Shown in pieces: positions 1-64,000 of a DNA stretch of 64,000 nt. Below the pieces are notes generated by a model. That model made no database searches. It worked only from the letters and a program-made list of their open reading frames with translations, and was not told the origin of the DNA. A program made the translations under genes and the position numbers. Source of the stretch: Streptomyces cadmiisoli (GTDB lineage: Bacteria > Actinomycetota > Actinomycetes > Streptomycetales > Streptomycetaceae); contig NZ_CP030073.1 of NCBI RefSeq assembly GCF_003261055.1, forward strand, positions 4,402,001 through 4,466,000, written 5' to 3'. Position 1 is the stretch's first letter; the number at the start of each line of letters is the position of its first letter.

Positions 1-7
1 CCCCGCA

Positions 8-33
8 AGGCCCGCCCGGTCACAGGCGGGCCT
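8..33 (-). terminator. Hairpin terminator of the DUF3151 gene
   Basis: A perfect 9-bp stem (AGGCCCGCC / GGCGGGCCT) with an 8-nt loop lies 16 bp beyond the stop codon of the minus-strand gene. No T-tract follows, which is usual in high-GC actinomycetes. Confidence 0.7.
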
Positions 34-48
34 CCCCCGGACCGGAAC

Positions 49-462
49 TCAGCCGAGGGTCTGCGCGGCCGTCGGCGAGGAGTCCTTCAGGAACTGCGAG
101 CAGCGCTCGTACTCGTCCTGCTCACCGATCTCCCCCGCCGCACGGGCGAGCGCGTGCAGGGCGCGCAGGAAGCCACGGTTGGGCTCGTGCTCCCACGGCA
201 CCGGGCCGTGGCCCTTCCAGCCGTTGCGGCGCAGCGCGTCCAGGCCGCGGTGGTAGCCCGTACGGGCGTAGGCGTACGACTCCACGACGCTGCCCCGCTC
301 GTACGCGTCGTCGGCGAGCTGGGCCCAGGCCAGCGACGACGTCGGGTACTGCCGCGCGACGTCGGCGGGCGCCGAACCGCCCGCGAGCAGCTCGCGCGGC
401 TCGGGGTCGTCGGGGAGGTGGGTCGGGGGCGGTCCCCCGAGGAGGTTCTCGTGAATCGTCAT
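49..462 (-). CDS. DUF3151 family protein
   Basis: A 137-residue cytosolic protein recognised as the actinobacterial DUF3151 family. It begins MTIHENLLGGPPPTHLP and carries the family-like stretches SSLAWAQLADDAY and AYARTGYHRGLDALRRNGW. The start is set at 462 because upstream codons to 585 are low-complexity and overlap repeated DNA. The hexamer CAGACT lies 7 nt before the ATG, so the mRNA may be leaderless. No signal peptide or membrane segment is visible. The molecular role of the family is not established. A hairpin follows the gene directly. Confidence 0.8.
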   Translation of the reverse strand: MTIHENLLGGPPPTHLPDDPEPRELLAGGSAPADVARQYPTSSLAWAQLADDAYERGSVVESYAYARTGYHRGLDALRRNGWKGHGPVPWEHEPNRGFLRALHALARAAGEIGEQDEYERCSQFLKDSSPTAAQTLG

Positions 463-636
463 GGGTCCCAGTCTGGTGCATCCCCCGAGATCGCGGACCG
501 TGCCCCAGGCATGTGAGCCGGAGGCCACCGTTCCGAAGGCACACGCTCCGCCGGCACGCGGCCGGCATGCCCGAACCCGCGCCACGACGTGCGCTCCGGC
601 GGCACCTGATCCGGCGACCCGCGCTCCGAAGGCACG

Positions 637-712
637 CGCTCGCGCACGAGCGGGTGGCTACGCCACCGACCGCCCCGGCTCCGGCGCTCGCGCACGAGCG
701 GGTGACTACGCC
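637..712. repeat. 47-bp-spaced direct repeat between two genes
   Basis: A 29-bp unit starting GCGCTCGCGCACGAGCG occurs at 637-665 and 684-712 with one mismatch. Each copy contains an internal inverted repeat (CGCTCG-N4-CGAGCG). A related segment (TCCGAAGGCAC followed by RCGCTC) also recurs near 535 and 625. The second copy covers the stop codon of the efflux gene. The repeat may act as tandem weak terminators. Confidence 0.6.
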
Positions 713-2202
713 CCGGACCGCCCCGGCTCCGGCTCCGGCCGCTCCAGCGGCGGTGACGTCATGTTTCCGTGCGTACGGCACTGCGGACGCCGGCAGTCCG
801 GGGCCGGCCGCCGTACGAAGGCGAAGGCCAGCACCGCACCCACCACCAGCATCGCCGCGCACAGCGGCATCGCCCGCCGGAACGACGCGTCGAAGGCCTC
901 CGCCGAGCGGTACGCCTCCGGTCCCATCCCGGCGAGCAGCGGCAGCGCCGCCACCGCCACCAGGCCCGCGGCCCGCGCGGCGGCGTTGTTGATGCCGCTG
1001 GCCACCCCCGCCCGCGAGGTGTCGACCGACGCGAGGACGGTGGCGGTCAGCGGGGCGACCAGGGTGACCATGCCGAGGCCCTGCACCAGCACCGCGGGCA
1101 GCACGTCGCGCGGGTAGGAGGCGTCCTCGCCGACGCGCAGCATCAGCAGCATGCCCACCGCGCACACCAGCGGGCCGACGGTGAGCGGGATGCGCGGCCC
1201 GATGCGCTCGCTGAGTGCACCGGAGCGGGCGGACAGCAGCAGCATCAGCACGGTCGTGGGCAGCAGGGCGGTACCCGCGGCGAGGGCCGAGTAGCCCGAG
1301 ACGACCTGGAGCTGGAGCGAGACCAGGAAGAAGAAGCCGCCGAAAGCCGCGTACACACACAGGGTGACCAGGTTGACCGCCGTGAACTGGCGCGACGCGA
1401 AGATGTCCGGCGGCATCATCGGGTCGCGCCGGTGCTTCTCGACGTACACGAAGGCCACGCCCGCGGCGACGCCCGCGAAGGCGGTCAGGGCGACGACCAG
1501 GGAACCCTCGGTGGCCTCGATCAGCGCGTAGGTGACCAGGGCCAGGGACAGCGCGCCGAGGACCGCGCCGAGCACGTCGAAATGGCCCTGCCGGCCTCCC
1601 GCCTCGGCCGAGACGGCGAGGGAGGTGTCGCGCGACTCGGGGACGTGCCGCAGCGCGACCGGTACGCAGACCAGGGCGAGCGGCACGTTGAGCAGGAACA
1701 CCCAGCGCCAGCCCGGCCCGTCCACCAGCCAGCCGCCCACGAACGGCCCCACGGCCGCGCCGATGCCCCCGAACCCGGACCACAGGCCGACCGCCCTGGC
1801 CCGGTCGTCGGGGTGGAAGGAGGCCTGGATGAGAGCGAGCGAGCCCGGCGTGAGCAGGGCGCCGCCGATGCCCTGGAGGGCGCGGGCGGCGATGAGGATC
1901 TCGGCGGTCGGGGCGAGACCGCACAGCAGGGAGGCCAGCGCGAACCAGACGACCCCGATCACGAACACCTTGCGGCGCCCGTAGTGGTCGCCGAGCGAGC
2001 CGCCGAGCAGGATCAGCCCGGCCAGCGTCAGCATGTAGGCGTTGACCGTCCACTGGAGCGCGGCCAGGTCGGCGTTCAGGTCCTCGCCGATGCGCGGCAG
2101 GGCCACGTTGACCACGGTCGAGTCCAGCAGCGCCATGCTGGAACCGAGGATCGTGGTGAAGAGGATCCACTTCCCCTGCGGGGTGGCGAGCCGCACGGAC
2201 AT
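706..2202 (-). CDS. MFS multidrug efflux transporter, DHA2 (EmrB/QacA) family
   Basis: An integral membrane antiporter of about 498 residues with roughly 14 hydrophobic segments. It carries the DHA2 hallmarks: motif A-like GGSLGDHYGRRKVFVIG near residue 70 and motif C-like GIGAAVGPFVGGWLVD. These families export drugs or toxic metabolites using proton motive force; the substrate cannot be read from sequence. Start MSVRLATP at 2202 is preferred because GGGGGATGATC, close to the 16S complement, sits 10 nt upstream. A longer form starting at 2223 is possible. It stands alone, with no adjacent regulator, and its 3' end lies in the 47-bp repeat. Confidence 0.9.
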   Translation of the reverse strand: MSVRLATPQGKWILFTTILGSSMALLDSTVVNVALPRIGEDLNADLAALQWTVNAYMLTLAGLILLGGSLGDHYGRRKVFVIGVVWFALASLLCGLAPTAEILIAARALQGIGGALLTPGSLALIQASFHPDDRARAVGLWSGFGGIGAAVGPFVGGWLVDGPGWRWVFLLNVPLALVCVPVALRHVPESRDTSLAVSAEAGGRQGHFDVLGAVLGALSLALVTYALIEATEGSLVVALTAFAGVAAGVAFVYVEKHRRDPMMPPDIFASRQFTAVNLVTLCVYAAFGGFFFLVSLQLQVVSGYSALAAGTALLPTTVLMLLLSARSGALSERIGPRIPLTVGPLVCAVGMLLMLRVGEDASYPRDVLPAVLVQGLGMVTLVAPLTATVLASVDTSRAGVASGINNAAARAAGLVAVAALPLLAGMGPEAYRSAEAFDASFRRAMPLCAAMLVVGAVLAFAFVRRPAPDCRRPQCRTHGNMTSPPLERPEPEPGRSGA

Positions 2203-2247
2203 GCGTCGATCATCCCCCGTCATCGGATCCCCAGCCAGACGTGCGAC

Positions 2248-2276
2248 GAGCCCGGCACCGCACGGGTGCCGGGCTC
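2248..2276 (-). terminator. Hairpin terminator of fba
   Basis: A perfect 12-bp stem (GAGCCCGGCACC / GGTGCCGGGCTC) with a 5-nt loop lies 22 bp past the aldolase stop codon. It separates fba from the efflux gene that follows on the same strand. Confidence 0.8.
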
Positions 2277-2297
2277 GCCGGGGAGCGACGAAGCCGG

Positions 2298-3329
2298 TTA
2301 CTTGAGCTTCTGGCCGGCCGAGCGCAGGTGCCGGCAGGCCTCCAGAACGCGCGCGGCCATCGACGCCTCGGCCGCCTTGCCCCAGGTCCGCGGGTCGTAG
2401 GTCTTCTTCGAGCCGACCTCGCCGTCGACCTTCAGGACACCGTCGTAGTTCTTGAACATGTGGTCCGCGACCGGACGCGTGAAGGCGTACTGCGTGTCCG
2501 TGTCGATGTTCATCTTCACGACGCCGTTCTCCAGCGCGGTGAGGATCTCCTGCTCGGAGGAGCCGGAGCCGCCGTGGAAGACGAAGTCGAACACCTTGCT
2601 GCCGGCCGCGCGGCCGAACTTGGCGGCGACGCCGTCGTTGAGCTCCTTCAGCAGCTCGGGGCGCAGGACCACGTTGCCGGGCTTGTACACACCGTGCACG
2701 TTGCCGAACGAGGCGGCCAGCAGGTAGCGGCCCTTGTCGCCCAGGCCCAGCGCCTCGGCCGTGCGGATGGCGTCGTCGACGGTGGTGTACAGCTCGTCGT
2801 TGATCTCGTGGGTGACGCCGTCCTCCTCACCACCGGTGGGGGTGATCTCCACCTCGAGGATGATCTTGGCGGCGGCGGCGCGGGCGAGCAGCTCCTGCGC
2901 GATGCTCAGGTTGTCGGCGAGGGTCTCGGCCGAACCGTCCCACATGTGCGACTGGAACAGCGGGTTCTCACCGCGGGCGACCCGCTCCTCGGAGACCGCC
3001 AGCAGCGGGCGCACGTAGCCGTCGAGCTTGTCCTTCGGGCAGTGGTCCGTGTGCAGGGCCACGGTCACGTCGTACTTCGCGGCGACGATGTGCGCGAACT
3101 CGGCCAGGGCGACCGCGCCGATGACCATGTCCTTGTTGTGCTGGCCGCCCAGGAACTCGGCGCCGCCGGTCGAGATCTGGATGATGCCGTCGCTCTCGGC
3201 CTCGGCGAAGCCGCGCAGTGCCGCGTGCAGGGTCTGGGACGAGGTGACGTTGATGGCCGGGTAGGCGAACTTGCCTGCCTTCGCCCGGTCGAGCATCTCG
3301 TTGTAGACCTCGGGGGTTGCGATGGGCAT
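2298..3329 (-). CDS. fba: Class II fructose-bisphosphate aldolase
   Basis: A 343-residue cytosolic, zinc-dependent aldolase that interconverts fructose 1,6-bisphosphate with dihydroxyacetone phosphate and glyceraldehyde 3-phosphate. The class II zinc motif ALHTDHC lies at residues 91-97. Further substrate and metal loops are visible: ILEVEITPTGGEEDG, ASFGNVHGVYKPG and FVFHGGSGSS. The length fits the long (FbaA-type) class II subfamily. The ATG at 3329 has GGAG 7 nt upstream. It is monocistronic, with a strong terminator downstream and a 120-bp gap from pyrE. The catalytic motifs are complete. Confidence 0.97.
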   Translation of the reverse strand: MPIATPEVYNEMLDRAKAGKFAYPAINVTSSQTLHAALRGFAEAESDGIIQISTGGAEFLGGQHNKDMVIGAVALAEFAHIVAAKYDVTVALHTDHCPKDKLDGYVRPLLAVSEERVARGENPLFQSHMWDGSAETLADNLSIAQELLARAAAAKIILEVEITPTGGEEDGVTHEINDELYTTVDDAIRTAEALGLGDKGRYLLAASFGNVHGVYKPGNVVLRPELLKELNDGVAAKFGRAAGSKVFDFVFHGGSGSSEQEILTALENGVVKMNIDTDTQYAFTRPVADHMFKNYDGVLKVDGEVGSKKTYDPRTWGKAAEASMAARVLEACRHLRSAGQKLK

Positions 3330-3451
3330 CTGTCCGCTCCTTGTATGTGCGGGTCGGTGTTCTGCGTGCTTACGGCCCTGACCTAGACCTGGGGTGCGAC
3401 GTCATCGTCGGCCCCATCCTTCCAGACGAACCGGGATGCTCCGAGGGGCCC

Positions 3452-4003
3452 TCAGTCCAGGCCCAGCTCGTCCTTCCCGTACGCGTACAGGTACGGCACG
3501 CCCGCACCGTCCTGGATCTTCTCGGCGGCTCCGGTGGCCCGGTCGACGATGGTCGCGACGGCCACCACCTCGGCGCCGGCCTCGCGCACCGCCTCGACCG
3601 CGGCCAGCGGGGAACCGCCGGTGGTGGAGGTGTCCTCGACGACCAGCACGCGCCGGCCCCGGATGTCCGGGCCCTCGACGCGCCGCTGCAGCCCGTGCGC
3701 CTTGGCGGCCTTGCGGACGACGAAGGCGTCCAGGCGCCTGCCGCGCGCGGCGGCGGCGTGCAGCATGGCGGCGCCGACCGGGTCGGCTCCCATGGTGAGG
3801 CCGCCGACGGCGTCGAAGTCCAGCTCGGCGGTCAGGTCCAGCAGCACCTGCCCGACCAGCGGCGCCGCCTCCCCGTCCAGGGTGATACGGCGCAGGTCGA
3901 CGTAGTAGTCGGCCTCCAGGCCCGAGGAGAGGGTCACCTTGCCGTGCACCACGGCCTTGTTCTTGATCTGTTCCAGCAGCGCGCCACGTACGTCCGTCGT
4001 CAT
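3452..4003 (-). CDS. pyrE: Orotate phosphoribosyltransferase
   Basis: A 183-residue enzyme of pyrimidine biosynthesis that joins orotate and PRPP to give orotidine 5'-monophosphate. The PRPP-binding motif VLVVEDTSTTGGS is at residues 119-131, and the N-terminal part (TLSSGLEADYYVDLRRITL) matches OPRTases. It starts 10 bp after the epimerase stop. No good ribosome binding site is present, but TAAGCT lies exactly 7 nt before the ATG, so a leaderless transcript from within the epimerase 3' end is likely, besides read-through. Confidence 0.96.
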   Translation of the reverse strand: MTTDVRGALLEQIKNKAVVHGKVTLSSGLEADYYVDLRRITLDGEAAPLVGQVLLDLTAELDFDAVGGLTMGADPVGAAMLHAAAARGRRLDAFVVRKAAKAHGLQRRVEGPDIRGRRVLVVEDTSTTGGSPLAAVEAVREAGAEVVAVATIVDRATGAAEKIQDGAGVPYLYAYGKDELGLD

Positions 4004-4013
4004 ACCGGCCAGC

Positions 4014-4802
4014 TTAAGGGCGGCTCCAGCGCCAGGTGGTCGTCGCCTCCAGCGGCTCCAGGGGCGTGACCAGGCGCGGAAGGGTGTTCAGACCGTTGGG
4101 CGGACCGGTCTGCGGCTCCACGCACACGGCCGCCTCCTGCTCGTCGTAGACGACGACCCACTCCTCGGGGCTGGTCACCGTCAGCTCCAGCACTCCGGGC
4201 CAGGTGAGCGTGACGTCGACCCCGCCCGGCATGCCGAAGCAGTCGTCCCAGGGGCCCGGCAACGGGTCGATCCGCTTGCCGGTGGGCAGATGGTCCTCGC
4301 CGCGCTCCTCCTGCCAGGCGGGAGCGAAGCCGAGTTGGACGGCGCTCTCCCCGAGGGTGCGGTTGAACCACGGGTGCCAGCCGATCTGCGCCGGGAAGGA
4401 CGACTCGTACGTCTCCACCGACATGGTGAGCGTCAGGGAGTCCGGTGTGAGCCCGACGACCTGGGTGATTCGGCCCGGGTAGGGCCACGGCTCCACCAGG
4501 TCGTACGTCAGCACCGCCTCGTCGGCGGTGACGCGGGCGGTCCGCCATGCGCCGTCCCGGGCGGTGCCGTGGATGGCGTGCGGCGGGGCGTTGAGCGGCA
4601 TGTGGTGCGTGGTGGCGCCGTCCCGGAACCGGCCGTCGCGGATCCGTCCGCACCAGGGCACCATCGGGAAGCACCCGAAGCGCTCGCCCTGCCGCAGGAG
4701 CTCCGTCCCGCCGACGCGCAGTCCCTTGACCCGGCCGCCGTTGTCCGGCCCCAGGGTCACCTCCGCGTCGCCCGCGGTCAGCGTGATGTCTTCGTTACTC
4801 AC
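4014..4802 (-). CDS. Aldose 1-epimerase (galactose mutarotase-like) family protein
   Basis: A 262-residue beta-sandwich carbohydrate epimerase-like protein. Family landmarks are the sugar-site histidine segment (PPHAIHGTARDGAW) near residue 73, AQIGWHPWFNRTL around 140, and a C-terminal acidic residue in the VVVYDEQEAAVCVEPQTGPPN region. Family members interconvert alpha and beta anomers of aldoses or hexose 6-phosphates; the real substrate is unknown. The GTG start at 4802 has TAGGGT 6 nt upstream, so the mRNA is probably leaderless. It lies just upstream of pyrE, probably by shared layout and not shared pathway. Confidence 0.88.
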   Translation of the reverse strand: MSNEDITLTAGDAEVTLGPDNGGRVKGLRVGGTELLRQGERFGCFPMVPWCGRIRDGRFRDGATTHHMPLNAPPHAIHGTARDGAWRTARVTADEAVLTYDLVEPWPYPGRITQVVGLTPDSLTLTMSVETYESSFPAQIGWHPWFNRTLGESAVQLGFAPAWQEERGEDHLPTGKRIDPLPGPWDDCFGMPGGVDVTLTWPGVLELTVTSPEEWVVVYDEQEAAVCVEPQTGPPNGLNTLPRLVTPLEPLEATTTWRWSRP

Positions 4803-4881
4803 GGGACGACCCTACTGGGCCGATCAAGACGATCCGCCCGCGACCGGGCGCGGGAGGTACGGCCGGCACCGGGCGGACGCC

Positions 4882-5799
4882 TCAGCGACGGCGGCGAAGG
4901 GCCCGGCCCAGGACGATGGCCGAGGCCAGGACCACGGCCGCGGCGGGGGCCGCCCAGCGCAGGGCACTGCTCGGGGCGACGGTCTGGGGGGCCGGCACGG
5001 GGGCGTAGCGGCCCCGCGGCGGCGCGTGGTCCACTTCCTCCGCGCTGCGGCCGATCATCGTGCGGCGGGCGTGGGCCGCTTCGGCGGGCGGTTCGGAGTC
5101 CTCGGCGAAGCCCTCGTCCGCGGCGGCGGCCTCACCCCGGTCGTCCACAGCCGTGTCGTCCTCCTCCGGAGCGAGGGAGGGCGGCGGGACCTCGGTGTCG
5201 AAGACGGACGCCCGCTCCTCGGCGGACCCGGCGTCCACGGACTCGGTAGTCCCCGCCTCGGCCGTCCCGTCCTCCACCGCCTCGGGCGCCTCCGCCGCCA
5301 CCTCGGCCGTCCCGGTCCCCGCGGACTCGGGCGCCTCCGCTTCCTTCTGCTTCGCCGTCTCGTGACCGGTCGTGGCCGTCGCCTCGGTGCCCAGTCCCTC
5401 CGCCGTGCGGTCGAGCAGCCGTGTGACGGCGGAGGCCACGGTGTCGGCCGGCAGCTCGGTGACCCGGCCGTCCGCCGACGCGGTGCCGTCGACGACGAGA
5501 ACGGAGCCGCCTTCGGCCGCGCGCACCCGCAGGGTCAGGGCGATCTTGACGGAACCGGTGCCGCGGGTCTCGGTGGCGTCGCCCTCGACGGCGTACGAGC
5601 CGTCCTCCCGCTCGGCGACGCGGACGGCGCCCCGGTAGGTGATGGTGGTGTTCCCGAGCCGCACCTTCAGCCGCCCGGCGAGAGGTCCGGCCCCCGCGTC
5701 CTGCTGGAGCCCGGGGACGGCACGGGCGACCCGCGCGGGATCCGCGAGCACCGCGCCGAGCAGGTCGGAGGGAACCGGAACGAACACCTCATGCTCCAT
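4882..5799 (-). CDS. CoxG-like SRPBCC protein with acidic linker and C-terminal TM anchor
   Basis: A 305-residue protein. Residues 1 to about 145 form a CoxG/SRPBCC fold, starting MEHEVFVPVPSDLLGAVLADP. A long linker rich in Ala, Glu, Thr and Pro spans about 150-265. One transmembrane helix near 280-300 is followed by RALRRRR, suggesting a cytoplasmic domain tethered to the membrane. The family is named for carbon monoxide dehydrogenase subunit G, a membrane recruitment factor, but no CO dehydrogenase genes are nearby, so binding of another hydrophobic partner is more likely. TAGGCT lies 5 nt before the ATG, so the transcript is probably leaderless. Confidence 0.85.
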   Translation of the reverse strand: MEHEVFVPVPSDLLGAVLADPARVARAVPGLQQDAGAGPLAGRLKVRLGNTTITYRGAVRVAEREDGSYAVEGDATETRGTGSVKIALTLRVRAAEGGSVLVVDGTASADGRVTELPADTVASAVTRLLDRTAEGLGTEATATTGHETAKQKEAEAPESAGTGTAEVAAEAPEAVEDGTAEAGTTESVDAGSAEERASVFDTEVPPPSLAPEEDDTAVDDRGEAAAADEGFAEDSEPPAEAAHARRTMIGRSAEEVDHAPPRGRYAPVPAPQTVAPSSALRWAAPAAAVVLASAIVLGRALRRRR

Positions 5800-5925
5800 G
5801 TCGTCGGAGCCTACCCGCGGGTGCGCGGTCCTACCCTCCGCTCGACGGCAACTCCTGAAGTGTTGGCAGCGGTGCCGCCGCGGTGCCCGCGCACACGCGA
5901 CGCGCGGCCGGTGCGCGCCGGAGCG

Positions 5926-7479
5926 TCAGTACCGCGGGTGCATCAGCGTCGACGCGGGCAGCCCCGTGATCCGCGGGGTGGGCGCGGGCCAGTCGGGACG
6001 TACGGGCGGGGGGAATTCGGGGGCGGCCAGGACGAATCCCCAGTCGGAGGCGGACTCGTGGCCGGCGTCGGGGACGCCGGAGGCGCTGTAAGGGCTGGTG
6101 CGCAGGCCGGCGGCCCGGATCGTCGTGTCGACCGTCCAGAAGGCGCGGGGGCGGGCGGCGGCCTGCCCGGCGTGCACGGCGAGACGGCCGCCGTCGTCCA
6201 GGGCGCGGCTCGCGAGGCCGTAGAACTCCTGCGAGTACAGCTTCGAACTGGCCGTGCCGCCGGGATCGGGCAGATCGGAGATCACCACGTCGTACGTCGC
6301 CGCCGGCGCCTCGCGCAGCCAGCGGAACGCGTCGGCCGTGGTCACCCGCACGCGCGGGTCGTCGTAGACCCGCCCGTTGAGGGTGGACAGGGCCGGGTCC
6401 CGGTCGGCCAACCGCAGCAGCTCCGCGTCGAGTTCCACGACGTCGACCCGCCGCACACCGGGATGCCGCAGCACCTCCCGGGCGGCCATGCCGTCCCCGC
6501 CGCCGAGGATCAGCACACGCGCGTGCGGGCCCTTCATCGCCGGTCGCACCAGCGCCTGGTGGTAGCGGCGCTCGTCGTGGCCGCTGATCCGGAGCCTGCC
6601 GTTGAGGAAGAGGTGCAGGGGGCGGCCGTCCGCGTCACCGGTGAGGACGACTTCCTGGACGCCGGTGTGCACCGCGACGCGCACCTCACCGCCGTACACG
6701 GCCTGGCGCGCGGCCCGTTCGAAGTCGTCGACGTGGGCGGCGGCGCCGGCGAGCAGGCCGAGGACCACGAGGTTGGCGACCAGCAGCAGACGGCGGGCGC
6801 GGCAGGTCAGATCGCGGCGGAACAGGCCGAGCACGAGCACCCCGCCGGCGACGACGTTGACCGCGCCGGTGAGCAGCGCGCCGGTCAGCTGGCCGAGGAA
6901 GGGCAGGAGCAGGAAGGGGAAGGCGAGGCCGCCCACGAGGGCGCCGACGTAGTCCGCGGCGAACAGGTCGGCCACCGCGCCGCCCGCGTCCTGCCGGCGG
7001 ATGCGCTGGATCAGCTCCATCAGCAAGGGGATCTCGGCGCCGATCAGCAGGCCGATGGCGAGCGAGAACGCGACCAGCAGCCAGCGCGGTCCGTCGGCGC
7101 ACAGACCGCCCCAGTCGCCGGTCCAGGCGAACACGGCGTAGAGCGCCATCGCGCTGCCGCCGCCGACCAGGGCGAGGGTGGCCTCGACGGCGCCGAAGGC
7201 GGCGGCCGCGTGCCGGCGCAGGCGTTTCGCGACGAGGGAGCCGATGCCCATCGCGAACACCATCACGGACAGGACGACGGAGGCCTGGGTGACCGAGTCC
7301 CCGATCAAGTACGAGGCGAGGGCGACCAGTTCGAGTTCGTACACCAGTCCGCAGGCCGCGCACACGAAGACGCCCGCGAGGACCAGGAACCGTCCGGTCG
7401 CCTGCCGCACGGGGATCCGCGCAGGGGCCCGCCACGGGGGCGGGGTGCCGGGCGGGGCCGGTGCGTGCGGGTCGATCAC
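5926..7479 (-). CDS. Membrane-fused spermidine synthase-like aminopropyltransferase
   Basis: A 517-residue fusion. Residues 30-250 hold about seven transmembrane helices. Residues 265-510 form a spermidine synthase-type Rossmann domain with the nucleotide loop GGGDG at 326-330, VVELDAELL at 347-355, and [10 protein letters not shown] carrying the catalytic aspartate. The family transfers aminopropyl groups from decarboxylated S-adenosylmethionine. Many actinobacterial membrane-fused forms are uncharacterised, so the amine acceptor is uncertain. The GTG start has TAACGT 7 nt upstream, again leaderless-like. No speD or other polyamine gene is adjacent. Confidence 0.88.
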
Positions 7480-7634
7480 GACTGCGACGTTACGTCACAG
7501 GTACGGCACGCTTCGTCACCCACACGTGTGGAACTGGCGGTCGTATTGGCACTCCGGGTTTGCGTCGGCTGTGTCCGCTGTGCCGGTCGGGTCGGTTCCG
7601 CCCGGCTGCGCCGGTCGGGTCGGTCGTGGCGTTC

Positions 7635-8171
7635 TCAGACGCCGGACGGGCTGAACCTGCGTGCCGGCGCCCTGACGCCCACCCTCGTCCGGGTCGCGAC
7701 GAGTTGGCCGTCCTGCGGGTAGGCGTGCCAGGTGCGCCAGTGGATCTGGCCCTCGTGGCGCTGGGCCAGCAGGGCGGTGAAGGCGTGCGGACTGCCGGGG
7801 AAGACCCCGGCGAGGCCGTGCGGGTGGTCGGACACCAGCGCCAGTAACTCCTGGGCACGGCCCGCGAAGGAGCCCGGCGAGAGGACCTCGACGCGTGCCG
7901 CGAACTCGTACTCCCAGTCCCCGACGCGCTTGGCGACGCCGAGCGGCAGGGGCGTGCTGCTGCCGGGGATGCAGGCCACCGTCTCCGAGCAGTCGACCTC
8001 CCCTTCCTCCAGGAGCACCTGGTGGGACGCCCCGAGGAGTCGCAACTGGAGCTGTGTTCCGCCCAGTTCGAGATCGAGAGTGGCGAGGGCGGGCAGTGGT
8101 TCACGGCCCAGGGCCCAGGCGAGGTCGGCCGCACGCGTATCGGTGTAGGAGGTGTTCAGAGTCGTGAGCAT
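7635..8171 (-). CDS. DUF2617 family protein
   Basis: A 178-residue cytosolic protein recognised as DUF2617. It starts MLTTLNTSYTDTRAADLAWALG, with an internal GLAGVFPGSPHAFTALL and GQIHWRTWHAYPQ near the C terminus. GGAG 8 nt before the ATG at 8171 decides the start against a longer form to 8273. The function of the family is unknown. The 155-bp gap to the next gene holds two copies of GCCGGTCGGGTCGGT, a minor local repeat. Confidence 0.8.
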   Translation of the reverse strand: MLTTLNTSYTDTRAADLAWALGREPLPALATLDLELGGTQLQLRLLGASHQVLLEEGEVDCSETVACIPGSSTPLPLGVAKRVGDWEYEFAARVEVLSPGSFAGRAQELLALVSDHPHGLAGVFPGSPHAFTALLAQRHEGQIHWRTWHAYPQDGQLVATRTRVGVRAPARRFSPSGV

Positions 8172-8512
8172 GGGGTCGGCTCCGCTAGCACGCAAGAAAG
8201 GCGGGTGGGGCCGGCGCGCCCCGGACGACACCGGGGGATCGGCCCGGTCAGCCCAGTCAGGAACGGTGTCCACAGGACGTCCGAGGGCTGCGGTGGTGAT
8301 TTAGAGGGAATCATGAACTGTGGCGCCGCCACAGCGTTTTTACCCAACTTCGTGGGGTTTCCATCCCTCAGGGGGCTCCTCAGCTCAATTGTTCAACCAT
8401 GGCGTACGCCTCTGCCCCGGCGGCGTACGCCGGAGCGCGGCCCGCGGTGTGTGGCGCTCCTCCGCGTCATGGCTGTTCCCCGTGGTGACGGAGGTGCGGG
8501 GGAGAACGCAGC
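8172..8512. other. Gene-poor spacer upstream of the DUF2617 gene
   Basis: This 340-bp stretch holds no convincing gene. It contains an AT-richer patch (8340-8400) and a plus-strand terminator-like hairpin at 8319-8341. A 17-codon minus-strand ORF begins with an ATG at 8364 (METPRSWVKT...) and could be a leader peptide of the DUF2617 transcript, but nothing else supports it. Confidence 0.4.
8319..8341 (+). terminator. Orphan intrinsic-terminator-like hairpin on the plus strand
   Basis: CTGTGG-CGCCG-CCACAG followed by CGTTTTT is a textbook Rho-independent terminator, unusual here for its T-tract. No plus-strand gene ends upstream of it. It may close a small RNA or antisense transcript, or be an operator-like palindrome. 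Confidence 0.4.
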
Positions 8513-8547
8513 GGCGCCTGCCGGAACCCTTGTTTCCGGCAGGCGCC
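8513..8547 (-). terminator. Strong hairpin terminator after the small Cys/Gly-rich gene
   Basis: A perfect 14-bp stem (GGCGCCTGCCGGAA / TTCCGGCAGGCGCC) with a 7-nt loop, 44 bp beyond the stop codon of the gene at 8591-8845. Confidence 0.8.
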
Positions 8548-8590
8548 CCTGTGTGGATGCACTTCCCCCTACGGGCTCAGCTGCCCCGTG

Positions 8591-8845
8591 TCAGCTGCCT
8601 CCGCCGCATCCACCGCCGCCGCCTCCGCAGGACGAGCCGCCCCCGCAGGACGAACCGCCCCCGGAGTCGCCGGACGACCCCGAGTCTCCGCCGCCGGACC
8701 ACCAGCTGTCGCCGCTGCTCCCGCCGCCGCTCCTGCCCCGCCCCCGCGCGGACCCGCTCCGCGTGCGCGACGCACTCCGGCGTGCGCCCGCCACCAACGC
8801 CGCGACCACGATCGCGATCACGGCCAGGATGATGCCGATGACCAT
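8591..8845 (-). CDS. Small membrane protein with Gly/Ser/Cys-rich tail
   Basis: An 84-residue protein that I cannot assign to a named family. Residues 2-20 form one transmembrane helix (MVIGIILAVIAIVVAALVAG), followed by an Arg/Ser stretch and then a tail of Gly and Ser ending in repeated SSCGGG units with three cysteines. AAGGAGG stands 8 nt before the ATG at 8845, which makes expression convincing although the composition confuses gene finders. The tail could bind metal or form disulfides; that is inference. It is divergent from the aminotransferase gene and has its own terminator. Confidence 0.75.
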   Translation of the reverse strand: MVIGIILAVIAIVVAALVAGARRSASRTRSGSARGRGRSGGGSSGDSWWSGGGDSGSSGDSGGGSSCGGGSSCGGGGGGCGGGS

Positions 8846-8974
8846 GGCGTCACCCTCCTTCCGATTCCCCCGAAGCGGCCCCCCGTGGGCGCCTCGTGTG
8901 GTGCGTGACCGTGGGATGCCCACCTCCCGCCGCCGCCAAAGCAGAGTTGAGGAACTCCAGAGCTTGGGCGCAGG

Positions 8975-10174
8975 ATGACGGCCATGACCTCCACCTCGCG
9001 CCCCTTCCTCAACCGCCGCCTCGCCGAGTTCGGGACGACGATCTTCGCGGAGATGTCCGCGCTGGCCGTGCGCACCGGTGCCATCAACCTGGGCCAGGGC
9101 TTCCCCGACACGGACGGCCCCGAGGAGGTCCGCGAGGCGGCCGTACGGGCGCTGCGCGACGGCCGCGGCAACCAGTACCCGCCGGGGCCGGGCGTCCCCG
9201 AGCTGCGCGGCGCGGTCGCCGCGCACCAGCTGCGGCGCTACGGGCTGTCCTACGACCCCGACACCGAGGTCCTGGTCACTGCGGGCGCGACCGAGGCGAT
9301 CGCCGCGGCCCTGCTGGCGCTGGTCGAGCCCGGCGACGAGGTCGTCGCGCTGGAGCCGTACTACGACTCCTACGCGGCCTGCATCGCCATGGCGGGCGGC
9401 ACCCGGGTGCCCGTCACCCTGCGGCCGCACGTCGAGGGTGAGGCCTCGTTCCGGCTGGACCTGGACGAGCTGCGCGACGCGGTCACCGACCGCACCCGGC
9501 TGCTGCTGATCAACACCCCGCACAACCCGACGGGCACCGTCCTCACCCGCGCCGAGCTGGCCGCGATCGCCGAGCTGGCCGTCGAGCGGGACCTGCTGGT
9601 CGTGACCGACGAGGTGTACGAGCACCTGGTCTTCGATGCGGCCGAGCACGTGCCGCTCGCGACGTTCCCGGGGATGCGGGAGCGGACGGTGACGATCGGC
9701 TCGGCCGGCAAGACGTTCTCGTTCACCGGCTGGAAGGTCGGCTGGATCACCTCCACGCCCACGCTGGTCGCGGCGGTCCGCTCGGCGAAGCAGTTCCTGA
9801 CGTACGTCTCGTCGGGGCCGTTCCAGTACGCGGTGGCCGAGGCCCTCGCTCTGCCGGACGAGTACTTCAGCGCCTTCCGGGACGACCTGCTGGCGAAGCG
9901 GGACCTGCTGTCGGCGGGACTGGCGGCGGCGGGTTTCACGGTCTTCCGGCCGGCCGGCACGTACTTCGTCACCACCGACATCCGCCCCCTCGGCGAGAGC
10001 GACGGCTTCGCCTTCTGCCGGGCCCTGCCGGAACGCGCGGGTGTCGTCGCCATCCCGAACGCCGTGTTCTACGACCATCGCGAGGCGGGTGCGCCGTTCG
10101 TACGGTTCACGTTCTGCAAGCAGACGGGGGTGCTGGAAGAGGCGGTACGGCGCCTGAAGGCGGCGGCCGGCTGA
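8975..10174 (+). CDS. PLP-dependent class I/II aminotransferase (KAT/DapC-like)
   Basis: A 399-residue fold-type I aminotransferase. Visible family motifs are INLGQGFPDTDGP near residue 36, NQYPPGPGVPELR, INTPHNPTG (about 177-185), VTDEVYEHL, and the PLP lysine in GSAGKTFSFTGWKVGW near 248. It most resembles the group including kynurenine/methionine aminotransferases and the actinobacterial N-succinyldiaminopimelate aminotransferase DapC; the exact substrate cannot be decided. A second in-frame ATG at 8984, with AGGA upstream, may be the real start. It is monocistronic and convergent with the YbjN-domain gene. Confidence 0.92.
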   Translation: MTAMTSTSRPFLNRRLAEFGTTIFAEMSALAVRTGAINLGQGFPDTDGPEEVREAAVRALRDGRGNQYPPGPGVPELRGAVAAHQLRRYGLSYDPDTEVLVTAGATEAIAAALLALVEPGDEVVALEPYYDSYAACIAMAGGTRVPVTLRPHVEGEASFRLDLDELRDAVTDRTRLLLINTPHNPTGTVLTRAELAAIAELAVERDLLVVTDEVYEHLVFDAAEHVPLATFPGMRERTVTIGSAGKTFSFTGWKVGWITSTPTLVAAVRSAKQFLTYVSSGPFQYAVAEALALPDEYFSAFRDDLLAKRDLLSAGLAAAGFTVFRPAGTYFVTTDIRPLGESDGFAFCRALPERAGVVAIPNAVFYDHREAGAPFVRFTFCKQTGVLEEAVRRLKAAAG

Positions 10175-10455
10175 CCGCCGGAGGAGGGGGGACGGCGGGG
10201 GGCTGACGGCACACGGGTGACAGCGGACGGGTGCGAGTGGGCCGCGGGCGCCGATGCGCGGTGTGCGGGGTTTTCCACAGGCTGTGGACGGACGTGGGAC
10301 CGTACGACCCGGCTCGGCGTCCGGGAAGCCCCTGGAAAGAACGAAGCCCGGTCCGGGCGCGTGACCGCACTGGTCCTGCCCCCTGACCGGGCTCTCCTTC
10401 GCCCGCCGTGCGGGTCCGGCGTCGCTCGCCGTCCCGCATCGGCGGTCGTGGACGC

Positions 10456-10989
10456 CTAGGCGTCGTCGCCGTCCTCGGGCTTCTCCGCGTCGTCGATCTC
10501 CTTCTCCAGACCGAGCTGCTCTACCAGCCAGCGGTCGAACTCGATGGCCGCGCGAACCCAGCTGACCGTCGACGAGACGAAGTGCTCCAGGTTCACCCCG
10601 GTACCGATCAGCATCTGCGCCTCGCCGATCAGGCGGACGGTGCCGTCATCGTGCGTGTGGCTGTAGACCTTGGGCCACAGCGTCCGCCGGTTCCAGTCGT
10701 CGATGGACTCCAGCAGCTGCGCCTTGTCATCGATCGGGTGGGGGCGGTCGTAGAACGTCCGAACGGAGAAGACCTGCTGGTCACCCTCCCCGCGGAACAT
10801 GAAATACGTACGGAACTGCTCCCACGGCGCCGCGAGGTCACCCTCTTCGTCGACGACGTACTTCAGCTCCATCTGGTCGAGGAGCTGCTTCACAAGGTCC
10901 TGATCCGGGACGACGGGGCCCGCCGGTCCTTGGGGCTGCGGCTCGGGCTGGCCCCCGAAGTTCGGAATCGAGGACGGGTCGATGGTCAC
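10456..10989 (-). CDS. YbjN-domain protein
   Basis: A 177-residue cytosolic protein with a Pro/Gln-rich N terminus and a YbjN (type III secretion chaperone-like) domain from about residue 30, including LVKQLLDQMELKYVVDEEGD and FRTYFMFRGEGDQQ. Such proteins are thought to bind partner proteins; no activity is established. The GTG start at 10989 has AAGGGA 8 nt upstream. A small hairpin (11021-11039) lies in its leader. It follows clpB on the same strand, but a strong terminator separates them. Confidence 0.8.
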   Translation of the reverse strand: MTIDPSSIPNFGGQPEPQPQGPAGPVVPDQDLVKQLLDQMELKYVVDEEGDLAAPWEQFRTYFMFRGEGDQQVFSVRTFYDRPHPIDDKAQLLESIDDWNRRTLWPKVYSHTHDDGTVRLIGEAQMLIGTGVNLEHFVSSTVSWVRAAIEFDRWLVEQLGLEKEIDDAEKPEDGDDA

Positions 10990-11120
10990 CGTGAATTTCC
11001 CTTCGTACGGATTCCGCCATCCTCCCCCATGCGGGGAGGGGGGTGGCAACCCCTGGCCGGGCCTGTCAGCCCTCGGCGGAAGGGATCCGGCCCGGTCGGG
11101 CGGGCAGGCCGGGCCGGTGT

Positions 11121-11154
11121 GCCTCCCGGCGCCGGTGGTGCGGCGCCGGGAGGC
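11121..11154 (-). terminator. clpB terminator
   Basis: A perfect 13-bp stem (GCCTCCCGGCGCC / GGCGCCGGGAGGC) with an 8-nt loop, 8 bp after the clpB stop codon. Confidence 0.85.
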
Positions 11155-11162
11155 GGCGGCCG

Positions 11163-13769
<2,607 letters not shown>

Positions 13770-13852
13770 GTATCCGTTCTCCTCCTTGCGTGAGCCTGTG
13801 TGTGTCCCGTCTCCCGTGCCGACGGTGGACTGACTCAGGCAACGTACACAAA

Positions 13853-13873
13853 GTTGAGTCTATTCCACTCAAG
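13853..13873. promoter_or_regulatory. HAIR element (HspR operator) between clpB and a PPOX-fold gene
   Basis: GTTGAGT-N7-ACTCAAG read on the plus strand matches the HspR-associated inverted repeat CTTGAGT-N7-ACTCAAG at all but one position. It stands 84 bp before clpB and 39 bp before the divergent gene at 13912, so HspR bound here could affect both. Confidence 0.9.
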
Positions 13874-13911
13874 GATGGCGGTGGGAGAGCCGAGCGACTA
13901 GGTTCCGGCAC

Positions 13912-14328
13912 ATGTCCACCACTTACTCCGTGGATCCGGGCGATCCGGACCCGTCGTACCTCACCTTCTGGCGGGAGCGGCATCTGTGCACGCTGACGAC
14001 CCTGCGCCCGGACGGGACACCGCACGTGGTTCCCGTCGGGGTGACATACGATCCCGCCGCCCGGCTGGCTCGGGTGATCACGAACAAGTCGAGCGCGAAG
14101 GTGCGGCACCTGCTGACGGCGGGGCCCGCGGGGGCACCGGTCGCCGTGTGCCAGGTGGCCGGGAAGCGCTGGGCGACGCTGGAGGGCAGGGCCTTCGTCC
14201 GCACCGAACGGGAGCGGGTCGCGGAGGCGGAACGGCGCTACGCGGAGCGCTACGAGCGGACACCGGCGCCGAACCCGTCCCGCGTGGTGATCGAGATCGA
14301 GCTGACGCGGGCGCTGGGAAGGGGCTGA
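13912..14328 (+). CDS. PPOX-class (pyridoxamine oxidase-like / F420-dependent) protein
   Basis: A 138-residue split-barrel flavin/F420-binding fold protein. It has the N-terminal LCTLTTLRPDGTPHVVPVGVTYD strand pair, VITNKSSAKVRHL, and an alternating AEAERRYAERYERTPAPNPSRVVIEIEL C terminus. Members reduce or oxidise diverse small substrates with F420 or FMN, so the cofactor is unsettled. TAGGTT lies 7 nt before the ATG and there is no ribosome binding site, so the mRNA is likely leaderless. It shares its upstream region, including the HAIR site, with clpB. Confidence 0.85.
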   Translation: MSTTYSVDPGDPDPSYLTFWRERHLCTLTTLRPDGTPHVVPVGVTYDPAARLARVITNKSSAKVRHLLTAGPAGAPVAVCQVAGKRWATLEGRAFVRTERERVAEAERRYAERYERTPAPNPSRVVIEIELTRALGRG

Positions 14329-14377
14329 ATTCAGCCATGCGGCGCGGGGACGATGTCTCCACATGTCCCGTAAAACT

Positions 14378-14418
14378 GCAGCGGCGTCACCGTGTTCAGG
14401 TCACGGTGACGCCGCTGC
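14378..14418 (-). terminator. Strong bidirectional hairpin, terminator of the DSSWG-peptide operon
   Basis: A perfect 17-bp stem (GCAGCGGCGTCACCGTG / CACGGTGACGCCGCTGC) with a 7-nt loop. On the minus strand it is followed by AGTTTTAC, so it works best for the minus-strand operon but may also end the PPOX gene. Confidence 0.85.
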
Positions 14419-14461
14419 GGGGGGAAGCACCTGAGCGATCTGTTACGACGGGGGAATCGCG

Positions 14462-14797
14462 TCAGGCACTGCGGGGGGTGGCCGAAATGGTCATGGGGTC
14501 GGAAGGCTCCGGCTCCGCCAGCGTGTGGTCGCGCTGGTCCAGGTTCACAAAAATCATTCCGTACCGGATGGCACATCGAACGGGCTGCGGCGCCCCCCGA
14601 GGCCGCCGCAGACACCGGTACGCCCGTACGTCGTCGTCCTCGTCGCGGGTCACCACGACCGGCTCGCCGAACACTGTCACCATGAGCGAGTCACCGTTGT
14701 GGGGGATGGCGGTGACCAGGTCGATGAAGTGCCAGCCAGAGCGGTACGCGGTGGCCATTTCTCGCCGGAAGGAGCGGTCGTCGGGTGGAGTCGTCAT
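14462..14797 (-). CDS. Small degenerate Rieske-like protein
   Basis: A 111-residue protein. Its order of motifs follows the N-terminal Rieske domain of aromatic-ring oxygenases: SGWHFIDLVTAIP, VTVFGEPVVVTRDEDDDVRAY, then a PRGAPQPVRC region and YGMIFVNLDQR. However, the two Cys-X-His cluster ligand pairs are not intact: the first reads CLR in place of CPH/CRH, and the second lacks its histidine. It therefore probably cannot hold a normal 2Fe-2S cluster, and no catalytic domain follows. The ATG at 14797 is 2 nt after the stop of the upstream peptide gene, so the two are translationally coupled and presumably work together. The family call is inference from motif order. Confidence 0.6.
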   Translation of the reverse strand: MTTPPDDRSFRREMATAYRSGWHFIDLVTAIPHNGDSLMVTVFGEPVVVTRDEDDDVRAYRCLRRPRGAPQPVRCAIRYGMIFVNLDQRDHTLAEPEPSDPMTISATPRSA

Positions 14798-14799
14798 CG

Positions 14800-15024
14800 T
14801 CAACCCCAACTGCTGTCATCGGCAGTCATGGGAGACGTCGGTCCCCAACTACTGTCCGGAACGATGCCGGCGGATGCCCGCACCGAGCCCCAGCTGCTGT
14901 CCGCCCAAGCGTCGCTCTTCGCACCGGAGAGGCCACTCAGTGCACCGAAGGCCACCACGGCGGAGAAGGCGGCGACAAGCACCGAGCGAAGCGTTCTCTT
15001 GCGCATAGTCGGCTTCGTCCTCAC
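14800..15024 (-). CDS. Secreted peptide precursor with three DSSWG repeats
   Basis: A 74-residue precursor. Residues 8-32 form a basic then hydrophobic Sec signal, and the A-W-A at 39-41 is a good signal-peptidase site. Cleavage there would release a 33-residue peptide starting and ending with DSSWG. The copies are at 42-46, 57-61 and 70-74, encoded by near-identical DNA (CCCCAACTGCTGTC on the plus strand). The GTG start at 15024 has GAGGGG about 9 nt upstream; the ATG at 15006 is less well placed. It is first in a two-gene operon with the Rieske-like gene and divergent from a LuxR-type regulator. I do not recognise a characterised family. Confidence 0.7.
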   Translation of the reverse strand: MRTKPTMRKRTLRSVLVAAFSAVVAFGALSGLSGAKSDAWADSSWGSVRASAGIVPDSSWGPTSPMTADDSSWG

Positions 15025-15099
15025 TTGAAGGTCCCCTCTTCCCCCGTCGGATAAGACGATGGCTCATTCGGGCACGTAGTGGCCACACAATCGATGCAT

Positions 15100-15119
15100 C
15101 ATGTTCCTGCATGTTCAGG
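15100..15119. promoter_or_regulatory. Tandem CATGTTC direct repeat in the divergent promoter
   Basis: CATGTTCCTG and CATGTTCAGG sit head to tail at 15100-15109 and 15110-15119, overlapping the regulator start. This is the form expected of a binding site for the adjacent regulator (autoregulation and control of the peptide operon). The first copy could also act as a -10 box 5 nt before the ATG at 15111. Confidence 0.45.
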
Positions 15120-16121
15120 ACCCTGGGGGGTGGAGATTTGGCAACAAATGGGACTAAGCAGATACATCCCCATGCGGTGACCGAACTGTGTGAGGATGGT
15201 GGCCGCATTTACGCCCACGCCCTGCGCGCGGGACGCGTCTCCCGGGCGGATGCGGAAGCGGCGCCCTGCCTGATGGAGTTCGCCCTGCTCCACCCCGATC
15301 CGGACGACGCCGACTGGCTGCGCCCGGTCCCGCCGGCGGTGGCGCTGGCACAGCGGCTCCACCCCCTCGAACGCGAGATCGCGGAGCGCAGGCGGGTGTC
15401 GATCGAACTCGCCGACGTCTTCGAGCCCTTCCTGGCACTCAGCGCCAGGGCGACGACGCCCACGCACTCCATCACGGTGCTGGAGGGCTTCGACCGGATC
15501 AACGCCGCCCTCGACCTGGCCACCGCGCAGTGCCAGTCGGAGATGCTGACGGTCCAGCCCAGCGGGCGCCGGCTGGAGCACACCCTCGTACAGGCCCTGG
15601 AGCGCGACAAGCCCCTCACCGACCGCGGTGTCCGTATCCGGACCCTCTATCAGCACACGGCCCGGCACAGCCCCGAAACGCTCGCCTACGTCGCTCAGTT
15701 CTCCGACGGCAAGGTGGAGTACCGCACCATCGACGAACTCGTGGAGCGGCTGATCATCTGCGACGAGACGGTGGCCTTCATCCCCACCCGCGACGACCGC
15801 CAGGTCGCCCTGGAGCTGCGCCACGCCGGCCTCGTCCGCTACCTGATCAAGGTCTTCGAGTTCATGTGGAACCGCGCGGTCCCGCTGAGCACCGGCGCCC
15901 CCTACGAGACCGCCCCCGACGGCATCACGGACATCCAGCACTCGATAGCGAAGCTGCTGGTGGAGGGCCATGTGGACGAGGCGATCGCGCGCCGTCTGGG
16001 CATGAACGTACGCACCTGCCGGGCGCACATAGCGAAGTTGGCCACCGCTCTCGGCAGCGGCAGCCGGGCGCAGCTCGGCTATCTGATCGCCCAGTCGGGC
16101 ATCCTGAAGCAGGAACCCTGA
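15111..16121 (+). CDS. LuxR-type HTH regulator, paralogue A
   Basis: A 336-residue regulator. The N terminus has an IHPHAVTELCEDGGRIYAHALRAGRVSRADAE segment resembling the winged DNA/partner-binding start of TrmB-like proteins. The middle (about 120-260) has phospholipase D-like fold features (EMLTVQPSGRRLEHTL, RGVRIRTLYQHTARHSPETLAYV). A C-terminal LuxR/GerE helix-turn-helix lies near 283-330 (LLVEGHVDEAIARRLGMNVRTCRAHIAKL). It is divergent from the DSSWG-peptide operon, its most likely target. The start is uncertain: no ribosome binding site precedes the ATG at 15111, so it may be leaderless or begin a few codons downstream. Confidence 0.8.
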   Translation: MFRTLGGGDLATNGTKQIHPHAVTELCEDGGRIYAHALRAGRVSRADAEAAPCLMEFALLHPDPDDADWLRPVPPAVALAQRLHPLEREIAERRRVSIELADVFEPFLALSARATTPTHSITVLEGFDRINAALDLATAQCQSEMLTVQPSGRRLEHTLVQALERDKPLTDRGVRIRTLYQHTARHSPETLAYVAQFSDGKVEYRTIDELVERLIICDETVAFIPTRDDRQVALELRHAGLVRYLIKVFEFMWNRAVPLSTGAPYETAPDGITDIQHSIAKLLVEGHVDEAIARRLGMNVRTCRAHIAKLATALGSGSRAQLGYLIAQSGILKQEP

Positions 16122-16232
16122 CCGGCCCGCCGCACCGCCCGGACGCGGACTCATGAGTGACACCGGATCAGGGCGGCACGGACCGGCCCGGGTCGGACTG
16201 GGCGGTACGAGCGGACAGGACGGTCGGGACGG

Positions 16233-17264
16233 TCAGGCCTGGTCGGGGAGGCTGATCACGGCCTCCACCGGATCCAGCGGCCGCGGCGGCCCCTCCAGGC
16301 CAACCTGCGCGATCCGCACCCCCAACTGGGTCCGGCTCGCCGCACCGAGCGTCTCCGACAGCCGGGCGATGTGCGCCCGGCAGGTGCGGACGCTGATGCC
16401 CAGCCGTTCCGCGATCACGGCGTCCTGGTGGCCCTCCGCGAGCAGTGCGGCGATCGACTGCTCCCGGTGGGAGATGCCCTCGATGCCGGTGTCGGGCAGG
16501 GGCGCGGTCAGCGGGATCGCCAGCCGCCACAGCCGGTCGAAGACGGTCACCAGGTACTCGACCAGCGCCGGGTGGCGCAGTTCGAGCGCCATCGTGCGGT
16601 CGGCGTTGGCCGGCACGAAGGCGACCGTGCGGTCGAAGAGGATCAGCCGGTCGATCACCTCGTCCAGGGTGCGGGCCTCCACCGCGTCGCCCATCAGGTC
16701 GAGGTAGTTCAGCAGGCCCTGCCCGTGCCGGGCCACATGGTTGTACAGGTCGCGCATGCGCACGCCGCGGCCGCGCAGCGCCAGCGCGCGGTGCAGGCCC
16801 TCGGAGAGTTCGTGTTCACGCCGGATCCCGCCGGGCTGGACGGTCAGCACCTCGGTCGTGCACGCCTCGGTCGCCTCGTCCAGCGCCGCCTGGATACGTG
16901 ACGGGCCGTCCAGGACGCGGAGCGCGGTGCCCTCTCCGGCGCCGACCGTGGAGGTGCGTCCGCCGAGGCCCGCGTACCACTCGAAGGCGGCGACCGCGGA
17001 TCCCATCCGCCGCTGGCTTTCGCTGACCTCGTCGTACACCCCGCGCAGCAGCCGGGTCATGACCTCCTGCGGCGAGGTCGGCACCAGCCAGTCCATGTCG
17101 TCGGGGTCGGGGTGGAGCAGGGCGAGCTCCAGCAGACAGGGCACCGTCTCGGCGTCCCTGCGCGCCACTCTTCCCCGGCGCACGGCCCGGGAATACACAC
17201 GATCCCCGGCCTCGCACAGTCGGTCAGCACCATGTGGGTGCTCGTCCGTCCCGGGCCCGGCCAT
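16233..17264 (-). CDS. LuxR-type HTH regulator, paralogue B
   Basis: A 343-residue protein colinear with the regulator at 15111-16121: shared EHPHGADRLCEAGDRVYSRA, CLLELALLHPDPDDMDWL, EVLTVQPGGIRREHEL, and the C-terminal helix-turn-helix AALLAEGHQDAVIAERLGISVRTCRAHIARL. The two genes converge, end to end, with about 110 bp between them, so they are likely an old local duplication. The ATG at 17264 has a GGTGGG stretch upstream. Its target is unknown; no divergent peptide gene is seen beside it. Confidence 0.8.
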   Translation of the reverse strand: MAGPGTDEHPHGADRLCEAGDRVYSRAVRRGRVARRDAETVPCLLELALLHPDPDDMDWLVPTSPQEVMTRLLRGVYDEVSESQRRMGSAVAAFEWYAGLGGRTSTVGAGEGTALRVLDGPSRIQAALDEATEACTTEVLTVQPGGIRREHELSEGLHRALALRGRGVRMRDLYNHVARHGQGLLNYLDLMGDAVEARTLDEVIDRLILFDRTVAFVPANADRTMALELRHPALVEYLVTVFDRLWRLAIPLTAPLPDTGIEGISHREQSIAALLAEGHQDAVIAERLGISVRTCRAHIARLSETLGAASRTQLGVRIAQVGLEGPPRPLDPVEAVISLPDQA

Positions 17265-17878
17265 GGTTCATCCCACCCCCGGTTCCAGCGTCTTCCGCAG
17301 CGCAACTATGCGCGGACCGGACCTGCTCCGCAACACGGCTCCTTGCGCCATGGCCCGGGTGATCCCCTGGTTTGCGGGTTTTCGCTCCCCCCGCCGTCGG
17401 GCACATCGCAACAAGCCGACGGCGCGACCGACCGGAAATTTGCAGCCGACGCCCCGTCACACGCGGTACGCGCCCGAGCGCGTCCTGTCCCGTCGCGACG
17501 GCGTGGCAGCCGTACGGCCCGGAGCGGGCGGCCGTGGCCGACGCGTACGGGCGCTGCGGGCCCCGGAAGGGTCGGCTGGGGTTCAGCGGGCGGCCACGAT
17601 GCCGGAGACAGCGCTCACGGGCCCTGCGCGGGGGACATACGGCCGACCCCCGAAGGTGACTGCCCGCCCCGGACCGCCACGGCGGCTGCGGACGGCCCGC
17701 ACCCAGGACGGCTGGCGCCCACGGACAGCCCGCACGCGGACGCGGACGCACCCGCGCGGCCCAGCCCTGCGGGAGACCTCACCGGCCCGCGTCCGAACAC
17801 GGCGCGGGCTGGCCGGAAACCGCCTGCCGCGACGAAGTCGACGACAGGGCGGCGGAACGGCTGCCCCTTCGCGTGCGG
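17265..17878. other. 614-bp stretch without a supported gene
   Basis: Several open frames cross this high-GC segment, but none has a ribosome binding site, recognisable motif or consistent codon bias. A slightly AT-richer patch near 17425-17445 may be the promoter zone of the regulator gene. I see no hairpin, repeat or RNA gene of note. Confidence 0.5.
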
Positions 17879-19000
17879 CTACTTGAGCCCGGCCGCCTCG
17901 CACGCCGCCTTGTAGTCGGCCGTGCAGATCTCGGAGAGCTTGTAGATCCCGTCCGCGACAACGGTGTCCTTGATGTTGTCCTCGGTCAGCGCGGTCACCG
18001 TCACCAGCTGGGCCGGGATGCCCTTGTGGGTGGGGCTGTCGACCTTGTCGCGGGTGAGGGCGTCGAACTGGATGTTCTTGCCCTGGACCTTGGCCACCGC
18101 CATCTCCGCGGCGGCCTCGGCCTCCTGCGGGTAGGACTTGTAGACGCTCATGTACTGCTCGCCGGTGAGGATCCGCTGCACCGCCACGAGCTCCGCGTCC
18201 TGACCGGTGATGGGCGGCAGTTCGGTGATGCCGACGGCCTCCAGGGCCTCGATGACACCACCGGCCATACCGTCGTTGGCGGCGTAGACGGCGGCGATGT
18301 CGTCCTTGCCGATCACCTCGATGGCCTGCGCCATGTTGGCCTTGGCGTTCTCCGGCTTCCAGTCCTTGGTGTCGAAGGACTGGGCGATGTTCACCTTGCC
18401 GCTCAGCTCCGACATCGCGCCCTGCTTGAACTGCTTGGCGTTGGGGTCGGTGGGCGAGCCGTTCATCATGACGATCTTGTCGGAGGAGTCGACGTCACTG
18501 CCGAGCGCCTGGAGGACGGAGCGGCCCTGCACCTCGCCGACCAGCTCGTTGTCGAAGGAGATGTACGCGTCGATGGGGCCTTCGGCCAGCCGGTCGTAGG
18601 CGATGACCGGAATCCCCGCCTCCTTGGCCTTCTCCACACCCTCGGCGATCGCGTGCGAGTCGACCGCGTCGAGCAGGATGACGTCGACCTGGTTGTCGAT
18701 CATCCGCTGCAACTGGACCGCCTGCTGCTCCGCGGAGGCGTCGGCGTTGGCGTACTCGACCTTGCCCCGGTTCTTCGTGAGCGAGGCGACCCGCTCCTTG
18801 ATGATGGGGTAGTCGAACTTGTCGTAGCGGGTGTTGGCCGTCTCCGGCAGCAGCAGCCCGACGGTGATGTCGTTGCCCTTCGTCGGACTCGCGTCACCGC
18901 CGTCACTCGTCGCGTTGAGCACACCGCAGCCGGCCAGCGACAGGGTCAACGACGATGCGACCACGGATATGGCGATACGACGACGCATGGGGGAGCTCAC
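17879..19000 (-). CDS. Sugar ABC transporter substrate-binding lipoprotein (periplasmic-binding protein type 1)
   Basis: About 373 residues. It is a RbsB/XylF-type extracellular sugar-binding lipoprotein with signal peptide and lipobox LAGC (lipidated Cys at 25 from the GTG start). The ligand domain shows VGLLLPETANTRYDKFDYP, VDVILLDAVDSHAIAEGVEKAKEAGIPVIAYDR, VYAANDGMAGGVIEALEAVGI and PPITGQDAELVAVQRILTGEQYMSVYK. GGAAGG 8 nt before the GTG at 19000 favours that start over the ATG at 18988. No permease or ATPase gene is adjacent, so it is an orphan binding protein that must pair with a distant transporter or act as a sensor. Confidence 0.9.
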   Translation of the reverse strand: MSSPMRRRIAISVVASSLTLSLAGCGVLNATSDGGDASPTKGNDITVGLLLPETANTRYDKFDYPIIKERVASLTKNRGKVEYANADASAEQQAVQLQRMIDNQVDVILLDAVDSHAIAEGVEKAKEAGIPVIAYDRLAEGPIDAYISFDNELVGEVQGRSVLQALGSDVDSSDKIVMMNGSPTDPNAKQFKQGAMSELSGKVNIAQSFDTKDWKPENAKANMAQAIEVIGKDDIAAVYAANDGMAGGVIEALEAVGITELPPITGQDAELVAVQRILTGEQYMSVYKSYPQEAEAAAEMAVAKVQGKNIQFDALTRDKVDSPTHKGIPAQLVTVTALTEDNIKDTVVADGIYKLSEICTADYKAACEAAGLK

Positions 19001-19237
19001 TTCTGCTGCCTTCCGGACGTGGCCGCGACGCTGCGACCCGGATGACTGAAAAGCCAACGCGGCGACGCACCCCAGCGTCAAGCGGAATCACTTAACGAGA
19101 TGGCAACATCACGTTCCGCTTAGGGTGTGAACACACCGCGAAATCCCGTCCTGACAGCCTTCACAACCCCTCCTCGCAAGGGAAGTTGGGGTGTCGACCG
19201 GGAACCGCACAACCAATCCCTTTCCTCACGAGTCGTG

Positions 19238-19266
19238 ATCACGAGGGCTGCCCCAGCCCTCGTGAT
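19238..19266 (+). promoter_or_regulatory. 13-bp inverted repeat in the leader of the PA14/FN3 gene
   Basis: ATCACGAGGGCTG-CCC-CAGCCCTCGTGAT is a perfect hairpin ending 16 nt before the ATG at 19283. It is too close to the ribosome binding site to be a plain upstream terminator, so it may limit translation or act as a protein-binding operator. Confidence 0.55.
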
Positions 19267-19282
19267 TCGACCAGAGGACCGA

Positions 19283-20947
19283 ATGAACCCAGCCAGACGC
19301 ACGACCTCCGCGGCAGCCACCGCGGTCGTGCTCGCCACCGCGGGCGGCCTGCTCACCGCCGCCGCCGCGCCCGCGTCCGCCGCGACCACGTGCACCTCCC
19401 CCGTGTTCAAGCGGCAGTTCTACGCGAACACCTCGTTCTCGGGTACTCCGAAGAAGACGGACTGCGACAGCGCCGTCGACCAGAACTGGGGCACCGGCGC
19501 ACCCGCCTCGGGGCTGCCGAAGGACAAGTTCGGCGTCCGGTGGACCGTCACCCGCGACTTCGGCTCGGGCGGACCGTTCACCTTCACCGCCTCGGCCCAG
19601 GACGGCGTGCGCGTCTATCTGGACGGCAAGCCCAGGATCGACCTGTGGAAGAACGTGTCGTCGACGGTCTCCAAGACGGTCAACGTCACGATTCCCAAGG
19701 GCAAACACGCTCTGCGCGTCGACTTCGTCAACGTCACGGGCCGCGCCAATGTCAAGTTCACCTACGCACCCCGTACTTCGGCCTCGGTGGACAAGGTCGC
19801 ACCGCTGGTTCCGACGGGCGCGGCCGTCACATACGACCAGGCCACCGGCAAGGCAAAGCTGACCTGGGCCAAGAACAAGGAGATGGACCTCGCCGGGTAC
19901 CGCGTCTACCGCAGGGCCAAGGGCGGCTCGTCCCCGGGCACCCGGTTGACCACGACGACGTCGACGTCGTACACCGACGCAACCCTCCCGGTGACCGGCG
20001 CGGCGTACGAGTACACGGTGCGCGCCGTCGACAAGGCCGGCCACGAGTCGGCGGGCACGGCCACGCTCCCGGTCACCACCACGGACCGCACGGCGCCCGA
20101 ACCGCTCGGCGAGCTGTCGTCGGTGGGCACGACCGCGGGCAACGCGCTCACCTGGGAGGCTTCCCCGTCGTCCGACGTCCATCACTACGAGGTGTGGGCG
20201 GCGCCGGCGGGGCAGCAGGATCCGGACGGGCCCGCCACGGTGTTCGGCACGTCGTGGACGGACGTCGTCGCCGAGGCGGGAACCGAGTACCGCTACACGG
20301 TGCTGGCCGTCGACGGCGCCCGGAACGTCTCCCCGGCCTCCGTCGTGACCGCCACCCGGCCCGTGCCCTCCGGTGCCCCGGCACCCACAGGCGTCCAGGG
20401 CACCCCCGCCGACGCCCACACGCGCCTCACCTGGGCCCCGGCCGAGGGCGACATCGGCGGGTACCGCGTCTACCGGCGCACCGACCCCAACGGCGCCTGG
20501 AACGCCATCGGCGACACCGGTTCGGCGGCGGGCTCCTACGAGGACACGTCCGCCCCGCGGGGCAAGGCGTACTACTACGTCGCCACCGTGGACGGCGCGG
20601 GTGCGGAGTCGGTGCCTTCGGCGGCCGCCACCGTGGACCGGCTCACCCCGGCCACCGCGGCCGGGCCCGCCGCACCGCGTCTGACGGTGAACTCGCAGGG
20701 CGGCACACGGTTCCCGATCAGTGTCGGCGTCGAGCCGGGCGCCGGCGACGAGCAGCGGCTGCTCAAGGGCTACTTGTGGGAGATCTCCGGCGCCTGCGGG
20801 TCCAGCGGGCCTCCCCGGCTGACCACGACGGACACCATCTCCTGGATTCCGTCGGCCACCGGCCCCTGCGCGGTCGCCGTGCGGGCCGTGGACGCCTACG
20901 GGCGCACGGGGCAGGAGGCCTCCGTCGAGGTCATGGTCGCCCGCTGA
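19283..20947 (+). CDS. Secreted PA14 / fibronectin type III repeat protein
   Basis: A 554-residue exported protein. The signal peptide is residues 1-33 (ending APASAAT). A PA14-like carbohydrate-binding domain (about 35-175) follows, including FTFTASAQDGVRVYLDGKPRIDLWKN. At least three fibronectin type III modules come next (about 180-270, 270-365, 365-460), with repeated YRVYRR and YTVRAVDKAG or YTVLAVDGA strands. The C-terminal Ig-like part ends VAVRAVDAYGRTG. No catalytic domain is seen, so a cell-surface or matrix binding role is likely. GAGGA precedes the ATG at 19283. A strong bidirectional terminator separates it from hspR. Confidence 0.87.
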   Translation: MNPARRTTSAAATAVVLATAGGLLTAAAAPASAATTCTSPVFKRQFYANTSFSGTPKKTDCDSAVDQNWGTGAPASGLPKDKFGVRWTVTRDFGSGGPFTFTASAQDGVRVYLDGKPRIDLWKNVSSTVSKTVNVTIPKGKHALRVDFVNVTGRANVKFTYAPRTSASVDKVAPLVPTGAAVTYDQATGKAKLTWAKNKEMDLAGYRVYRRAKGGSSPGTRLTTTTSTSYTDATLPVTGAAYEYTVRAVDKAGHESAGTATLPVTTTDRTAPEPLGELSSVGTTAGNALTWEASPSSDVHHYEVWAAPAGQQDPDGPATVFGTSWTDVVAEAGTEYRYTVLAVDGARNVSPASVVTATRPVPSGAPAPTGVQGTPADAHTRLTWAPAEGDIGGYRVYRRTDPNGAWNAIGDTGSAAGSYEDTSAPRGKAYYYVATVDGAGAESVPSAAATVDRLTPATAAGPAAPRLTVNSQGGTRFPISVGVEPGAGDEQRLLKGYLWEISGACGSSGPPRLTTTDTISWIPSATGPCAVAVRAVDAYGRTGQEASVEVMVAR

Positions 20948-20965
20948 CGCCCCACCGCACAGCGC

Positions 20966-21000
20966 GAAGGGGCCGGGAGGTCTGCCCTCCCGGCCCCTTC
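20966..21000. terminator. Bidirectional terminator between the FN3 gene and hspR
   Basis: A perfect 15-bp stem (GAAGGGGCCGGGAGG / CCTCCCGGCCCCTTC) with a 5-nt loop, between two convergent genes. Confidence 0.9.
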
Positions 21001-21014
21001 GTCGTTCCTGTGCG

Positions 21015-21476
21015 TCAGTCCGAGGGCTGCTGCCGCTTCGGACGCCACACCACCAACGCGCTGGTCTGCTGGACCTCCTGGTACGGCACCAGGTCGCGCC
21101 GGTAGGAGGCGTGCACGGCGGCCTCCCGCTGCTGCATCGCCGACGCGGCGCCGTCCAGGGCCGCCTGGAGTTCGGCCACCCGGGACTGGAGCGCCGCGAC
21201 CTGGTTCTCCAGTTCGATGATGCGCTTGATGCCCGCGAGGTTGATGCCCTCGTCCTGCGACAACTGCTGCACCTGCCGGAGCAGCTCGATGTCGCGGGCC
21301 GAGTAGCGGCGGCCCCGGCCGGCCGTGCGGTCCGGAGACACCAGGCCCAGCCGGTCGTACTGGCGCAGTGTCTGCGGGTGCAGGCCGGACAGCTGAGCCG
21401 CCACCGAGATGACGTAGACCGGGGTTTCCTCGGTCAGTTCATAAGGGTTGCGTCGTCGGCCGTCCATCTGACTCAT
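21015..21476 (-). CDS. hspR: Heat-shock repressor HspR (MerR family)
   Basis: A 153-residue repressor of the dnaK operon and clpB. A MerR-type helix-turn-helix occupies about 15-85 (YVISVAAQLSGLHPQTLRQYDRLGLVSPDRT, GRGRRYSARDIELLRQVQQL). A coiled-coil dimerisation segment (about 90-125) and a short basic tail follow. In Streptomyces HspR binds HAIR sites with DnaK as co-repressor; three such sites are in this window. It is last in the operon, its start overlaps the dnaJ stop by 4 bp, and a second possible ATG is at codon 4. Confidence 0.96.
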   Translation of the reverse strand: MSQMDGRRRNPYELTEETPVYVISVAAQLSGLHPQTLRQYDRLGLVSPDRTAGRGRRYSARDIELLRQVQQLSQDEGINLAGIKRIIELENQVAALQSRVAELQAALDGAASAMQQREAAVHASYRRDLVPYQEVQQTSALVVWRPKRQQPSD

Positions 21477-22651
21477 GCTCCCTTCGCTGCCTCGAACAGC
21501 TCCGCCCGCGGGTCCTCGTCCGAGGTCGCCGCGCGATACGCCTCCAGTGCGTCACGAGCCTTCCCCGTCAGGTCCTTCGGGACACTCACCTCGACGGTGA
21601 CCAGGAGGTCGCCGCGCGTGCCGTCCTTGCGGACGGCGCCCTTGCCGCGGGCGCGCATGGTGCGTCCGTTGGGTGTGCCCGCCGGCAGCTTCAGGGTGAC
21701 CGCGGGCCCGCCCAGGGTGGGCACGCGGACCTCGCCGCCCAGTGCCGCCTCGGTGAACGTCACCGGCACCGTCACGGTCAGGTTGTCGCCCTTGCGGCCG
21801 AACACGGGGTGCGCGTCGACATGCACCACGACGTACAGGTCGCCCGCCGGGCCGCCCCGCTCGCCCGGTGCGCCCTTGCCGCGCAGCCGGATCCGCTGGC
21901 CGTCCGACACCCCGGCCGGAATGCGGACCTGCATGGTGCGGGACGACTTGGCGCGACCCGAGCCCTTGCAGACCTCGCAGGGGTTCTCGGCGATCAGGCC
22001 GCGGCCCTTGCAGTCCGGGCACGGATCGGTCAGCGAGAAGCCGCCGCCCGAGCCGCGCGCCACCTGGCCGGTGCCGACGCACGTCGGGCACACACGCGGG
22101 GTGCCGTTGGCGTCGCCGGTGCCCGAGCAGGCCTTGCACGGCGACTGGGACGACATCCGCAGCGGGACCGTCGCGCCCTCGATCGCCTCGGTGAAGCTGA
22201 GCGTGACCTCGGACTCGATGTCCTGCCCGCGGCGCGGGTGCGTCCGGCCGCCGGTCGTGCCGCCCCGGTTGAACAGGCCCCCGAAGACGTCACCGAGACC
22301 GCCGCCGAAGCCGCCGCCCGCTCCCTGGCCCTGGGCGCCGCCTCCGAAGAGGTCGCCCAGGTCGAAGTTGAACGATCCGCCGCCCGCGCCGGGGCCCGGA
22401 CGGAAGCCGCCGTTGCCGAACAGGGCGCGGGCCTCGTCGTACTCCTTGCGCTTCTTGGGGTCGCCGAGGACGTCGTTCGCCTCGGAGATCTCCTTGAAGC
22501 GCTCCTCGGCCTTGACGTTTCCCTTGTTGGCGTCCGGGTGGTTCTCGCGTGCGAGCTTCCGGTACGCCTTCTTGATCTCGGCCTCGGTGGCGTCCTTGGG
22601 GACGCCGAGGACCTTGTAGTAGTCCTTCTCGATGAAGTCCTTGGTGCTCAT
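21473..22651 (-). CDS. dnaJ: Co-chaperone DnaJ
   Basis: A 392-residue Hsp40. The J domain (about 10-75) has the HPD motif at residues 38-40, required to stimulate DnaK ATPase. A long Gly-rich region follows (FGNGGFRPGPGAGGG, GGGAQGQGAGGG). Four CXXCXGXG zinc repeats are present (CKACSGTG, CPTCVGTG, CPDCKGRG, CEVCKGSG), then two substrate-binding beta domains. Third gene of the dnaK operon, 42 bp after grpE, overlapping hspR by ATGA. Confidence 0.97.
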   Translation of the reverse strand: MSTKDFIEKDYYKVLGVPKDATEAEIKKAYRKLARENHPDANKGNVKAEERFKEISEANDVLGDPKKRKEYDEARALFGNGGFRPGPGAGGGSFNFDLGDLFGGGAQGQGAGGGFGGGLGDVFGGLFNRGGTTGGRTHPRRGQDIESEVTLSFTEAIEGATVPLRMSSQSPCKACSGTGDANGTPRVCPTCVGTGQVARGSGGGFSLTDPCPDCKGRGLIAENPCEVCKGSGRAKSSRTMQVRIPAGVSDGQRIRLRGKGAPGERGGPAGDLYVVVHVDAHPVFGRKGDNLTVTVPVTFTEAALGGEVRVPTLGGPAVTLKLPAGTPNGRTMRARGKGAVRKDGTRGDLLVTVEVSVPKDLTGKARDALEAYRAATSDEDPRAELFEAAKGA

Positions 22652-22693
22652 CCTCGACGTCCCTCCTCTCTCGTCTGCGTCGTCAGTTCAACG

Positions 22694-25296
<2,603 letters not shown>

Positions 25297-26472
25297 TTAT
25301 CCGTTCCTTACACGCAACTGCCCTGTGACCTGCACAGACGCCGTGGACGTGGCGGTGGTTGCCTTCACTCTTCCGGTTGTTCCGGTGATCCCGGTGGTTC
25401 CGGTGATCCCGGTTGTTCCGGCGATCCCGGTCGTCCCGGTGATCCCGGTGGTTCCGGTCACCCCGGTGGTTCCGGTCACCCCGGTCACCCCGGTCGCTAC
25501 GCCCGCCCTGGCGGTCCGCACGGGCAGCAGCCCGCACACGACGACCAGCGCGCCGCCCGCCACCCAGAGCACGGCGCTCTCCCCGGCCCACCCGGCGTGC
25601 ATGAGCACCCCCGTGAGCACCGCGCCGAAGGCCGAGACGCCCAGCAGCAGCGCGGCGCCCTGCGGACTGAGCCCCAGCCGCTGCAACCGGTGGGCCAGGT
25701 GGTCCGGTCCGCCGCGCGCCACCGGCCGCCCGGCCAGCCGCCGCGCGACGAGCACCAGCACCACGTCGGCGCTCGCCACCGCGCTGAACGCGAACAGCAC
25801 CCCCGCCGAGGCCAGCGGCTCGTGCCCGGCCCGGGTCAGCACCGCCGCCGCGGCCAGCAGGAACCCGGTGAACAGCGATCCGCACGCGCCGAGCGCGATC
25901 TTCGCCGGATGCCGGTTCTGCATCAGGAACCCGGTCAGGGCGGCGGCCAGCACGCTGAGCAGGGCCGCGAGCCCGTCCATCATCTCGGCCGTCGCGCACG
26001 CGCCCACCCCGAAGGCGGTCACCACCCCGACCGTGCCGGCGAGCGCGTCCGCGTGGTCGAGCGCCCGGAAGGCGACGGCGACGGCGGCGATCCACGCCAC
26101 GGCGAGCAGCCCGACCAGCGGCCCGGTCTCCTCGTACGGCACCACGCAGGCCGCCGCAACCGCCGTACCGCCGAACAGCACCCGCACCCGCAGCCGCCAG
26201 ACGTCCGCCAGCAGGCCCACCGCGGCGACGCCGGCGCCCGCGATCAGCAGGCCGTCGGCCCGCGTGCCCAGCGGCGCCACACCCGTCCACTTGCCCACGC
26301 CCGCCACGCCGAGCGTCACCACGACCACCGCCACCCCGCCGAGCAGCGGCACCGGACGACGGCGCCGCCGCCGGTCGTGCAGACCGAGCCTCACCGCGGG
26401 CACGCGAAGCAGAGCCGCGAGCACGGAGGTGAGGAGAAGGGCCGCGACGGCGGCGGCAATCCCGTAGAGCAC
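25297..26472 (-). CDS. WecA/MraY-like membrane glycosyl-1-phosphate transferase homologue with eroded active site and collagen-like tail
   Basis: A 391-residue polytopic membrane protein of the polyprenyl-phosphate sugar-1-phosphate transferase (glycosyltransferase 4) family, about 10 TM helices, with the closing [15 protein letters not shown] motif near the histidine site. The catalytic pair normally DD reads AD in [10 protein letters not shown]. The NxxNxxDGxxGL motif is replaced by [15 protein letters not shown]. It may therefore be inactive or altered. Residues 328-369 are 14 consecutive Gly-X-Y triplets (GVT, GTT, GIT) followed by an Ala/Thr tail. The GTG start at 26472 has TAGCTT 5 nt upstream (leaderless-like). 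It is codirectional with dnaK and ends 3 bp from HAIR 2. Confidence 0.75.
25371..25495. repeat. 9-bp-period tandem repeat encoding Gly-X-Y triplets
   Basis: About 14 tandem 9-bp units of the form CCGGTGGTT or CCGGTGATC. Read on the minus strand they give the collagen-like tail of the GT4-family protein. The unit length preserves frame, so copy number can vary without disrupting the gene. Confidence 0.85.
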
Positions 26473-26684
26473 ACCCCAAGCTAAGCGGAATGTAACGATT
26501 TGTGATGAATACTGAGATCAGCTCGGCGCGCCGCGCCCCCCTGCGGTCAGGCATGCCTCAGCGACGCAGATCACCGGCCCCCTGGCTACAGTGCGGCTGA
26601 GGAAGTGGGTAGTCTCAGACGGACTGCATAAGTTACCGCTTAGTAATTACGAATCACCCCCTCGCAGGCCCGAGGAGCCCCCAA

Positions 26685-28967
26685 ATGCAACTCGCCGCGA
26701 TCATCGTGTCGCTGGTCCTCACCGTGGTCGGCGTCGCGCTGCTCGCACGCGCCGTCGGCCAGTTCGTCCGGTTCTTCAAACTGGGTCAGCCCGTCCCGGC
26801 CGGCACCCGGACCGACAACCCCTACCAGCGCAGTGTGACGCTGGTCAGGGAGTTCCTCGGCCATACCCGGATGAACCGCTGGGGCGTCGTGGGCTTCGCC
26901 CACTGGTTCGTGGCGATCGGCTTCCTGACGCTGCCGCCGACCCTCGTCCAGGCGTTCGGCCAGCTCTTCCAGGCCGACTGGGTGCTGCCCGTGATCGGCG
27001 GCTTCCTGCCGTTCGAGATGTACATCGAGTTCATCGGCGCGATGACGATCCTGGGCATCGCCGTACTGATCGTGATCCGCCTGCTGAGCCTGCCCTCGCG
27101 GGCCGGCCGCAAGTCGCGGTTCGCCGGTTCCAAGGCGGGCCAGGCGTACTTCGTCGAGTACGTCATCCTCACCATCGGTCTGGCGATCTACGTGCTGCGC
27201 GGCCTGGAGGGCGCGCTGCACCACGTGGAGCACTACGAGGCCGGGTACTTCGCCTCGTACCCCCTGGTGCTGGCGTTCAAGGGCCTGAGCGTGACGACGC
27301 TGCAGAACCTGGTCTACCTGGTCGCGATGATCAAGGTCGGGACGTCGTTCGTCTGGATGATCGTGGTGTCGCTGAACACCAACATGGGTGTGGCCTGGCA
27401 CCGGTTCCTGGCGTTCCCGAACATCTGGTTCAAGCGCGACGCCACCGGCGGGACGGCCCTCGGCGCGCTGCAGCCGATGACCTCCGGCGGCCGGCCGATC
27501 GACTTCGAGGACCCGGGCGACGACGACGTCTTCGGTGTCTCGCAGGTCGAGCAGTTCTCCTGGAAGGGCCTGCTGGACTTCTCCACCTGCACCGAGTGCG
27601 GCCGCTGCCAGTCGCAGTGCCCGGCGTGGAACACCGGCAAGCCGCTCTCCCCGAAGCTGCTCATCATGTCGCTGCGCGACCACGCGCACGCCAAGGCCCC
27701 CTACCTGCTGGCCGGCGGCGGCAAGACCATGGAGGGCGAGGAGAAGGCCTCCGAGGAGCAGCTGAAGGACGTCCCCGCCGCCGCGCTGGCCGAGGCCGAA
27801 CGCCCGCTGATCGGCACCGTCGAGGACAACGGTGTGATCGACCCGGACGTGCTGTGGTCGTGCACCACCTGCGGTGCCTGTGTCGAGCAGTGCCCGGTGG
27901 ACATCGAGCACATCGACCACATCGTCGACATGCGCCGCTACCAGGTGATGATCGAGTCCTCGTTCCCGTCCGAGGCGGGCACGATGCTGAAGAACCTGGA
28001 GAAGAAGGGCAACCCCTGGGGCCTGGCCAAGAAGCAGCGGCTGGAGTGGCTCAAGGAGGTCGACTTCGAGATCCCGGTCGTCGGCAAGGACATCGAGGAC
28101 CTCTCCGAGGTCGAGTACCTGTACTGGGTCGGCTGCGCCGGCGCCCTGGAGGACCGCGCGAAGAAGACCACCAAGGCCTTCGCCGAGCTGCTGCACATCG
28201 CGGGCGTGAAGTTCGCGATCATGGGCGGCGACGAGAAGTGCACCGGTGACTCCGCCCGCCGCCTGGGCAACGAGCCCCTCTTCCAGGAGCTCGGCATGGA
28301 GAACGTCATGGCCCTGAACACGGCGTTCGGCGAGGAACTCGACGACGACGGCAAGGTGACGGAGGAGTCCCGCAAGCCGAAGTCGGCGAAGAAGATCGTC
28401 GCCACCTGCCCGCACTGCCTGAACACCATCGGCAACGAGTACCCGCAGCTCGGCGGCGACTACGAGGTCATCCACCACACCCAGTTGCTCCAGCACCTGG
28501 TCGACGAGGGCAAGCTGGTCCCGGTCACTCCGGTCGAGGGCATCATCACCTACCACGACCCCTGCTACCTGGGCCGCCACAACAAGATCTACACGCCCCC
28601 GCGCGAGATCATCGCCAACGTCCCCGGCCTGCGCAACGAGGAGATGCACCGCCACAAGGAACGCGGCTTCTGCTGCGGCGCCGGCGGCGCGCGGATGTGG
28701 ATGGAGGAGCGGATCGGCAAGCGCATCAACAACGAGCGCGTCGACGAGGCTCTCTCCCTGAACCCGGACATCGTCTCCACCGCCTGCCCGTTCTGCCTCG
28801 TCATGCTGACCGACTCCGTCAACGCCAAGAAGAACGACGGCCAGGCGAAGGAGTCCATCCAGGTCGTCGACGTCGCCCAGCTCCTGCTGGACTCCGTGAA
28901 AACGCCCGCCGACCCCGTCGACGAGGCCGAGACCGAGAGCGAACCGGAGCCCGAACCGGTGAAGTGA
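26685..28967 (+). CDS. Membrane-anchored Fe-S heterodisulfide reductase-like oxidoreductase
   Basis: A 760-residue redox protein. The N terminus (1-240) has about five to six TM helices of the NarI-like type. A cytoplasmic part follows with two 4Fe-4S motifs, CTECGRCQSQCP near 302 and CTTCGACVEQCP near 393. Two CCG (HdrD/GlpC) domains include YWVGCAGA, CPHCLNT, YHDPCYLGR and GFCCGAGGARMW, followed by CPFCLVML. The electron donor and acceptor are unknown; a quinone-linked oxidoreductase is likely. GAGGAG precedes the ATG at 26685. It is monocistronic, with a very strong terminator. Confidence 0.9.
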   Translation: MQLAAIIVSLVLTVVGVALLARAVGQFVRFFKLGQPVPAGTRTDNPYQRSVTLVREFLGHTRMNRWGVVGFAHWFVAIGFLTLPPTLVQAFGQLFQADWVLPVIGGFLPFEMYIEFIGAMTILGIAVLIVIRLLSLPSRAGRKSRFAGSKAGQAYFVEYVILTIGLAIYVLRGLEGALHHVEHYEAGYFASYPLVLAFKGLSVTTLQNLVYLVAMIKVGTSFVWMIVVSLNTNMGVAWHRFLAFPNIWFKRDATGGTALGALQPMTSGGRPIDFEDPGDDDVFGVSQVEQFSWKGLLDFSTCTECGRCQSQCPAWNTGKPLSPKLLIMSLRDHAHAKAPYLLAGGGKTMEGEEKASEEQLKDVPAAALAEAERPLIGTVEDNGVIDPDVLWSCTTCGACVEQCPVDIEHIDHIVDMRRYQVMIESSFPSEAGTMLKNLEKKGNPWGLAKKQRLEWLKEVDFEIPVVGKDIEDLSEVEYLYWVGCAGALEDRAKKTTKAFAELLHIAGVKFAIMGGDEKCTGDSARRLGNEPLFQELGMENVMALNTAFGEELDDDGKVTEESRKPKSAKKIVATCPHCLNTIGNEYPQLGGDYEVIHHTQLLQHLVDEGKLVPVTPVEGIITYHDPCYLGRHNKIYTPPREIIANVPGLRNEEMHRHKERGFCCGAGGARMWMEERIGKRINNERVDEALSLNPDIVSTACPFCLVMLTDSVNAKKNDGQAKESIQVVDVAQLLLDSVKTPADPVDEAETESEPEPEPVK

Positions 28968-28995
28968 CCGGCCGCGACAGCGGTCCACGGCGCAC

Positions 28996-29031
28996 GGCGA
29001 CGCTCCCCCGCCCCGGCGGGGGAGCGTCGCC
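28996..29031 (+). terminator. Strong terminator after the Fe-S reductase
   Basis: A perfect 17-bp stem (GGCGACGCTCCCCCGCC / GGCGGGGGAGCGTCGCC) with a minimal loop, 29 bp past the stop codon. A repeated T-containing tail follows directly. Confidence 0.92.
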
Positions 29032-29067
29032 GTTTCCGTCGCCGTTTCCGTCGCCGTTTCCGTCGCC
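29032..29067. repeat. Three tandem 12-bp units after the terminator
   Basis: GTTTCCGTCGCC is repeated three times head to tail immediately after the terminator stem, like a reiterated terminator tail. No function is apparent. Confidence 0.7.
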
Positions 29068-29130
29068 GCCCGGCATCCGTCACATCCGCCGCACCCGCCG
29101 CACGGATCACGTGAAGAAAATCTGAAATCC

Positions 29131-29175
29131 CGTACAACTTTTACCCACACACGCGTGTCTCTTGATCACCGACCG
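29131..29175 (+). promoter_or_regulatory. Conserved upstream element of FG-GAP gene 1, ECF-promoter-like
   Basis: CGTACAAC at 29131 and GTCTC at 29157, followed by TGATCACCGACCGC. The same elements with identical 27-nt spacing (CGTACAAC to TCTC) occur before FG-GAP gene 2. AAC and GTCT spaced 18 nt apart resemble the -35/-10 of an ECF sigma promoter. Confidence 0.55.
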
Positions 29176-29279
29176 CTCGGTGCCCCCGAGGCCACCCCGC
29201 CTCGCCGGCCGGCCCGGACGGTCGACTCCATCGGCTGTGGATGCCCACCGGCATCCCCGCATGCAGCAGGAGAACCCGC

Positions 29280-30758
29280 ATGCAGCACACCCTGCGACTC
29301 GCCCTCGCGACGGCCACCGCGGCCGCGCTGACGGGCGGTCTGCTCACCTTCTCGGCCGCGACGGCGACGGCCGCGGACGCGACGACCGTCCCGCAGGCCG
29401 ACTTCAACAACGACGGCAAGGGCGACGTCGCCTTCTCCGCCGGCGGTGCCCAGGTCGCCGGCAAGAAGGCGGCCGGCCAGCTCGTCGTCCTCTACGGCAC
29501 CTCCACCGGCGTCTCGTCGGCGAAGCGCTCCACCATCAGCCAGAACACCACCGGCACGCCCGGCAGCGCGGAGACCGAAGACGGCTTCAGCTCCGACACC
29601 GCGTACGCGGACTTCAACGGCGACGGCTACGACGACCTCGCCGTCTCCGCCCCGTACGAGGACGTCGGCAGCGACAAGGACGGCGGCGCTCTCGCCATCC
29701 TGTGGGGCTCGGCGTCCGGCATCACCGGCAAGGGCGTCACCGTCGCCGACCCCGCCCCCACGTCGCACGACCGCTGGGGCAGGACCCTCGCCGCCGGAGA
29801 CTTCGACGGCGACGGCAAGGCGGACCTGGCCGTCGGCAGCAACACCGCGACCATCCACGTCCTCAAGGGCGGCTTCAACTCCTCCGGCACCCCGGGCGGC
29901 CGCTACACGATCAAGCCGCCGATCCAGGGCACCGAGGCGGGCGGCCCGCTCAACCTGACCGCGGGCAACATCAACGGCGGACCGGAGACCGACCTCGTGG
30001 TCGACGGCTACGAGACCGGCACCGAGTGGGGCTGGAACCGCAACTACTTCATCCCCGGCACCGCGAGCGGCCTGAAGTCCTCACTGGCCAAGACGCTCAA
30101 GCCCGGCATCATCACCGCGATCGGCGACATCGACGCCGACGGCTACGGCGACGTGGTCAGCGGCGCGTACTGGAACACCACCACCGAGGACGGCACCCCG
30201 GTGCCGGACTCCGGCAAGGGCGGCAAGGTCTGGATCACCCACGGATCGGACGGCGGCCCCCTGACCGGCAGCGCCACCGGCATCACCCAGGACACCGGCA
30301 GCGTGCCCGGCACCGCCGAGGGCAACGACTTCTTCGGCTACGAGCTGGACCTCGGCGACGTCAACGGCGACGGCTACCTGGACCTCGCGATCGGCGTCGC
30401 CGGCGAGAACATCGGCAGGGCGGCGAACACCGGCACGGTGGTCGTCCTCTACGGCGACGCGAACGGCATCAACACCTCCTCGGGCGCCCAGTCCTTCGCC
30501 CAGGACACCGCGGGCGTCCCCGGCAGCGACGAGACCGACGACTACTTCGGCCTCGACGTCAAGCTCGACGACGTCACCGGCGACGGCAAGGCCGACCTCG
30601 TCGTCGGCTCCATGGAGAACGCCGGCGACGGATCGGTGGTCTACCTGCCCTCCGGCGGCACGAAGATCACCACGTCCGGCGCGCGCTCCGTCTCCCCGAG
30701 CGCCTCGGGCGTCTCGACGACCGGCTCGCCGTACTTCGGCGCGAACTTCGCCGACTGA
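29280..30758 (+). CDS. Secreted FG-GAP repeat protein 1
   Basis: A 492-residue exported protein. The signal peptide ends near ATATAADA. About six to seven FG-GAP/VCBS-type blades follow, each with an ADFNNDGKGDVAF-like calcium loop (D-x-N/D-x-D-G) and a TGTPGSAETEDGF-like strand. Such repeats form integrin-alpha-like beta-propellers that bind calcium and surface partners; the ligand is unknown. AGGAGA precedes the ATG at 29280. It has its own terminator, separating it from the next two paralogues. Confidence 0.92.
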   Translation: MQHTLRLALATATAAALTGGLLTFSAATATAADATTVPQADFNNDGKGDVAFSAGGAQVAGKKAAGQLVVLYGTSTGVSSAKRSTISQNTTGTPGSAETEDGFSSDTAYADFNGDGYDDLAVSAPYEDVGSDKDGGALAILWGSASGITGKGVTVADPAPTSHDRWGRTLAAGDFDGDGKADLAVGSNTATIHVLKGGFNSSGTPGGRYTIKPPIQGTEAGGPLNLTAGNINGGPETDLVVDGYETGTEWGWNRNYFIPGTASGLKSSLAKTLKPGIITAIGDIDADGYGDVVSGAYWNTTTEDGTPVPDSGKGGKVWITHGSDGGPLTGSATGITQDTGSVPGTAEGNDFFGYELDLGDVNGDGYLDLAIGVAGENIGRAANTGTVVVLYGDANGINTSSGAQSFAQDTAGVPGSDETDDYFGLDVKLDDVTGDGKADLVVGSMENAGDGSVVYLPSGGTKITTSGARSVSPSASGVSTTGSPYFGANFAD

Positions 30759-30789
30759 CCCGCCGACCGGAGTCCTGACCCCGGTCCCC

Positions 30790-30820
30790 ACGGGGGGCGC
30801 GGCGATATCGCGCCCCCCGT
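30790..30820 (+). terminator. Terminator after FG-GAP gene 1
   Basis: A perfect 12-bp stem (ACGGGGGGCGCG / CGCGCCCCCCGT) with a 7-nt loop, 31 bp past the stop. Confidence 0.85.
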
Positions 30821-30849
30821 ACCACCGTGGCGAAAAAGTTTCGAACTGA

Positions 30850-30894
30850 CGTACAACCTTCAACGGGTCACGGCGGTCTCATGATCGCCGACCG
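30850..30894 (+). promoter_or_regulatory. Conserved upstream element of FG-GAP gene 2, ECF-promoter-like
   Basis: CGTACAAC at 30850 and GTCTC at 30876, followed by TGATCGCCGACCGC, the counterpart of the element at 29131-29175 with the same spacing. Conservation between otherwise unlike leaders marks it as functional. Confidence 0.55.
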
Positions 30895-31008
30895 CCACAA
30901 GCGTCCCGTCAGCCCATCGGCTCACCGGCGACCACGAGGCGGACCGCACCCTGTCGACCGTGGATGCCCGTACTCACCCGGGCCGGTTCCCCGACTGGAG
31001 CCCCGAAC

Positions 31009-32442
31009 TTGCGCAAGCGAACACTCCTGCTCGCCGCCACCCTCACCACCGGCCTGCTCACCGCCCTGCCCGCCGGCCCGGCCGCCGCCGCGCCCTCCGG
31101 TCTCGCCTGGGACTTCAACGGCGACGGCTACCGCGACGTCGCCATCGGCGCGATGAGCGCCGACGTCGGCTCCGTACAGGGCGCCGGCGCCGTCGTCGTC
31201 CTGTACGGCTCGTCCTCGGGTGTCTCGACGGCCAAGAAGACCGTGATCACCCAGAACTCCACCGGCGTCCCCGGCACCGCCGAGTCCGACGACCGCTTCG
31301 GCAGCAGCCTCGCCGCCGGCGACCTCAACGGCGACCGCTACGCGGATCTGGTCGTCGGCGCCCAGTTCGAGAGCGTCGGCGACCGCGACGGCGTCGGCAC
31401 GGCCACCGTCATCTGGGGCGGTCCGAAGGGCCTGACCGGCGGTTCGGCCCTGCCGCAGCCCGGCGGGCTGAGCGAGTGGGGCGGCTACTCCTCCGGCGTC
31501 GCCACCGGCGACTTCGACGGCGACGGCAAGACGGACGTCACGGTCACCGGCCAGAGCACCACCCAGCTGTACCGCGGCCCCTTCACCCGCACCGGCACCC
31601 CGCTGAGCCGGCAGCGCGTCGGCGAACTCGGCTCCACGTACGAGGTGTTCGCGGGCGACCTCGACGGCGACAAGAAGGCCGAGCGGGTCTACCCGTTCCT
31701 CGTCGACGGCGACTCGGGCGGCCAGATCCACTACTTCCGGCACGACCCGGGGAACGTGGAGCACCCCGAGTCGGACTACGCCATGCTCGAACTGCCCCAG
31801 GCCGACGGTGAGAAGGGCGCGATCGCCGACATCAACGGCGACGGCCGCGGCGACCTCGTCCTCGGCGACTACTCCGACCCCGGGAAGGAGAAGCCCGGCG
31901 GCCACAAGGGCGGCCAGATCACCGTCTGGTACGGCGGCGAGAACGGCCCCGACCCGGCGCAGAAACCGACCGTCATCCACCAGGACACCGCGGGCGTGCC
32001 CGGCGCGGGCGAGTACGGCGACGTCTTCGGTTCGGCGATCGCCGCCGGCGACGTCAACGGCGACGGCTACGCGGATGTCGCGGTCGGCGCCATGGGCGAG
32101 GACAACGGCACCGCCGAGGACTCGGGTTCCGTGACGATCCTGTTCGGCTCGGCCGCCGGCCTGAAGGGCTCCGGCGCCAAGTCGTACACGCAGAACACCA
32201 CCGGTGTGCCCGGCAGCAACGAGGACGGCGACCACTTCGGCATCTCGGTCCGCCTCGTCGACCTCGACAAGAACGGCAAGGCCGACCTGGTCACCGGCAC
32301 CGGCTACGAGAACGGCTACGGCTCGGTGACCGTCCTGAAGGGCACCTCCACCGGGCTGACCACGACCGGCGCCAAGTCCTTCACCGCCCGCGACGTCTCC
32401 CTCAAGGGCGGCGCCGACTTCGGCTGGGTGATCGCCCAGTGA
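31009..32442 (+). CDS. Secreted FG-GAP repeat protein 2
   Basis: A 477-residue paralogue of the gene just upstream. The start is a TTG at 31009, because GGAG lies exactly 8 nt before it and the protein then opens with a clean signal peptide (LRKRTLLLAATLTTGLLTAL, ending GPAAAA). Repeated blades show WDFNGDGYRDVAIG, GDLNGDRYADLVVG, GDFDGDGKTDVTV and GDVNGDGYADVAVG calcium loops. Its stop overlaps the start of the third paralogue (GTGA), so the two are translationally coupled. Confidence 0.9.
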   Translation: MRKRTLLLAATLTTGLLTALPAGPAAAAPSGLAWDFNGDGYRDVAIGAMSADVGSVQGAGAVVVLYGSSSGVSTAKKTVITQNSTGVPGTAESDDRFGSSLAAGDLNGDRYADLVVGAQFESVGDRDGVGTATVIWGGPKGLTGGSALPQPGGLSEWGGYSSGVATGDFDGDGKTDVTVTGQSTTQLYRGPFTRTGTPLSRQRVGELGSTYEVFAGDLDGDKKAERVYPFLVDGDSGGQIHYFRHDPGNVEHPESDYAMLELPQADGEKGAIADINGDGRGDLVLGDYSDPGKEKPGGHKGGQITVWYGGENGPDPAQKPTVIHQDTAGVPGAGEYGDVFGSAIAAGDVNGDGYADVAVGAMGEDNGTAEDSGSVTILFGSAAGLKGSGAKSYTQNTTGVPGSNEDGDHFGISVRLVDLDKNGKADLVTGTGYENGYGSVTVLKGTSTGLTTTGAKSFTARDVSLKGGADFGWVIAQ

Positions 32443-33884
32443 GGTACCGCCGACTCGCCGTCCTGGTCGCGGCGTCCCTGACGCCGCTCGCCCTGTCCGC
32501 CCCGGCCGCCCAGGCGGCGACACCGGCGGCACCGTACGACTTCAACGGCGACGGCCGGGCCGACCTGGCCGTCGGCGCGCCCGCCGCCACCGTGGCCGGC
32601 AAGGCGCGGGCGGGCGCGGTCTCCGTGGTCTACGGCAGCTCCACGGGCCTGAAGTCCTCCACGTACAAGGTCATCACGCAGAACTCCCCGGCCGTCCCCG
32701 GTTCGGCCGAGACCGACGACGCCTTCGGCTCCTCCCTCGCCTCCGCCGACCTGAACCGCGACGGTTACGCCGACCTCCTGGTCGGCGCGCCCGGCGAGGA
32801 CGTCGACGGCGACACCAACGACGGCACCGTCGTCATCGTCTGGGGCTCCAAGTCCGGCCTGTCCGGCGCCCGGACGCTGGTCAACCACAACCAGCGCGAG
32901 AACGACCGCTACGGCAAGGCGGTGGCCGCGGGCGACTTCACCGGCGACGGCCTGCCCGAGGTCGCCACCGGCTCGACCGGCATGTTCGAACTCAACTTCG
33001 TCTCCGGGCCGTTCACCAAGACCGGCCCCTTCGGCGGCGGCAACGGCGGCTCCCTCGCCGACGGCCTCCCGCCGTTCTCGTCGTCGTACGGCGTCGAGTA
33101 CCTCTCCGCGGGAGACGTCATGGGTCGGGGCTTCTCGAACCTGGTCGCGCACGGCCGCGTCAAGGGCACCGACGACGCCGTCACCGTCCTGGTGGACGGC
33201 AAGATCGGCAACTTCAACAACTGGCTGGTGCGCATGCCGTCCGGCTACGTCTCCGCCGTCGGCGACATCGACGGCGACGGGTACGCGGACGTCGCGGTCG
33301 GCAACCACCGCGAGACGTCCGCCGACCCGGCGGGCGCGAAGGGCGGCCGGGTCACCGTCCGCTACGGCGGCCCCGACGGCGTCGACCCGAGCCGGGCCCC
33401 GCTCACCCTCACCCAGGACACGCCCGGCGTCCCCGGCTCCGCCGAGACCGGCGACGCGTTCGGCTCCGGCGTCTCCGTCGGCGACATCAACGGCGACGGC
33501 TACGCGGACCTCGCGATCGGTGCCTCGGGCGAGTCCACCGGCGCCGCGACGACGACCGGCTCCGTGACGGTCCTGTTCGGCTCGGCCCGCGGGCTGACCA
33601 CGACCGGCGCCAAGACGTACACGCAGAACACCGCGGGCGTGCCCGGCGCCGAGGAGAAGTCCGACCGCTTCGGCGGCCGCACCTCCCTGCTGGACCACTC
33701 CGGAGACCGCCGCGCCGACCTGGTGATCTCCGCGCCGGGCGAGAACGCGGGCGACGGCGCGGTGACATCGCTGCGCGGCACGGCCACCGGCCCCACCACC
33801 ACGGGCGCGACCACCTTCGGCCCGTCGACCACAGGCATCGGCACCACCGGCACCCCGGGCTACGGCTCGATCCTGGGCGGCTGA
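32439..33884 (+). CDS. Secreted FG-GAP repeat protein 3
   Basis: A 481-residue FG-GAP beta-propeller protein. The GTG start at 32439 sits within the stop codon of protein 2. The signal peptide is MRYRRLAVLVAASLTPLALS with cleavage after AAQA. Propeller blades carry YDFNGDGRADLAVG, ADLNRDGYADLLVG, GDIDGDGYADVAVG and GDINGDGYADLAIG. The three adjacent paralogues are a tandem expansion; coupling of 2 and 3 implies fixed co-production, perhaps as partners on the cell surface. Confidence 0.92.
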   Translation: MRYRRLAVLVAASLTPLALSAPAAQAATPAAPYDFNGDGRADLAVGAPAATVAGKARAGAVSVVYGSSTGLKSSTYKVITQNSPAVPGSAETDDAFGSSLASADLNRDGYADLLVGAPGEDVDGDTNDGTVVIVWGSKSGLSGARTLVNHNQRENDRYGKAVAAGDFTGDGLPEVATGSTGMFELNFVSGPFTKTGPFGGGNGGSLADGLPPFSSSYGVEYLSAGDVMGRGFSNLVAHGRVKGTDDAVTVLVDGKIGNFNNWLVRMPSGYVSAVGDIDGDGYADVAVGNHRETSADPAGAKGGRVTVRYGGPDGVDPSRAPLTLTQDTPGVPGSAETGDAFGSGVSVGDINGDGYADLAIGASGESTGAATTTGSVTVLFGSARGLTTTGAKTYTQNTAGVPGAEEKSDRFGGRTSLLDHSGDRRADLVISAPGENAGDGAVTSLRGTATGPTTTGATTFGPSTTGIGTTGTPGYGSILGG

Positions 33885-33925
33885 CCCCGGAGGAAAGCGA
33901 CCCGCGGCCGGCCGGGGCAAAGGCC

Positions 33926-33952
33926 GAGGTGACCGCCCCTCGCGGTCACCTC
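33926..33952 (+). terminator. Terminator of the FG-GAP 2-3 operon
   Basis: A perfect 11-bp stem (GAGGTGACCGC / GCGGTCACCTC) with a 5-nt loop. Confidence 0.85.
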
Positions 33953-34076
33953 CCGACCTGACACCGGAGACGGCCGACCCGCCGTCCCCCAGGGGATGTC
34001 ACAGCTCGGCCGCAAAGCCGGGCCCGGTACCCCGGGCCCGGCACACCGCCGTTCGAGACCAGGTACGTTCGATGAC

Positions 34077-34988
34077 GTGGCTGGATTCAGGATGGGACGC
34101 GGCGGCCGCAACGACCGCGCCCCGCACACGCGACCGCAGCAACCCCCGTACGGACAGCAGGCGCCGCAGGCACCGTCGTACGGCTATCCCCCGGCGCCGC
34201 AGCCGCACCCGCGGCAGCAGCACGGGAACAGAGGCGGCGGCGCCCAGTGGCCGCAGACGCACGGCGGCTACGGCGGTCAGGGTGGCGAGCCCGAGTACTT
34301 CGGCGACGACCACGGGCACCGGCACGGCGCCCCGGACCCGTACGCGGCCAACAACCCCGGCCACACCCAGGCGTTCTCCATCAGCGAGGACCCCTACAGC
34401 CAGGGCGACACCTACCGCGCCGGCTCCGCCCCCGCCGCCCCGGCCGGCCCGCCGCTGCACTGGAAGGCCCTGCTGAAGGGCATCGTCACGGCGCCCGACC
34501 GGACCTTCCTGCGCATGCGCGACTACACGATGTGGGGCCCGGCCCTCGTCGTGACGTTCCTCTACGGCCTGCTCGCGGTCTTCGGATTCGACGGCGCCCG
34601 CGAGGACGCGATCAACGCCACGCTCTCCAACGCGATCCCGATCGTGCTGACGACGGCCGTCGCGATGGTGCTGAGCGCGTTCGTGCTGGGCGTGGTCACC
34701 CACACCCTCGCCCGCCAGCTCGGCGGCAACGGCGCCTGGCAGCCGACGGTCGGCCTCTCCATGCTGATCATGTCCATCACGGACGCCCCGCGTCTGGTCG
34801 TCGCGATGTTCGCCGGCGGTGACGCGCCCCTGGTGCAGATCCTCGGCTGGGCCACCTGGATCGCCGGCGGCGCCCTGCTCACCCTGATGGTCGGCCGCTC
34901 GCACGACCTGCCCTGGCCGAAGGCGCTGGGCGCGTCCGCGATCCAGCTGATCTCGCTGCTGTCGATCGTGAAGCTGGGCACGTTCTAG
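34077..34988 (+). CDS. Yip1-family membrane protein
   Basis: About 303 residues. A disordered N terminus rich in Pro, Gln, Gly and His (about 1-130) precedes a Yip1-type membrane domain. The domain begins LHWKALLKGIVTAPDRTFLRMRD and has about five TM helices (VTFLYGLLAVFGF, VLTTAVAMVLSAFVLGVV, LSMLIMSITDAPRLVVAMF, ILGWATWIAGGALLTLMV, ALGASAIQLISLLSIVKL). The function of bacterial members is unknown. The GTG at 34077 is chosen because TACGTT lies 7 nt upstream (leaderless pattern). Confidence 0.85.
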   Translation: MAGFRMGRGGRNDRAPHTRPQQPPYGQQAPQAPSYGYPPAPQPHPRQQHGNRGGGAQWPQTHGGYGGQGGEPEYFGDDHGHRHGAPDPYAANNPGHTQAFSISEDPYSQGDTYRAGSAPAAPAGPPLHWKALLKGIVTAPDRTFLRMRDYTMWGPALVVTFLYGLLAVFGFDGAREDAINATLSNAIPIVLTTAVAMVLSAFVLGVVTHTLARQLGGNGAWQPTVGLSMLIMSITDAPRLVVAMFAGGDAPLVQILGWATWIAGGALLTLMVGRSHDLPWPKALGASAIQLISLLSIVKLGTF

Positions 34989-35041
34989 CCCACCGGCCCG
35001 GTCCGCCCGGCAGCGGGTCCGCGCCGGCCACCGGGCCGGCG

Positions 35042-35302
35042 TGCACCGCCCGGACCAGCCGCCCCTTCGTCGAGGCCCTCGGCGTGACCGTGCCGGACGC
35101 GCCCTTCCACGCCGAGGGGAACATCGCCACGGCCGGGGGCTGTACGGCGTCGCCGTACCTCGCCACACGGGTGATCACCCGGACGCTGGGCGAGGACGCC
35201 GCGCGCGGCGTCCCGGGCTACGTGGCCCCGGTCGGTGAGAACCGGGAGATGGCCGAGCGCGGCCTGCGGGCCGGCCGCACGGGCGAGGCGGCACTGCGCT
35301 GA
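35042..35302 (+). pseudogene. C-terminal remnant of a DJ-1/PfpI-family protein
   Basis: An open segment of 86 codons ending at a stop. It reads PFVEALGVTVPDAPFHAEGN, then IATAGGCTASPYLATRVITR and GYVAPVGENREMAERGLR, matching the C-terminal third of DJ-1/PfpI (isonitrile hydratase-like) proteins. No start codon with a ribosome binding site and no N-terminal nucleophile-cysteine region precede it; the DNA before it is Pro/Gly-coding filler. It is likely a truncated gene. Confidence 0.6.
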
Positions 35303-35339
35303 GGCCCGGGACGGAGAGCCTCTGTCCTCACCGGGCCTC
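35301..35339 (-). terminator. Terminator of the dcd-phosphoribosyltransferase operon
   Basis: GAGGCCCGG pairs with CCGGGCCTC around an inner imperfect GGACGGAG / CTCTGTCC stem, 9 bp beyond the minus-strand stop at 35348. Confidence 0.65.
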
Positions 35340-35347
35340 TCGTGTCC

Positions 35348-35860
35348 TCAGAGGGCCTCTTTGGACGGCGTGACCGGCTCCCCCGACTTGCGCACCACCG
35401 GCAGAACGCTCCACGGGAAGTTGATCCAGTCGTCGGTCCGCTTCCACACGTAGTCGCACTTCACCAGGGAGTGGGACTTCTCATAGATCACGGCGGACCG
35501 CACCTCGGCGACGGCGTCGAGGCAGAAGTCCCGCACCAGCTTGAGCGTCTTGCCGGTGTCCGCGACGTCGTCGGCGATCAGGACCTTCTTGTCGGAGAAG
35601 TCGACGACATTGGGCACGGGCGCGAGCATGACCGGCATCTCCAGCGTCGTCCCCACCCCCGTGTAGAACTCGACGTTCACCAGGTGGATGTTCTTGCAGT
35701 CCAGGGCGTAGGCGAGCCCGCCGGCCACGAACACACCACCACGGGCGATGGAGAGCACGATGTCGGGCTGGTACCCGTCGTCCGCGATGGTCTGCGCGAG
35801 CTCCCGGACGGCCACGCCGAACTGCTCGTAGGACAGGTTCTCTCGTACTGCGTCGCTCAT
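35348..35860 (-). CDS. Purine-type phosphoribosyltransferase (hypoxanthine/xanthine PRTase-like)
   Basis: A 170-residue type I phosphoribosyltransferase. The PRPP motif VLIADDVADTGKT lies at about 93-105, the substrate hood is short (VLSIARGGVFVAGGLAYAL), and the C-terminal DDWINFPWSVLP resembles the purine-binding end of xanthine/hypoxanthine PRTases. It probably salvages a purine base to its nucleotide. It begins 7 bp after the dcd stop with its ribosome binding site inside dcd, so they form a nucleotide-metabolism operon. Confidence 0.85.
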   Translation of the reverse strand: MSDAVRENLSYEQFGVAVRELAQTIADDGYQPDIVLSIARGGVFVAGGLAYALDCKNIHLVNVEFYTGVGTTLEMPVMLAPVPNVVDFSDKKVLIADDVADTGKTLKLVRDFCLDAVAEVRSAVIYEKSHSLVKCDYVWKRTDDWINFPWSVLPVVRKSGEPVTPSKEAL

Positions 35861-35867
35861 GCCCGGC

Positions 35868-36443
35868 TCACACCTGCGTCCGATGGAAATTGATGAAGGA
35901 CCGCGAGGCGGTCGGCCCGCGCTGCCCCTGGTACCGCGACCCGTACCGCTCACTCCCGTACGGGGCCTCGGCCGGCGAGCTGAGCCGGAACATGCACAGC
36001 TGCCCGATCTTCATGCCCGGCCACAGCTTGATCGGCAGCGTCGCGAGATTCGACAGTTCGAGCGTCACGTGCCCGGAGAACCCGGGGTCGATGAAGCCGG
36101 CCGTGGAGTGCGTGACCAGCCCGAGCCGCCCCAGCGAGCTCTTGCCCTCCAGCCGGGAGGCGAGATCGTCGGGCAGCGTGATGACCTCGTACGTCGACGC
36201 GAGCACGAACTCCCCGGGGTGCAGGATGAACGGCTCCTCCCCCTCCGGCTCGACGAGCCGCGTCAGATCGGCCTGCTCGACGGCGGGGTCGATGTGGGGG
36301 TAGCGGTGATTCTCGAACACCCGGAAGTAACGGTCCAGCCGCACGTCGATGCTCGACGGCTGCACCATCGATTCGTCATAGGGATCGATCCGTACCCGCC
36401 CGGCGTCGATCTCGGCCCGGATGTCCTTGTCTGAGAGAAGCAC
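35868..36443 (-). CDS. dcd: dCTP deaminase
   Basis: A 191-residue enzyme that deaminates dCTP to dUTP for thymidylate synthesis. It starts [20 protein letters not shown] and contains [46 protein letters not shown] (with the SSLGR active-site segment) and [22 protein letters not shown]. The length equals the usual actinobacterial form. The GTG at 36443 has TATCCT 6 nt upstream and no ribosome binding site, so it is probably leaderless; the longer reading frame to 36662 crosses a terminator. Confidence 0.96.
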
Positions 36444-36460
36444 GCCCCGAGGATACGCAA

Positions 36461-36500
36461 GGCGCGCGGAGCCACGACAATCGTGGCAGCTCCGCGCGCC
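36461..36500 (-). terminator. Terminator of the small zinc-ribbon-like gene
   Basis: GGCGCGCGGAGC pairs with GCTCCGCGCGCC around an inner CCACGA-CAA-TCGTGG stem, 25 bp after the stop codon at 36526 and upstream of the dcd promoter. Confidence 0.85.
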
Positions 36501-36525
36501 CTGTGCTGAACCGATACCGCCGGTG

Positions 36526-36684
36526 CTACCGCTTTTCGAGCGTGACCGGCACGACACTGCGCAATCGCGCGCATCGCGGACAGCGCAGGAGCCGACCCGG
36601 ACCGAGTCGCTCGGCCTGCTGCATCGGGAACGAAGCGGTACTGAACACGTGCCCATCGGCACATCGGACGACGGTGCGCTCCAT
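36526..36684 (-). CDS. Small conserved protein with a Cys-rich (zinc-binding-like) pattern
   Basis: A 52-residue protein starting [20 protein letters not shown] and ending with [16 protein letters not shown]. The spacing of the single N-terminal Cys, the His in GHVF and the CPRC pair suggests a small zinc site. AGGA stands 5 nt before the ATG and a strong terminator follows. I recall similar short proteins in Streptomyces but no established function. It is oriented away from the tRNA gene. Confidence 0.6.
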
Positions 36685-36954
36685 CAAGTCCTGAAGTCCC
36701 TTCCCCAAAGAGCCACGTCCGGCTGATGCCCTGACGAGGAAGGCCACATTACGGGATGAATGGGACGGCCCTCCAGGCGGCACTCCGACCCCGCGCGGAC
36801 CCTCTCCCACCCCTCCACGGTACGCCCCAACTCCCCCCGCCCGCAGTCGCATCCACCCACCGAAACACCCGCAGGCCCCACGGCAAGAGCGCCTGGGGCC
36901 TGCGATGGGGTAGAGTGAGCGAGCATTCGGACCCGACCTCGGTCGGCGTCTTAC

Positions 36955-37028
36955 GCGGGTGTAGTTTAATGGTAGAACATCAGCTTCCCAAGCTGAGAGC
37001 GCGAGTTCGATTCTCGTCACCCGCTCCA
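36955..37028 (+). tRNA. tRNA-Gly (anticodon CCC)
   Basis: A complete cloverleaf. The acceptor stem GCGGGTG pairs with CACCCGC, the anticodon stem is TCAGC/GCTGA with loop TTCCCAA (anticodon CCC, reading GGG), and the T-arm contains GTTCGATTC. The 3' CCA is encoded. TAGAGT at 36911-36916 is a plausible -10 box. A T-tailed terminator follows 6 bp later. Confidence 0.97.
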
Positions 37029-37033
37029 TGTGA

Positions 37034-37067
37034 AACCCCCAGGTCGATGACCCGGGGGTTCTTTGTT
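37034..37067 (+). terminator. Rho-independent terminator of the tRNA-Gly gene
   Basis: AACCCCC-A-GGTC-GAT-GACC-C-GGGGGTT, with one A/C mismatch in the stem, followed by CTTTGTT. Confidence 0.92.
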
Positions 37068-37271
37068 GTCCAGACCATTCGGCGGCTGCCGCAGCACAGC
37101 CGCGCCAGCAGCCTTCCGGCGGCGCCTCCTTGTGGTACGCGCGGTCGCCGGTGTGGCGCTTCGCACGTTCGGCGCGCACCAGGTCGTGGAGCCCGGCGGC
37201 GGCCTCCCGTTGCCGCTCCTGCTCGGCGTGCCTCCCGGCCTCGCGCGCACTGCCGCGTGATCGAATGGGGC
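37068..37271. other. Spacer with a possible gene remnant on the minus strand
   Basis: The minus strand reads open with GC-rich third positions (EQERQREAAAGLHDLV, then RAERAKRHTGDRAYHKEAPP) but has no valid start. A similar stretch occurs on the minus strand near 40610-40665. It may be decayed coding DNA beside the tRNA gene. Confidence 0.35.
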
Positions 37272-37829
37272 ATGGCATCGTCCTGGACCGGTAGACAGGT
37301 ACGTCTGCGTGCTGTCGAGCCCGACGACTGGACAGCGTTCATGCGCCTCGCCGGCGAGGACGGGCGGCGCGGGAGCCGGCTGGATCTGCCGCGGTCCGCC
37401 GAGAGCTACCGAGCCTGGGCGAAGGACCAAGCCGTGGCCGACTGCGATGACGACCGCTTCCGGCTGGCAGTGCAAACGACGGTCACGGGAGAGCTGGTTG
37501 GCACCATCGGCTCGCATCGCACCGGCCCTCGTTCGGGCTGGTTCGAGTTCGATGTCACGATCGGCGCGGACCACCGGCGCAAGGGCTACGCGGCAGAAGC
37601 CCTGGTGCTGCTGATGCGCTTCATGTTCGCCGAGCGGCGCTATCACAAATGCCTTGGAGCGATCTTCGCCCACAACGAGGCATCACTGGCACTCACTCGC
37701 CGGCTCGGCTTCACCGAGGAGGGTCGCCTGCGGGAACACGTCTTCTTCGCCGGCCGGCACCACGACCTCGTCATGATGGGCATGCTCGCCGACGAGTTCG
37801 ACCGGCGACACACGCTGAGCGGACCGTGA
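37272..37829 (+). CDS. GNAT-family N-acetyltransferase (RimJ/RimL-like)
   Basis: A 185-residue acetyltransferase of the RimJ/RimL branch, which modifies ribosomal protein or small-molecule amino groups with acetyl-CoA. It starts MASSWTGRQVRLRAVEPDDW. The acetyl-CoA loop reads GADHRRKGYAAEALVLLMRF (Q/RxxGxG/A type), followed by YHKCLGAIFAHNEASLALTRRLGFTEEGRLREHVFFAGRHHD, the classic C-terminal motif B. No good ribosome binding site precedes the ATG at 37272. The substrate is unknown. It converges on the P450 gene. Confidence 0.87.
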   Translation: MASSWTGRQVRLRAVEPDDWTAFMRLAGEDGRRGSRLDLPRSAESYRAWAKDQAVADCDDDRFRLAVQTTVTGELVGTIGSHRTGPRSGWFEFDVTIGADHRRKGYAAEALVLLMRFMFAERRYHKCLGAIFAHNEASLALTRRLGFTEEGRLREHVFFAGRHHDLVMMGMLADEFDRRHTLSGP

Positions 37830-37881
37830 GCCGGTCGTCCGAGTGTGCGGGACGGCACCTCAACCGGAAGCAGGACTTCCG

Positions 37882-39183
37882 TCAGCCGCGCGGAGTGGCA
37901 CGCAGGCGCAAGCCGACAGTCGCGAGACCTTCGAAGGTGGTGACCTCGAAGCCGGGTTCCGGTCCGGGCGGCTCGCTCAAGTGGTGGCGGCGGGCGGTCT
38001 GCGCGGTCAGGAGCGTCAGCATCGCCATGGCCAGAGCCACTCCCTCGCAGGCGTGCGGCCCGGTGCCGAAGGAGAGGAAGGCCCCGCACTTCGCCGGCGA
38101 GCCCGAATCGTCGAGCCAGCGCTCGGGTTCGAACCGGTCCGGCTCGGGGTGTTCCCGTGCGTCGCGGTGGGCGGTGTAGGGGCAGACGAGAACGGTGGAA
38201 CCGGCGTCGACGGTGTAGCCGGCGAGCTGCGTCCGCCGCGTGGCGCGCCGGGTCAGCAGCCAGCTCGGGGGGTGCAGTCGGAGCACCTCGCGTATCAGTG
38301 CCTGGGTGTACGGCAGGCAGTCGAGGTGGGTGCTGGTCGTCGCGGCCGGGTCCGCGGGCAGCAAGGCGGCTTCGGCCGCGACGCGGTCCGCTGCCCGGGG
38401 GTACCGGGCCAGGTGGAGCAGGATCCATCCGGCTGCCCGGGAAGGTGTCTCGAAGGTGGCGACGGTGATTCCCGGAAGAGTGTCGAGGACGGCCTCTTCC
38501 GGCAGTGGGCCGTAGCGGGAGGTGGGACGGAGCATCTGTCCGAGCAGGTCGTCACCGAGCCGGCCCGATGAACGGCGCCGGCGGACGATCGGCCGCAGAG
38601 CGTTCGTGAAGGCGACTTGCTGCCGTGTGCGGAACCGCCGTGCCGGTGTGGGGATCCAGCGCGGCCACACCCAGCGCGAGGGGCGTATCAGCACCTCCCG
38701 GGCCAGGAAGAGCTGCGAGGCGAAGGGCAGCAGGGTGGGAGCGTCTTCGGAGAAGAGGTAGTGCAGGCCGGTCTCCGCCAGGACGTGGCGGACCGGCGGC
38801 AGAACCTCGACGCACTGGCCCGCGGGCCACCGGTCGGCGAATCGAGCGGTCCTGGGCGCGATCTCACCGATCCGGGCTGCCACCGCCTGCGCGCGCAGTC
38901 CGCGCATACGGGCGGCGTGCGCATGGGCGCGCTCCTCCGCCGTCGGTGCTCCGTCCGACTGCTTCAACGGCGGGAAGAGAGGCGAGGGCGCCTTGGGGAA
39001 GTCCTGCGCGCGGCGCAGGACGTCTTCACACGACCCGGCCGTGGCGGCCACGTAGACACCCGGCTCCAGCTGCCAGACGTCCCCGCACTCGTCGGCGCCA
39101 CGGCGCGCCAGCGCCAGCCGGTCGCGGCTCCATGCGGCGAAGCCGCCGTCGGGCAACCGCGGCGGCTCGTTGCTTCGGCCCAT
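37882..39183 (-). CDS. Cytochrome P450
   Basis: A 433-residue soluble heme monooxygenase. The heme loop FGTGPHACEG puts the axial cysteine at residue 379. The K-helix ExxR is in REVLRLHPPSW, the PERF-like segment is PDRFEPERW, and the I-helix ATFETP keeps the acid-alcohol pair although the usual Gly is Thr. The start at 39183 has AGGGA 8 nt upstream. No ferredoxin or reductase gene is near, so it must use general partners. It is preceded by a 32-codon ORF, a hairpin and an 11-bp direct repeat. This layout fits P450s that cross-link ribosomal peptides. Confidence 0.9.
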   Translation of the reverse strand: MGRSNEPPRLPDGGFAAWSRDRLALARRGADECGDVWQLEPGVYVAATAGSCEDVLRRAQDFPKAPSPLFPPLKQSDGAPTAEERAHAHAARMRGLRAQAVAARIGEIAPRTARFADRWPAGQCVEVLPPVRHVLAETGLHYLFSEDAPTLLPFASQLFLAREVLIRPSRWVWPRWIPTPARRFRTRQQVAFTNALRPIVRRRRSSGRLGDDLLGQMLRPTSRYGPLPEEAVLDTLPGITVATFETPSRAAGWILLHLARYPRAADRVAAEAALLPADPAATTSTHLDCLPYTQALIREVLRLHPPSWLLTRRATRRTQLAGYTVDAGSTVLVCPYTAHRDAREHPEPDRFEPERWLDDSGSPAKCGAFLSFGTGPHACEGVALAMAMLTLLTAQTARRHHLSEPPGPEPGFEVTTFEGLATVGLRLRATPRG

Positions 39184-39202
39184 GAGATGGTCCCTGGCTC
39201 TT

Positions 39203-39223
39203 GTACCTTTCCGGTACCTTTCC
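39203..39223. repeat. 11-bp direct repeat before the P450 gene
   Basis: GTACCTTTCCG followed directly by GTACCTTTCC, 19-40 nt upstream of the P450 start (read as GGAAAGGTACC repeats on the minus strand). It may be a regulator site or duplicated translation-leader element. Confidence 0.6.
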
Positions 39224-39256
39224 AGGCCGATGTCGTCGGCAGCGCGGCCGACGGTC

Positions 39257-39280
39257 GGCGGGCGCCCGAGGGCACCCGCC
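39257..39280 (-). promoter_or_regulatory. Intercistronic hairpin between the short peptide ORF and the P450 gene
   Basis: GGCGGGTGCCC-TC-GGGCGCCCGCC on the minus strand forms an 11-bp stem with one T-G pair, starting 10 nt after the peptide stop codon. It looks like an attenuator that would allow more peptide than enzyme to be made from one promoter. Confidence 0.6.
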
Positions 39281-39290
39281 GGCAGTTCGG

Positions 39291-39389
39291 TCAGGTTGAG
39301 TCGGCGCCGGCGTACGCGTCCCATTCGTGTTCCCCGTACGCACCGTAGTGGCGGGTGAAGGACAGCTTGCCCAGCAGCTTGGCGATCAT
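39291..39389 (-). CDS. Putative RiPP precursor peptide upstream of the P450
   Basis: A 32-residue ORF not covered by any neighbour. AGGAG sits 6 nt before the ATG, an excellent ribosome binding site. The peptide opens with a basic amphipathic stretch (MIAKLLGKLS), which would serve as leader. It then becomes aromatic and His-rich (FTRHYGAYGEHEWDAYAG), ending ADST: one Phe, three Tyr, one Trp and two His within 16 residues. Short leader plus aromatic core, encoded 107 bp before a lone P450, is the pattern of P450-modified RiPPs such as atropopeptides, cittilins and biarylitides. No known precursor sequence is recognised, so the assignment is by architecture. Confidence 0.65.
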   Translation of the reverse strand: MIAKLLGKLSFTRHYGAYGEHEWDAYAGADST

Positions 39390-39399
39390 GATGCACTCC

Positions 39400-39510
39400 T
39401 CTCGCCTGCCTGAGCTTTCCCGACTAAGAGTTCACTGATGAAGCTCCCCTCAGCAGTAAATGCCCTATATCCCATGTTGCCACATTTGTCACTTTGACAT
39501 GTTCAGACTT
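39400..39510 (-). promoter_or_regulatory. AT-rich promoter region of the peptide/P450 operon
   Basis: The 110 bp upstream of the peptide ORF are much lower in GC than the surroundings. They contain CTGAACATG (minus strand, 39498-39506), GTGGCAACATG and a GGATATAGGGCATTTAC stretch usable as a -10 region. The CTGAACATG motif is shared with the promoter of the DSSWG-peptide operon. Confidence 0.45.
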
Positions 39511-39564
39511 TCGTGGGCGCGCATGGAGATACATCGACGAGCACCGACGGCAACCCGTGCGCGA

Positions 39565-39596
39565 GGCGCGCCCGGCTGCGGGAAGCCGGGCGCGCC
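39565..39596 (-). terminator. Terminator of the lamin-tail-domain gene
   Basis: A perfect 13-bp stem (GGCGCGCCCGGCT / AGCCGGGCGCGCC) with a 6-nt loop, 55 bp after the stop at 39652. It insulates the peptide/P450 operon from upstream transcription. Confidence 0.88.
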
Positions 39597-39651
39597 TGTG
39601 GCTCGTCGGTGCGTGGGGAGAGCGTTCCAGGTCACGCACGCGGGGTTGTGA

Positions 39652-40152
39652 TCAGCGGCGGTAGTCGCCGTGGCGGCGGTCGGAGCCCCAGGACTCGCTG
39701 TCGACGAAGCGTCCGCGGTCGTTGCGGAGAGTGGCGGTGTCGGAGCGGTTGTCCCAGACGTATTGGCGGCGGTCCTGGTAGAGGTCGGTGTCGGTGTCGC
39801 GGCCGTAGCCGGTGTGGATGCGGACCGTGGCGCGGCCTTCCAGGCGGTAGTGGTCGAAGGTGTAGGTGTGGCCGTCCTCGTCCTCGAGGGTCCAGCCGTC
39901 GAGGTTGACGCTGCGCCGGGTGGTGTTGGTGATTTCCACCCACTCGCGGTTCAGGGAGCGGGCGGAGCGGTCGTCGCGGCCCGGGGAGTCGTACTGGACG
40001 TCCGAGATCTGCACCTTCGGCCGCTCGGAACGGTCGTGGTCGGCGGCGGACGCCGGCAGCGTCACCACCGAGGCCAGAGCGCCGGCGGCGAGCGCGGCGG
40101 CGGCGAGACGGCGCGCGCTGACAGAAGTGGAAGCGGACAAGAGGTCTCCCAT
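39652..40152 (-). CDS. Secreted lamin-tail-domain (LTD) protein
   Basis: A 166-residue exported protein. The signal peptide ends at LPASAADHD, and an Ig-like lamin tail domain follows: VQISDVQYDSPGRD, REWVEITNTTRRSVNLDGWTLEDEDGHTYTF, GRATVRIHTGYGRDTD, and TATLRNDRGRFVDSESWG. LTD proteins are common in Streptomyces exoproteomes, often as DNA or surface binding modules; no enzyme domain is present here. GGAAGG lies 10 nt before the ATG at 40152. Confidence 0.88.
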   Translation of the reverse strand: MGDLLSASTSVSARRLAAAALAAGALASVVTLPASAADHDRSERPKVQISDVQYDSPGRDDRSARSLNREWVEITNTTRRSVNLDGWTLEDEDGHTYTFDHYRLEGRATVRIHTGYGRDTDTDLYQDRRQYVWDNRSDTATLRNDRGRFVDSESWGSDRRHGDYRR

Positions 40153-40941
40153 GGTGCGGACACCTTCCCCGAGAGGCCGCTAGGGCTGCCGGGGAGTCGG
40201 TGCGGTGTGGTGGCGGCCGGCTGGTCGCACGCACACCTTGTCCCCGACGTGGAGGACTTGAGGGGATAGCCTCACCCCTGTTACGTGTTGTCCATATTTC
40301 TATGACTCTCGGATGCAACGTCCACTTATGCCGTCTATGGCCACATGCTGGCGCACTGACGGGGCGGAAGGCCTTGCGGGCGTTGGGGTGTGACGTCTCC
40401 GCACCGCGACGCGGAACCCCGCGAGGGAGCGGGTCATCACCCGAAAGTGAGTAACAGCAGGTTGCCGTCTGCTCGGGCCCTGGCGTGGAGAACCCTGCCT
40501 CCGAGCAATCAGGGCGGGGTTCGGCGGGTGGTGTCGGACCAGGAGCAGCGCCGTCGACGCAGCAGCCCACGGCGTTCCACTCGCGACCCGCTTGGGCGGG
40601 GACACGGAGGCTCCTCCTTGTCCGAGCGGGCGCCTGCGTTGCGCTTCGGATGTTCGGCGCGAGTGCCGCCAGCGCCTGCCCCGTACGAGCCGGGTCACGA
40701 CCTCGTACGGGGCAGCCGTCATGGCAGAAGCCGGCGGAGAGGTCAGCCGGCTGGAGCAGTGGTACGAGGCCCCGTGCGACGGCGATTGAGCCACCGTCCG
40801 AGCAGCGGACCGGTGTCGGTCGGTCGCGGCCCTCGGTGTCGGCGCATCGGTGATCGGGGAGGGAAGGGGCCCTCGCCTACGGCCCCGGATCGGCCACAAA
40901 CCCGGTTTACCGGGAGGGAGTCGGTCGGTCAGGCTGGGGGT
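40153..40941. other. 789-bp stretch without a confident gene
   Basis: No ORF here has both motif support and coding bias. The best candidate is a 101-codon minus-strand frame (40300-40605) whose GTG is preceded by AAGGAGGAG, but its composition degrades after about 35 codons. Just upstream of it, the minus strand resembles the DNA beside tRNA-Gly near 37121-37180. Decayed coding DNA is likely. Confidence 0.4.
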
Positions 40942-41268
40942 ATGCCTCGACGGATCATGTTCGTACAGCTCAAGACGGGCTACGACACCGACCACGGGCC
41001 CGCGTGGATCGGGTGGGTGGACTTCTCCAAGACGTGGAGCACGGCCTACTTCCAGGGGCGAACGCTGCGGCGCGCCACCGGCCTGGGCCTGTTCGACGCG
41101 AACTTCTACGACGTCGAGTCCGGCGAGTCGTTCTGGATCTCCGGACCGAAGCGGGACCGGACCGACGCACGGTACGGACCGGAGGTTCCGGCCCTGGAGG
41201 ACGACGCCGCGGACGCCTACCGGGCGTTCCTCCGAGGGGCCCCGCTCCCCGGCCGGGAAGCCGGCTAG
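40942..41268 (+). CDS. Conserved hypothetical protein, 108 residues
   Basis: I do not recognise a named family. The protein starts MPRRIMFVQLKTGYDTDHGP, is rich in aromatic residues (AWIGWVDFSKTWSTAYFQG, GLFDANFYDVESGESFWISGPKRD) and ends in a helix-like acidic stretch (LEDDAADAYRAFLRG). There is no signal or membrane segment. The coding bias is good, the ATG at 40942 has GGGGG upstream, and the well-formed Trp-rich core suggests a real folded domain. Confidence 0.65.
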   Translation: MPRRIMFVQLKTGYDTDHGPAWIGWVDFSKTWSTAYFQGRTLRRATGLGLFDANFYDVESGESFWISGPKRDRTDARYGPEVPALEDDAADAYRAFLRGAPLPGREAG

Positions 41269-41660
41269 CCACGGACCGCGCCTCCGCAAGCGTCCGGTGT
41301 CCTCCGGCAGCTGCCCGCCGCAGGCGCGAGCGTCGACTCAGGGTGTCCTGCGACAGCTCGCCCCTCCAAGGTGGTGGTCAGGGGACCGGCTCCGCCATAC
41401 GCGCCCTCCGTACGCCGAGGCCGGCACGAGCCATTTCCAGGACGCGCTGCCGTGCCTGCCGGAAGTCCTCGTACGCCTGGTCCCGGCCGCCCGGTTCTGT
41501 CGCGGTACAAGCGAAGGTGCCGAGGTAGCGGGCATGGCCATGCTGTTACGCTTCGCGCTCACGCGCGTGGGGGAGCGGCTGGGGGGCCGGGAAGTTGCCA
41601 GGGCGATGCCGTACGTCCCGCCATGCCTTCTTCTTGGCTTTTTTCGCTCCTGGAGGAACG
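41269..41660. other. 392-bp spacer upstream of the large FG-GAP-like gene
   Basis: No supported gene. The last 120 bp become T-richer (TTTTTTCG near 41640) and probably hold the promoter of the next gene. No clear operator, hairpin or RNA gene is visible. Confidence 0.4.
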
Positions 41661-44600
41661 GTGGCCCGACTCGGCCGAACTCGTCACAGACACAGACCGT
41701 CTCTCGGAGCGGCTTCAACGCGGCCGGGCCCGGCCGCGGCGCGGGCCGCGGCCGTCCTGGCGGCGGCGCTGAGTCTCGGTCTCCCCCTCACCGCCCCGCC
41801 GTCCCCGGCCGTCGCCGCGGTCGCCGGCGAAGTCGTCCTGGACGCGGCCCCGCGTGCCGTTCCCAGGGCCACGCAGATCCTCAACGCCGGCACCAGCGGC
41901 TTCCTGTGGGCCCAGGAGGGCGATTACCGGCTCCTGTGGACGGAATACGCCACCGGCACCACGACCGCGCTGGAGCAAGAGCTGGACTTCGACCTCCAGT
42001 ACGACATCGACGGCGGCTACTTCACCCGGTCCGCGCCCTCCGAACCCGGCTATTACGGGGAAGGTTCCGACACCGTCGCCCTCTATTCGAACGAGGACCG
42101 CAAGGTCACCCTGATCGAGGGGGCCGGTACCTCGGGCGGCACCGCCGTGGTGGCGCTGCCCGAGCGCCACTCCTACCGGGGCACCTTCGGTGACGCGGTC
42201 CTCACCAGCACCTACGGGTACAACGGCATCCCGGACAGCTTCCAGATCTGGCGTGCGACGACCGGGGGCGAGCCCACTCGGACTCCCGTCACCGGGCTGC
42301 CGCAAGGCAGCGACTTCCAGATCGAGGACGGCGACGCGCGGTCCGTCATTCTCAGATACACCGTGGACGGTCCCGACCGCTGGGGCATCGTCGACCTCGC
42401 CACCGGCACGTTCAGCGCGCTGCCCGACCGGGTCCGCCCCGAAAACGAGTGGGAGGTGACCGGCTTCCGGCTGGGCGCCGACTCGGTGTTGCGACTGCGG
42501 ACCGAGCCCGCCAAGGCCGACGTCTACGACCGCGACGATCTGTCCGCCGCACCCCGCACCTTCGACACGAGCTCCATGGGCCTCGAAGCCGCGTACGGGA
42601 CGGTCGGCGACGCGCTGCTCGGCGTGGAACCGCTGTCGTCCGGCGACAACAGATACCGGGGCCGGCCCTTGTGGGCCCTGACCTCCGACGGCACGGACAC
42701 CGACCTGACCAGGGTCATGGACCCGGCCGCCTACGAAATGGTCCAGGCCCCGGACGGCTCCGTCCTGGTGGCGGGTGCCGAGAAGTTCCTGGAGAGGGGC
42801 GACCTCGACTGGGGCGTGTACCGGATCGCGCCGGGCGCCGACGGCTCGGTCACCCGCACCCGCGTGACCGCCGTGCAGCCGATGCCCGCGACGGTACGCG
42901 GACTCGCGTTCGGCAGCGGCGTCGTCACCACAGCCGACAACAGCACGCGGTACGAGCCGGCCGCGATCCTGGGCGCGTACCGCAGCACCTGGCTCGCCAC
43001 CGGCGGCACCCCCGGCGTGGCGAAGTCCAGTGTGGACGCTCTGGTCACCGCATGGGACGGCATCAAGCTGCTCGCCGACGGCACCGGTCGCCACGGCCGC
43101 CGGTACTCCACCGAGTCCGGCCTGACCATGCTGTACACCAACGGCGACACCGGCTGGGGCCCTCGCCTCGACATCGGCGACAGTTCTCCGGAACTCCAGG
43201 ATCTCTCCGGACGGTACGCGGTCGTCGACGGCGCGTCCTCCGGTCAGCAGTACATCGCCGAGTTCCCCGTCGACGGGACGACGCCGAAGGTCCTCCAGAA
43301 GCGCGACCGCGTCGCCGCGGCCGTGTGGGGCGACACCCTCTGGAGCGGGACGGCCACCGGCGGCAGAGTCACGGCCACCCGGCTCCCGTCCGGTGGCACC
43401 GTGGAGTCCTTCACCACCCGCGACGGCTGCAACCCGTCCGAACTGCAGGCGGTGGGCCGCTGGGTGTACTGGACCTGTGTGGACTCCTGGGGCGAGGTGC
43501 TGGGCTCGGGCCTCTACGACCGTACGACCAAGCGCGTGGCGAGCGCCCCCGAAGGGCCGGTTCTGCTCGGCGACGGCTACCTGGTCGAGCACCTCTCCGG
43601 CACCCAATCGGTCAGCGGGCTGACGCTCTTCGACCTGCACGGCGGACTGCCGTCCAGCGGCGACCACGCGGAACTGCCGAGCCGCAAAGTGGCCCACTGG
43701 ACCGAAATCGGCCGGAAGAAGGGCCTGGTGGGTACCGACTGGACCGTGGACCGCTTCGGCGGCGGCGTGGCGTACGTGGACACCAAGCAGCGCGTCCACG
43801 TGGTGCCGCCCGGCTTCCCGGCTTCCGCGATGACGGCGATCGACTCCTCTGTCACGAACAAGACCGCGAGCTGGTCGGGTACTTGGTGGCTGTCGAAGCC
43901 CGCCGCTTCATGGAAGGTGACGATCCGCAACAAGGCTTCCGGAGCCACCGTGCGTACCGTGTCCGGCTCCGGCGCCCGCGGACTGCTGACGGCCGCATGG
44001 GACGGCAAGGACTCCGCCGGCCGCCTCGTCGCCAACGGCACCTACACCTGGTCGCTCACCGCCCAGCCCGCCGACGGCCAGGGCACCGCCCTCAGCCTCT
44101 CCGGCAGCGTCAAGGTGACGACCGGAGCGGCGGCCCCCCGCGACTACGCGGGCAACGACGGTGTCGGTGACGTCCTGACCCTCAACTCCTCCGGCACACT
44201 CACCGTCCAGCGCGGCACCGGCACGGGCACGTTGGGCAGCAAGGTGTCCGGCAGCGGCTGGCCGACGAGCGCGAAATTCGTGCCGTACGGCGACCTCGAC
44301 GGCGACCGGTGCAACGACACCCTGGTCCGGCTGAGCAGCGGCGCGCTGCGGGCCTATCGCCCCGCCTGCGGCAAGGCACCGACCCCCTCGACGCCGTACA
44401 CCTCCCTCGGCACGTCCGGCTGGAACCAGTACGACGTGCTGGCCTCGCCCGGTGACGTCAGCGGCGACGGCCGCCCGGACCTGCTCGCCCGCAGCGCCTC
44501 GACCGGTGCCGTCTACCTCTACAAGGGCACGAGCGCGGGCAAACTGTCGGCGCGCGTGAAGCTGTACGACAGCTGGAAGACGTACAAGAAGGTCATCGGC

Positions 44601-44903
44601 GCCGGCGATCTGAACGGTGACGGCATCGGTGACCTCCTCGCTCAGGACAAGTCGAACAACCTGTACCGCTACAACGGCACGGGCAAGGGTACGTTCGGCG
44701 CCCGCGTGAAAGTCGCCTCCGGCTGGGGTGCCTCGTACAACGCGGTCGTCGGGGTGGGCGACATCACCGGCGACGGAAAAGCCGACCTGGTCTCCCGCGA
44801 CACGAGCGGGAACGTGTGGCGCAACAGCGGTGACGGCAAGGGCTCGATCGGCGGTCGTTCGAAGATCACGACGGGCTGGCAGGGGTACAAGGCCGTCGTG
44901 TGA
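41661..44903 (+). CDS. Large secreted protein with FlgD-Ig-like and VCBS/FG-GAP repeats
   Basis: A 1080-residue exported protein. The GTG at 41661 is chosen because GGAGGAACG precedes it directly. A twin-arginine-rich signal region ends near SPAVAAVA. Residues about 40-730 form an uncharacterised beta-rich region. A FlgD-like Ig domain follows (about 735-820: VTIRNKASGATVRTVSGSGA, WDGKDSAGRLVANGTYTW). The C terminus has four to five VCBS-type repeats (GDLDGDRCNDTLVR, GDVSGDGRPDLLAR, GDLNGDGIGDLLAQ, GDITGDGKADLVSR). A surface adhesion or matrix role is likely. It belongs to the same broad class as the triple FG-GAP genes at 29-34 kb but is not a close copy. Confidence 0.88.
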   Translation: MARLGRTRHRHRPSLGAASTRPGPAAARAAAVLAAALSLGLPLTAPPSPAVAAVAGEVVLDAAPRAVPRATQILNAGTSGFLWAQEGDYRLLWTEYATGTTTALEQELDFDLQYDIDGGYFTRSAPSEPGYYGEGSDTVALYSNEDRKVTLIEGAGTSGGTAVVALPERHSYRGTFGDAVLTSTYGYNGIPDSFQIWRATTGGEPTRTPVTGLPQGSDFQIEDGDARSVILRYTVDGPDRWGIVDLATGTFSALPDRVRPENEWEVTGFRLGADSVLRLRTEPAKADVYDRDDLSAAPRTFDTSSMGLEAAYGTVGDALLGVEPLSSGDNRYRGRPLWALTSDGTDTDLTRVMDPAAYEMVQAPDGSVLVAGAEKFLERGDLDWGVYRIAPGADGSVTRTRVTAVQPMPATVRGLAFGSGVVTTADNSTRYEPAAILGAYRSTWLATGGTPGVAKSSVDALVTAWDGIKLLADGTGRHGRRYSTESGLTMLYTNGDTGWGPRLDIGDSSPELQDLSGRYAVVDGASSGQQYIAEFPVDGTTPKVLQKRDRVAAAVWGDTLWSGTATGGRVTATRLPSGGTVESFTTRDGCNPSELQAVGRWVYWTCVDSWGEVLGSGLYDRTTKRVASAPEGPVLLGDGYLVEHLSGTQSVSGLTLFDLHGGLPSSGDHAELPSRKVAHWTEIGRKKGLVGTDWTVDRFGGGVAYVDTKQRVHVVPPGFPASAMTAIDSSVTNKTASWSGTWWLSKPAASWKVTIRNKASGATVRTVSGSGARGLLTAAWDGKDSAGRLVANGTYTWSLTAQPADGQGTALSLSGSVKVTTGAAAPRDYAGNDGVGDVLTLNSSGTLTVQRGTGTGTLGSKVSGSGWPTSAKFVPYGDLDGDRCNDTLVRLSSGALRAYRPACGKAPTPSTPYTSLGTSGWNQYDVLASPGDVSGDGRPDLLARSASTGAVYLYKGTSAGKLSARVKLYDSWKTYKKVIGAGDLNGDGIGDLLAQDKSNNLYRYNGTGKGTFGARVKVASGWGASYNAVVGVGDITGDGKADLVSRDTSGNVWRNSGDGKGSIGGRSKITTGWQGYKAVV

Positions 44904-45129
44904 GCCACCTCGCCCTGTGGCGCCGCCGGCCGCCGGCCGGCGTCACAGGGCCTTCCTGCCCCGCCCGGCTCCTCCTCCGGCACCGGCCCCGCGGCCTCCC
45001 CGGGAACCACCCCCCACCCCCGCGTCAGGCGAAGTACCCGATCTTCGCCCCCCGTTCACTCTCTCGTCCCGGCTGGCTTTGTCCGGGAGTGGCACGATCC
45101 GGCGCCGTAGTGGACCCACCGGAGGAACG

Positions 45130-47457
45130 ATGTCCCAGAAGAGAACCTACGCCGCGCTCGCGGCCCTCGCCGTGGCCGCCGGCTCCCTGGCGGGCGCGGG
45201 CGTGGCGAACGCGGAGCAGAGAACCGGCGGCGGGCACGGCGCCCAGCGGCCCGCGGCGTTCGAGCGCACCGCCACCTACCCGGTCTTCCAGAACCGCCCC
45301 GCCGGCGAGGACGCCGCGGCCGCCACCGTCGCGGAGATATCGGCGGTCAGCGAGGACGGCCGCACCCTCGTGCACACCGACGCCGCCGCCCGGCGGATCG
45401 GGTTCCTCGACATCGGGGACCCCGGACGCCCGCGCGGCCTGGGCACGCTGTCGCTGGCCCGGCTCGGTGACGCCGAGGACGAGCCGACCTCGGTGTCCGT
45501 GGTCGGCCAGTACGTCCTCGTGGTGGTGAACACCAGCGCGAGCCACGCCGACCCGTCCGGCCGGCTCGACGTCATCTCGCTGCGCGACCGCCGGCGGGTC
45601 GCGAGCTTCGACCTCGGCGGGCAGCCCGACTCCATCGTGGTCAGCAAGGACAAGCGGTACGCCGCCATCGCGATCGAGAACGAGCGGGACGAGGAGGCCA
45701 CCCCGCCCGGCGGGGAGGAGGGCGACCTGCCGCAGGCTCCGGCCGGGTTCGTGCAGATCGTGGACCTCAAGTCCATCTCGTCGCCGACCGGTTGGCGCAC
45801 CCGGGCCGTGCCGCTCACCCAGCCCGACGGTACGGCGCTGCCCGTGCTGGCCGCCGCCGGGATCGCCGAACCGACCGACCCGGAACCGGAGTACGTCTCC
45901 GTCAACGGCCGTGACCAGCTCGCCGTGACGCTCCAGGAGAACAACGGCGTCGTGCTCGTCGACCTGCCGACCGGCCGGATCACCAAGGCGTTCAGCGCCG
46001 GTACGGCGTCGGTGAGCGGTATCGACACGGTCGAGGACGGCCGGATCGACCTGACCGGCTCGATCACCGACGTGCCGCGCGAGCCCGACGCGCTGGGCTG
46101 GATCGACGACCGCTACCTGGCGACCGCCAACGAGGGCGACTGGCGCGGCGGTACGCGGGGCTGGTCCGTCTTCGACAGCCGGACCGGCAAGGTGGTCTGG
46201 GACGCCGGCAACAGCTTCGAGCGGATCGCGGTGCGGCACGGGCTGCACAACGAGGACCGGGCCGAGAAGAAGGGCACCGAGCCGGAGGGCGTGGTGATCG
46301 CCGAGTACCGCGGGGTGCGCTACGCCTTCGTCGGCTCGGAGCGGAGCAACTTCGTCGCGGTCTACGACATCAGCAATCCGACCCGCCCGGTCTTCCGGCA
46401 GGTTCTGCCCGCCACCAACGGGCCCGAGGGCCTGCTGCCGATCCCGTCGCGCGGCCTGCTCGCGGTCTCCAGCGAGGAGGACGACGCCGAGACCGGCGTA
46501 CGGGCCACGGTCAGCCTGTTCCGCCTCGGCAAGGGCACCCCCGAGTTCCCGGGCGTCGTCTCGGCGGAGGATTCCACCGGCGCTCCGATCGGCTGGGGCG
46601 CGCTCGGCGCGCTGTCCGCCGTCCCCGGCAAGCCGCACCAGCTGTACACCGTCACCGACGCCGTGTACTCCCCCACCAGGATCCTGACCGTCGACACGGC
46701 GCGGCAGCCGACGACCGTCACCCGGGCGCTGACCGTCAAGGACGCCGCGGGAAAGCCGGTCGGCTATGACGCCGAGGGCATCCACGCCCGGCCGCAGGGC
46801 GGCTACTGGCTCGCCGTGGAGGGCAAGACCGGTACGGGCAACCAGCTGGTCCGGCTGGACCGCGACGGCGTGACCCGCCAGGTCGTGCCGCTGCCGGCCG
46901 ACGTGGCGGCGGGCCTCGGCGGACAGGGCTTCGAAGGGGTCACCGCGACCACCGACCGGCACGGCCGCGAGATCGTCTGGGCGACGCTCCAGCGCGAGGT
47001 GGCGACCGACCCGGCGGGTGTGGTCCGGCTCGGCCGGTACGACGTCGAGGCCGATACCTGGAGCTGGTTCGGCTACCGGCTCGGTTCCACCGCGACGCCG
47101 GGTGACTGGATCGGCCTCTCGGAGATCACCGTGGTCGGCGACCGGCTCGCGGTCATCGAGCGCGACAAGCTGAACGGCCCGGCCGCCCGGGTCAAGCGGA
47201 TCTACACGGTCGAGCTGCCGAAGTCGGCCTCGGCACCGGGTTCGCTGCCCGTGCTGGCGAAGAAGCTGGCCCACGACGTGCTGCCCGACCTGCGGGCGAC
47301 GAACGGCTGGACCCAGGAGAAGCTGGAGGGGCTGGCCGTGGCCGGCGACGGCGAGGTCTACGCCGTGACCGACAACGACGGCCTGGACAACGCCACCGGG
47401 GAGACGGTCTTCCTGAACCTCGGTTCCGGCAAGAAGGTCTTCGGCCGGCGCGGCTGA
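45130..47457 (+). CDS. Secreted esterase-like phytase-family beta-propeller protein
   Basis: A 775-residue exported protein. The signal peptide ends AGVANAEQ. Repeated choice-of-anchor/propeller strands are followed by the esterase-like activity of phytase family domain in the C-terminal half (AVEGKTGTGNQLVRLDRDG, QGFEGVTATTDRHGREIVWATLQRE, GDWIGLSEITVVGDRLAVIERDKLNG, LEGLAVAGDGEVYAVTDNDG). Family members hydrolyse phosphoesters or are assigned by similarity only, so the reaction is uncertain. GGAGGAACG before the ATG at 45130 is the same leader as the preceding gene. A tandem GC repeat follows the stop. Confidence 0.85.
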   Translation: MSQKRTYAALAALAVAAGSLAGAGVANAEQRTGGGHGAQRPAAFERTATYPVFQNRPAGEDAAAATVAEISAVSEDGRTLVHTDAAARRIGFLDIGDPGRPRGLGTLSLARLGDAEDEPTSVSVVGQYVLVVVNTSASHADPSGRLDVISLRDRRRVASFDLGGQPDSIVVSKDKRYAAIAIENERDEEATPPGGEEGDLPQAPAGFVQIVDLKSISSPTGWRTRAVPLTQPDGTALPVLAAAGIAEPTDPEPEYVSVNGRDQLAVTLQENNGVVLVDLPTGRITKAFSAGTASVSGIDTVEDGRIDLTGSITDVPREPDALGWIDDRYLATANEGDWRGGTRGWSVFDSRTGKVVWDAGNSFERIAVRHGLHNEDRAEKKGTEPEGVVIAEYRGVRYAFVGSERSNFVAVYDISNPTRPVFRQVLPATNGPEGLLPIPSRGLLAVSSEEDDAETGVRATVSLFRLGKGTPEFPGVVSAEDSTGAPIGWGALGALSAVPGKPHQLYTVTDAVYSPTRILTVDTARQPTTVTRALTVKDAAGKPVGYDAEGIHARPQGGYWLAVEGKTGTGNQLVRLDRDGVTRQVVPLPADVAAGLGGQGFEGVTATTDRHGREIVWATLQREVATDPAGVVRLGRYDVEADTWSWFGYRLGSTATPGDWIGLSEITVVGDRLAVIERDKLNGPAARVKRIYTVELPKSASAPGSLPVLAKKLAHDVLPDLRATNGWTQEKLEGLAVAGDGEVYAVTDNDGLDNATGETVFLNLGSGKKVFGRRG

Positions 47458-47460
47458 CCG

Positions 47461-47585
47461 GTCGTACGGCACTCCGCGGGCGCGCGCCGCACGGCACTCG
47501 GCGGCGCGCGCCCTACGACACCCGGCGGCGCGCGCCCGTCGAGGTTCGGCGCGCGCCGCGCCGCGTTCAGCGGCGCGCGCCGCAC
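47461..47585. repeat. Five imperfect ~24-bp GCGCGC-rich tandem repeats
   Basis: A CGGCGGCGCGCGCC core recurs five times with variable 9-12-bp spacers between two convergent genes. Each core is self-complementary and could fold, so the block may serve as a shared terminator. It also reads as repeated Arg-Ala-Pro codons, explaining spurious ORFs. Confidence 0.7.
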
Positions 47586-47601
47586 CCCCCGCCCGGCCGG
47601 G

Positions 47602-48798
47602 TCAGGCCGGTGTCGTGGCTGCCGCGGCCTGCCCGGCCGGTTCCCGCACCACTCGGCGGCGCCGGGTCGGGAGACCGAGGGTCGGGTGGGCGACGGACCA
47701 GGCCGCGCCCTTGCAGACCAGTTCCTTGTAGCCGGCGGCGAGCCGGCCCGTCAGCGCCGACCGGACCGAGCGGTCGTCGGCGGTGACGTACTGGATCAGG
47801 CCCTCCCGGCGGCCCAGGGAGATGCACTGGTTGAAGTAGCGCAGCGGCACCTCGGGCAGTTTTCCGCCGGTCAGGCGGGCCGCGACGGCGTCGGCTGCCT
47901 GCCATGCCATGGGGGTGCCGGAGGCGCACGACATGCGCAGCGGCTTGCCGCCGGGGCCCATGGCCAGGGCGGCGTCGCCGATGGCGTACACGTCGGGGTG
48001 CGAGACCGAGCGCATCGTCGCGTCGACGACGATCCGGCCCGTGTCGGTGACCTCCAGGGCGGTGGCCCGCGCGATGGGGTGGACGGCGAAGCCGGTGGTC
48101 CACACGGTCAGTGCGGCCGGAATGGACGTGCCGTCCGCGGTGCTGACGTGGTCGGCGCCGACGCCGGTCACGGCGACGTCGTCGTGCACGGTGATGCCGA
48201 GCTTGTCGAAGACCTTCCGCAGGTGCCGACGGCCCTTGGGCGAGAGCCGGTCGCCCAGTCGGCCGCGGGCTGCGAGGGCGACGTCCAGGTCCGGGCGGGC
48301 CTCGGCGATCTCGGTGGCGGCTTCCAGCCCGGTGAGACCGCCGCCGACCACGACGACGGACGCTCCGGCGTCCAGCCGGGCCAGGCGTTCACGCAGCCGA
48401 AGTGCGCCGGGGCGGCCGGCGATCTCGGCGGCGTGTTCGGCGGTGCCGGGGACGCCCTGGTCGTGCCAGGCGCTGCCGAGCGCGTACACGAGGGTGTCGT
48501 AGGGCAGTTCCGCCGCGCCGTCCTCGTCGGTGACGGCGACCGTGCGGCGGTCGACGTCGACGGCGGTGACCCGCGCGAGCCGCACGGCGACACCGGTGCC
48601 GGCGAACATCTCGGCGAGGGGACGGGACCTGAGGTCCTGGCCGACCGCGAGTTGGTGCATCCGGACGCGCTCGACGAAATCGGGTTCGGCGTTGACGAGG
48701 GTGATGGCGACGTCCTCACGGCGCAGCCGCCTCGCGAGGCGCCCGGCGGCGATGGCTCCGGCGTATCCGGCACCCAGGACGATGATGCGGTGCTGCAT
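47602..48798 (-). CDS. FAD-dependent NAD(P)H oxidoreductase, NDH-2-like
   Basis: A 398-residue flavoprotein of the pyridine nucleotide-disulfide oxidoreductase fold. The FAD Rossmann motif IIVLGAGYAGAIAAG is at the start and the NAD motif VVVVGGGLTGLEAATE near 155. The FAD-binding GD motif is in VYAIGDAALAMGPGGKPLRMS, resembling type II NADH dehydrogenases. The ATG at 48798 has GGAG 8 nt upstream. It lies 93 bp after an ECF41 sigma factor gene on the same strand. ECF41 targets are typically an oxidoreductase, decarboxylase or epimerase beside the sigma gene, so this is the probable target. Confidence 0.9.
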   Translation of the reverse strand: MQHRIIVLGAGYAGAIAAGRLARRLRREDVAITLVNAEPDFVERVRMHQLAVGQDLRSRPLAEMFAGTGVAVRLARVTAVDVDRRTVAVTDEDGAAELPYDTLVYALGSAWHDQGVPGTAEHAAEIAGRPGALRLRERLARLDAGASVVVVGGGLTGLEAATEIAEARPDLDVALAARGRLGDRLSPKGRRHLRKVFDKLGITVHDDVAVTGVGADHVSTADGTSIPAALTVWTTGFAVHPIARATALEVTDTGRIVVDATMRSVSHPDVYAIGDAALAMGPGGKPLRMSCASGTPMAWQAADAVAARLTGGKLPEVPLRYFNQCISLGRREGLIQYVTADDRSVRSALTGRLAAGYKELVCKGAAWSVAHPTLGLPTRRRRVVREPAGQAAAATTPA

Positions 48799-48891
48799 CT
48801 TCTTGCTCCTGTCTTCAGCGGGGTCGCCACTTGAACCGGGTGGCCCGCCGATCCCTGACGGGAACACGGTGTGAAGCAGCTCACAACCGGA

Positions 48892-49836
48892 TCAGAAGGC
48901 GTGGAGCAGGGGATCGCCGTGTTCGGTCGCGGCCCAGCGCAGGGTCGCGCGTTCGAGCTTGTCGGGGTTGACCTGGTTGCGGAACGCGGCGATGCCCTCG
49001 GCGGTGATCTCCAGGCACATCACGCCGACGACCCGGCCGTCGACGACCGCGACCAGCGCGGGGCCGCCGTTGGCGGTCGTCGCGTACAGCGCGGGTGAGC
49101 CGCCGACCAGGTCGCGCTTGGCCTTGGCGGGGACGAACAGGCCCCGCAGGAACTTCGCCACCGCGAGGGCACCCTCGAACGCCTTGGCGCGGGCCGGGAC
49201 CTTCCCGCCGCCGTCGCCGACCGAGACGACGTCCTCGGTGAGCAGCCGCACGAGCGGTTCGGTCCGGCCGCTGGTGGCGGCGGTGAGGAACTCGGCGACG
49301 ACCCGCCGGGCGGCGGCCTCGTCGATCTCGCTGCGGGCCCTGCCGTCCGCGACGTGCTTCCTGGCGCGGTGGAGGATCTGCTGGCTGGCGGCCTCGCTGA
49401 TGTCGAGGATCCCGGCGATCTCGCGGTGCGGGTAGTCGAAGGCCTCCCGCAGGACGTACACCGCCCGCTCGTCGGGGGACAGGCGCTCCAGCAGGACGAG
49501 GACGGCGTACGACACCGACTCGCGCTGTTCGGCGGTGTCGGCCGGGCCGAGCATCGGGTCCCCGGCGAGAAGCGGCTCGGGCAGCCACCGGCCCACATAG
49601 GTCTCGCGCCGCGCGCGGGCCGAGGCGAGCTGGTTGAGGCACAGGTTGGTGAGCACCTTCGTCAACCACGCCTCGGGGACGCGGATGTGGCCGATGTCGG
49701 CGGCCTGCCAGCGCAGGAACGTCTCCTGCACGGCGTCCTCGGCCTCGCTCGCCGAGCCGAGGAGGCGATAGGCGATGGCTTCCAGGCGGGGCCTGGAGGC
49801 CTCGAACCGATCCACGTCGTTCGGGGTCAGGGCCAT
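48892..49836 (-). CDS. ECF41-type RNA polymerase sigma factor (SigJ-like)
   Basis: A 314-residue sigma factor from the ATG at 49836. Region 2 (about 5-75: FEASRPRLEAIAYRLLGSASEAEDAVQETFLRWQ) and region 4 (about 120-170: LSPDERAVYVLREAFDYPHREIAGILDISEAASQQILHRAR) are typical. The C-terminal SnoaL-like extension carries DGGGK, the hallmark that in ECF41 proteins controls activity in place of a separate anti-sigma factor. TAGGAT lies 7 nt before the ATG (leaderless). The adjacent FAD oxidoreductase is the likely target. Confidence 0.92.
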   Translation of the reverse strand: MALTPNDVDRFEASRPRLEAIAYRLLGSASEAEDAVQETFLRWQAADIGHIRVPEAWLTKVLTNLCLNQLASARARRETYVGRWLPEPLLAGDPMLGPADTAEQRESVSYAVLVLLERLSPDERAVYVLREAFDYPHREIAGILDISEAASQQILHRARKHVADGRARSEIDEAAARRVVAEFLTAATSGRTEPLVRLLTEDVVSVGDGGGKVPARAKAFEGALAVAKFLRGLFVPAKAKRDLVGGSPALYATTANGGPALVAVVDGRVVGVMCLEITAEGIAAFRNQVNPDKLERATLRWAATEHGDPLLHAF

Positions 49837-49969
49837 GGCCCGGATCCTAGTGCCGCCGTCCACGCGAGCGGTCGTCCGTGTGCACGACGCGTCCCGGCCC
49901 CGCGGGCCGGGCCACGCCCCCTCGTACGGTGGCCGCGATTCATGAGACGCGCCGTTTCAGTTCTCACAT

Positions 49970-49993
49970 ATAAGACCACAAACCAGGTCTTAT
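49970..49993 (+). promoter_or_regulatory. 8-8-8 inverted repeat before the multicopper oxidase
   Basis: ATAAGACC-N8-GGTCTTAT ends 6 nt before the ATG, in an AT-rich leader. Its position at the transcription/translation start suggests a repressor operator, possibly metal-responsive, though it does not match the copper CsoR box that I know. Confidence 0.55.
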
Positions 49994-49999
49994 TTGCCC

Positions 50000-51610
50000 A
50001 TGCACAAAATTACGCGGCGCACTTTGCTCGGTGCCTCGGTCGTGGCCGCCGGCTCGGGAGCCCTGACAGCCTGCACCGGGCCCGGTGTGGCCCCCGGGAC
50101 CGGGGCGCCCGACCGGACGGGTGGCAGGCACAGCGGCGGCGGCTTCATCCCCGAGGGACCCAAGGGTTTCGTCAACCCGTCCGATCCCGAGGTCGTCGCC
50201 GTCGAGAGGAGACGCGGATCGGGGCCGGTCCGCCGGTTCAGGCTCACCGCCACCGAGACGTCGCTCGACCTCGGCGGGCGGACCGTCAGGTCGTGGGCGT
50301 ACGGCGACTCGCTGCCCGGCAAGGAGATCCGTATCAACGCGGGTGACGTGCTCGATCTGACGCTCGCCAACCACCTGCGCGAGTCGACGACGCTGCACTC
50401 GCACGGTGTGCGGATGCGCTGCGACATGGACGGCGTACCGGGTCTGACGCAGCGTTCCATCGAGCCCGGCGAGGACTTCTCCTACCGCTTCGCGGTGCCC
50501 CATCCCGGCACCTACTGGCTGCACTCGCACTCGGGCATGCAGCTCGACCGCGGCCTGTACGCCCCGCTGATCGTCGAGGACCCGAAGGAGCCGTTGTCCT
50601 ACGACAAGGAGTGGGTCGTCGTCCTGGACGACTGGGTGGACGGCGTGTCCGGATCCACCCCGGACGGCGTGCTGTCGCAGCTGCGCAACGGCCGGGCCGT
50701 GTCGATGGACATGGGTGAGGACAGCGGGCACGGCAGGTCCGGCGGGCACGGCCCGGAACGCGCCGGATCCGGGCCGAACCGTGTCCTGCACGGCTCGCGC
50801 AGCCGCATCCTGGAGAGCGTCGGCGGCAACGTCGACTACCCGCACTACCTGGTCAACGGCCGTCTGTCGCAGGCCCCGTCGGTGTTCCACGCCCGGCCCG
50901 GGGACCGTATCCGGCTGCGGATCATCAACGCCGGCGGCGACACGGCCTTCCGGGTGGCGCTGGGCGGTCACGAGATGACGGTGACGCACACGGACGGCTA
51001 CCCGGTCGAACCCATGACGACCGACGCCCTGCTGCTCGGCATGGCCGAACGCTACGACGTGCTGATCACCGCCAAGGACGGGGTGTTCCCGCTGGTCGCG
51101 CTCGCCGAGGGCAAGGGCAGAAAAGCCCTCGCGGTCCTGCGCACCAGCAGCGGGGGCATCCCCGGGCCCTCCGCGCACCCCTCCGAGCTCGACCGCCGGA
51201 TCGTGCCCGCCAGACGGCTCGTGCCGCACGAGTCCGTGGCCCTCGGCGACGCCGAGCCGGACCGGGAGATGCGCATCAAACTGACCGGTGGCATGGCGAA
51301 GTTCGACTGGGGATTCGACCACAAGACGTACTCCATCAAGCAGCGCGTCCCGATCCGCGAGGGTGAACGGATCCGTCTGACCCTGATCAACGCCACCGAC
51401 ATGTGGCATCCGATGCACCTGCACGGACACACGTTCGCCCTGACCGGCTTCGGCACCGCCGGCGCCCGCAAGGACACCGCGCATGTGCTGCCGCACCACA
51501 AACTGGTCATCGACTTCTACGCCGACAACCCCGGTCTGTGGATGCTGCACTGCCACAACCAGTACCACTCCGAGTCCGGGATGATGACCATCCTCGGCTA
51601 CCGGAAGTGA
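50000..51610 (+). CDS. Multicopper oxidase, Tat-exported lipoprotein
   Basis: A 536-residue extracellular oxidase that couples substrate oxidation to reduction of O2 to water. The signal TRRTLLGAS with a following lipobox LTAC suggests Tat export and lipid anchoring. Copper motifs are intact: LHSHGVR near 133, YWLHSHSGMQ near 175, MWHPMHLHGHTF near 470 and WMLHCHNQYHSESGMM near 515, the last holding the T1 Cys and His. Likely roles are cuprous or phenolic oxidation. Three adjacent cupredoxin domains fit the length. A palindromic operator lies just upstream. Confidence 0.93.
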   Translation: MHKITRRTLLGASVVAAGSGALTACTGPGVAPGTGAPDRTGGRHSGGGFIPEGPKGFVNPSDPEVVAVERRRGSGPVRRFRLTATETSLDLGGRTVRSWAYGDSLPGKEIRINAGDVLDLTLANHLRESTTLHSHGVRMRCDMDGVPGLTQRSIEPGEDFSYRFAVPHPGTYWLHSHSGMQLDRGLYAPLIVEDPKEPLSYDKEWVVVLDDWVDGVSGSTPDGVLSQLRNGRAVSMDMGEDSGHGRSGGHGPERAGSGPNRVLHGSRSRILESVGGNVDYPHYLVNGRLSQAPSVFHARPGDRIRLRIINAGGDTAFRVALGGHEMTVTHTDGYPVEPMTTDALLLGMAERYDVLITAKDGVFPLVALAEGKGRKALAVLRTSSGGIPGPSAHPSELDRRIVPARRLVPHESVALGDAEPDREMRIKLTGGMAKFDWGFDHKTYSIKQRVPIREGERIRLTLINATDMWHPMHLHGHTFALTGFGTAGARKDTAHVLPHHKLVIDFYADNPGLWMLHCHNQYHSESGMMTILGYRK

Positions 51611-51648
51611 CGGGGGCCGGGCGCGGATCACCCGTCCTCACCCGCGGG

Positions 51649-51684
51649 CGCCCGGCGAGCCGGTGCACGGCTCCTCGCCGGGCG
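51649..51684. terminator. Hairpin between the multicopper oxidase and the HEAT-repeat gene
   Basis: CGCCCGGCGAG pairs with CTCGCCGGGCG (11 bp), with an inner GCC...GGC, between two convergent genes. Confidence 0.75.
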
Positions 51685-51703
51685 TCCGCGGCGGCGACGT
51701 CCG

Positions 51704-52807
51704 TCAGGGCGTCTCCAGGTCGAACGGCGCCGGCGACGTCGCCACGCCGTTGACCTGGAGGGCGATGGCGTGCGGGCCCGGGTGGTAGCGGCGGGTCGTG
51801 ATGGGCCGGAAGGAGTGCTCACGGCTCAGGTGCACCGACTCGCCCGGCGCGAGGGTGCGGGTGGTGAGTTTGAACGTCTTGGCGGTCTGCGAGCCGTTGG
51901 CCTTGTGGTGGTGCACGACGTAGTCGATCGAGAGCCGGGCCTCGTCGGCGCCGGTGTTGCGGACGGTCGCGGTGAAGCGGACGCTGCCGCCGAACGGCAC
52001 CCGGGTGCGGTCGAGCACCGGCCCGTCGACGTCGACCGCCGCCGGCGGGAAGCCGAGCAGTTCCAGCGCGCCGGGATGGCCGCGCTTGACGAGGGTGCGC
52101 AGTCCGTGGCGGACCAGCCGCCCGGTCGTCGGGGCCGGGGCGGCGAGCCAGCGGCCGGCGGTGGTCACGACGAGGTCGGCGTCGTCGCGGCTGAGGTCGT
52201 TGAGGTGGTTGGCGACCGAGCGGCGGACGTACTCGCTGTCGTCGTCGTACAGGGCGTCCAGGACGGGCACGGTCACGCCGGCACGGGCGATCAGCGCCGG
52301 GACCCGGATGGACCAGGGCAGGTAGGGCCGGGTGCCCTCCGAGGCGAGGCGGCGCACATCGGGGTCGGCGGACGCCGTCCATCCGGTGACGACGCCGAGC
52401 GCCCGGTCGAGGTCGTGCCGCAGCAGCAAGCGGACGGCGAACTCCGAAGTCAGCCGGCCGGTGAGGTCGGCCAGCAGCGCCATCGCGTCGTCGAAAGCCT
52501 CGTCGGTGCCCTCGCCGACGGCCTTCGTGGCGACGGCGCTCGTGACCGGCCAGATCAGCCACCCGCCGAATTCCGGCGCGCCGTCCCGGGCGGCCCGCAC
52601 CACCCGCGCCAGCTCGGCGTAGTCCCCGGGCACGTCCGCGAGCAGGGCGTCCCGCAGCAGGTCGGCCCGCTCGCGCAGCGAGAGGGGGCCGACCTGCTGT
52701 TCGGCGGCCCGCAGCGCGGCGGGCTCAGCACCCGGGGACGCGGCGCGGACGGCCTCCGTCAGTGAGCGCGCGGTACGGGCGTTGATGAGTTCGTCGGCGA
52801 AGGGCAT
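51704..52807 (-). CDS. AlkD-like DNA alkylation repair/HEAT-repeat protein
   Basis: A 367-residue all-helical protein resembling the AlkD/DNA alkylation repair enzyme family, with HEAT repeats (about 60-240: LRDALLADVPGDYAELARVVRAA, EYVRRSVANHLNDLSRDDADLVV, LVRHGLRTLVKRGHPGALELLG). The AlkD family lifts out alkylated bases, but here a C-terminal Ig-like beta domain (about 260-367: VPFGGSVRFTATVRNTG, YHPGPHAIALQVNGV) is added, so the activity is less certain. The start MPFADELINARTARS at 52807 is used because the upstream codons are the tandem-repeat region. Confidence 0.82.
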   Translation of the reverse strand: MPFADELINARTARSLTEAVRAASPGAEPAALRAAEQQVGPLSLRERADLLRDALLADVPGDYAELARVVRAARDGAPEFGGWLIWPVTSAVATKAVGEGTDEAFDDAMALLADLTGRLTSEFAVRLLLRHDLDRALGVVTGWTASADPDVRRLASEGTRPYLPWSIRVPALIARAGVTVPVLDALYDDDSEYVRRSVANHLNDLSRDDADLVVTTAGRWLAAPAPTTGRLVRHGLRTLVKRGHPGALELLGFPPAAVDVDGPVLDRTRVPFGGSVRFTATVRNTGADEARLSIDYVVHHHKANGSQTAKTFKLTTRTLAPGESVHLSREHSFRPITTRRYHPGPHAIALQVNGVATSPAPFDLETP

Positions 52808-52906
52808 GGACGTCGTTTCCCGGTTCTCTCCCGGCTCGCACCGGGTCCTCCCGGGTCGGCCCCGGCTTCCCGATCGATCGTGCCACGCACCACTGACAGA
52901 GCCCCC

Positions 52907-53070
52907 GGCCACCGGCGCAGCGCGCCACCCGCCGCGGACAGGGCCGGTCCGGCAACCGGCGCGGCGCGACACCGTGCCCCCTGCCGCGCGGACGGAGCCG
53001 GCCCGGCCACCGGCGCAGCGCGCCGTCGCGCCACCCGCCGCGGACAGGGCGGGCCCGGCCACCGGCAGCG
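52907..53070. repeat. Duplicated GC-rich segment ahead of the AraC remnant
   Basis: GGCCACCGGCGCAGCGCGCC occurs identically at 52907-52926 and near 53006-53024. GCGCCACCCGCCGCGGACAGGGC occurs at 52922-52944 and 53029-53051 with near identity, so roughly a 100-bp unit is duplicated, with a third partial copy at 53058. It replaces what would be the 5' part of the following gene. Confidence 0.65.
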
Positions 53071-53071
53071 C

Positions 53072-53206
53072 ATGGGTACCGCGACGACGCTGCGCCGGCA
53101 CTTCAACCGCACGCTCGGCGTGCCGCCGGACGCCTACCGCCGCACCTTCCGCGCCCGTCCCCGCCCCGGTGGCCCGCACGACGGCCCCCCGGACCGGCGG
53201 TTCTGA
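53072..53206 (+). pseudogene. C-terminal remnant of an AraC-family regulator
   Basis: The 44 codons before the stop read MGTATTLRRHFNRTLGVPPD and AYRRTFRARP, the second helix-turn-helix of AraC/GlxA-type regulators, with no N-terminal domain. The open frame continues upstream only through the tandem repeats. It is evidently the stump of a disrupted regulator gene. Confidence 0.7.
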
Positions 53207-53243
53207 CGACCGGTCGAGCGGCGGCCGGGCGAACCCGATCACC

Positions 53244-53286
53244 CGTCGTGGATCCGCCCCGCCGGGGACGGGGCGGATCCACGACG
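53244..53286 (-). terminator. Terminator of the HNH nuclease gene
   Basis: A perfect 17-bp stem (CGTCGTGGATCCGCCCC / GGGGCGGATCCACGACG) with a 9-nt loop, 8 bp after the minus-strand stop. Confidence 0.9.
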
Positions 53287-53293
53287 AACCGGC

Positions 53294-53971
53294 CTACGGC
53301 GCGGACTCGTAGGTCACTGTCGTGGCGGGGCACGCCTCAGCGACCTCGGTGAGCGCGGCGAGTTCCACGGCGTCGGCGGTGAGTTCCCAGCGGAGCTTGG
53401 TCGCCACCCACTCCGCGGCGTACCGGCACGTGACGTCGACGGCCGGCGGCAGCCACTGGGCCGGGTCCTGGTCGGCCTTGCTGCGGTTGGAGGCCGCGGA
53501 GACGGCGACGAGGGAGGTGTCGGCGCCCAGGTCGTTGGCGTACGCCTCACGCCGTCCGGCGGTCCACTGCGACGCCCCGGAGTCCCAGGCCTCGGCGAGC
53601 GGCACCATGTGGTCGACGTCCAGGGCGGAGGCCGCGGTGACCCATCGGGCGTCGTAGTACGACCACCAGCGCCCGCCCGAGAGCTTGCAGCCGGGGAGCA
53701 CCTCGGGCGGCTCCAGCGCCTCGGCGATGAGCACCTCCGCCCGGGTGTTGCAGCCGTCCGCGGGGTTCTGGCCCGTGTTCCAGTGTCGGAAGCTCGTGCG
53801 CTGGTAGCCGTCCCGTACCTCGGCGGCGAGGGGCAGGCCCTCGATCGCGGCCGTCATCGGAACGGTGTACGTCTCGGCCGGCCGGTCGTACGCGTGAGCC
53901 GGAGTGGGTGCCGCGAAGGGCACGAGGAGGAGTGCGGCCGCGACCGCGGCACGCCTGAGGTTCTTGATCAC
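53294..53971 (-). CDS. Secreted HNH-family nuclease
   Basis: A 225-residue exported protein. The signal peptide ends PTPAHAYD. An HNH/GmrSD-C-like nuclease domain carries GCNTRAEVLIAEAL, LDVDHMVPLAEAWDSGA (DH with the metal-site His) and an SLVAVSAASNRSKADQDPAQW motif containing the Asn and acceptor residues. It probably degrades extracellular DNA. The GTG at 53971 has no ribosome binding site, but GATTCT lies 7 nt upstream. A 26-bp palindrome centred 40 bp upstream may regulate it. Confidence 0.9.
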   Translation of the reverse strand: MIKNLRRAAVAAALLLVPFAAPTPAHAYDRPAETYTVPMTAAIEGLPLAAEVRDGYQRTSFRHWNTGQNPADGCNTRAEVLIAEALEPPEVLPGCKLSGGRWWSYYDARWVTAASALDVDHMVPLAEAWDSGASQWTAGRREAYANDLGADTSLVAVSAASNRSKADQDPAQWLPPAVDVTCRYAAEWVATKLRWELTADAVELAALTEVAEACPATTVTYESAP

Positions 53972-53997
53972 GCATCGCAGAATCGACCGCGTGTACC

Positions 53998-54023
53998 TCG
54001 TTCGAGGGGTTCAACTCGAACGA
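53998..54023. promoter_or_regulatory. 26-bp palindrome in the HNH nuclease upstream region
   Basis: TCGTTCGAG-N8-CTCGAACGA, 27 bp before the nuclease start, covers the region expected for its -35. It also lies 54 bp upstream of the small plus-strand ORF at 54077. It looks like a repressor operator. Confidence 0.5.
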
Positions 54024-54076
54024 ATGCGCCACATGGAGGCGCGAGTTCACCGTACGGGTGTGCCAGGAGGCACCCG

Positions 54077-54214
54077 ATGGAGGAACTCCCGGTCGGCTCG
54101 CCGGAGAAGGCGGCCCGCGAGGGCGAGTGCCCCGGCCCGCGCCCCGGGCGCCCGCGCCGTCTCCTGTTCGCGGACTGGCACCAGATCACGCGGGGTAGTC
54201 CTATCTGCAATTAA
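54077..54214 (+). CDS. Putative 45-residue peptide upstream of the nickel operon
   Basis: A small ORF with AGGAGG 6 nt before its ATG and GC-rich third positions through most of its length (MEELPVGSPEKAAREGE, then RLLFADWHQITRGSPICN). Two Cys, one His and one Asp could bind metal. Its stop codon lies inside the Nur box of the downstream importer operon. No family is recognised. It may be a leader or metal-related peptide; expression is unproven. Confidence 0.45.
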   Translation: MEELPVGSPEKAAREGECPGPRPGRPRRLLFADWHQITRGSPICN

Positions 54215-54221
54215 TATGCAA
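54205..54221 (+). promoter_or_regulatory. Nur box (nickel-responsive repressor site)
   Basis: CTGCAA-TTAAT-ATGCAA matches the Streptomyces Nur operator tTGCaa-N5-ttGCAA with both TGCAA half-sites intact. It lies 35 bp before the first gene of the nikABCDE-like operon, where nickel-loaded Nur would repress transcription. Confidence 0.8.
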
Positions 54222-54255
54222 CAGCGTTTGTCCAGCAACAGGGGTGTGAGGTTCG

Positions 54256-55845
54256 ATGACGGTCCGACGAATACGCGCGGCAGCGGCCACCGCCGGGGTG
54301 CTCGCCTCGGTGGCCGCCTGCTCGGCTCCCGGGGGCGGCGGTGCGGGCGGCGGCGACTCCGCGACGTCCGTCGTGATCGGGGTGGGGTACGAACCGGACA
54401 CGTTCAGCCCGCTGCTCGGCTACGGCAAGGACGGCAACTCCAAGATCTTCGACGGTCTGCTGACCCGGGACGAGAACCTGGAGCTGAGACCGGCGCTGGC
54501 CGAGGCGCTGCCCGAGGTGGCCGACGACGGCCTCACGTACACCTTCACCCTGCGCGACGGGGTGAAGTTCAGCGACGGCGAGCCGCTGACCGCCGCCGAC
54601 GTGGTCTTCACGTACCGGACGGTCCTCGACGACCGGACCAACAACGTCCACAAGAGCGAGCTGGACGCGGTCGACGAGGTGCGGGCACAGGGCGACGACA
54701 AGGTCGTCTTCACCCTCAAGTACCCGTACTCGCCCTTCGCCGCGCGCACCGTGCTGCCGATCGTCCCGGAGCACCTCGCGGGCGGGCAGGACCCCAACAC
54801 CGGCTCCTTCAACACCGAACCGGTCGGCACCGGACCGTACCTGCTGGCCGGCTGGAGCAAGGGCGAGAAGCTCGTCTTCAGGGCCAACCCCGGCTACTGG
54901 GGCGGCGCGCCGGAGGTGAAGAAGATCACCATGGCCGTCATCGAGGACGACAACGTACGAGCCACCCGGCTGCGCTCCGGCGACCTCGACGGCGCGGTCC
55001 TGCCGCCCGAGCTCGCCACCACCTTCGGCGACGACGCCGGCCGCAAGACGTACCGCGCGACGTCCTACGACTTCCGCGCCGTCACCCTGCCCACCGCGAA
55101 CAAGGTCACCGGCGACCGCGCGATCCGCCGCGCGCTGGACTCCGCCGTGGACCGCGCGGCCATGGTCGACAAGATCCTCGACGGAGCGGGCCGGCCCGCC
55201 TTCGGACCGCTGCCCCTCGACGACCCCTGGTTCGCCCGCGACGTCGAACGCGACCAGGACCTCGCCGGGGCCCGGCAGATCCTGGAACGGGCCGGCTGGC
55301 GGCCCGGCGAGGACGGCATCCGCGTCAAGGACGGGGTGCGGGCGTCGTTCACGCTCCGGTACCCGGCGGGCGACAAGGTCCGCCAGGACCACGCCCTCGC
55401 CTACGCCTCCGACGCCAAGAAGGCCGGCGTCGAGGTGAAGGTGGAGAGCGCCACCTGGGAGGTCATCGAACCGCGGATGAAGGACGACGCGGTGCTCGCC
55501 GGCTTCGGCTCCACCGGGGACCCCGACTTCGGCCTGTACACGCTGCTGCACTCCTCCCTCGCCGGCGACGGCTTCAACAACATGGCCCACTACGACAACG
55601 CCGCGGTGGACGAGGCCCTGGAATCCGGCCGCCGCAGCCAGGACCCCGCGGCCCGCAAGGCGGCCTACGACACGCTCCAGCGGGAACTGGTAGAGGACCC
55701 CGGTTACACCTTCCTGACCCACATCGACCACGTGTACGTGCTGGCCGACCGCTGGGACGGGCTGACCACACAGGTCGAGCCGCACGAGCACGGCTACGCC
55801 AGCGGCCCGTGGTGGAACGCCGAGGACTGGCGGCCCAAGAAGTGA
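54256..55845 (+). CDS. nikA: Nickel/peptide ABC transporter substrate-binding lipoprotein (NikA-like)
   Basis: A 529-residue SBP_bac_5 family lipoprotein. The lipobox is VAAC at 18-21, followed by a Gly-rich linker. The family signature GVGYEPDTFSPLLGYGKDGNSKIFDGLL and YTFTLRDGVKFSDGEPLTAADVVFTYR lie in the first third; FNTEPVGTGPYLLAGWSKGEKLVFRANPGYWGG follows. GAGG precedes the ATG at 54256. Placed first in a five-gene importer operon with a Nur box, it most likely binds nickel chelates, perhaps nickel-histidine, and feeds the permease pair. Confidence 0.9.
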   Translation: MTVRRIRAAAATAGVLASVAACSAPGGGGAGGGDSATSVVIGVGYEPDTFSPLLGYGKDGNSKIFDGLLTRDENLELRPALAEALPEVADDGLTYTFTLRDGVKFSDGEPLTAADVVFTYRTVLDDRTNNVHKSELDAVDEVRAQGDDKVVFTLKYPYSPFAARTVLPIVPEHLAGGQDPNTGSFNTEPVGTGPYLLAGWSKGEKLVFRANPGYWGGAPEVKKITMAVIEDDNVRATRLRSGDLDGAVLPPELATTFGDDAGRKTYRATSYDFRAVTLPTANKVTGDRAIRRALDSAVDRAAMVDKILDGAGRPAFGPLPLDDPWFARDVERDQDLAGARQILERAGWRPGEDGIRVKDGVRASFTLRYPAGDKVRQDHALAYASDAKKAGVEVKVESATWEVIEPRMKDDAVLAGFGSTGDPDFGLYTLLHSSLAGDGFNNMAHYDNAAVDEALESGRRSQDPAARKAAYDTLQRELVEDPGYTFLTHIDHVYVLADRWDGLTTQVEPHEHGYASGPWWNAEDWRPKK

Positions 55846-56834
55846 CCGCCGCGCCCTGGGGCGCGATGGCGCGGCTGGCGGGACGGCGGCTGCTGTTCGC
55901 CGTCCCCGTCCTCCTCGTCGTCACGTTCGGCGTGTTCGCGATCGCCGCCGCCTCCCCCTTCGACCCGGTCAAGGCGTACGCGGGCACCGCCGCCCTCGGC
56001 GCCGACGAGCGGACGCTGGAGCGGCTGCGCGCCAACCTGGGGGCCGACCAGCCGTTCGCCGCCCGCTGGTGGGACTGGCTGACCTCGGCCCTCGGCGGCG
56101 ACTTCGGCCACTCCGGCGTGCTGCGGCAGCCGGTCGGCCAGGTCATCGCCGAACGCCTCGTGTGGTCCGCGCTGTTGTGCGCGGTCGCGTTCGCGGCGGC
56201 CGTGCTGGTGGGCACGGCGCTCGGTGTGCTGGCGGCCCGCCGCCCGGGATCCGTGCTCGACCGGATCGTCACCTCGCTCTCCTACACCCTGGAAGCGGCG
56301 CCCGTCTTCTGGATCGCCCTGCTCGCCGTCTGGCTGTTCGCCCTCCGACTGGGCGTCCTGCCGGCCGGCGGACTCACCGACACCGCCAGCGAGCAGGTCA
56401 CCTTCGGACAGGTGGCACGGCACCTCGTGCTGCCCGCCGGGGTCCTCGCCGTCTCCCAACTGCCCTGGTTCGCCCTGTACGTACGCCAGGGCGTCGGCGA
56501 CGCGCTCGCCGAGGACCCCGTACGCGGGGCCCGGGCACGGGGGTTGAGCGAGCGCACCGTCCTGCTCGGACACGCGCTGCGCTCCGGACTGCTGCCGGTC
56601 CTCACGCTCATCGGCTCCCGGGTGCCCGAACTGATCACCGGCGCGCTGCTGGTGGAGAGCGTCTTCAGCTGGCCGGGCATCGCGGCGGCCACCGTCGAGG
56701 CCGCGACCGCCGTGGACTTCCCGCTGCTCGCCGCCCTGACGACCCTGGCCACCGCCGCCGTCCTGCTCGGCAACCTGCTCGCGGACCTGCTCTACGGCCT
56801 GTTCGACCCGAGGGTGAGATTCAGTGACATGTGA
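55842..56834 (+). CDS. nikB: ABC importer permease (NikB-like)
   Basis: A 330-residue permease of the DppB/NikB type with six TM helices. The first helix (LLFAVPVLLVVTFGVFAIAA) is followed by the usual periplasmic loop with LRANLGADQPFAARWWDWL. The EAA cytoplasmic loop is in VRGARARGLSERTVLLGHALR. The GTG at 55842 overlaps the nikA stop (GTGA), and an ATG at 55866 is an alternative. It overlaps nikC by 11 bp. It forms the channel with NikC for substrate delivered by NikA. Confidence 0.9.
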   Translation: MTAAPWGAMARLAGRRLLFAVPVLLVVTFGVFAIAAASPFDPVKAYAGTAALGADERTLERLRANLGADQPFAARWWDWLTSALGGDFGHSGVLRQPVGQVIAERLVWSALLCAVAFAAAVLVGTALGVLAARRPGSVLDRIVTSLSYTLEAAPVFWIALLAVWLFALRLGVLPAGGLTDTASEQVTFGQVARHLVLPAGVLAVSQLPWFALYVRQGVGDALAEDPVRGARARGLSERTVLLGHALRSGLLPVLTLIGSRVPELITGALLVESVFSWPGIAAATVEAATAVDFPLLAALTTLATAAVLLGNLLADLLYGLFDPRVRFSDM

Positions 56835-57711
56835 CTCCCCGGCGCCGGCCGGGACCGCCTGGCGGTCCCACGGCACGCGCCGCCGTTCCACCCGTACGGT
56901 GCGGGTGCGGGTCAGCGCCGTGCTGGTGACCGCGATCACCCTCACCGTGCTGCTCGTACCGCCGCTCGTCCGGCTCGACCAGCAGGCCGTCGACCTGGCC
57001 GCCGAACTCCTGCCGCCGAGTCCGTCGCACCCGTTCGGCACCGACGACCTCGGCCGCGACCTGCTGCTGCGCTGCGTCTACGGCCTGCGCGTCTCCCTGC
57101 TCGTCGGCCTCGTCGCCGCCCTCACCGCGACCGTGATCGGCACCGCCGTGGGGGCCGCAGCGGGCGCCCTGGGCGGCTGGGTCGACCGGCTCGTGATGCG
57201 GCTGGTCGACACGTTCTCGTCCGTGCCGCATCTGCTGCTGGGCGTCTTCATCGTGGCGATGTTCCGGCCGGGCGTCTGGCCCGTGGTCGTCTCGGTGGCG
57301 CTCACCCACTGGCTGTCGACCGCGCGGATCGTGCGCGCCGAGGTGCTGTCGCTGCGCTCCAGCCCGTACATCGACGCCGCCGTCTCCGGCGGCGCGTCGC
57401 GCCGGCGGGTCGCGGTACGGCACCTGCTGCCCGCCGTCCTGCCGCAGGCCGGTCTGGCCGCCGTGCTGATGGTGCCGCACGCCATGTGGCACGAGTCGGC
57501 CCTGTCCTTCCTCGGACTGGGCATGCCCACGCACCTGGCGAGCCTCGGCACCCTCATCCAGGGCGCCCGGGGTTCCCTGCTCGCCGGGCACTGGTGGCCG
57601 ACGCTGTTCCCCGGCCTGTTCATCATCGTCCCGACCCTCGCCCTGGCCGGGCTCGCCGGGGCCTGGCGGGAGCGGCTCAACCCCCGCCGCCGATCGGAGC
57701 TGATGCTGTGA
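56824..57711 (+). CDS. nikC: ABC importer permease (NikC-like)
   Basis: A 295-residue DppC/NikC-type permease. An N-terminal cytoplasmic tail leads to the first TM (VSAVLVTAITLTVLLVPPLV). The signature HPFGTDDLGRDLLLRCVYGLRVSLLVGLVAA and the EAA-like VSGGASRRRVAVRHLLPAVLP loop follow, and the family motif HESALSFLGLGMPTHLASLG is near the end. The GTG at 56824 overlaps nikB, and the stop overlaps the nikD GTG. Confidence 0.92.
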   Translation: MTCDSPAPAGTAWRSHGTRRRSTRTVRVRVSAVLVTAITLTVLLVPPLVRLDQQAVDLAAELLPPSPSHPFGTDDLGRDLLLRCVYGLRVSLLVGLVAALTATVIGTAVGAAAGALGGWVDRLVMRLVDTFSSVPHLLLGVFIVAMFRPGVWPVVVSVALTHWLSTARIVRAEVLSLRSSPYIDAAVSGGASRRRVAVRHLLPAVLPQAGLAAVLMVPHAMWHESALSFLGLGMPTHLASLGTLIQGARGSLLAGHWWPTLFPGLFIIVPTLALAGLAGAWRERLNPRRRSELML

Positions 57712-58742
57712 CCGAGCGAACCGCCGCGCTGTCGGTGCGCGGCCTGTCGGTGCGCTTCCTCATGCCGGGCGGACGCCGGATCGCCGCCGTCAGCGACGCG
57801 CACTTCGAGGTGGCGGCCGGCGAGTGCCTGGCGCTGGTCGGCGAGAGCGGCTGCGGCAAGTCCGTCCTCGCCTCCGCCCTGCTGGGGCTGCTCCCCGCCA
57901 ACGCGCAGACGGCGGGCAGCGCCCACGTCGGCGGCCTGGACCTGCTGGCCGCCGACGAGCGCACACTGGCCCGCACGGTCCGCGGCCGTACCGTCGGGCT
58001 CGTCCCGCAGAGCCCGGCCGCCCACCTCACCCCCGTGCGCACCGTCCGCTCCCAGCTGGCGGAGACGGTCGCCGCGCTGACCGGCACCCGTGGCCGCGCC
58101 GCCGTACGGGACCGCGCCCGGCGAGCCGCGGCGCGCGCCGCGTTCCCCGAGGACCACCTCGACCGCCACCCGCACCAGCTCTCCGGCGGTCTCGCCCAGC
58201 GCGCCGCCACCGCCCTCGCCCTGATCGGTGACGCTCCCGTGCTGATCGCCGACGAACCGACCACCGGCCTGGACCGCGACCTGGTGGACCGCACCGTCGA
58301 CGAACTGCGCCGCCACGTCGACGGCCCCGGCGGCGAGGACGGGCCCGCACGCGCGCTGCTGATGATCACCCACGATCTGGCCGCGGCCGAACGCATCGCC
58401 GACCGGGTCGCGGTGATGTACGCGGGCCGGATCGTCGAACTGACCGACGCACCCTCGTTCTTCGGGTCCCCCGGCCCGCGCCACCCCTACAGCCGCGGAC
58501 TCCTCCAGGCCCTGCCCGACCGCGCCTTCACCCCCGTCCCCGGCCTGCCCCCGGAACTCGGCGACCTCCCCGGCGGCTGCGCCTTCGCCCCGCGCTGCGA
58601 GCGGGCCTCCGACGCGTGCGCCGCCCTGCCCGCGGCGACCGCCGGCGTCGCCTGCCACCACCCGCTCCCACCGGCCGGCGCGACCGCCGCGCCCGCGCCC
58701 GCCGCCACATCCGCCACCGCATCGGGGGACGTCCGTGCTTGA
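57708..58742 (+). CDS. nikD: ABC importer ATPase (NikD-like)
   Basis: A 344-residue OppD/NikD-type ATPase. Walker A is GESGCGKS at 45-52, the signature is LSGGLAQR, and Walker B is VLIADEPTTGLD. The C terminus has the oligopeptide-transporter motif GGCAFAPRCERASDACAALPA followed by CHHP. It energises the NikBC channel with NikE. The GTG at 57708 overlaps the nikC stop, and its 3' end overlaps nikE by 8 bp. Confidence 0.92.
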   Translation: MTERTAALSVRGLSVRFLMPGGRRIAAVSDAHFEVAAGECLALVGESGCGKSVLASALLGLLPANAQTAGSAHVGGLDLLAADERTLARTVRGRTVGLVPQSPAAHLTPVRTVRSQLAETVAALTGTRGRAAVRDRARRAAARAAFPEDHLDRHPHQLSGGLAQRAATALALIGDAPVLIADEPTTGLDRDLVDRTVDELRRHVDGPGGEDGPARALLMITHDLAAAERIADRVAVMYAGRIVELTDAPSFFGSPGPRHPYSRGLLQALPDRAFTPVPGLPPELGDLPGGCAFAPRCERASDACAALPAATAGVACHHPLPPAGATAAPAPAATSATASGDVRA

Positions 58743-59457
58743 ACTGCGCGCCATCACCGCCGGGTACGACCCGCACGCGCCGGCCGTGCGGGACGCCTCC
58801 CTGACCGTCTCGCCCGGTGAGGCGGTCGGTCTGCTCGGCCCGAGCGGGTGCGGCAAGTCGACCCTGGCCCGGGTCGCCGCGCTGCTGCTGCGCCCCGACT
58901 CCGGCAGCCTGCTGCTCGACGGCGAACCCGTACGGCGATGGCGGCACCGCGCCCCGCGTGCCCAGCGCACCGCCGTCGGAGTCGTCTTCCAGCAGCCCCG
59001 GCTGTCGGCGGACCCCCGGCTGCGGCTGCGCGACATCGTCGCCGAGCCGCTGCGCGCCACCGGCCGGCGTGCGGAAGCCGCGGACAGGACCGCCGAGTTG
59101 GCCGCCGCGGTCGGTCTGACGTCCGACCTTCTGCACCGCCGCCCGCACGAGGTCAGCGACGGACAGCTGCAACGCGCCTGCCTCGCCCGCGCCCTCGTAC
59201 TGCGCCCGCGCTGGCTGATCTGCGACGAGATGACCGCGATGCTCGACGCCTCCACCACCGCGGCGCTGGTCGCGGTGGTCGAGGACTACCGCCGCGACAC
59301 CGGCGCCGGGCTGCTGGCCGTGGGCCACGACCAGGTGCTCCTGGACCGCTGGTGCGACCGCACCGTCCACTGGGCGGACCTCGGCCGAGCGGAACCGGGC
59401 ACCGGGCGACCCAGGCCGGCAGCGGCCGACGGGTGGAAAAATACTCCCGGAATATAA
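58735..59457 (+). CDS. nikE: ABC importer ATPase (NikE-like)
   Basis: A 240-residue partner ATPase. Walker A is GPSGCGKS at 35-42, Walker B is WLICDEMTAMLD, and the C loop reads EVSDGQLQR, a variant of LSGGQ typical of the second ATPase in NikDE/OppDF pairs. No C-terminal dimerisation tail is present, so it is shorter than NikD. The GTG at 58735 overlaps nikD. Last gene of the importer operon; no clear hairpin follows. Confidence 0.9.
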   Translation: MLELRAITAGYDPHAPAVRDASLTVSPGEAVGLLGPSGCGKSTLARVAALLLRPDSGSLLLDGEPVRRWRHRAPRAQRTAVGVVFQQPRLSADPRLRLRDIVAEPLRATGRRAEAADRTAELAAAVGLTSDLLHRRPHEVSDGQLQRACLARALVLRPRWLICDEMTAMLDASTTAALVAVVEDYRRDTGAGLLAVGHDQVLLDRWCDRTVHWADLGRAEPGTGRPRPAAADGWKNTPGI

Positions 59458-59612
59458 TTCCCGTCCGCTGCCCAAAGAAATCGCTGATCGGGCGCCACCT
59501 GCGACACTCCGCACGCCACTTTCGAGCTACGCGTATTCCCCCGATTGCCCGACACCTCACCCCCCGTGAGGCTCGTTAGGTGTGCGTGAGATGGAAGGAA
59601 GGGCATGCGGCC

Positions 59613-59864
59613 ATGGAGCTTGCCAGGCATGAAACCGATGGGCTGGAACCCACGGACGCCGATGCGCGCCTCAAGCACTGCTCGGACCTGCTCGATGATT
59701 TCCATCAAAAGATCAGACAGATGGAAAGTGAATATCTTCGGGCGATGATGGGGCTGTATGACAGTTCTCATGTAGGCCCGGAAAATCCTCAGGATGCGTA
59801 CTGCGGACGGAGCATCCTGAACCTGCGCGCGAAGGGGTTTTCGAATGACCGCGATGCGCGATGA
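59613..59864 (+). CDS. Small protein of atypical base composition, coupled to the DUF2637 gene
   Basis: An 83-residue cytosolic protein with acidic N terminus (MELARHETDGLEPTDADAR) and helical middle (LKHCSDLLDDFHQKIRQMES). I do not recognise a family. Codons are much richer in A and T at third positions (GAT, CAT, AAA) than in neighbours, suggesting recent acquisition. AGGAAGGG lies about 9 nt before the ATG at 59613. Its end overlaps the next gene by 20 bp, so the pair is co-translated. Confidence 0.65.
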   Translation: MELARHETDGLEPTDADARLKHCSDLLDDFHQKIRQMESEYLRAMMGLYDSSHVGPENPQDAYCGRSILNLRAKGFSNDRDAR

Positions 59865-60570
59865 AGCAGGCTTCCACGACTTCCAGTTCACGCTCGGAGC
59901 CGACCATGACGCGATGAGCCGGCACGCGTACGACACCACGTCGTTCGAGACGCAGCACACCTGGGGCGGGATGCCGGAGCCGGACATCCCGGCGAACGAC
60001 TGGGACCCGGTCGAGGAACTGGCCCAGATGCTGTCCACCACGACCGGCAGGACCGCCGAGCCGGCCCGGCCGCCGGCCCCCGAGCGCCCGCACCGCAGGA
60101 CCAACCGGCGGCGCCACCCGGACTCCCACTTCCTCGACGGCGGTCAGCGCGTCACCCACGTCACGCTCCTGATCGCGGCCATCACGTTGAGCGCGGTGTG
60201 CATGCTCGGCTGGTCCATCTCCTACTCCTACGACCAACTGCGCGCCATCGCCTCGCTCATACTGCCCGCGGAGTTCGCCCGGTGGTGGCCGATGACGGTG
60301 TTCGGACCGTGGCTGGTGGCGGCCCTGTCCATCCTGCGGGCCACCGTCCAGCACCGCAGCGCGCGCCGGTCCTGGTGCGTCATCCTGGCCGCCTCCGCGA
60401 TGGCCGTGGCGCTGTCCGTCGGGCACTCGTCCCGCTCGGTCCTCTCATTAGTGATCTTCGGAATTCCGCCGGTCACCGCGCTGGTGTGTTTCTGGGAACT
60501 CGTCGGACAGGTCCCGACGAAGCGCCGCCCCCGGCACGCGGTGGGCAGCCGGGCCAAGCCCAAGACCTGA
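59845..60570 (+). CDS. DUF2637-domain membrane protein
   Basis: A 241-residue protein with a hydrophilic Asp/His/Pro-rich N terminus (1-110) and about four TM helices of the DUF2637 type (THVTLLIAAITLSAVCMLGW, FGPWLVAALSILRAT, WCVILAASAMAVALSV, LVIFGIPPVTALVCFWELVG). DUF2637 proteins occur in actinomycete transfer and spread (Spd-like) systems and beside regulators; a role here is unknown. The ATG at 59845 overlaps the upstream small gene. Confidence 0.8.
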   Translation: MTAMRDEAGFHDFQFTLGADHDAMSRHAYDTTSFETQHTWGGMPEPDIPANDWDPVEELAQMLSTTTGRTAEPARPPAPERPHRRTNRRRHPDSHFLDGGQRVTHVTLLIAAITLSAVCMLGWSISYSYDQLRAIASLILPAEFARWWPMTVFGPWLVAALSILRATVQHRSARRSWCVILAASAMAVALSVGHSSRSVLSLVIFGIPPVTALVCFWELVGQVPTKRRPRHAVGSRAKPKT

Positions 60571-60591
60571 ACCCGCCCGCCGGTCGCGCCC

Positions 60592-61080
60592 TCACGACCG
60601 CGGACCGGCCTCCCGCGTCACGTCGACACCGGGCGCCGGGTCCGTCGATCCGTCACGCGCCGAGGTCCTCCCGTGGGTGCGGCTCGGGCCGGGCCTGCTG
60701 GGGGACGGGCTGGCGGAGGCGGAGGGGACGGGGGACGAACGCTGCGACGGGGGAGTCGGGGAGGACGGGGGAACGGTGGGCGACACGGACGGCTCGGGGG
60801 TGGTGCCGGAACCGCTCGCGGGGGGCGGGGCGAGGGGGACGGCCGGCGACGCGGGGACGCCCGGTGCCGCCAGGTGCAGCGGCAGCGCGACGAGCACCGC
60901 GACGGCACAGGTCAGGCCGGCTCCCACGGCGGCACGCAGCAGACGGCGGCGGGCAGCGGCGCGGCGGATCGCCTCGTAGCGGCCGGGAGGCGGGCCGAGG
61001 CGGTCGGACGGCGGCCGCAGGATGACCGCGAGGGGGTCGTCGGCTCCGAACTCCGGGCCGTCGTCAAACCGTGTGGTCAA
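60592..61080 (-). CDS. One-TM anti-sigma-like protein, last gene of the sortase-sigma operon
   Basis: A 162-residue protein. A cytoplasmic N-terminal part (1-48, MTTRFDDGPEFGADDPLAVI) leads to one TM helix (about 50-72, AAVGAGLTCAVAVLVALPLHL) and a long extracytoplasmic tail of Pro, Ser and Ala. This topology matches membrane anti-sigma factors, though no ZAS zinc motif is visible. The TTG at 61080 has AGGAG 6 nt upstream and overlaps the sigma factor gene by 17 bp. Family not recognised. Confidence 0.75.
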   Translation of the reverse strand: MTTRFDDGPEFGADDPLAVILRPPSDRLGPPPGRYEAIRRAAARRRLLRAAVGAGLTCAVAVLVALPLHLAAPGVPASPAVPLAPPPASGSGTTPEPSVSPTVPPSSPTPPSQRSSPVPSASASPSPSRPGPSRTHGRTSARDGSTDPAPGVDVTREAGPRS

Positions 61081-61555
61081 GACTTCTCCTCAGATGGACG
61101 CGGAGCAGTTCGCGGGCCGCGTGGAGGTCGGCCTTGACGGTTCCTTCCTTGCGTCCGGTGAGCACGGACACCTCCCGGATCGGCATGTCAGCGTAGTAGT
61201 GCAGCAGGATCGGGACGCGCAGTCGCTCGGGCAGCGACTGCACCAGCAGCCGGACCGACGGATCGGCCTGCTCGGGGTGGGGGCGCACGGCGGCCTCCGA
61301 GGTGACCTGCCGCACGGCCCTGCGCTCGCGCCCCAGCTTGCGCCAGTGGTCCCGGACGAGGTTGGCCGCGGTGACGTAGAGGAAACCGCGGGGTTCCTCC
61401 ACGGACGTCCAGCGGGCCCAGAGCCGGGTGAACGCCTCCGAGGCGATCTCGTGGGCCGTCTCGTCGTCGTCGACCAGCCGGCGGCACCAGCCGGCCAGTC
61501 GCGGGTAGAGCACGGCGAACAGCTCGGACGCCGCCTCGTCTCGGGACCGTTTCAA
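61064..61555 (-). CDS. ECF RNA polymerase sigma factor
   Basis: A 163-residue sigma factor. Region 2 is about 8-75 (LFAVLYPRLAGWCRRLVDDDETAHEIASEAFTRLWARW) and region 4 about 105-160 (LPERLRVPILLHYYADMPIREVSVLTGRKEGTVKADLHAARELL). The TTG at 61555 has GGGAGA upstream and overlaps the sortase stop by 4 bp. Placed between the sortase genes and a membrane anti-sigma-like gene, it likely responds to a cell-surface signal. Confidence 0.9.
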   Translation of the reverse strand: MKRSRDEAASELFAVLYPRLAGWCRRLVDDDETAHEIASEAFTRLWARWTSVEEPRGFLYVTAANLVRDHWRKLGRERRAVRQVTSEAAVRPHPEQADPSVRLLVQSLPERLRVPILLHYYADMPIREVSVLTGRKEGTVKADLHAARELLRVHLRRSLDHTV

Positions 61556-62271
61556 CGCTCTCCCGGTTCCTGATGGTCGCGCCTTGGAAGACGCCGGCGG
61601 CGCTGCGCGCGTTCCGCGGCCCGGCCCCGTGCCGTCACGTCGGACGTGCCGGAGGTCAGCACCGCGAAGACGATGACGTTGTCGCGGTACTCGTCGTCCC
61701 CGGTGCGCGGGCCGCCGCAGGTGATCAGACGCAGCTCCGGGCGGTCCACGTCCCCGTAGACCTCGTCCGCCGGGAAGTCCGCCTTGGCGACCGTGCGTAC
61801 GTCGCGCACGGCGAACTCGGCCCGTGAGCCGTTCTCCAGTCGCGCCTCGATCCGCTCGCCCCGGCGCAGCCGTGCCAGGTCCCGGAAGACGCCGTCACCG
61901 TGGACGCCGACCGTGACGTGGCCGAGGATGACCGACGGGCCGGTCTGACCCGGCGTCGGCGAGTACCGGTACCAGCCCGCGCGGTCGTCCGCCGTGACCG
62001 GGGGCACCTGCACGGTGCCGTCCGGCGCCAACCCCAGCCGCATCACCGGGGTGTCGACCCCGATGGCCGGGATCCGCAGCCGCACCGGGACCGAGCGGCC
62101 GAGGGGGCGCGCCCGCCGCTCGGCGGCGGACGGCGTCGCCGCGGCGCGCGTGGCGGCCCGGTCGGACCGGTCGGACCGGTCGGACCGGTCGGACCGGTCG
62201 CCGCCGTCGCAGGCCGAGAGCAACGAGGCCGCCGCCGCGGCGGCGAAGGCGCGCCTGGAGAGCGGTGTCAT
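61552..62271 (-). CDS. Class F sortase
   Basis: A 239-residue extracellular transpeptidase. The N-terminal lipobox-like LLSAC and a linker containing tandem DRS triplets (residues 25-38) precede the sortase domain (about 60-205). The catalytic triad is visible: His118 in LGHVT, Cys185 in RLITCGG, and Arg196 in EYRDNVIVFA. The family cleaves at a sorting motif and joins the substrate to the wall or to another protein. Its start overlaps the substrate-like gene upstream (ATGA). Confidence 0.9.
   Translation of the reverse strand: MTPLSRRAFAAAAAASLLSACDGGDRSDRSDRSDRSDRAATRAAATPSAAERRARPLGRSVPVRLRIPAIGVDTPVMRLGLAPDGTVQVPPVTADDRAGWYRYSPTPGQTGPSVILGHVTVGVHGDGVFRDLARLRRGERIEARLENGSRAEFAVRDVRTVAKADFPADEVYGDVDRPELRLITCGGPRTGDDEYRDNVIVFAVLTSGTSDVTARGRAAERAQRRRRLPRRDHQEPGER
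62159..62200. repeat. 9-bp tandem repeat encoding Asp-Arg-Ser triplets
   Basis: CGGTCGGAC is repeated four to five times in the sortase gene, giving DRSDRSDRSDRS in the linker. As a 9-bp unit it can expand or contract without frameshift and set linker length. Confidence 0.85.
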
Positions 62272-62651
62272 GCCCCGGTCGCCCGCCGGCGGCGTACGAC
62301 GAGGACCACCGCGCCGCCCGCGGCCAGCGCCGCGGCACCGCCGCCGATCAGCCCGGCGTCGCTCCCGGACTCGGTGGCCACCCCGGTGTCGGGCGCACCG
62401 CCGGGGACGACGGAGACCTGACCCTCCTTCAAGCGGGACGGGGCGGCGCTGGGGGCCGGGCCCGTGGTCCGCTCGCTGGTCGGCCTGGCGCTCTGGGCCG
62501 GGCGGGTCGGCGCGGGGGAGGCCGGCTCCGTGCCGGGAGAGGTGGCGGTGGGGCTGGGGACCGGGCTCGGGTCGTCGGCGAACGCGGGCACGCTGGTGGC
62601 GAGTACGGCGGTGGCCGCGAGTGCCACGGCGCTGAGGACGGTTCGGCGCAT
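62268..62651 (-). CDS. Sortase-substrate-like surface protein
   Basis: A 127-residue exported protein. The signal peptide ends PAFADD. A Pro/Ser/Thr-rich stalk (27-75) leads to APDTG at 86-90, a TM helix (101-119) and RRRR at 120-123. This is the order of a cell-wall sorting signal, with APDTG as a non-canonical motif. As the first gene of the operon it is the obvious substrate of the sortase encoded next. ATG at 62651, with a GAGAG stretch upstream. Confidence 0.8.
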   Translation of the reverse strand: MRRTVLSAVALAATAVLATSVPAFADDPSPVPSPTATSPGTEPASPAPTRPAQSARPTSERTTGPAPSAAPSRLKEGQVSVVPGGAPDTGVATESGSDAGLIGGGAAALAAGGAVVLVVRRRRATGA

Positions 62652-62907
62652 CGGGTCGCTCTCTTTCGTCGGCCCGGCCGGCGGGCGGCGGGCTGCGTGA
62701 CGGATCGAGCGGAGAGACGACGCGGCCGCAGAGCGGGTTGTAAAGGGATGGCAAAGTCGTGTCACCGCTCTGACCTGCGGTTCACCCGAGTGACCGGCCC
62801 TGAGGCGCCGTCAGGGGAACTCCGGGACCCCGCGAGCCGTTGGCAGGAGGACGTCCGCGACGCCGCGGACGACCGGAAAGACATGGGCTGAAGCCGAGGT
62901 GGCACGC

Positions 62908-63459
62908 ATGGCGATGTGGGATCGGATCAAGGACCAGGCCAAGGGTCTCCAGCAGCAGTCGCAGGGAACGCGCGGCTCCGGCGGACACGGGCGGCCGGGT
63001 GCGGGATCGTCCGGAGGGTCGCGGGCGCAGCTGGTGGGCACGCTCAAGTCCCAGCTCACCTCGCTCAAGACGGAGCTGAAGAGCGGCGCCTACCGGGACG
63101 CCAGCATGGCGATGTGCGCCCTGGTCGCGGCGGCCGACGGCCAGGTCGACCCGGCCGAGCGGCAGCATGTCGAATCGCTCATCCTGCACAACGACGTATT
63201 GCAGAACTTCCCGTCCGAGCAGCTGCGCCAGCGCTTCAACAAGCACGTCGACCAGCTGGCGTTCAACTTCCAGCAGGGCAAGGCGGAGGCCCTCCAGGAG
63301 ATCGCCAAGGCGGCCAAGAAGCCGACCGAGGCCAGGGCGGTCGTGCAGACCGGCTTCGTCGTCGCCGGCGCGGACGGATACATCGCGCCGGCCGAGGAGC
63401 AGGTCCTGCGCGAGGCGTGCGCGGCACTCGGGGTGTCGCCCCAGGAGTTCGGTCTCTGA
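62908..63459 (+). CDS. TerB-like (tellurite resistance) protein
   Basis: A 183-residue cytosolic protein. The Gly/Ser-rich N terminus (1-45) is followed by a TerB helical domain (about 55-180) with YRDASMAMCALVAAADGQVDPAERQHVESLILHN and VAGADGYIAPAEEQVLREACAALGVSP, the two halves of the metal-site repeat. TerB proteins bind calcium or other metals in stress resistance complexes. GAGG 9 nt before the ATG at 62908 favours that start over a GTG at 62899. Confidence 0.88.
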   Translation: MAMWDRIKDQAKGLQQQSQGTRGSGGHGRPGAGSSGGSRAQLVGTLKSQLTSLKTELKSGAYRDASMAMCALVAAADGQVDPAERQHVESLILHNDVLQNFPSEQLRQRFNKHVDQLAFNFQQGKAEALQEIAKAAKKPTEARAVVQTGFVVAGADGYIAPAEEQVLREACAALGVSPQEFGL

Positions 63460-63594
63460 CCCCGCTCGCGGTGCGGGCGGTGCCGTGAGCGGTCCGAGAA
63501 TCTGTGCAGGAGCGTCACACGGACTGCACACAGCCGGTGGAATCCATCGTTAGCGTTGCTCGCCGATCGGCGCTGTCGACTAGGAAGACCGCAG

Positions 63595-64000
63595 ATGGAC
63601 TACTGGCGGATGGACTACTGCTCCTCGTGCCGTCGGCATCTCAACGGCGCCCTGGTGTGCCCGGGGTGCGGCGCCTACGCTCCCGACATCGCCCCGGTGC
63701 CGGCGGATCGCGCTCCCGCGCGGGAGCCCGACCCCGAGGCCGTCTCGCCCGCCGAGGCGGACGAGGCGATATCCGCGCCGGGCCGCGCGGCGCGGCGCCG
63801 TCAGCGCGCCCGCTGGAAGAAGAGCCGGCGCAAGGCCGTGGTCGCGACCGCTGTCGCGCTCGTCGGCGGCGGTCTCACCTTCACCGCGATGGACCGGCAC
63901 TCCGGCGACCGGGCGCAGGCCGCGACAGCGCCGGAAGAGGTCGGGCTCGGAGCGGCCGAGCGGCCGGCGGGCGGTCCCTCGCTCCCCTCGGTGGAGCTGC
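63595..64000 (+). CDS. SCO2400-family protein, N-terminal part (runs off the window)
   Basis: The first 135 codons. A zinc-ribbon-like start with CSSCRRHLNGALVCPGCGAY (two CxxC pairs) is followed by a Pro/Glu-rich linker, a basic patch (RRRQRARWKKSRRK) and one TM helix (AVVATAVALVGGGLTF), then an extracytoplasmic region. I recall this start as the SCO2400 family; function unknown. AGGAAG 8 nt before the ATG at 63595. Confidence 0.82.
   Translation, partial: MDYWRMDYCSSCRRHLNGALVCPGCGAYAPDIAPVPADRAPAREPDPEAVSPAEADEAISAPGRAARRRQRARWKKSRRKAVVATAVALVGGGLTFTAMDRHSGDRAQAATAPEEVGLGAAERPAGGPSLPSVEL

What the first reader, a model, noticed from the sequence alone, without database searches (positions are those of the whole stretch)
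39183..39389. A 32-codon aromatic peptide ORF with a perfect ribosome binding site precedes an isolated P450: candidate P450-modified RiPP locus
Seen: AGGAG-N6-ATG, an ORF with basic leader-like start and a core crowded with Phe, His, Tyr and Trp (FTRHYGAYGEHEWDAYAG), a stop, a hairpin, then a P450 with intact heme and ExxR motifs. Known: atropopeptides, cittilins and biarylitides are made by P450s that cross-link aromatic residues in short precursor peptides encoded beside them. Inferred: this P450 oxidatively couples side chains such as Tyr, Trp and His in the core. No protease, transporter or redox partner is in the window, consistent with a minimal RiPP operon.
Basis: partly seen in the sequence, partly recalled or inferred. 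Interest (0 to 1): 0.85.

Follow-up and report, generated by a model that had tools for sequence, protein, structure and literature searches.

The report
Streptomyces P450-modified aromatic peptide cassette
A tiny, strictly conserved aromatic peptide gene sits in front of a cytochrome P450 gene in a scattered set of Streptomyces-family bacteria, very probably the raw material and the enzyme for a cross-linked natural peptide whose structure still has to be determined.

Summary
The 32-codon ORF (39291-39389, minus strand) is a real gene: 39 of 39 P450 orthologs at 81% identity or more carry it upstream, and in 394 Streptomycetaceae genomes P450 and peptide occur in the same 23. Across 44 distinct peptides I2, L5, L6, L9, F11, R13, Y15, G16, A17, Y18 and G19 never vary and a Trp follows at 23 (22 in two); the tail varies. 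pN/pS is 0.27. The P450 groups with tryptorubin-type P450s. It is not an atropopeptide (no KSLK, no WxxW) nor a biarylitide: an uncharacterised cyptide-type RiPP subfamily. Cross-linking itself is inferred. Against: three distant P450s also have short ORFs in front, but only one clearly exceeds nine control P450s. The main cyptide paper (Nam 2023) is not held, so this group may already be catalogued.

The parts
39291..39389 (-). precursor peptide gene, 32 codons plus stop: MIAKLLGKLSFTRHYGAYGEHEWDAYAGADST; leader about residues 1-13, conserved core Y15-G-A-Y18-G-x-H-x-W23, variable tail 24-32
39396..39400 (-). Shine-Dalgarno AGGAG, 6 bases before the ATG; the GAGAGGAG block is invariant in the 23 loci aligned (L017 and L062, not in that set, read GAGAGGAA)
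39256..39281 (-). intergenic hairpin (11 bp stem, 4-nt loop) between precursor and P450; 91.6% of cells paired in 22 loci, weak covariation
37882..39183 (-). cytochrome P450, 433 aa, proposed peptide macrocyclase
37272..37829 (+). GNAT acetyltransferase (PF13302), convergent, 52 bp from the P450 stop; linked in 30 of 40 loci
39564..39597 (.). perfect 14-bp inverted repeat between the cassette and the upstream lamin-tail-domain gene; possible boundary (inference)

Best explanation
A compact RiPP cassette of the cyptide kind. The small ORF is translated as a precursor of 24-32 residues. Its amphipathic N-terminal half (IxxLLxxLxFxR) docks on the P450 and the segment YGAYGxHxW enters the active site. 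The heme-oxo species oxidises a Tyr (or Trp) ring and the radical couples to a second aromatic side chain, most likely Tyr15 with Tyr18 (spacing i, i+3, as in WxxW of atropopeptides), possibly with Trp23 as a second bridge. Electrons come from ferredoxin and reductase encoded elsewhere. Host proteases remove the leader and probably the variable tail. Where the GNAT gene is present it probably acetylates the freed N-terminus, or protects the producer. The hairpin after the precursor gene may let more precursor than enzyme be made. Shown: the gene, its constraint, its linkage to the P450 and the GNAT, and the P450's grouping in a tree. Inferred: docking, residues joined, trimming, acetylation, role of the hairpin, function of the product.
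For: 39 of 39 P450 orthologs at 81% identity or more have the ORF. Peptide and P450 are found in the same 23 of 394 genomes. Fixed residues in 44 distinct peptides; pN/pS 0.27 over codons 2-19 and 0.20 over codons 11-19. Tree of 22 P450s: the window family (6 rows), four tryptorubin-type P450s and the P450s of L074, L085 and L051 lie on one side of a branch with support 100/100; seven other P450s of the host genome and two more (L048, L049) lie on the other (midpoint root, for drawing only; L051 flagged as a long branch). The three outside branches have short ORFs in front: MALLKTASYAIARRTKMTALAGFYKY (L074), MKRTRRLVARLVGRKRVSGRYPYWPYQLR (L085), MMRLVKRTLGVHRGQMPGRYRIYRVR (L051), ending 115, 89 and 87 bases before the P450 against 107 in the window. 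A copy in G233 has a P450 of which only parts of residues 1-175 align and, beside it, a precursor with Tyr15 lost. An Arg before the coupled residues is required by the RiPP P450 ApyO (PMC13192836, abstract and passages); here R13 is invariant.
Against: No chemistry was seen. Control for the kin: of nine P450s on the other side of the branch, none has an ORF with both an SD-like site and two or more F/W/Y in its last 20 residues, but one (L049) has an SD-less ORF with four; so L074 clearly exceeds the controls, while L085 (four, no SD-like site in the scanned span) and L051 (two) do not by these measures. The P450 is about 35% identical or less to the others in the tree, and the NCBIfam ApyO model does not separate it from terpene P450s (window 115 bits, the host's terpene-type L003 187). 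Synonymous sites are also fairly conserved, so RNA-level constraint is not excluded (the alternative-frame control in that script crashed and was not repeated). Hairpin covariation is weak. The AlphaFold model of the P450 was poor (pLDDT 54) and no complex was modelled. The core hardly varies, unlike many RiPP families.
Confidence: 0.83

Rival explanations
1. The ORF is a cis-acting leader peptide: ribosome stalling or attenuation at its aromatic codons and the following hairpin controls P450 expression; the peptide itself is not a substrate.
For: A strong hairpin follows the stop codon and the spacer to the P450 is regular; synonymous codons are fairly conserved.
Against: Intact precursor copies with a similar upstream block stand alone in G229 (C2:2129980) and G233 (C1:3278901); tblastn with this P450 found nothing better than E 2 in the 12 kb fetched around each. 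By eye the G229 copy keeps the hairpin sequence, the G233 copy diverges within it. A cis-regulator would have no P450 to regulate there. Constraint is on amino acids (pN/pS 0.27). No Rfam family matches at E 1 or better; no T-run terminator was found.
Confidence: 0.08
2. The peptide is a free-standing membrane-active or toxic small peptide and the P450 (with the GNAT) modifies or detoxifies it, or something else, without side-chain cross-linking (for example hydroxylation or nitration).
For: Amphipathic basic N-terminus MIAKLLGKLSF; P450s in RiPP pathways can do other oxidations (RufO nitration, title and abstract start in the listing); a GNAT could be an antidote.
Against: Two Tyr fixed in 44 of 44 distinct peptides and a Trp at 23 or 22, and the P450's grouping with coupling enzymes, favour coupling.
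Confidence: 0.06
3. The P450 works on an unrelated small molecule and the peptide gene is a passenger or a protein partner of the enzyme.
For: Two of the nearest P450s in the same genome (31% and 33% identity) are terpene-type by NCBIfam.
Against: Among ORFs of 80 aa or more in 40 loci, only the P450 and the GNAT recur in most; peptide and P450 co-occur perfectly.
Confidence: 0.03

Closest known systems
Atropopeptides (tryptorubin A, scabrirubin; group 1/2 cyptides)
   Same: short precursor gene just before a P450, short leader, aromatic pair spaced i, i+3, P450 on the same side of a tree branch, no other gene conserved upstream in most loci
   Different: no KSLK motif, no WxxW/WxxY core, aromatic core followed by 1-9 residues, P450 separated by long branches; a linked GNAT in most loci
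Biarylitides (P450Blt, myxarylin)
   Same: P450-made aromatic bridge in a minimal operon; earlier biarylitides are N-acetylated by an acetyltransferase unknown in 2021 (PMC8708641 passages), which parallels the GNAT here
   Different: five-residue precursor there (abstract of PMC13417212), 24-32 residues here; Y-x-H spacing there
Aminopyruvatide P450 ApyO
   Same: couples Tyr side chains and needs an Arg upstream of the Tyr pair (PMC13192836 abstract and passages)
   Different: Y-L-Y spacing, an extra MNIO enzyme in the cluster, Burkholderia; NCBIfam score far below the ApyO cut-off (115 against 525 bits)
Cyptides roseovertin, rubrin, lapparbin and the other groups of Nam et al. 2023
   Same: the general definition: short precursor plus P450 that joins aromatic side chains (review passage)
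   Different: precursor sequences of the groups could not be read (paper not held), so identity with one of them is not excluded

Membership tests
P450-modified RiPP (cyptide superfamily) | short precursor ORF encoded next to the P450 and conserved with it | tested here: met
   39 of 39 orthologs; same 23 of 394 genomes
P450-modified RiPP (cyptide superfamily) | conserved aromatic residues in the core | tested here: met
   F11, Y15, Y18 in 44 of 44 distinct peptides; W at 23 in 42 and at 22 in 2
P450-modified RiPP (cyptide superfamily) | P450 related to known peptide-coupling P450s | tested here: met
   on one side of a 100/100 branch with four tryptorubin-type P450s in a 22-row tree with long branches; the HMM for ApyO is not discriminating
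P450-modified RiPP (cyptide superfamily) | P450-made bond between aromatic side chains | not testable with these tools
   needs MS and NMR
Atropopeptides | KSLK-type motif before the core (KSLK, RSLK, ESLK, KSRK, KPLK, PSLK) | tested here: not met
   motif list from PMC11450843 section 8; absent from the 44 peptides printed
Atropopeptides | WxxW or WxxY core | tested here: not met
   core is YGAYGxHxW followed by 1-9 residues, one conserved Trp; core definition from PMC12352619 passages
Biarylitides | five-residue precursor | tested here: not met
   24-32 residues; definition from abstract of PMC13417212
Aminopyruvatides (ApyO) | P450 passes the ApyO model cut-off | tested here: not met
   115 bits against 525
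Cittilins | Tyr-rich precursor core and kinship of the P450 | not tested
   no cittilin P450 or precursor sequence was fetched

The most novel reading that the evidence does not exclude
A so far uncharacterised cyptide subfamily in which one P450 makes a multi-bridged Tyr-Tyr-Trp peptide inside a precursor (leader and follower on both sides), a dedicated linked GNAT caps it, and in some species extra precursor genes encoded hundreds of kilobases or more away feed the same P450 in trans.
Probability: 0.3. Interest if true: 0.65.

Novelty: new member of a known kind. Interest (0 to 1): 0.52.

Why it matters
It turns an unannotated 99-base ORF and an anonymous 'cytochrome P450' into a testable enzyme-substrate pair with 44 natural substrate variants. 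The linked GNAT is a candidate for N-acetylation of a P450-modified peptide; for biarylitides that acetyltransferase was called unknown in 2021 (PMC8708641 passages). Lone precursor copies raise the question of in-trans modification.

Tried and rejected
Literature by peptide strings: 0 papers; six shorter strings gave 127 papers, 15 listed, all on YGAYG alone and none about RiPPs by title; the other 112 were not seen. Absence from print cannot be claimed: Nam 2023 and Hu 2023, a P450-RiPP review and the MpoB paper are not held. NCBIfam ApyO match as evidence for a RiPP P450: rejected, since the host's terpene-type P450 scores higher. tRNA-Gly next to the cassette as a fixed integration site: rejected, most of the 39 other loci show no tRNA in the stretch held. 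A conserved upstream partner: lamin-tail-domain gene in 1 of 40 loci, cupredoxin in 1 of 40, a small membrane protein in 5 of 40. AlphaFold model too poor for a fold search; none was run. Promoter and terminator scan: nothing. Alternative-frame pN/pS control: script failed after the main result, not repeated.

Mended on checking: a control on other P450s was added and weakens the kin argument; confidence lowered from 0.85 to 0.83 and two rivals raised by 0.01 for that. L050 was not examined for peptides.

Rows dropped: of 43 loci, the four at 29-39% identity (L048-L051) were left out of ortholog counts; of the 24 genomes, G319 (35%) likewise. The 62 loci come from two collections and include repeats of the same species, so distinct peptides (44) are the number used. 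One search aligned 23 of the 62 loci, 22 of 62. Nine tryptorubin-type loci were fetched, four used in the tree; two of nine other host P450 matches were not.

Full report
The observation. The minus strand of 39183-39389 reads as described: AGGAG, six bases, ATG, 32 codons (MIAKLLGKLSFTRHYGAYGEHEWDAYAGADST), stop, a hairpin, and the ATG of a 433-aa P450. Pfam gives PF00067 for the P450 and nothing for the peptide. In the 64-kb window 736 start codons give ORFs of 20-45 aa; 25 have a Shine-Dalgarno-like core. This ORF is the only one of the 25 with seven or more F/W/Y/H, though one other has more F/W/Y (six against five). Only comparison could settle it.

Conservation. The P450 found 43 loci in one genome per species: 39 at 81-89% identity, all Streptomycetaceae (Streptomyces, Kitasatospora, Actinacidiphila), then a gap to 39% and below. 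All 39 carry the ORF upstream (27 seen, the other 12, 39 of 39 by one uniform search); in L045 it ends about 300 bases before the P450. With 22 further loci and the window this makes 62 loci and 44 distinct peptides. Invariant: I2, L5, L6, L9, F11, R13, Y15, G16, A17, Y18, G19. Trp is at 23 in 42 and at 22 in two (YGAYGVAW, YGAYGVGW). H21 is kept in 41 of 44; position 14 is H, N or R. The tail after Trp has 1-9 residues (T, S, GA, DAYAGDD, GTHTGDDRV, GTSADKL and others). pN/pS over codons 2-19 is 0.27.

Co-occurrence. In 394 Streptomycetaceae genomes the P450 at 80% identity or more is in 23, and a separate search with the peptide hits the same 23. In a class-wide sample of 394 genomes (137 genera) three had a match at E 1e-42 or better, all of the window's genus, one being the window's own. 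The cassette is thus narrow and patchy; two copies lie on replicons of 1.5 and 2.8 Mb listed as plasmids.

The enzyme's kin. The nearest P450s outside the family are at about 35%. Three were examined for a short ORF in front: L074 (AGFYKY, followed by an MFS transporter), L085 (GRYPYWPYQLR) and L051 from Actinomadura litoris (GRYRIYRVR). All three have one, ending 87-115 bases before the P450, against 107 in the window. Control: in nine P450s of other kinds (L002-L008, L048, L049), no ORF in the 350 bases before the gene had both an SD-like site and two or more F/W/Y in its last 20 residues, but L049 has an SD-less one with four. L074 clearly exceeds that; L085 and L051 rest on position and pattern. 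Tryptorubin-type loci were fetched as a yardstick by the AWYIWY pattern (core recalled; 9 of 297 genomes; seven of the nine precursors carry KSLK and two QSLK). In a tree of 22 P450s the window family, these three and four tryptorubin-type P450s lie on one side of a branch with support 100/100; seven other P450s of the host genome, L048 and L049 lie on the other. The root is drawn at the midpoint, branches are long, L051 is flagged as unsure, and the order inside is unresolved. A match to the ApyO model is not informative.

A third gene. Among ORFs of 80 aa or more, only one neighbour recurs in most loci: a GNAT acetyltransferase on the opposite strand. Among 40 loci it is 16-152 bp from the P450 in 29, 3 kb away in one, and absent from the 6 kb held downstream in 10. 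In 101 genomes of the genus the four GNATs of 79% identity or more all lie beside the P450, while GNATs of 59-69% in seven other genomes have no such P450 within the 1.5 kb seen. G233 keeps only a 29-residue match beside its P450. The seven species with the shortest tails (two residues or fewer after Trp) lack the GNAT (6 kb seen in five, 1.5 kb in two); this is confounded by kinship and is left unexplained. Earlier biarylitides are N-acetylated by an acetyltransferase unknown in 2021 (PMC8708641, passages), and acetyltransferases are listed among genes near atropopeptide P450s (PMC11450843, passages), so N-terminal acetylation is a reasonable guess, no more.

Extra precursor copies. G229 (its contig matches Streptomyces sp. 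BHT-5-2, NZ_CP081497.1, by length and position) has a second intact precursor about 790 kb from the P450, and G233 a second one about 2.6 Mb away. Both lie next to a divergently oriented cupredoxin gene and a small membrane-protein gene, and neither has a match to this P450 better than E 2 in the 12 kb fetched. The G233 copy looks like a recombinant: upstream and first half resemble the G229 lone copy, the second half its own linked copy. A third G233 copy stands beside a P450 of which only parts of residues 1-175 align, and its peptide has lost Tyr15. Lone copies speak against a cis-acting leader ORF and suggest modification in trans.

Mechanism. Best reading: leader docking, P450 coupling of Tyr15 with Tyr18 (i, i+3, the spacing of WxxW in atropopeptides, PMC12352619 passages; YRIY and YWPY in the kin), perhaps Trp23 as a second site, trimming by host proteases. 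My estimates: cyptide-type RiPP 0.83; a bridge using at least one of Y15, Y18, W23 0.75; Y15-Y18 in particular 0.4. The invariant Arg13 recalls the Arg that ApyO requires (PMC13192836, abstract and passages). The hairpin is conserved (91.6% of cells paired in 22 loci) with weak covariation.

Known or new. It fails the tested defining features of atropopeptides (no KSLK-type motif, no WxxW/WxxY core), of biarylitides (precursor length) and of ApyO enzymes (cut-off). It fits the broad cyptide definition except for the untested bond. Peptide strings gave no paper and no RiPP paper among the 15 listed, but Nam et al. 2023, who mined P450 homologs for new groups (19 as I recall; a review passage speaks of 19 novel BGCs), is not held. 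Hence: new member of a known kind, possibly already binned, not characterised in anything read here.

Noticed in passing
L135 (G229), L136 (G233): Lone precursor genes lie next to a divergent cupredoxin gene (PF00127 in L135) and a small membrane-protein gene in both genomes; a possible link to copper was not tested.
   Followed up: partly
L074:1270-1350 and 1465-2847; L085:1287-1376; L051:5308-5388: Three other short precursor candidates (FYKY, YPYWPYQLR, YRIYRVR ends) before distant P450s; the first has an MFS transporter downstream.
   Followed up: partly
L134 (G233 C1:181736): A decayed copy: P450 reduced to fragments and a precursor with Tyr15 replaced, next to each other.
   Followed up: yes
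window 37882-39396: The ORF list gives a 504-aa ORF that runs the P450 frame through the precursor gene in another frame; gene finders could mis-start the P450 there and hide the precursor.
   Followed up: no
L011, L017, L027, L034, L036, L053, L073: Loci whose precursors end within two residues of the Trp all lack the GNAT gene in the flank held.
   Followed up: partly
window 29241-34988 and 41595-47457: Several long secreted-looking ORFs around the cassette; the one scanned (29241-30755) has FG-GAP repeats. Not related to the finding.
   Followed up: no
window 49994-51607: Multicopper oxidase (PF07731/PF07732).
   Followed up: no
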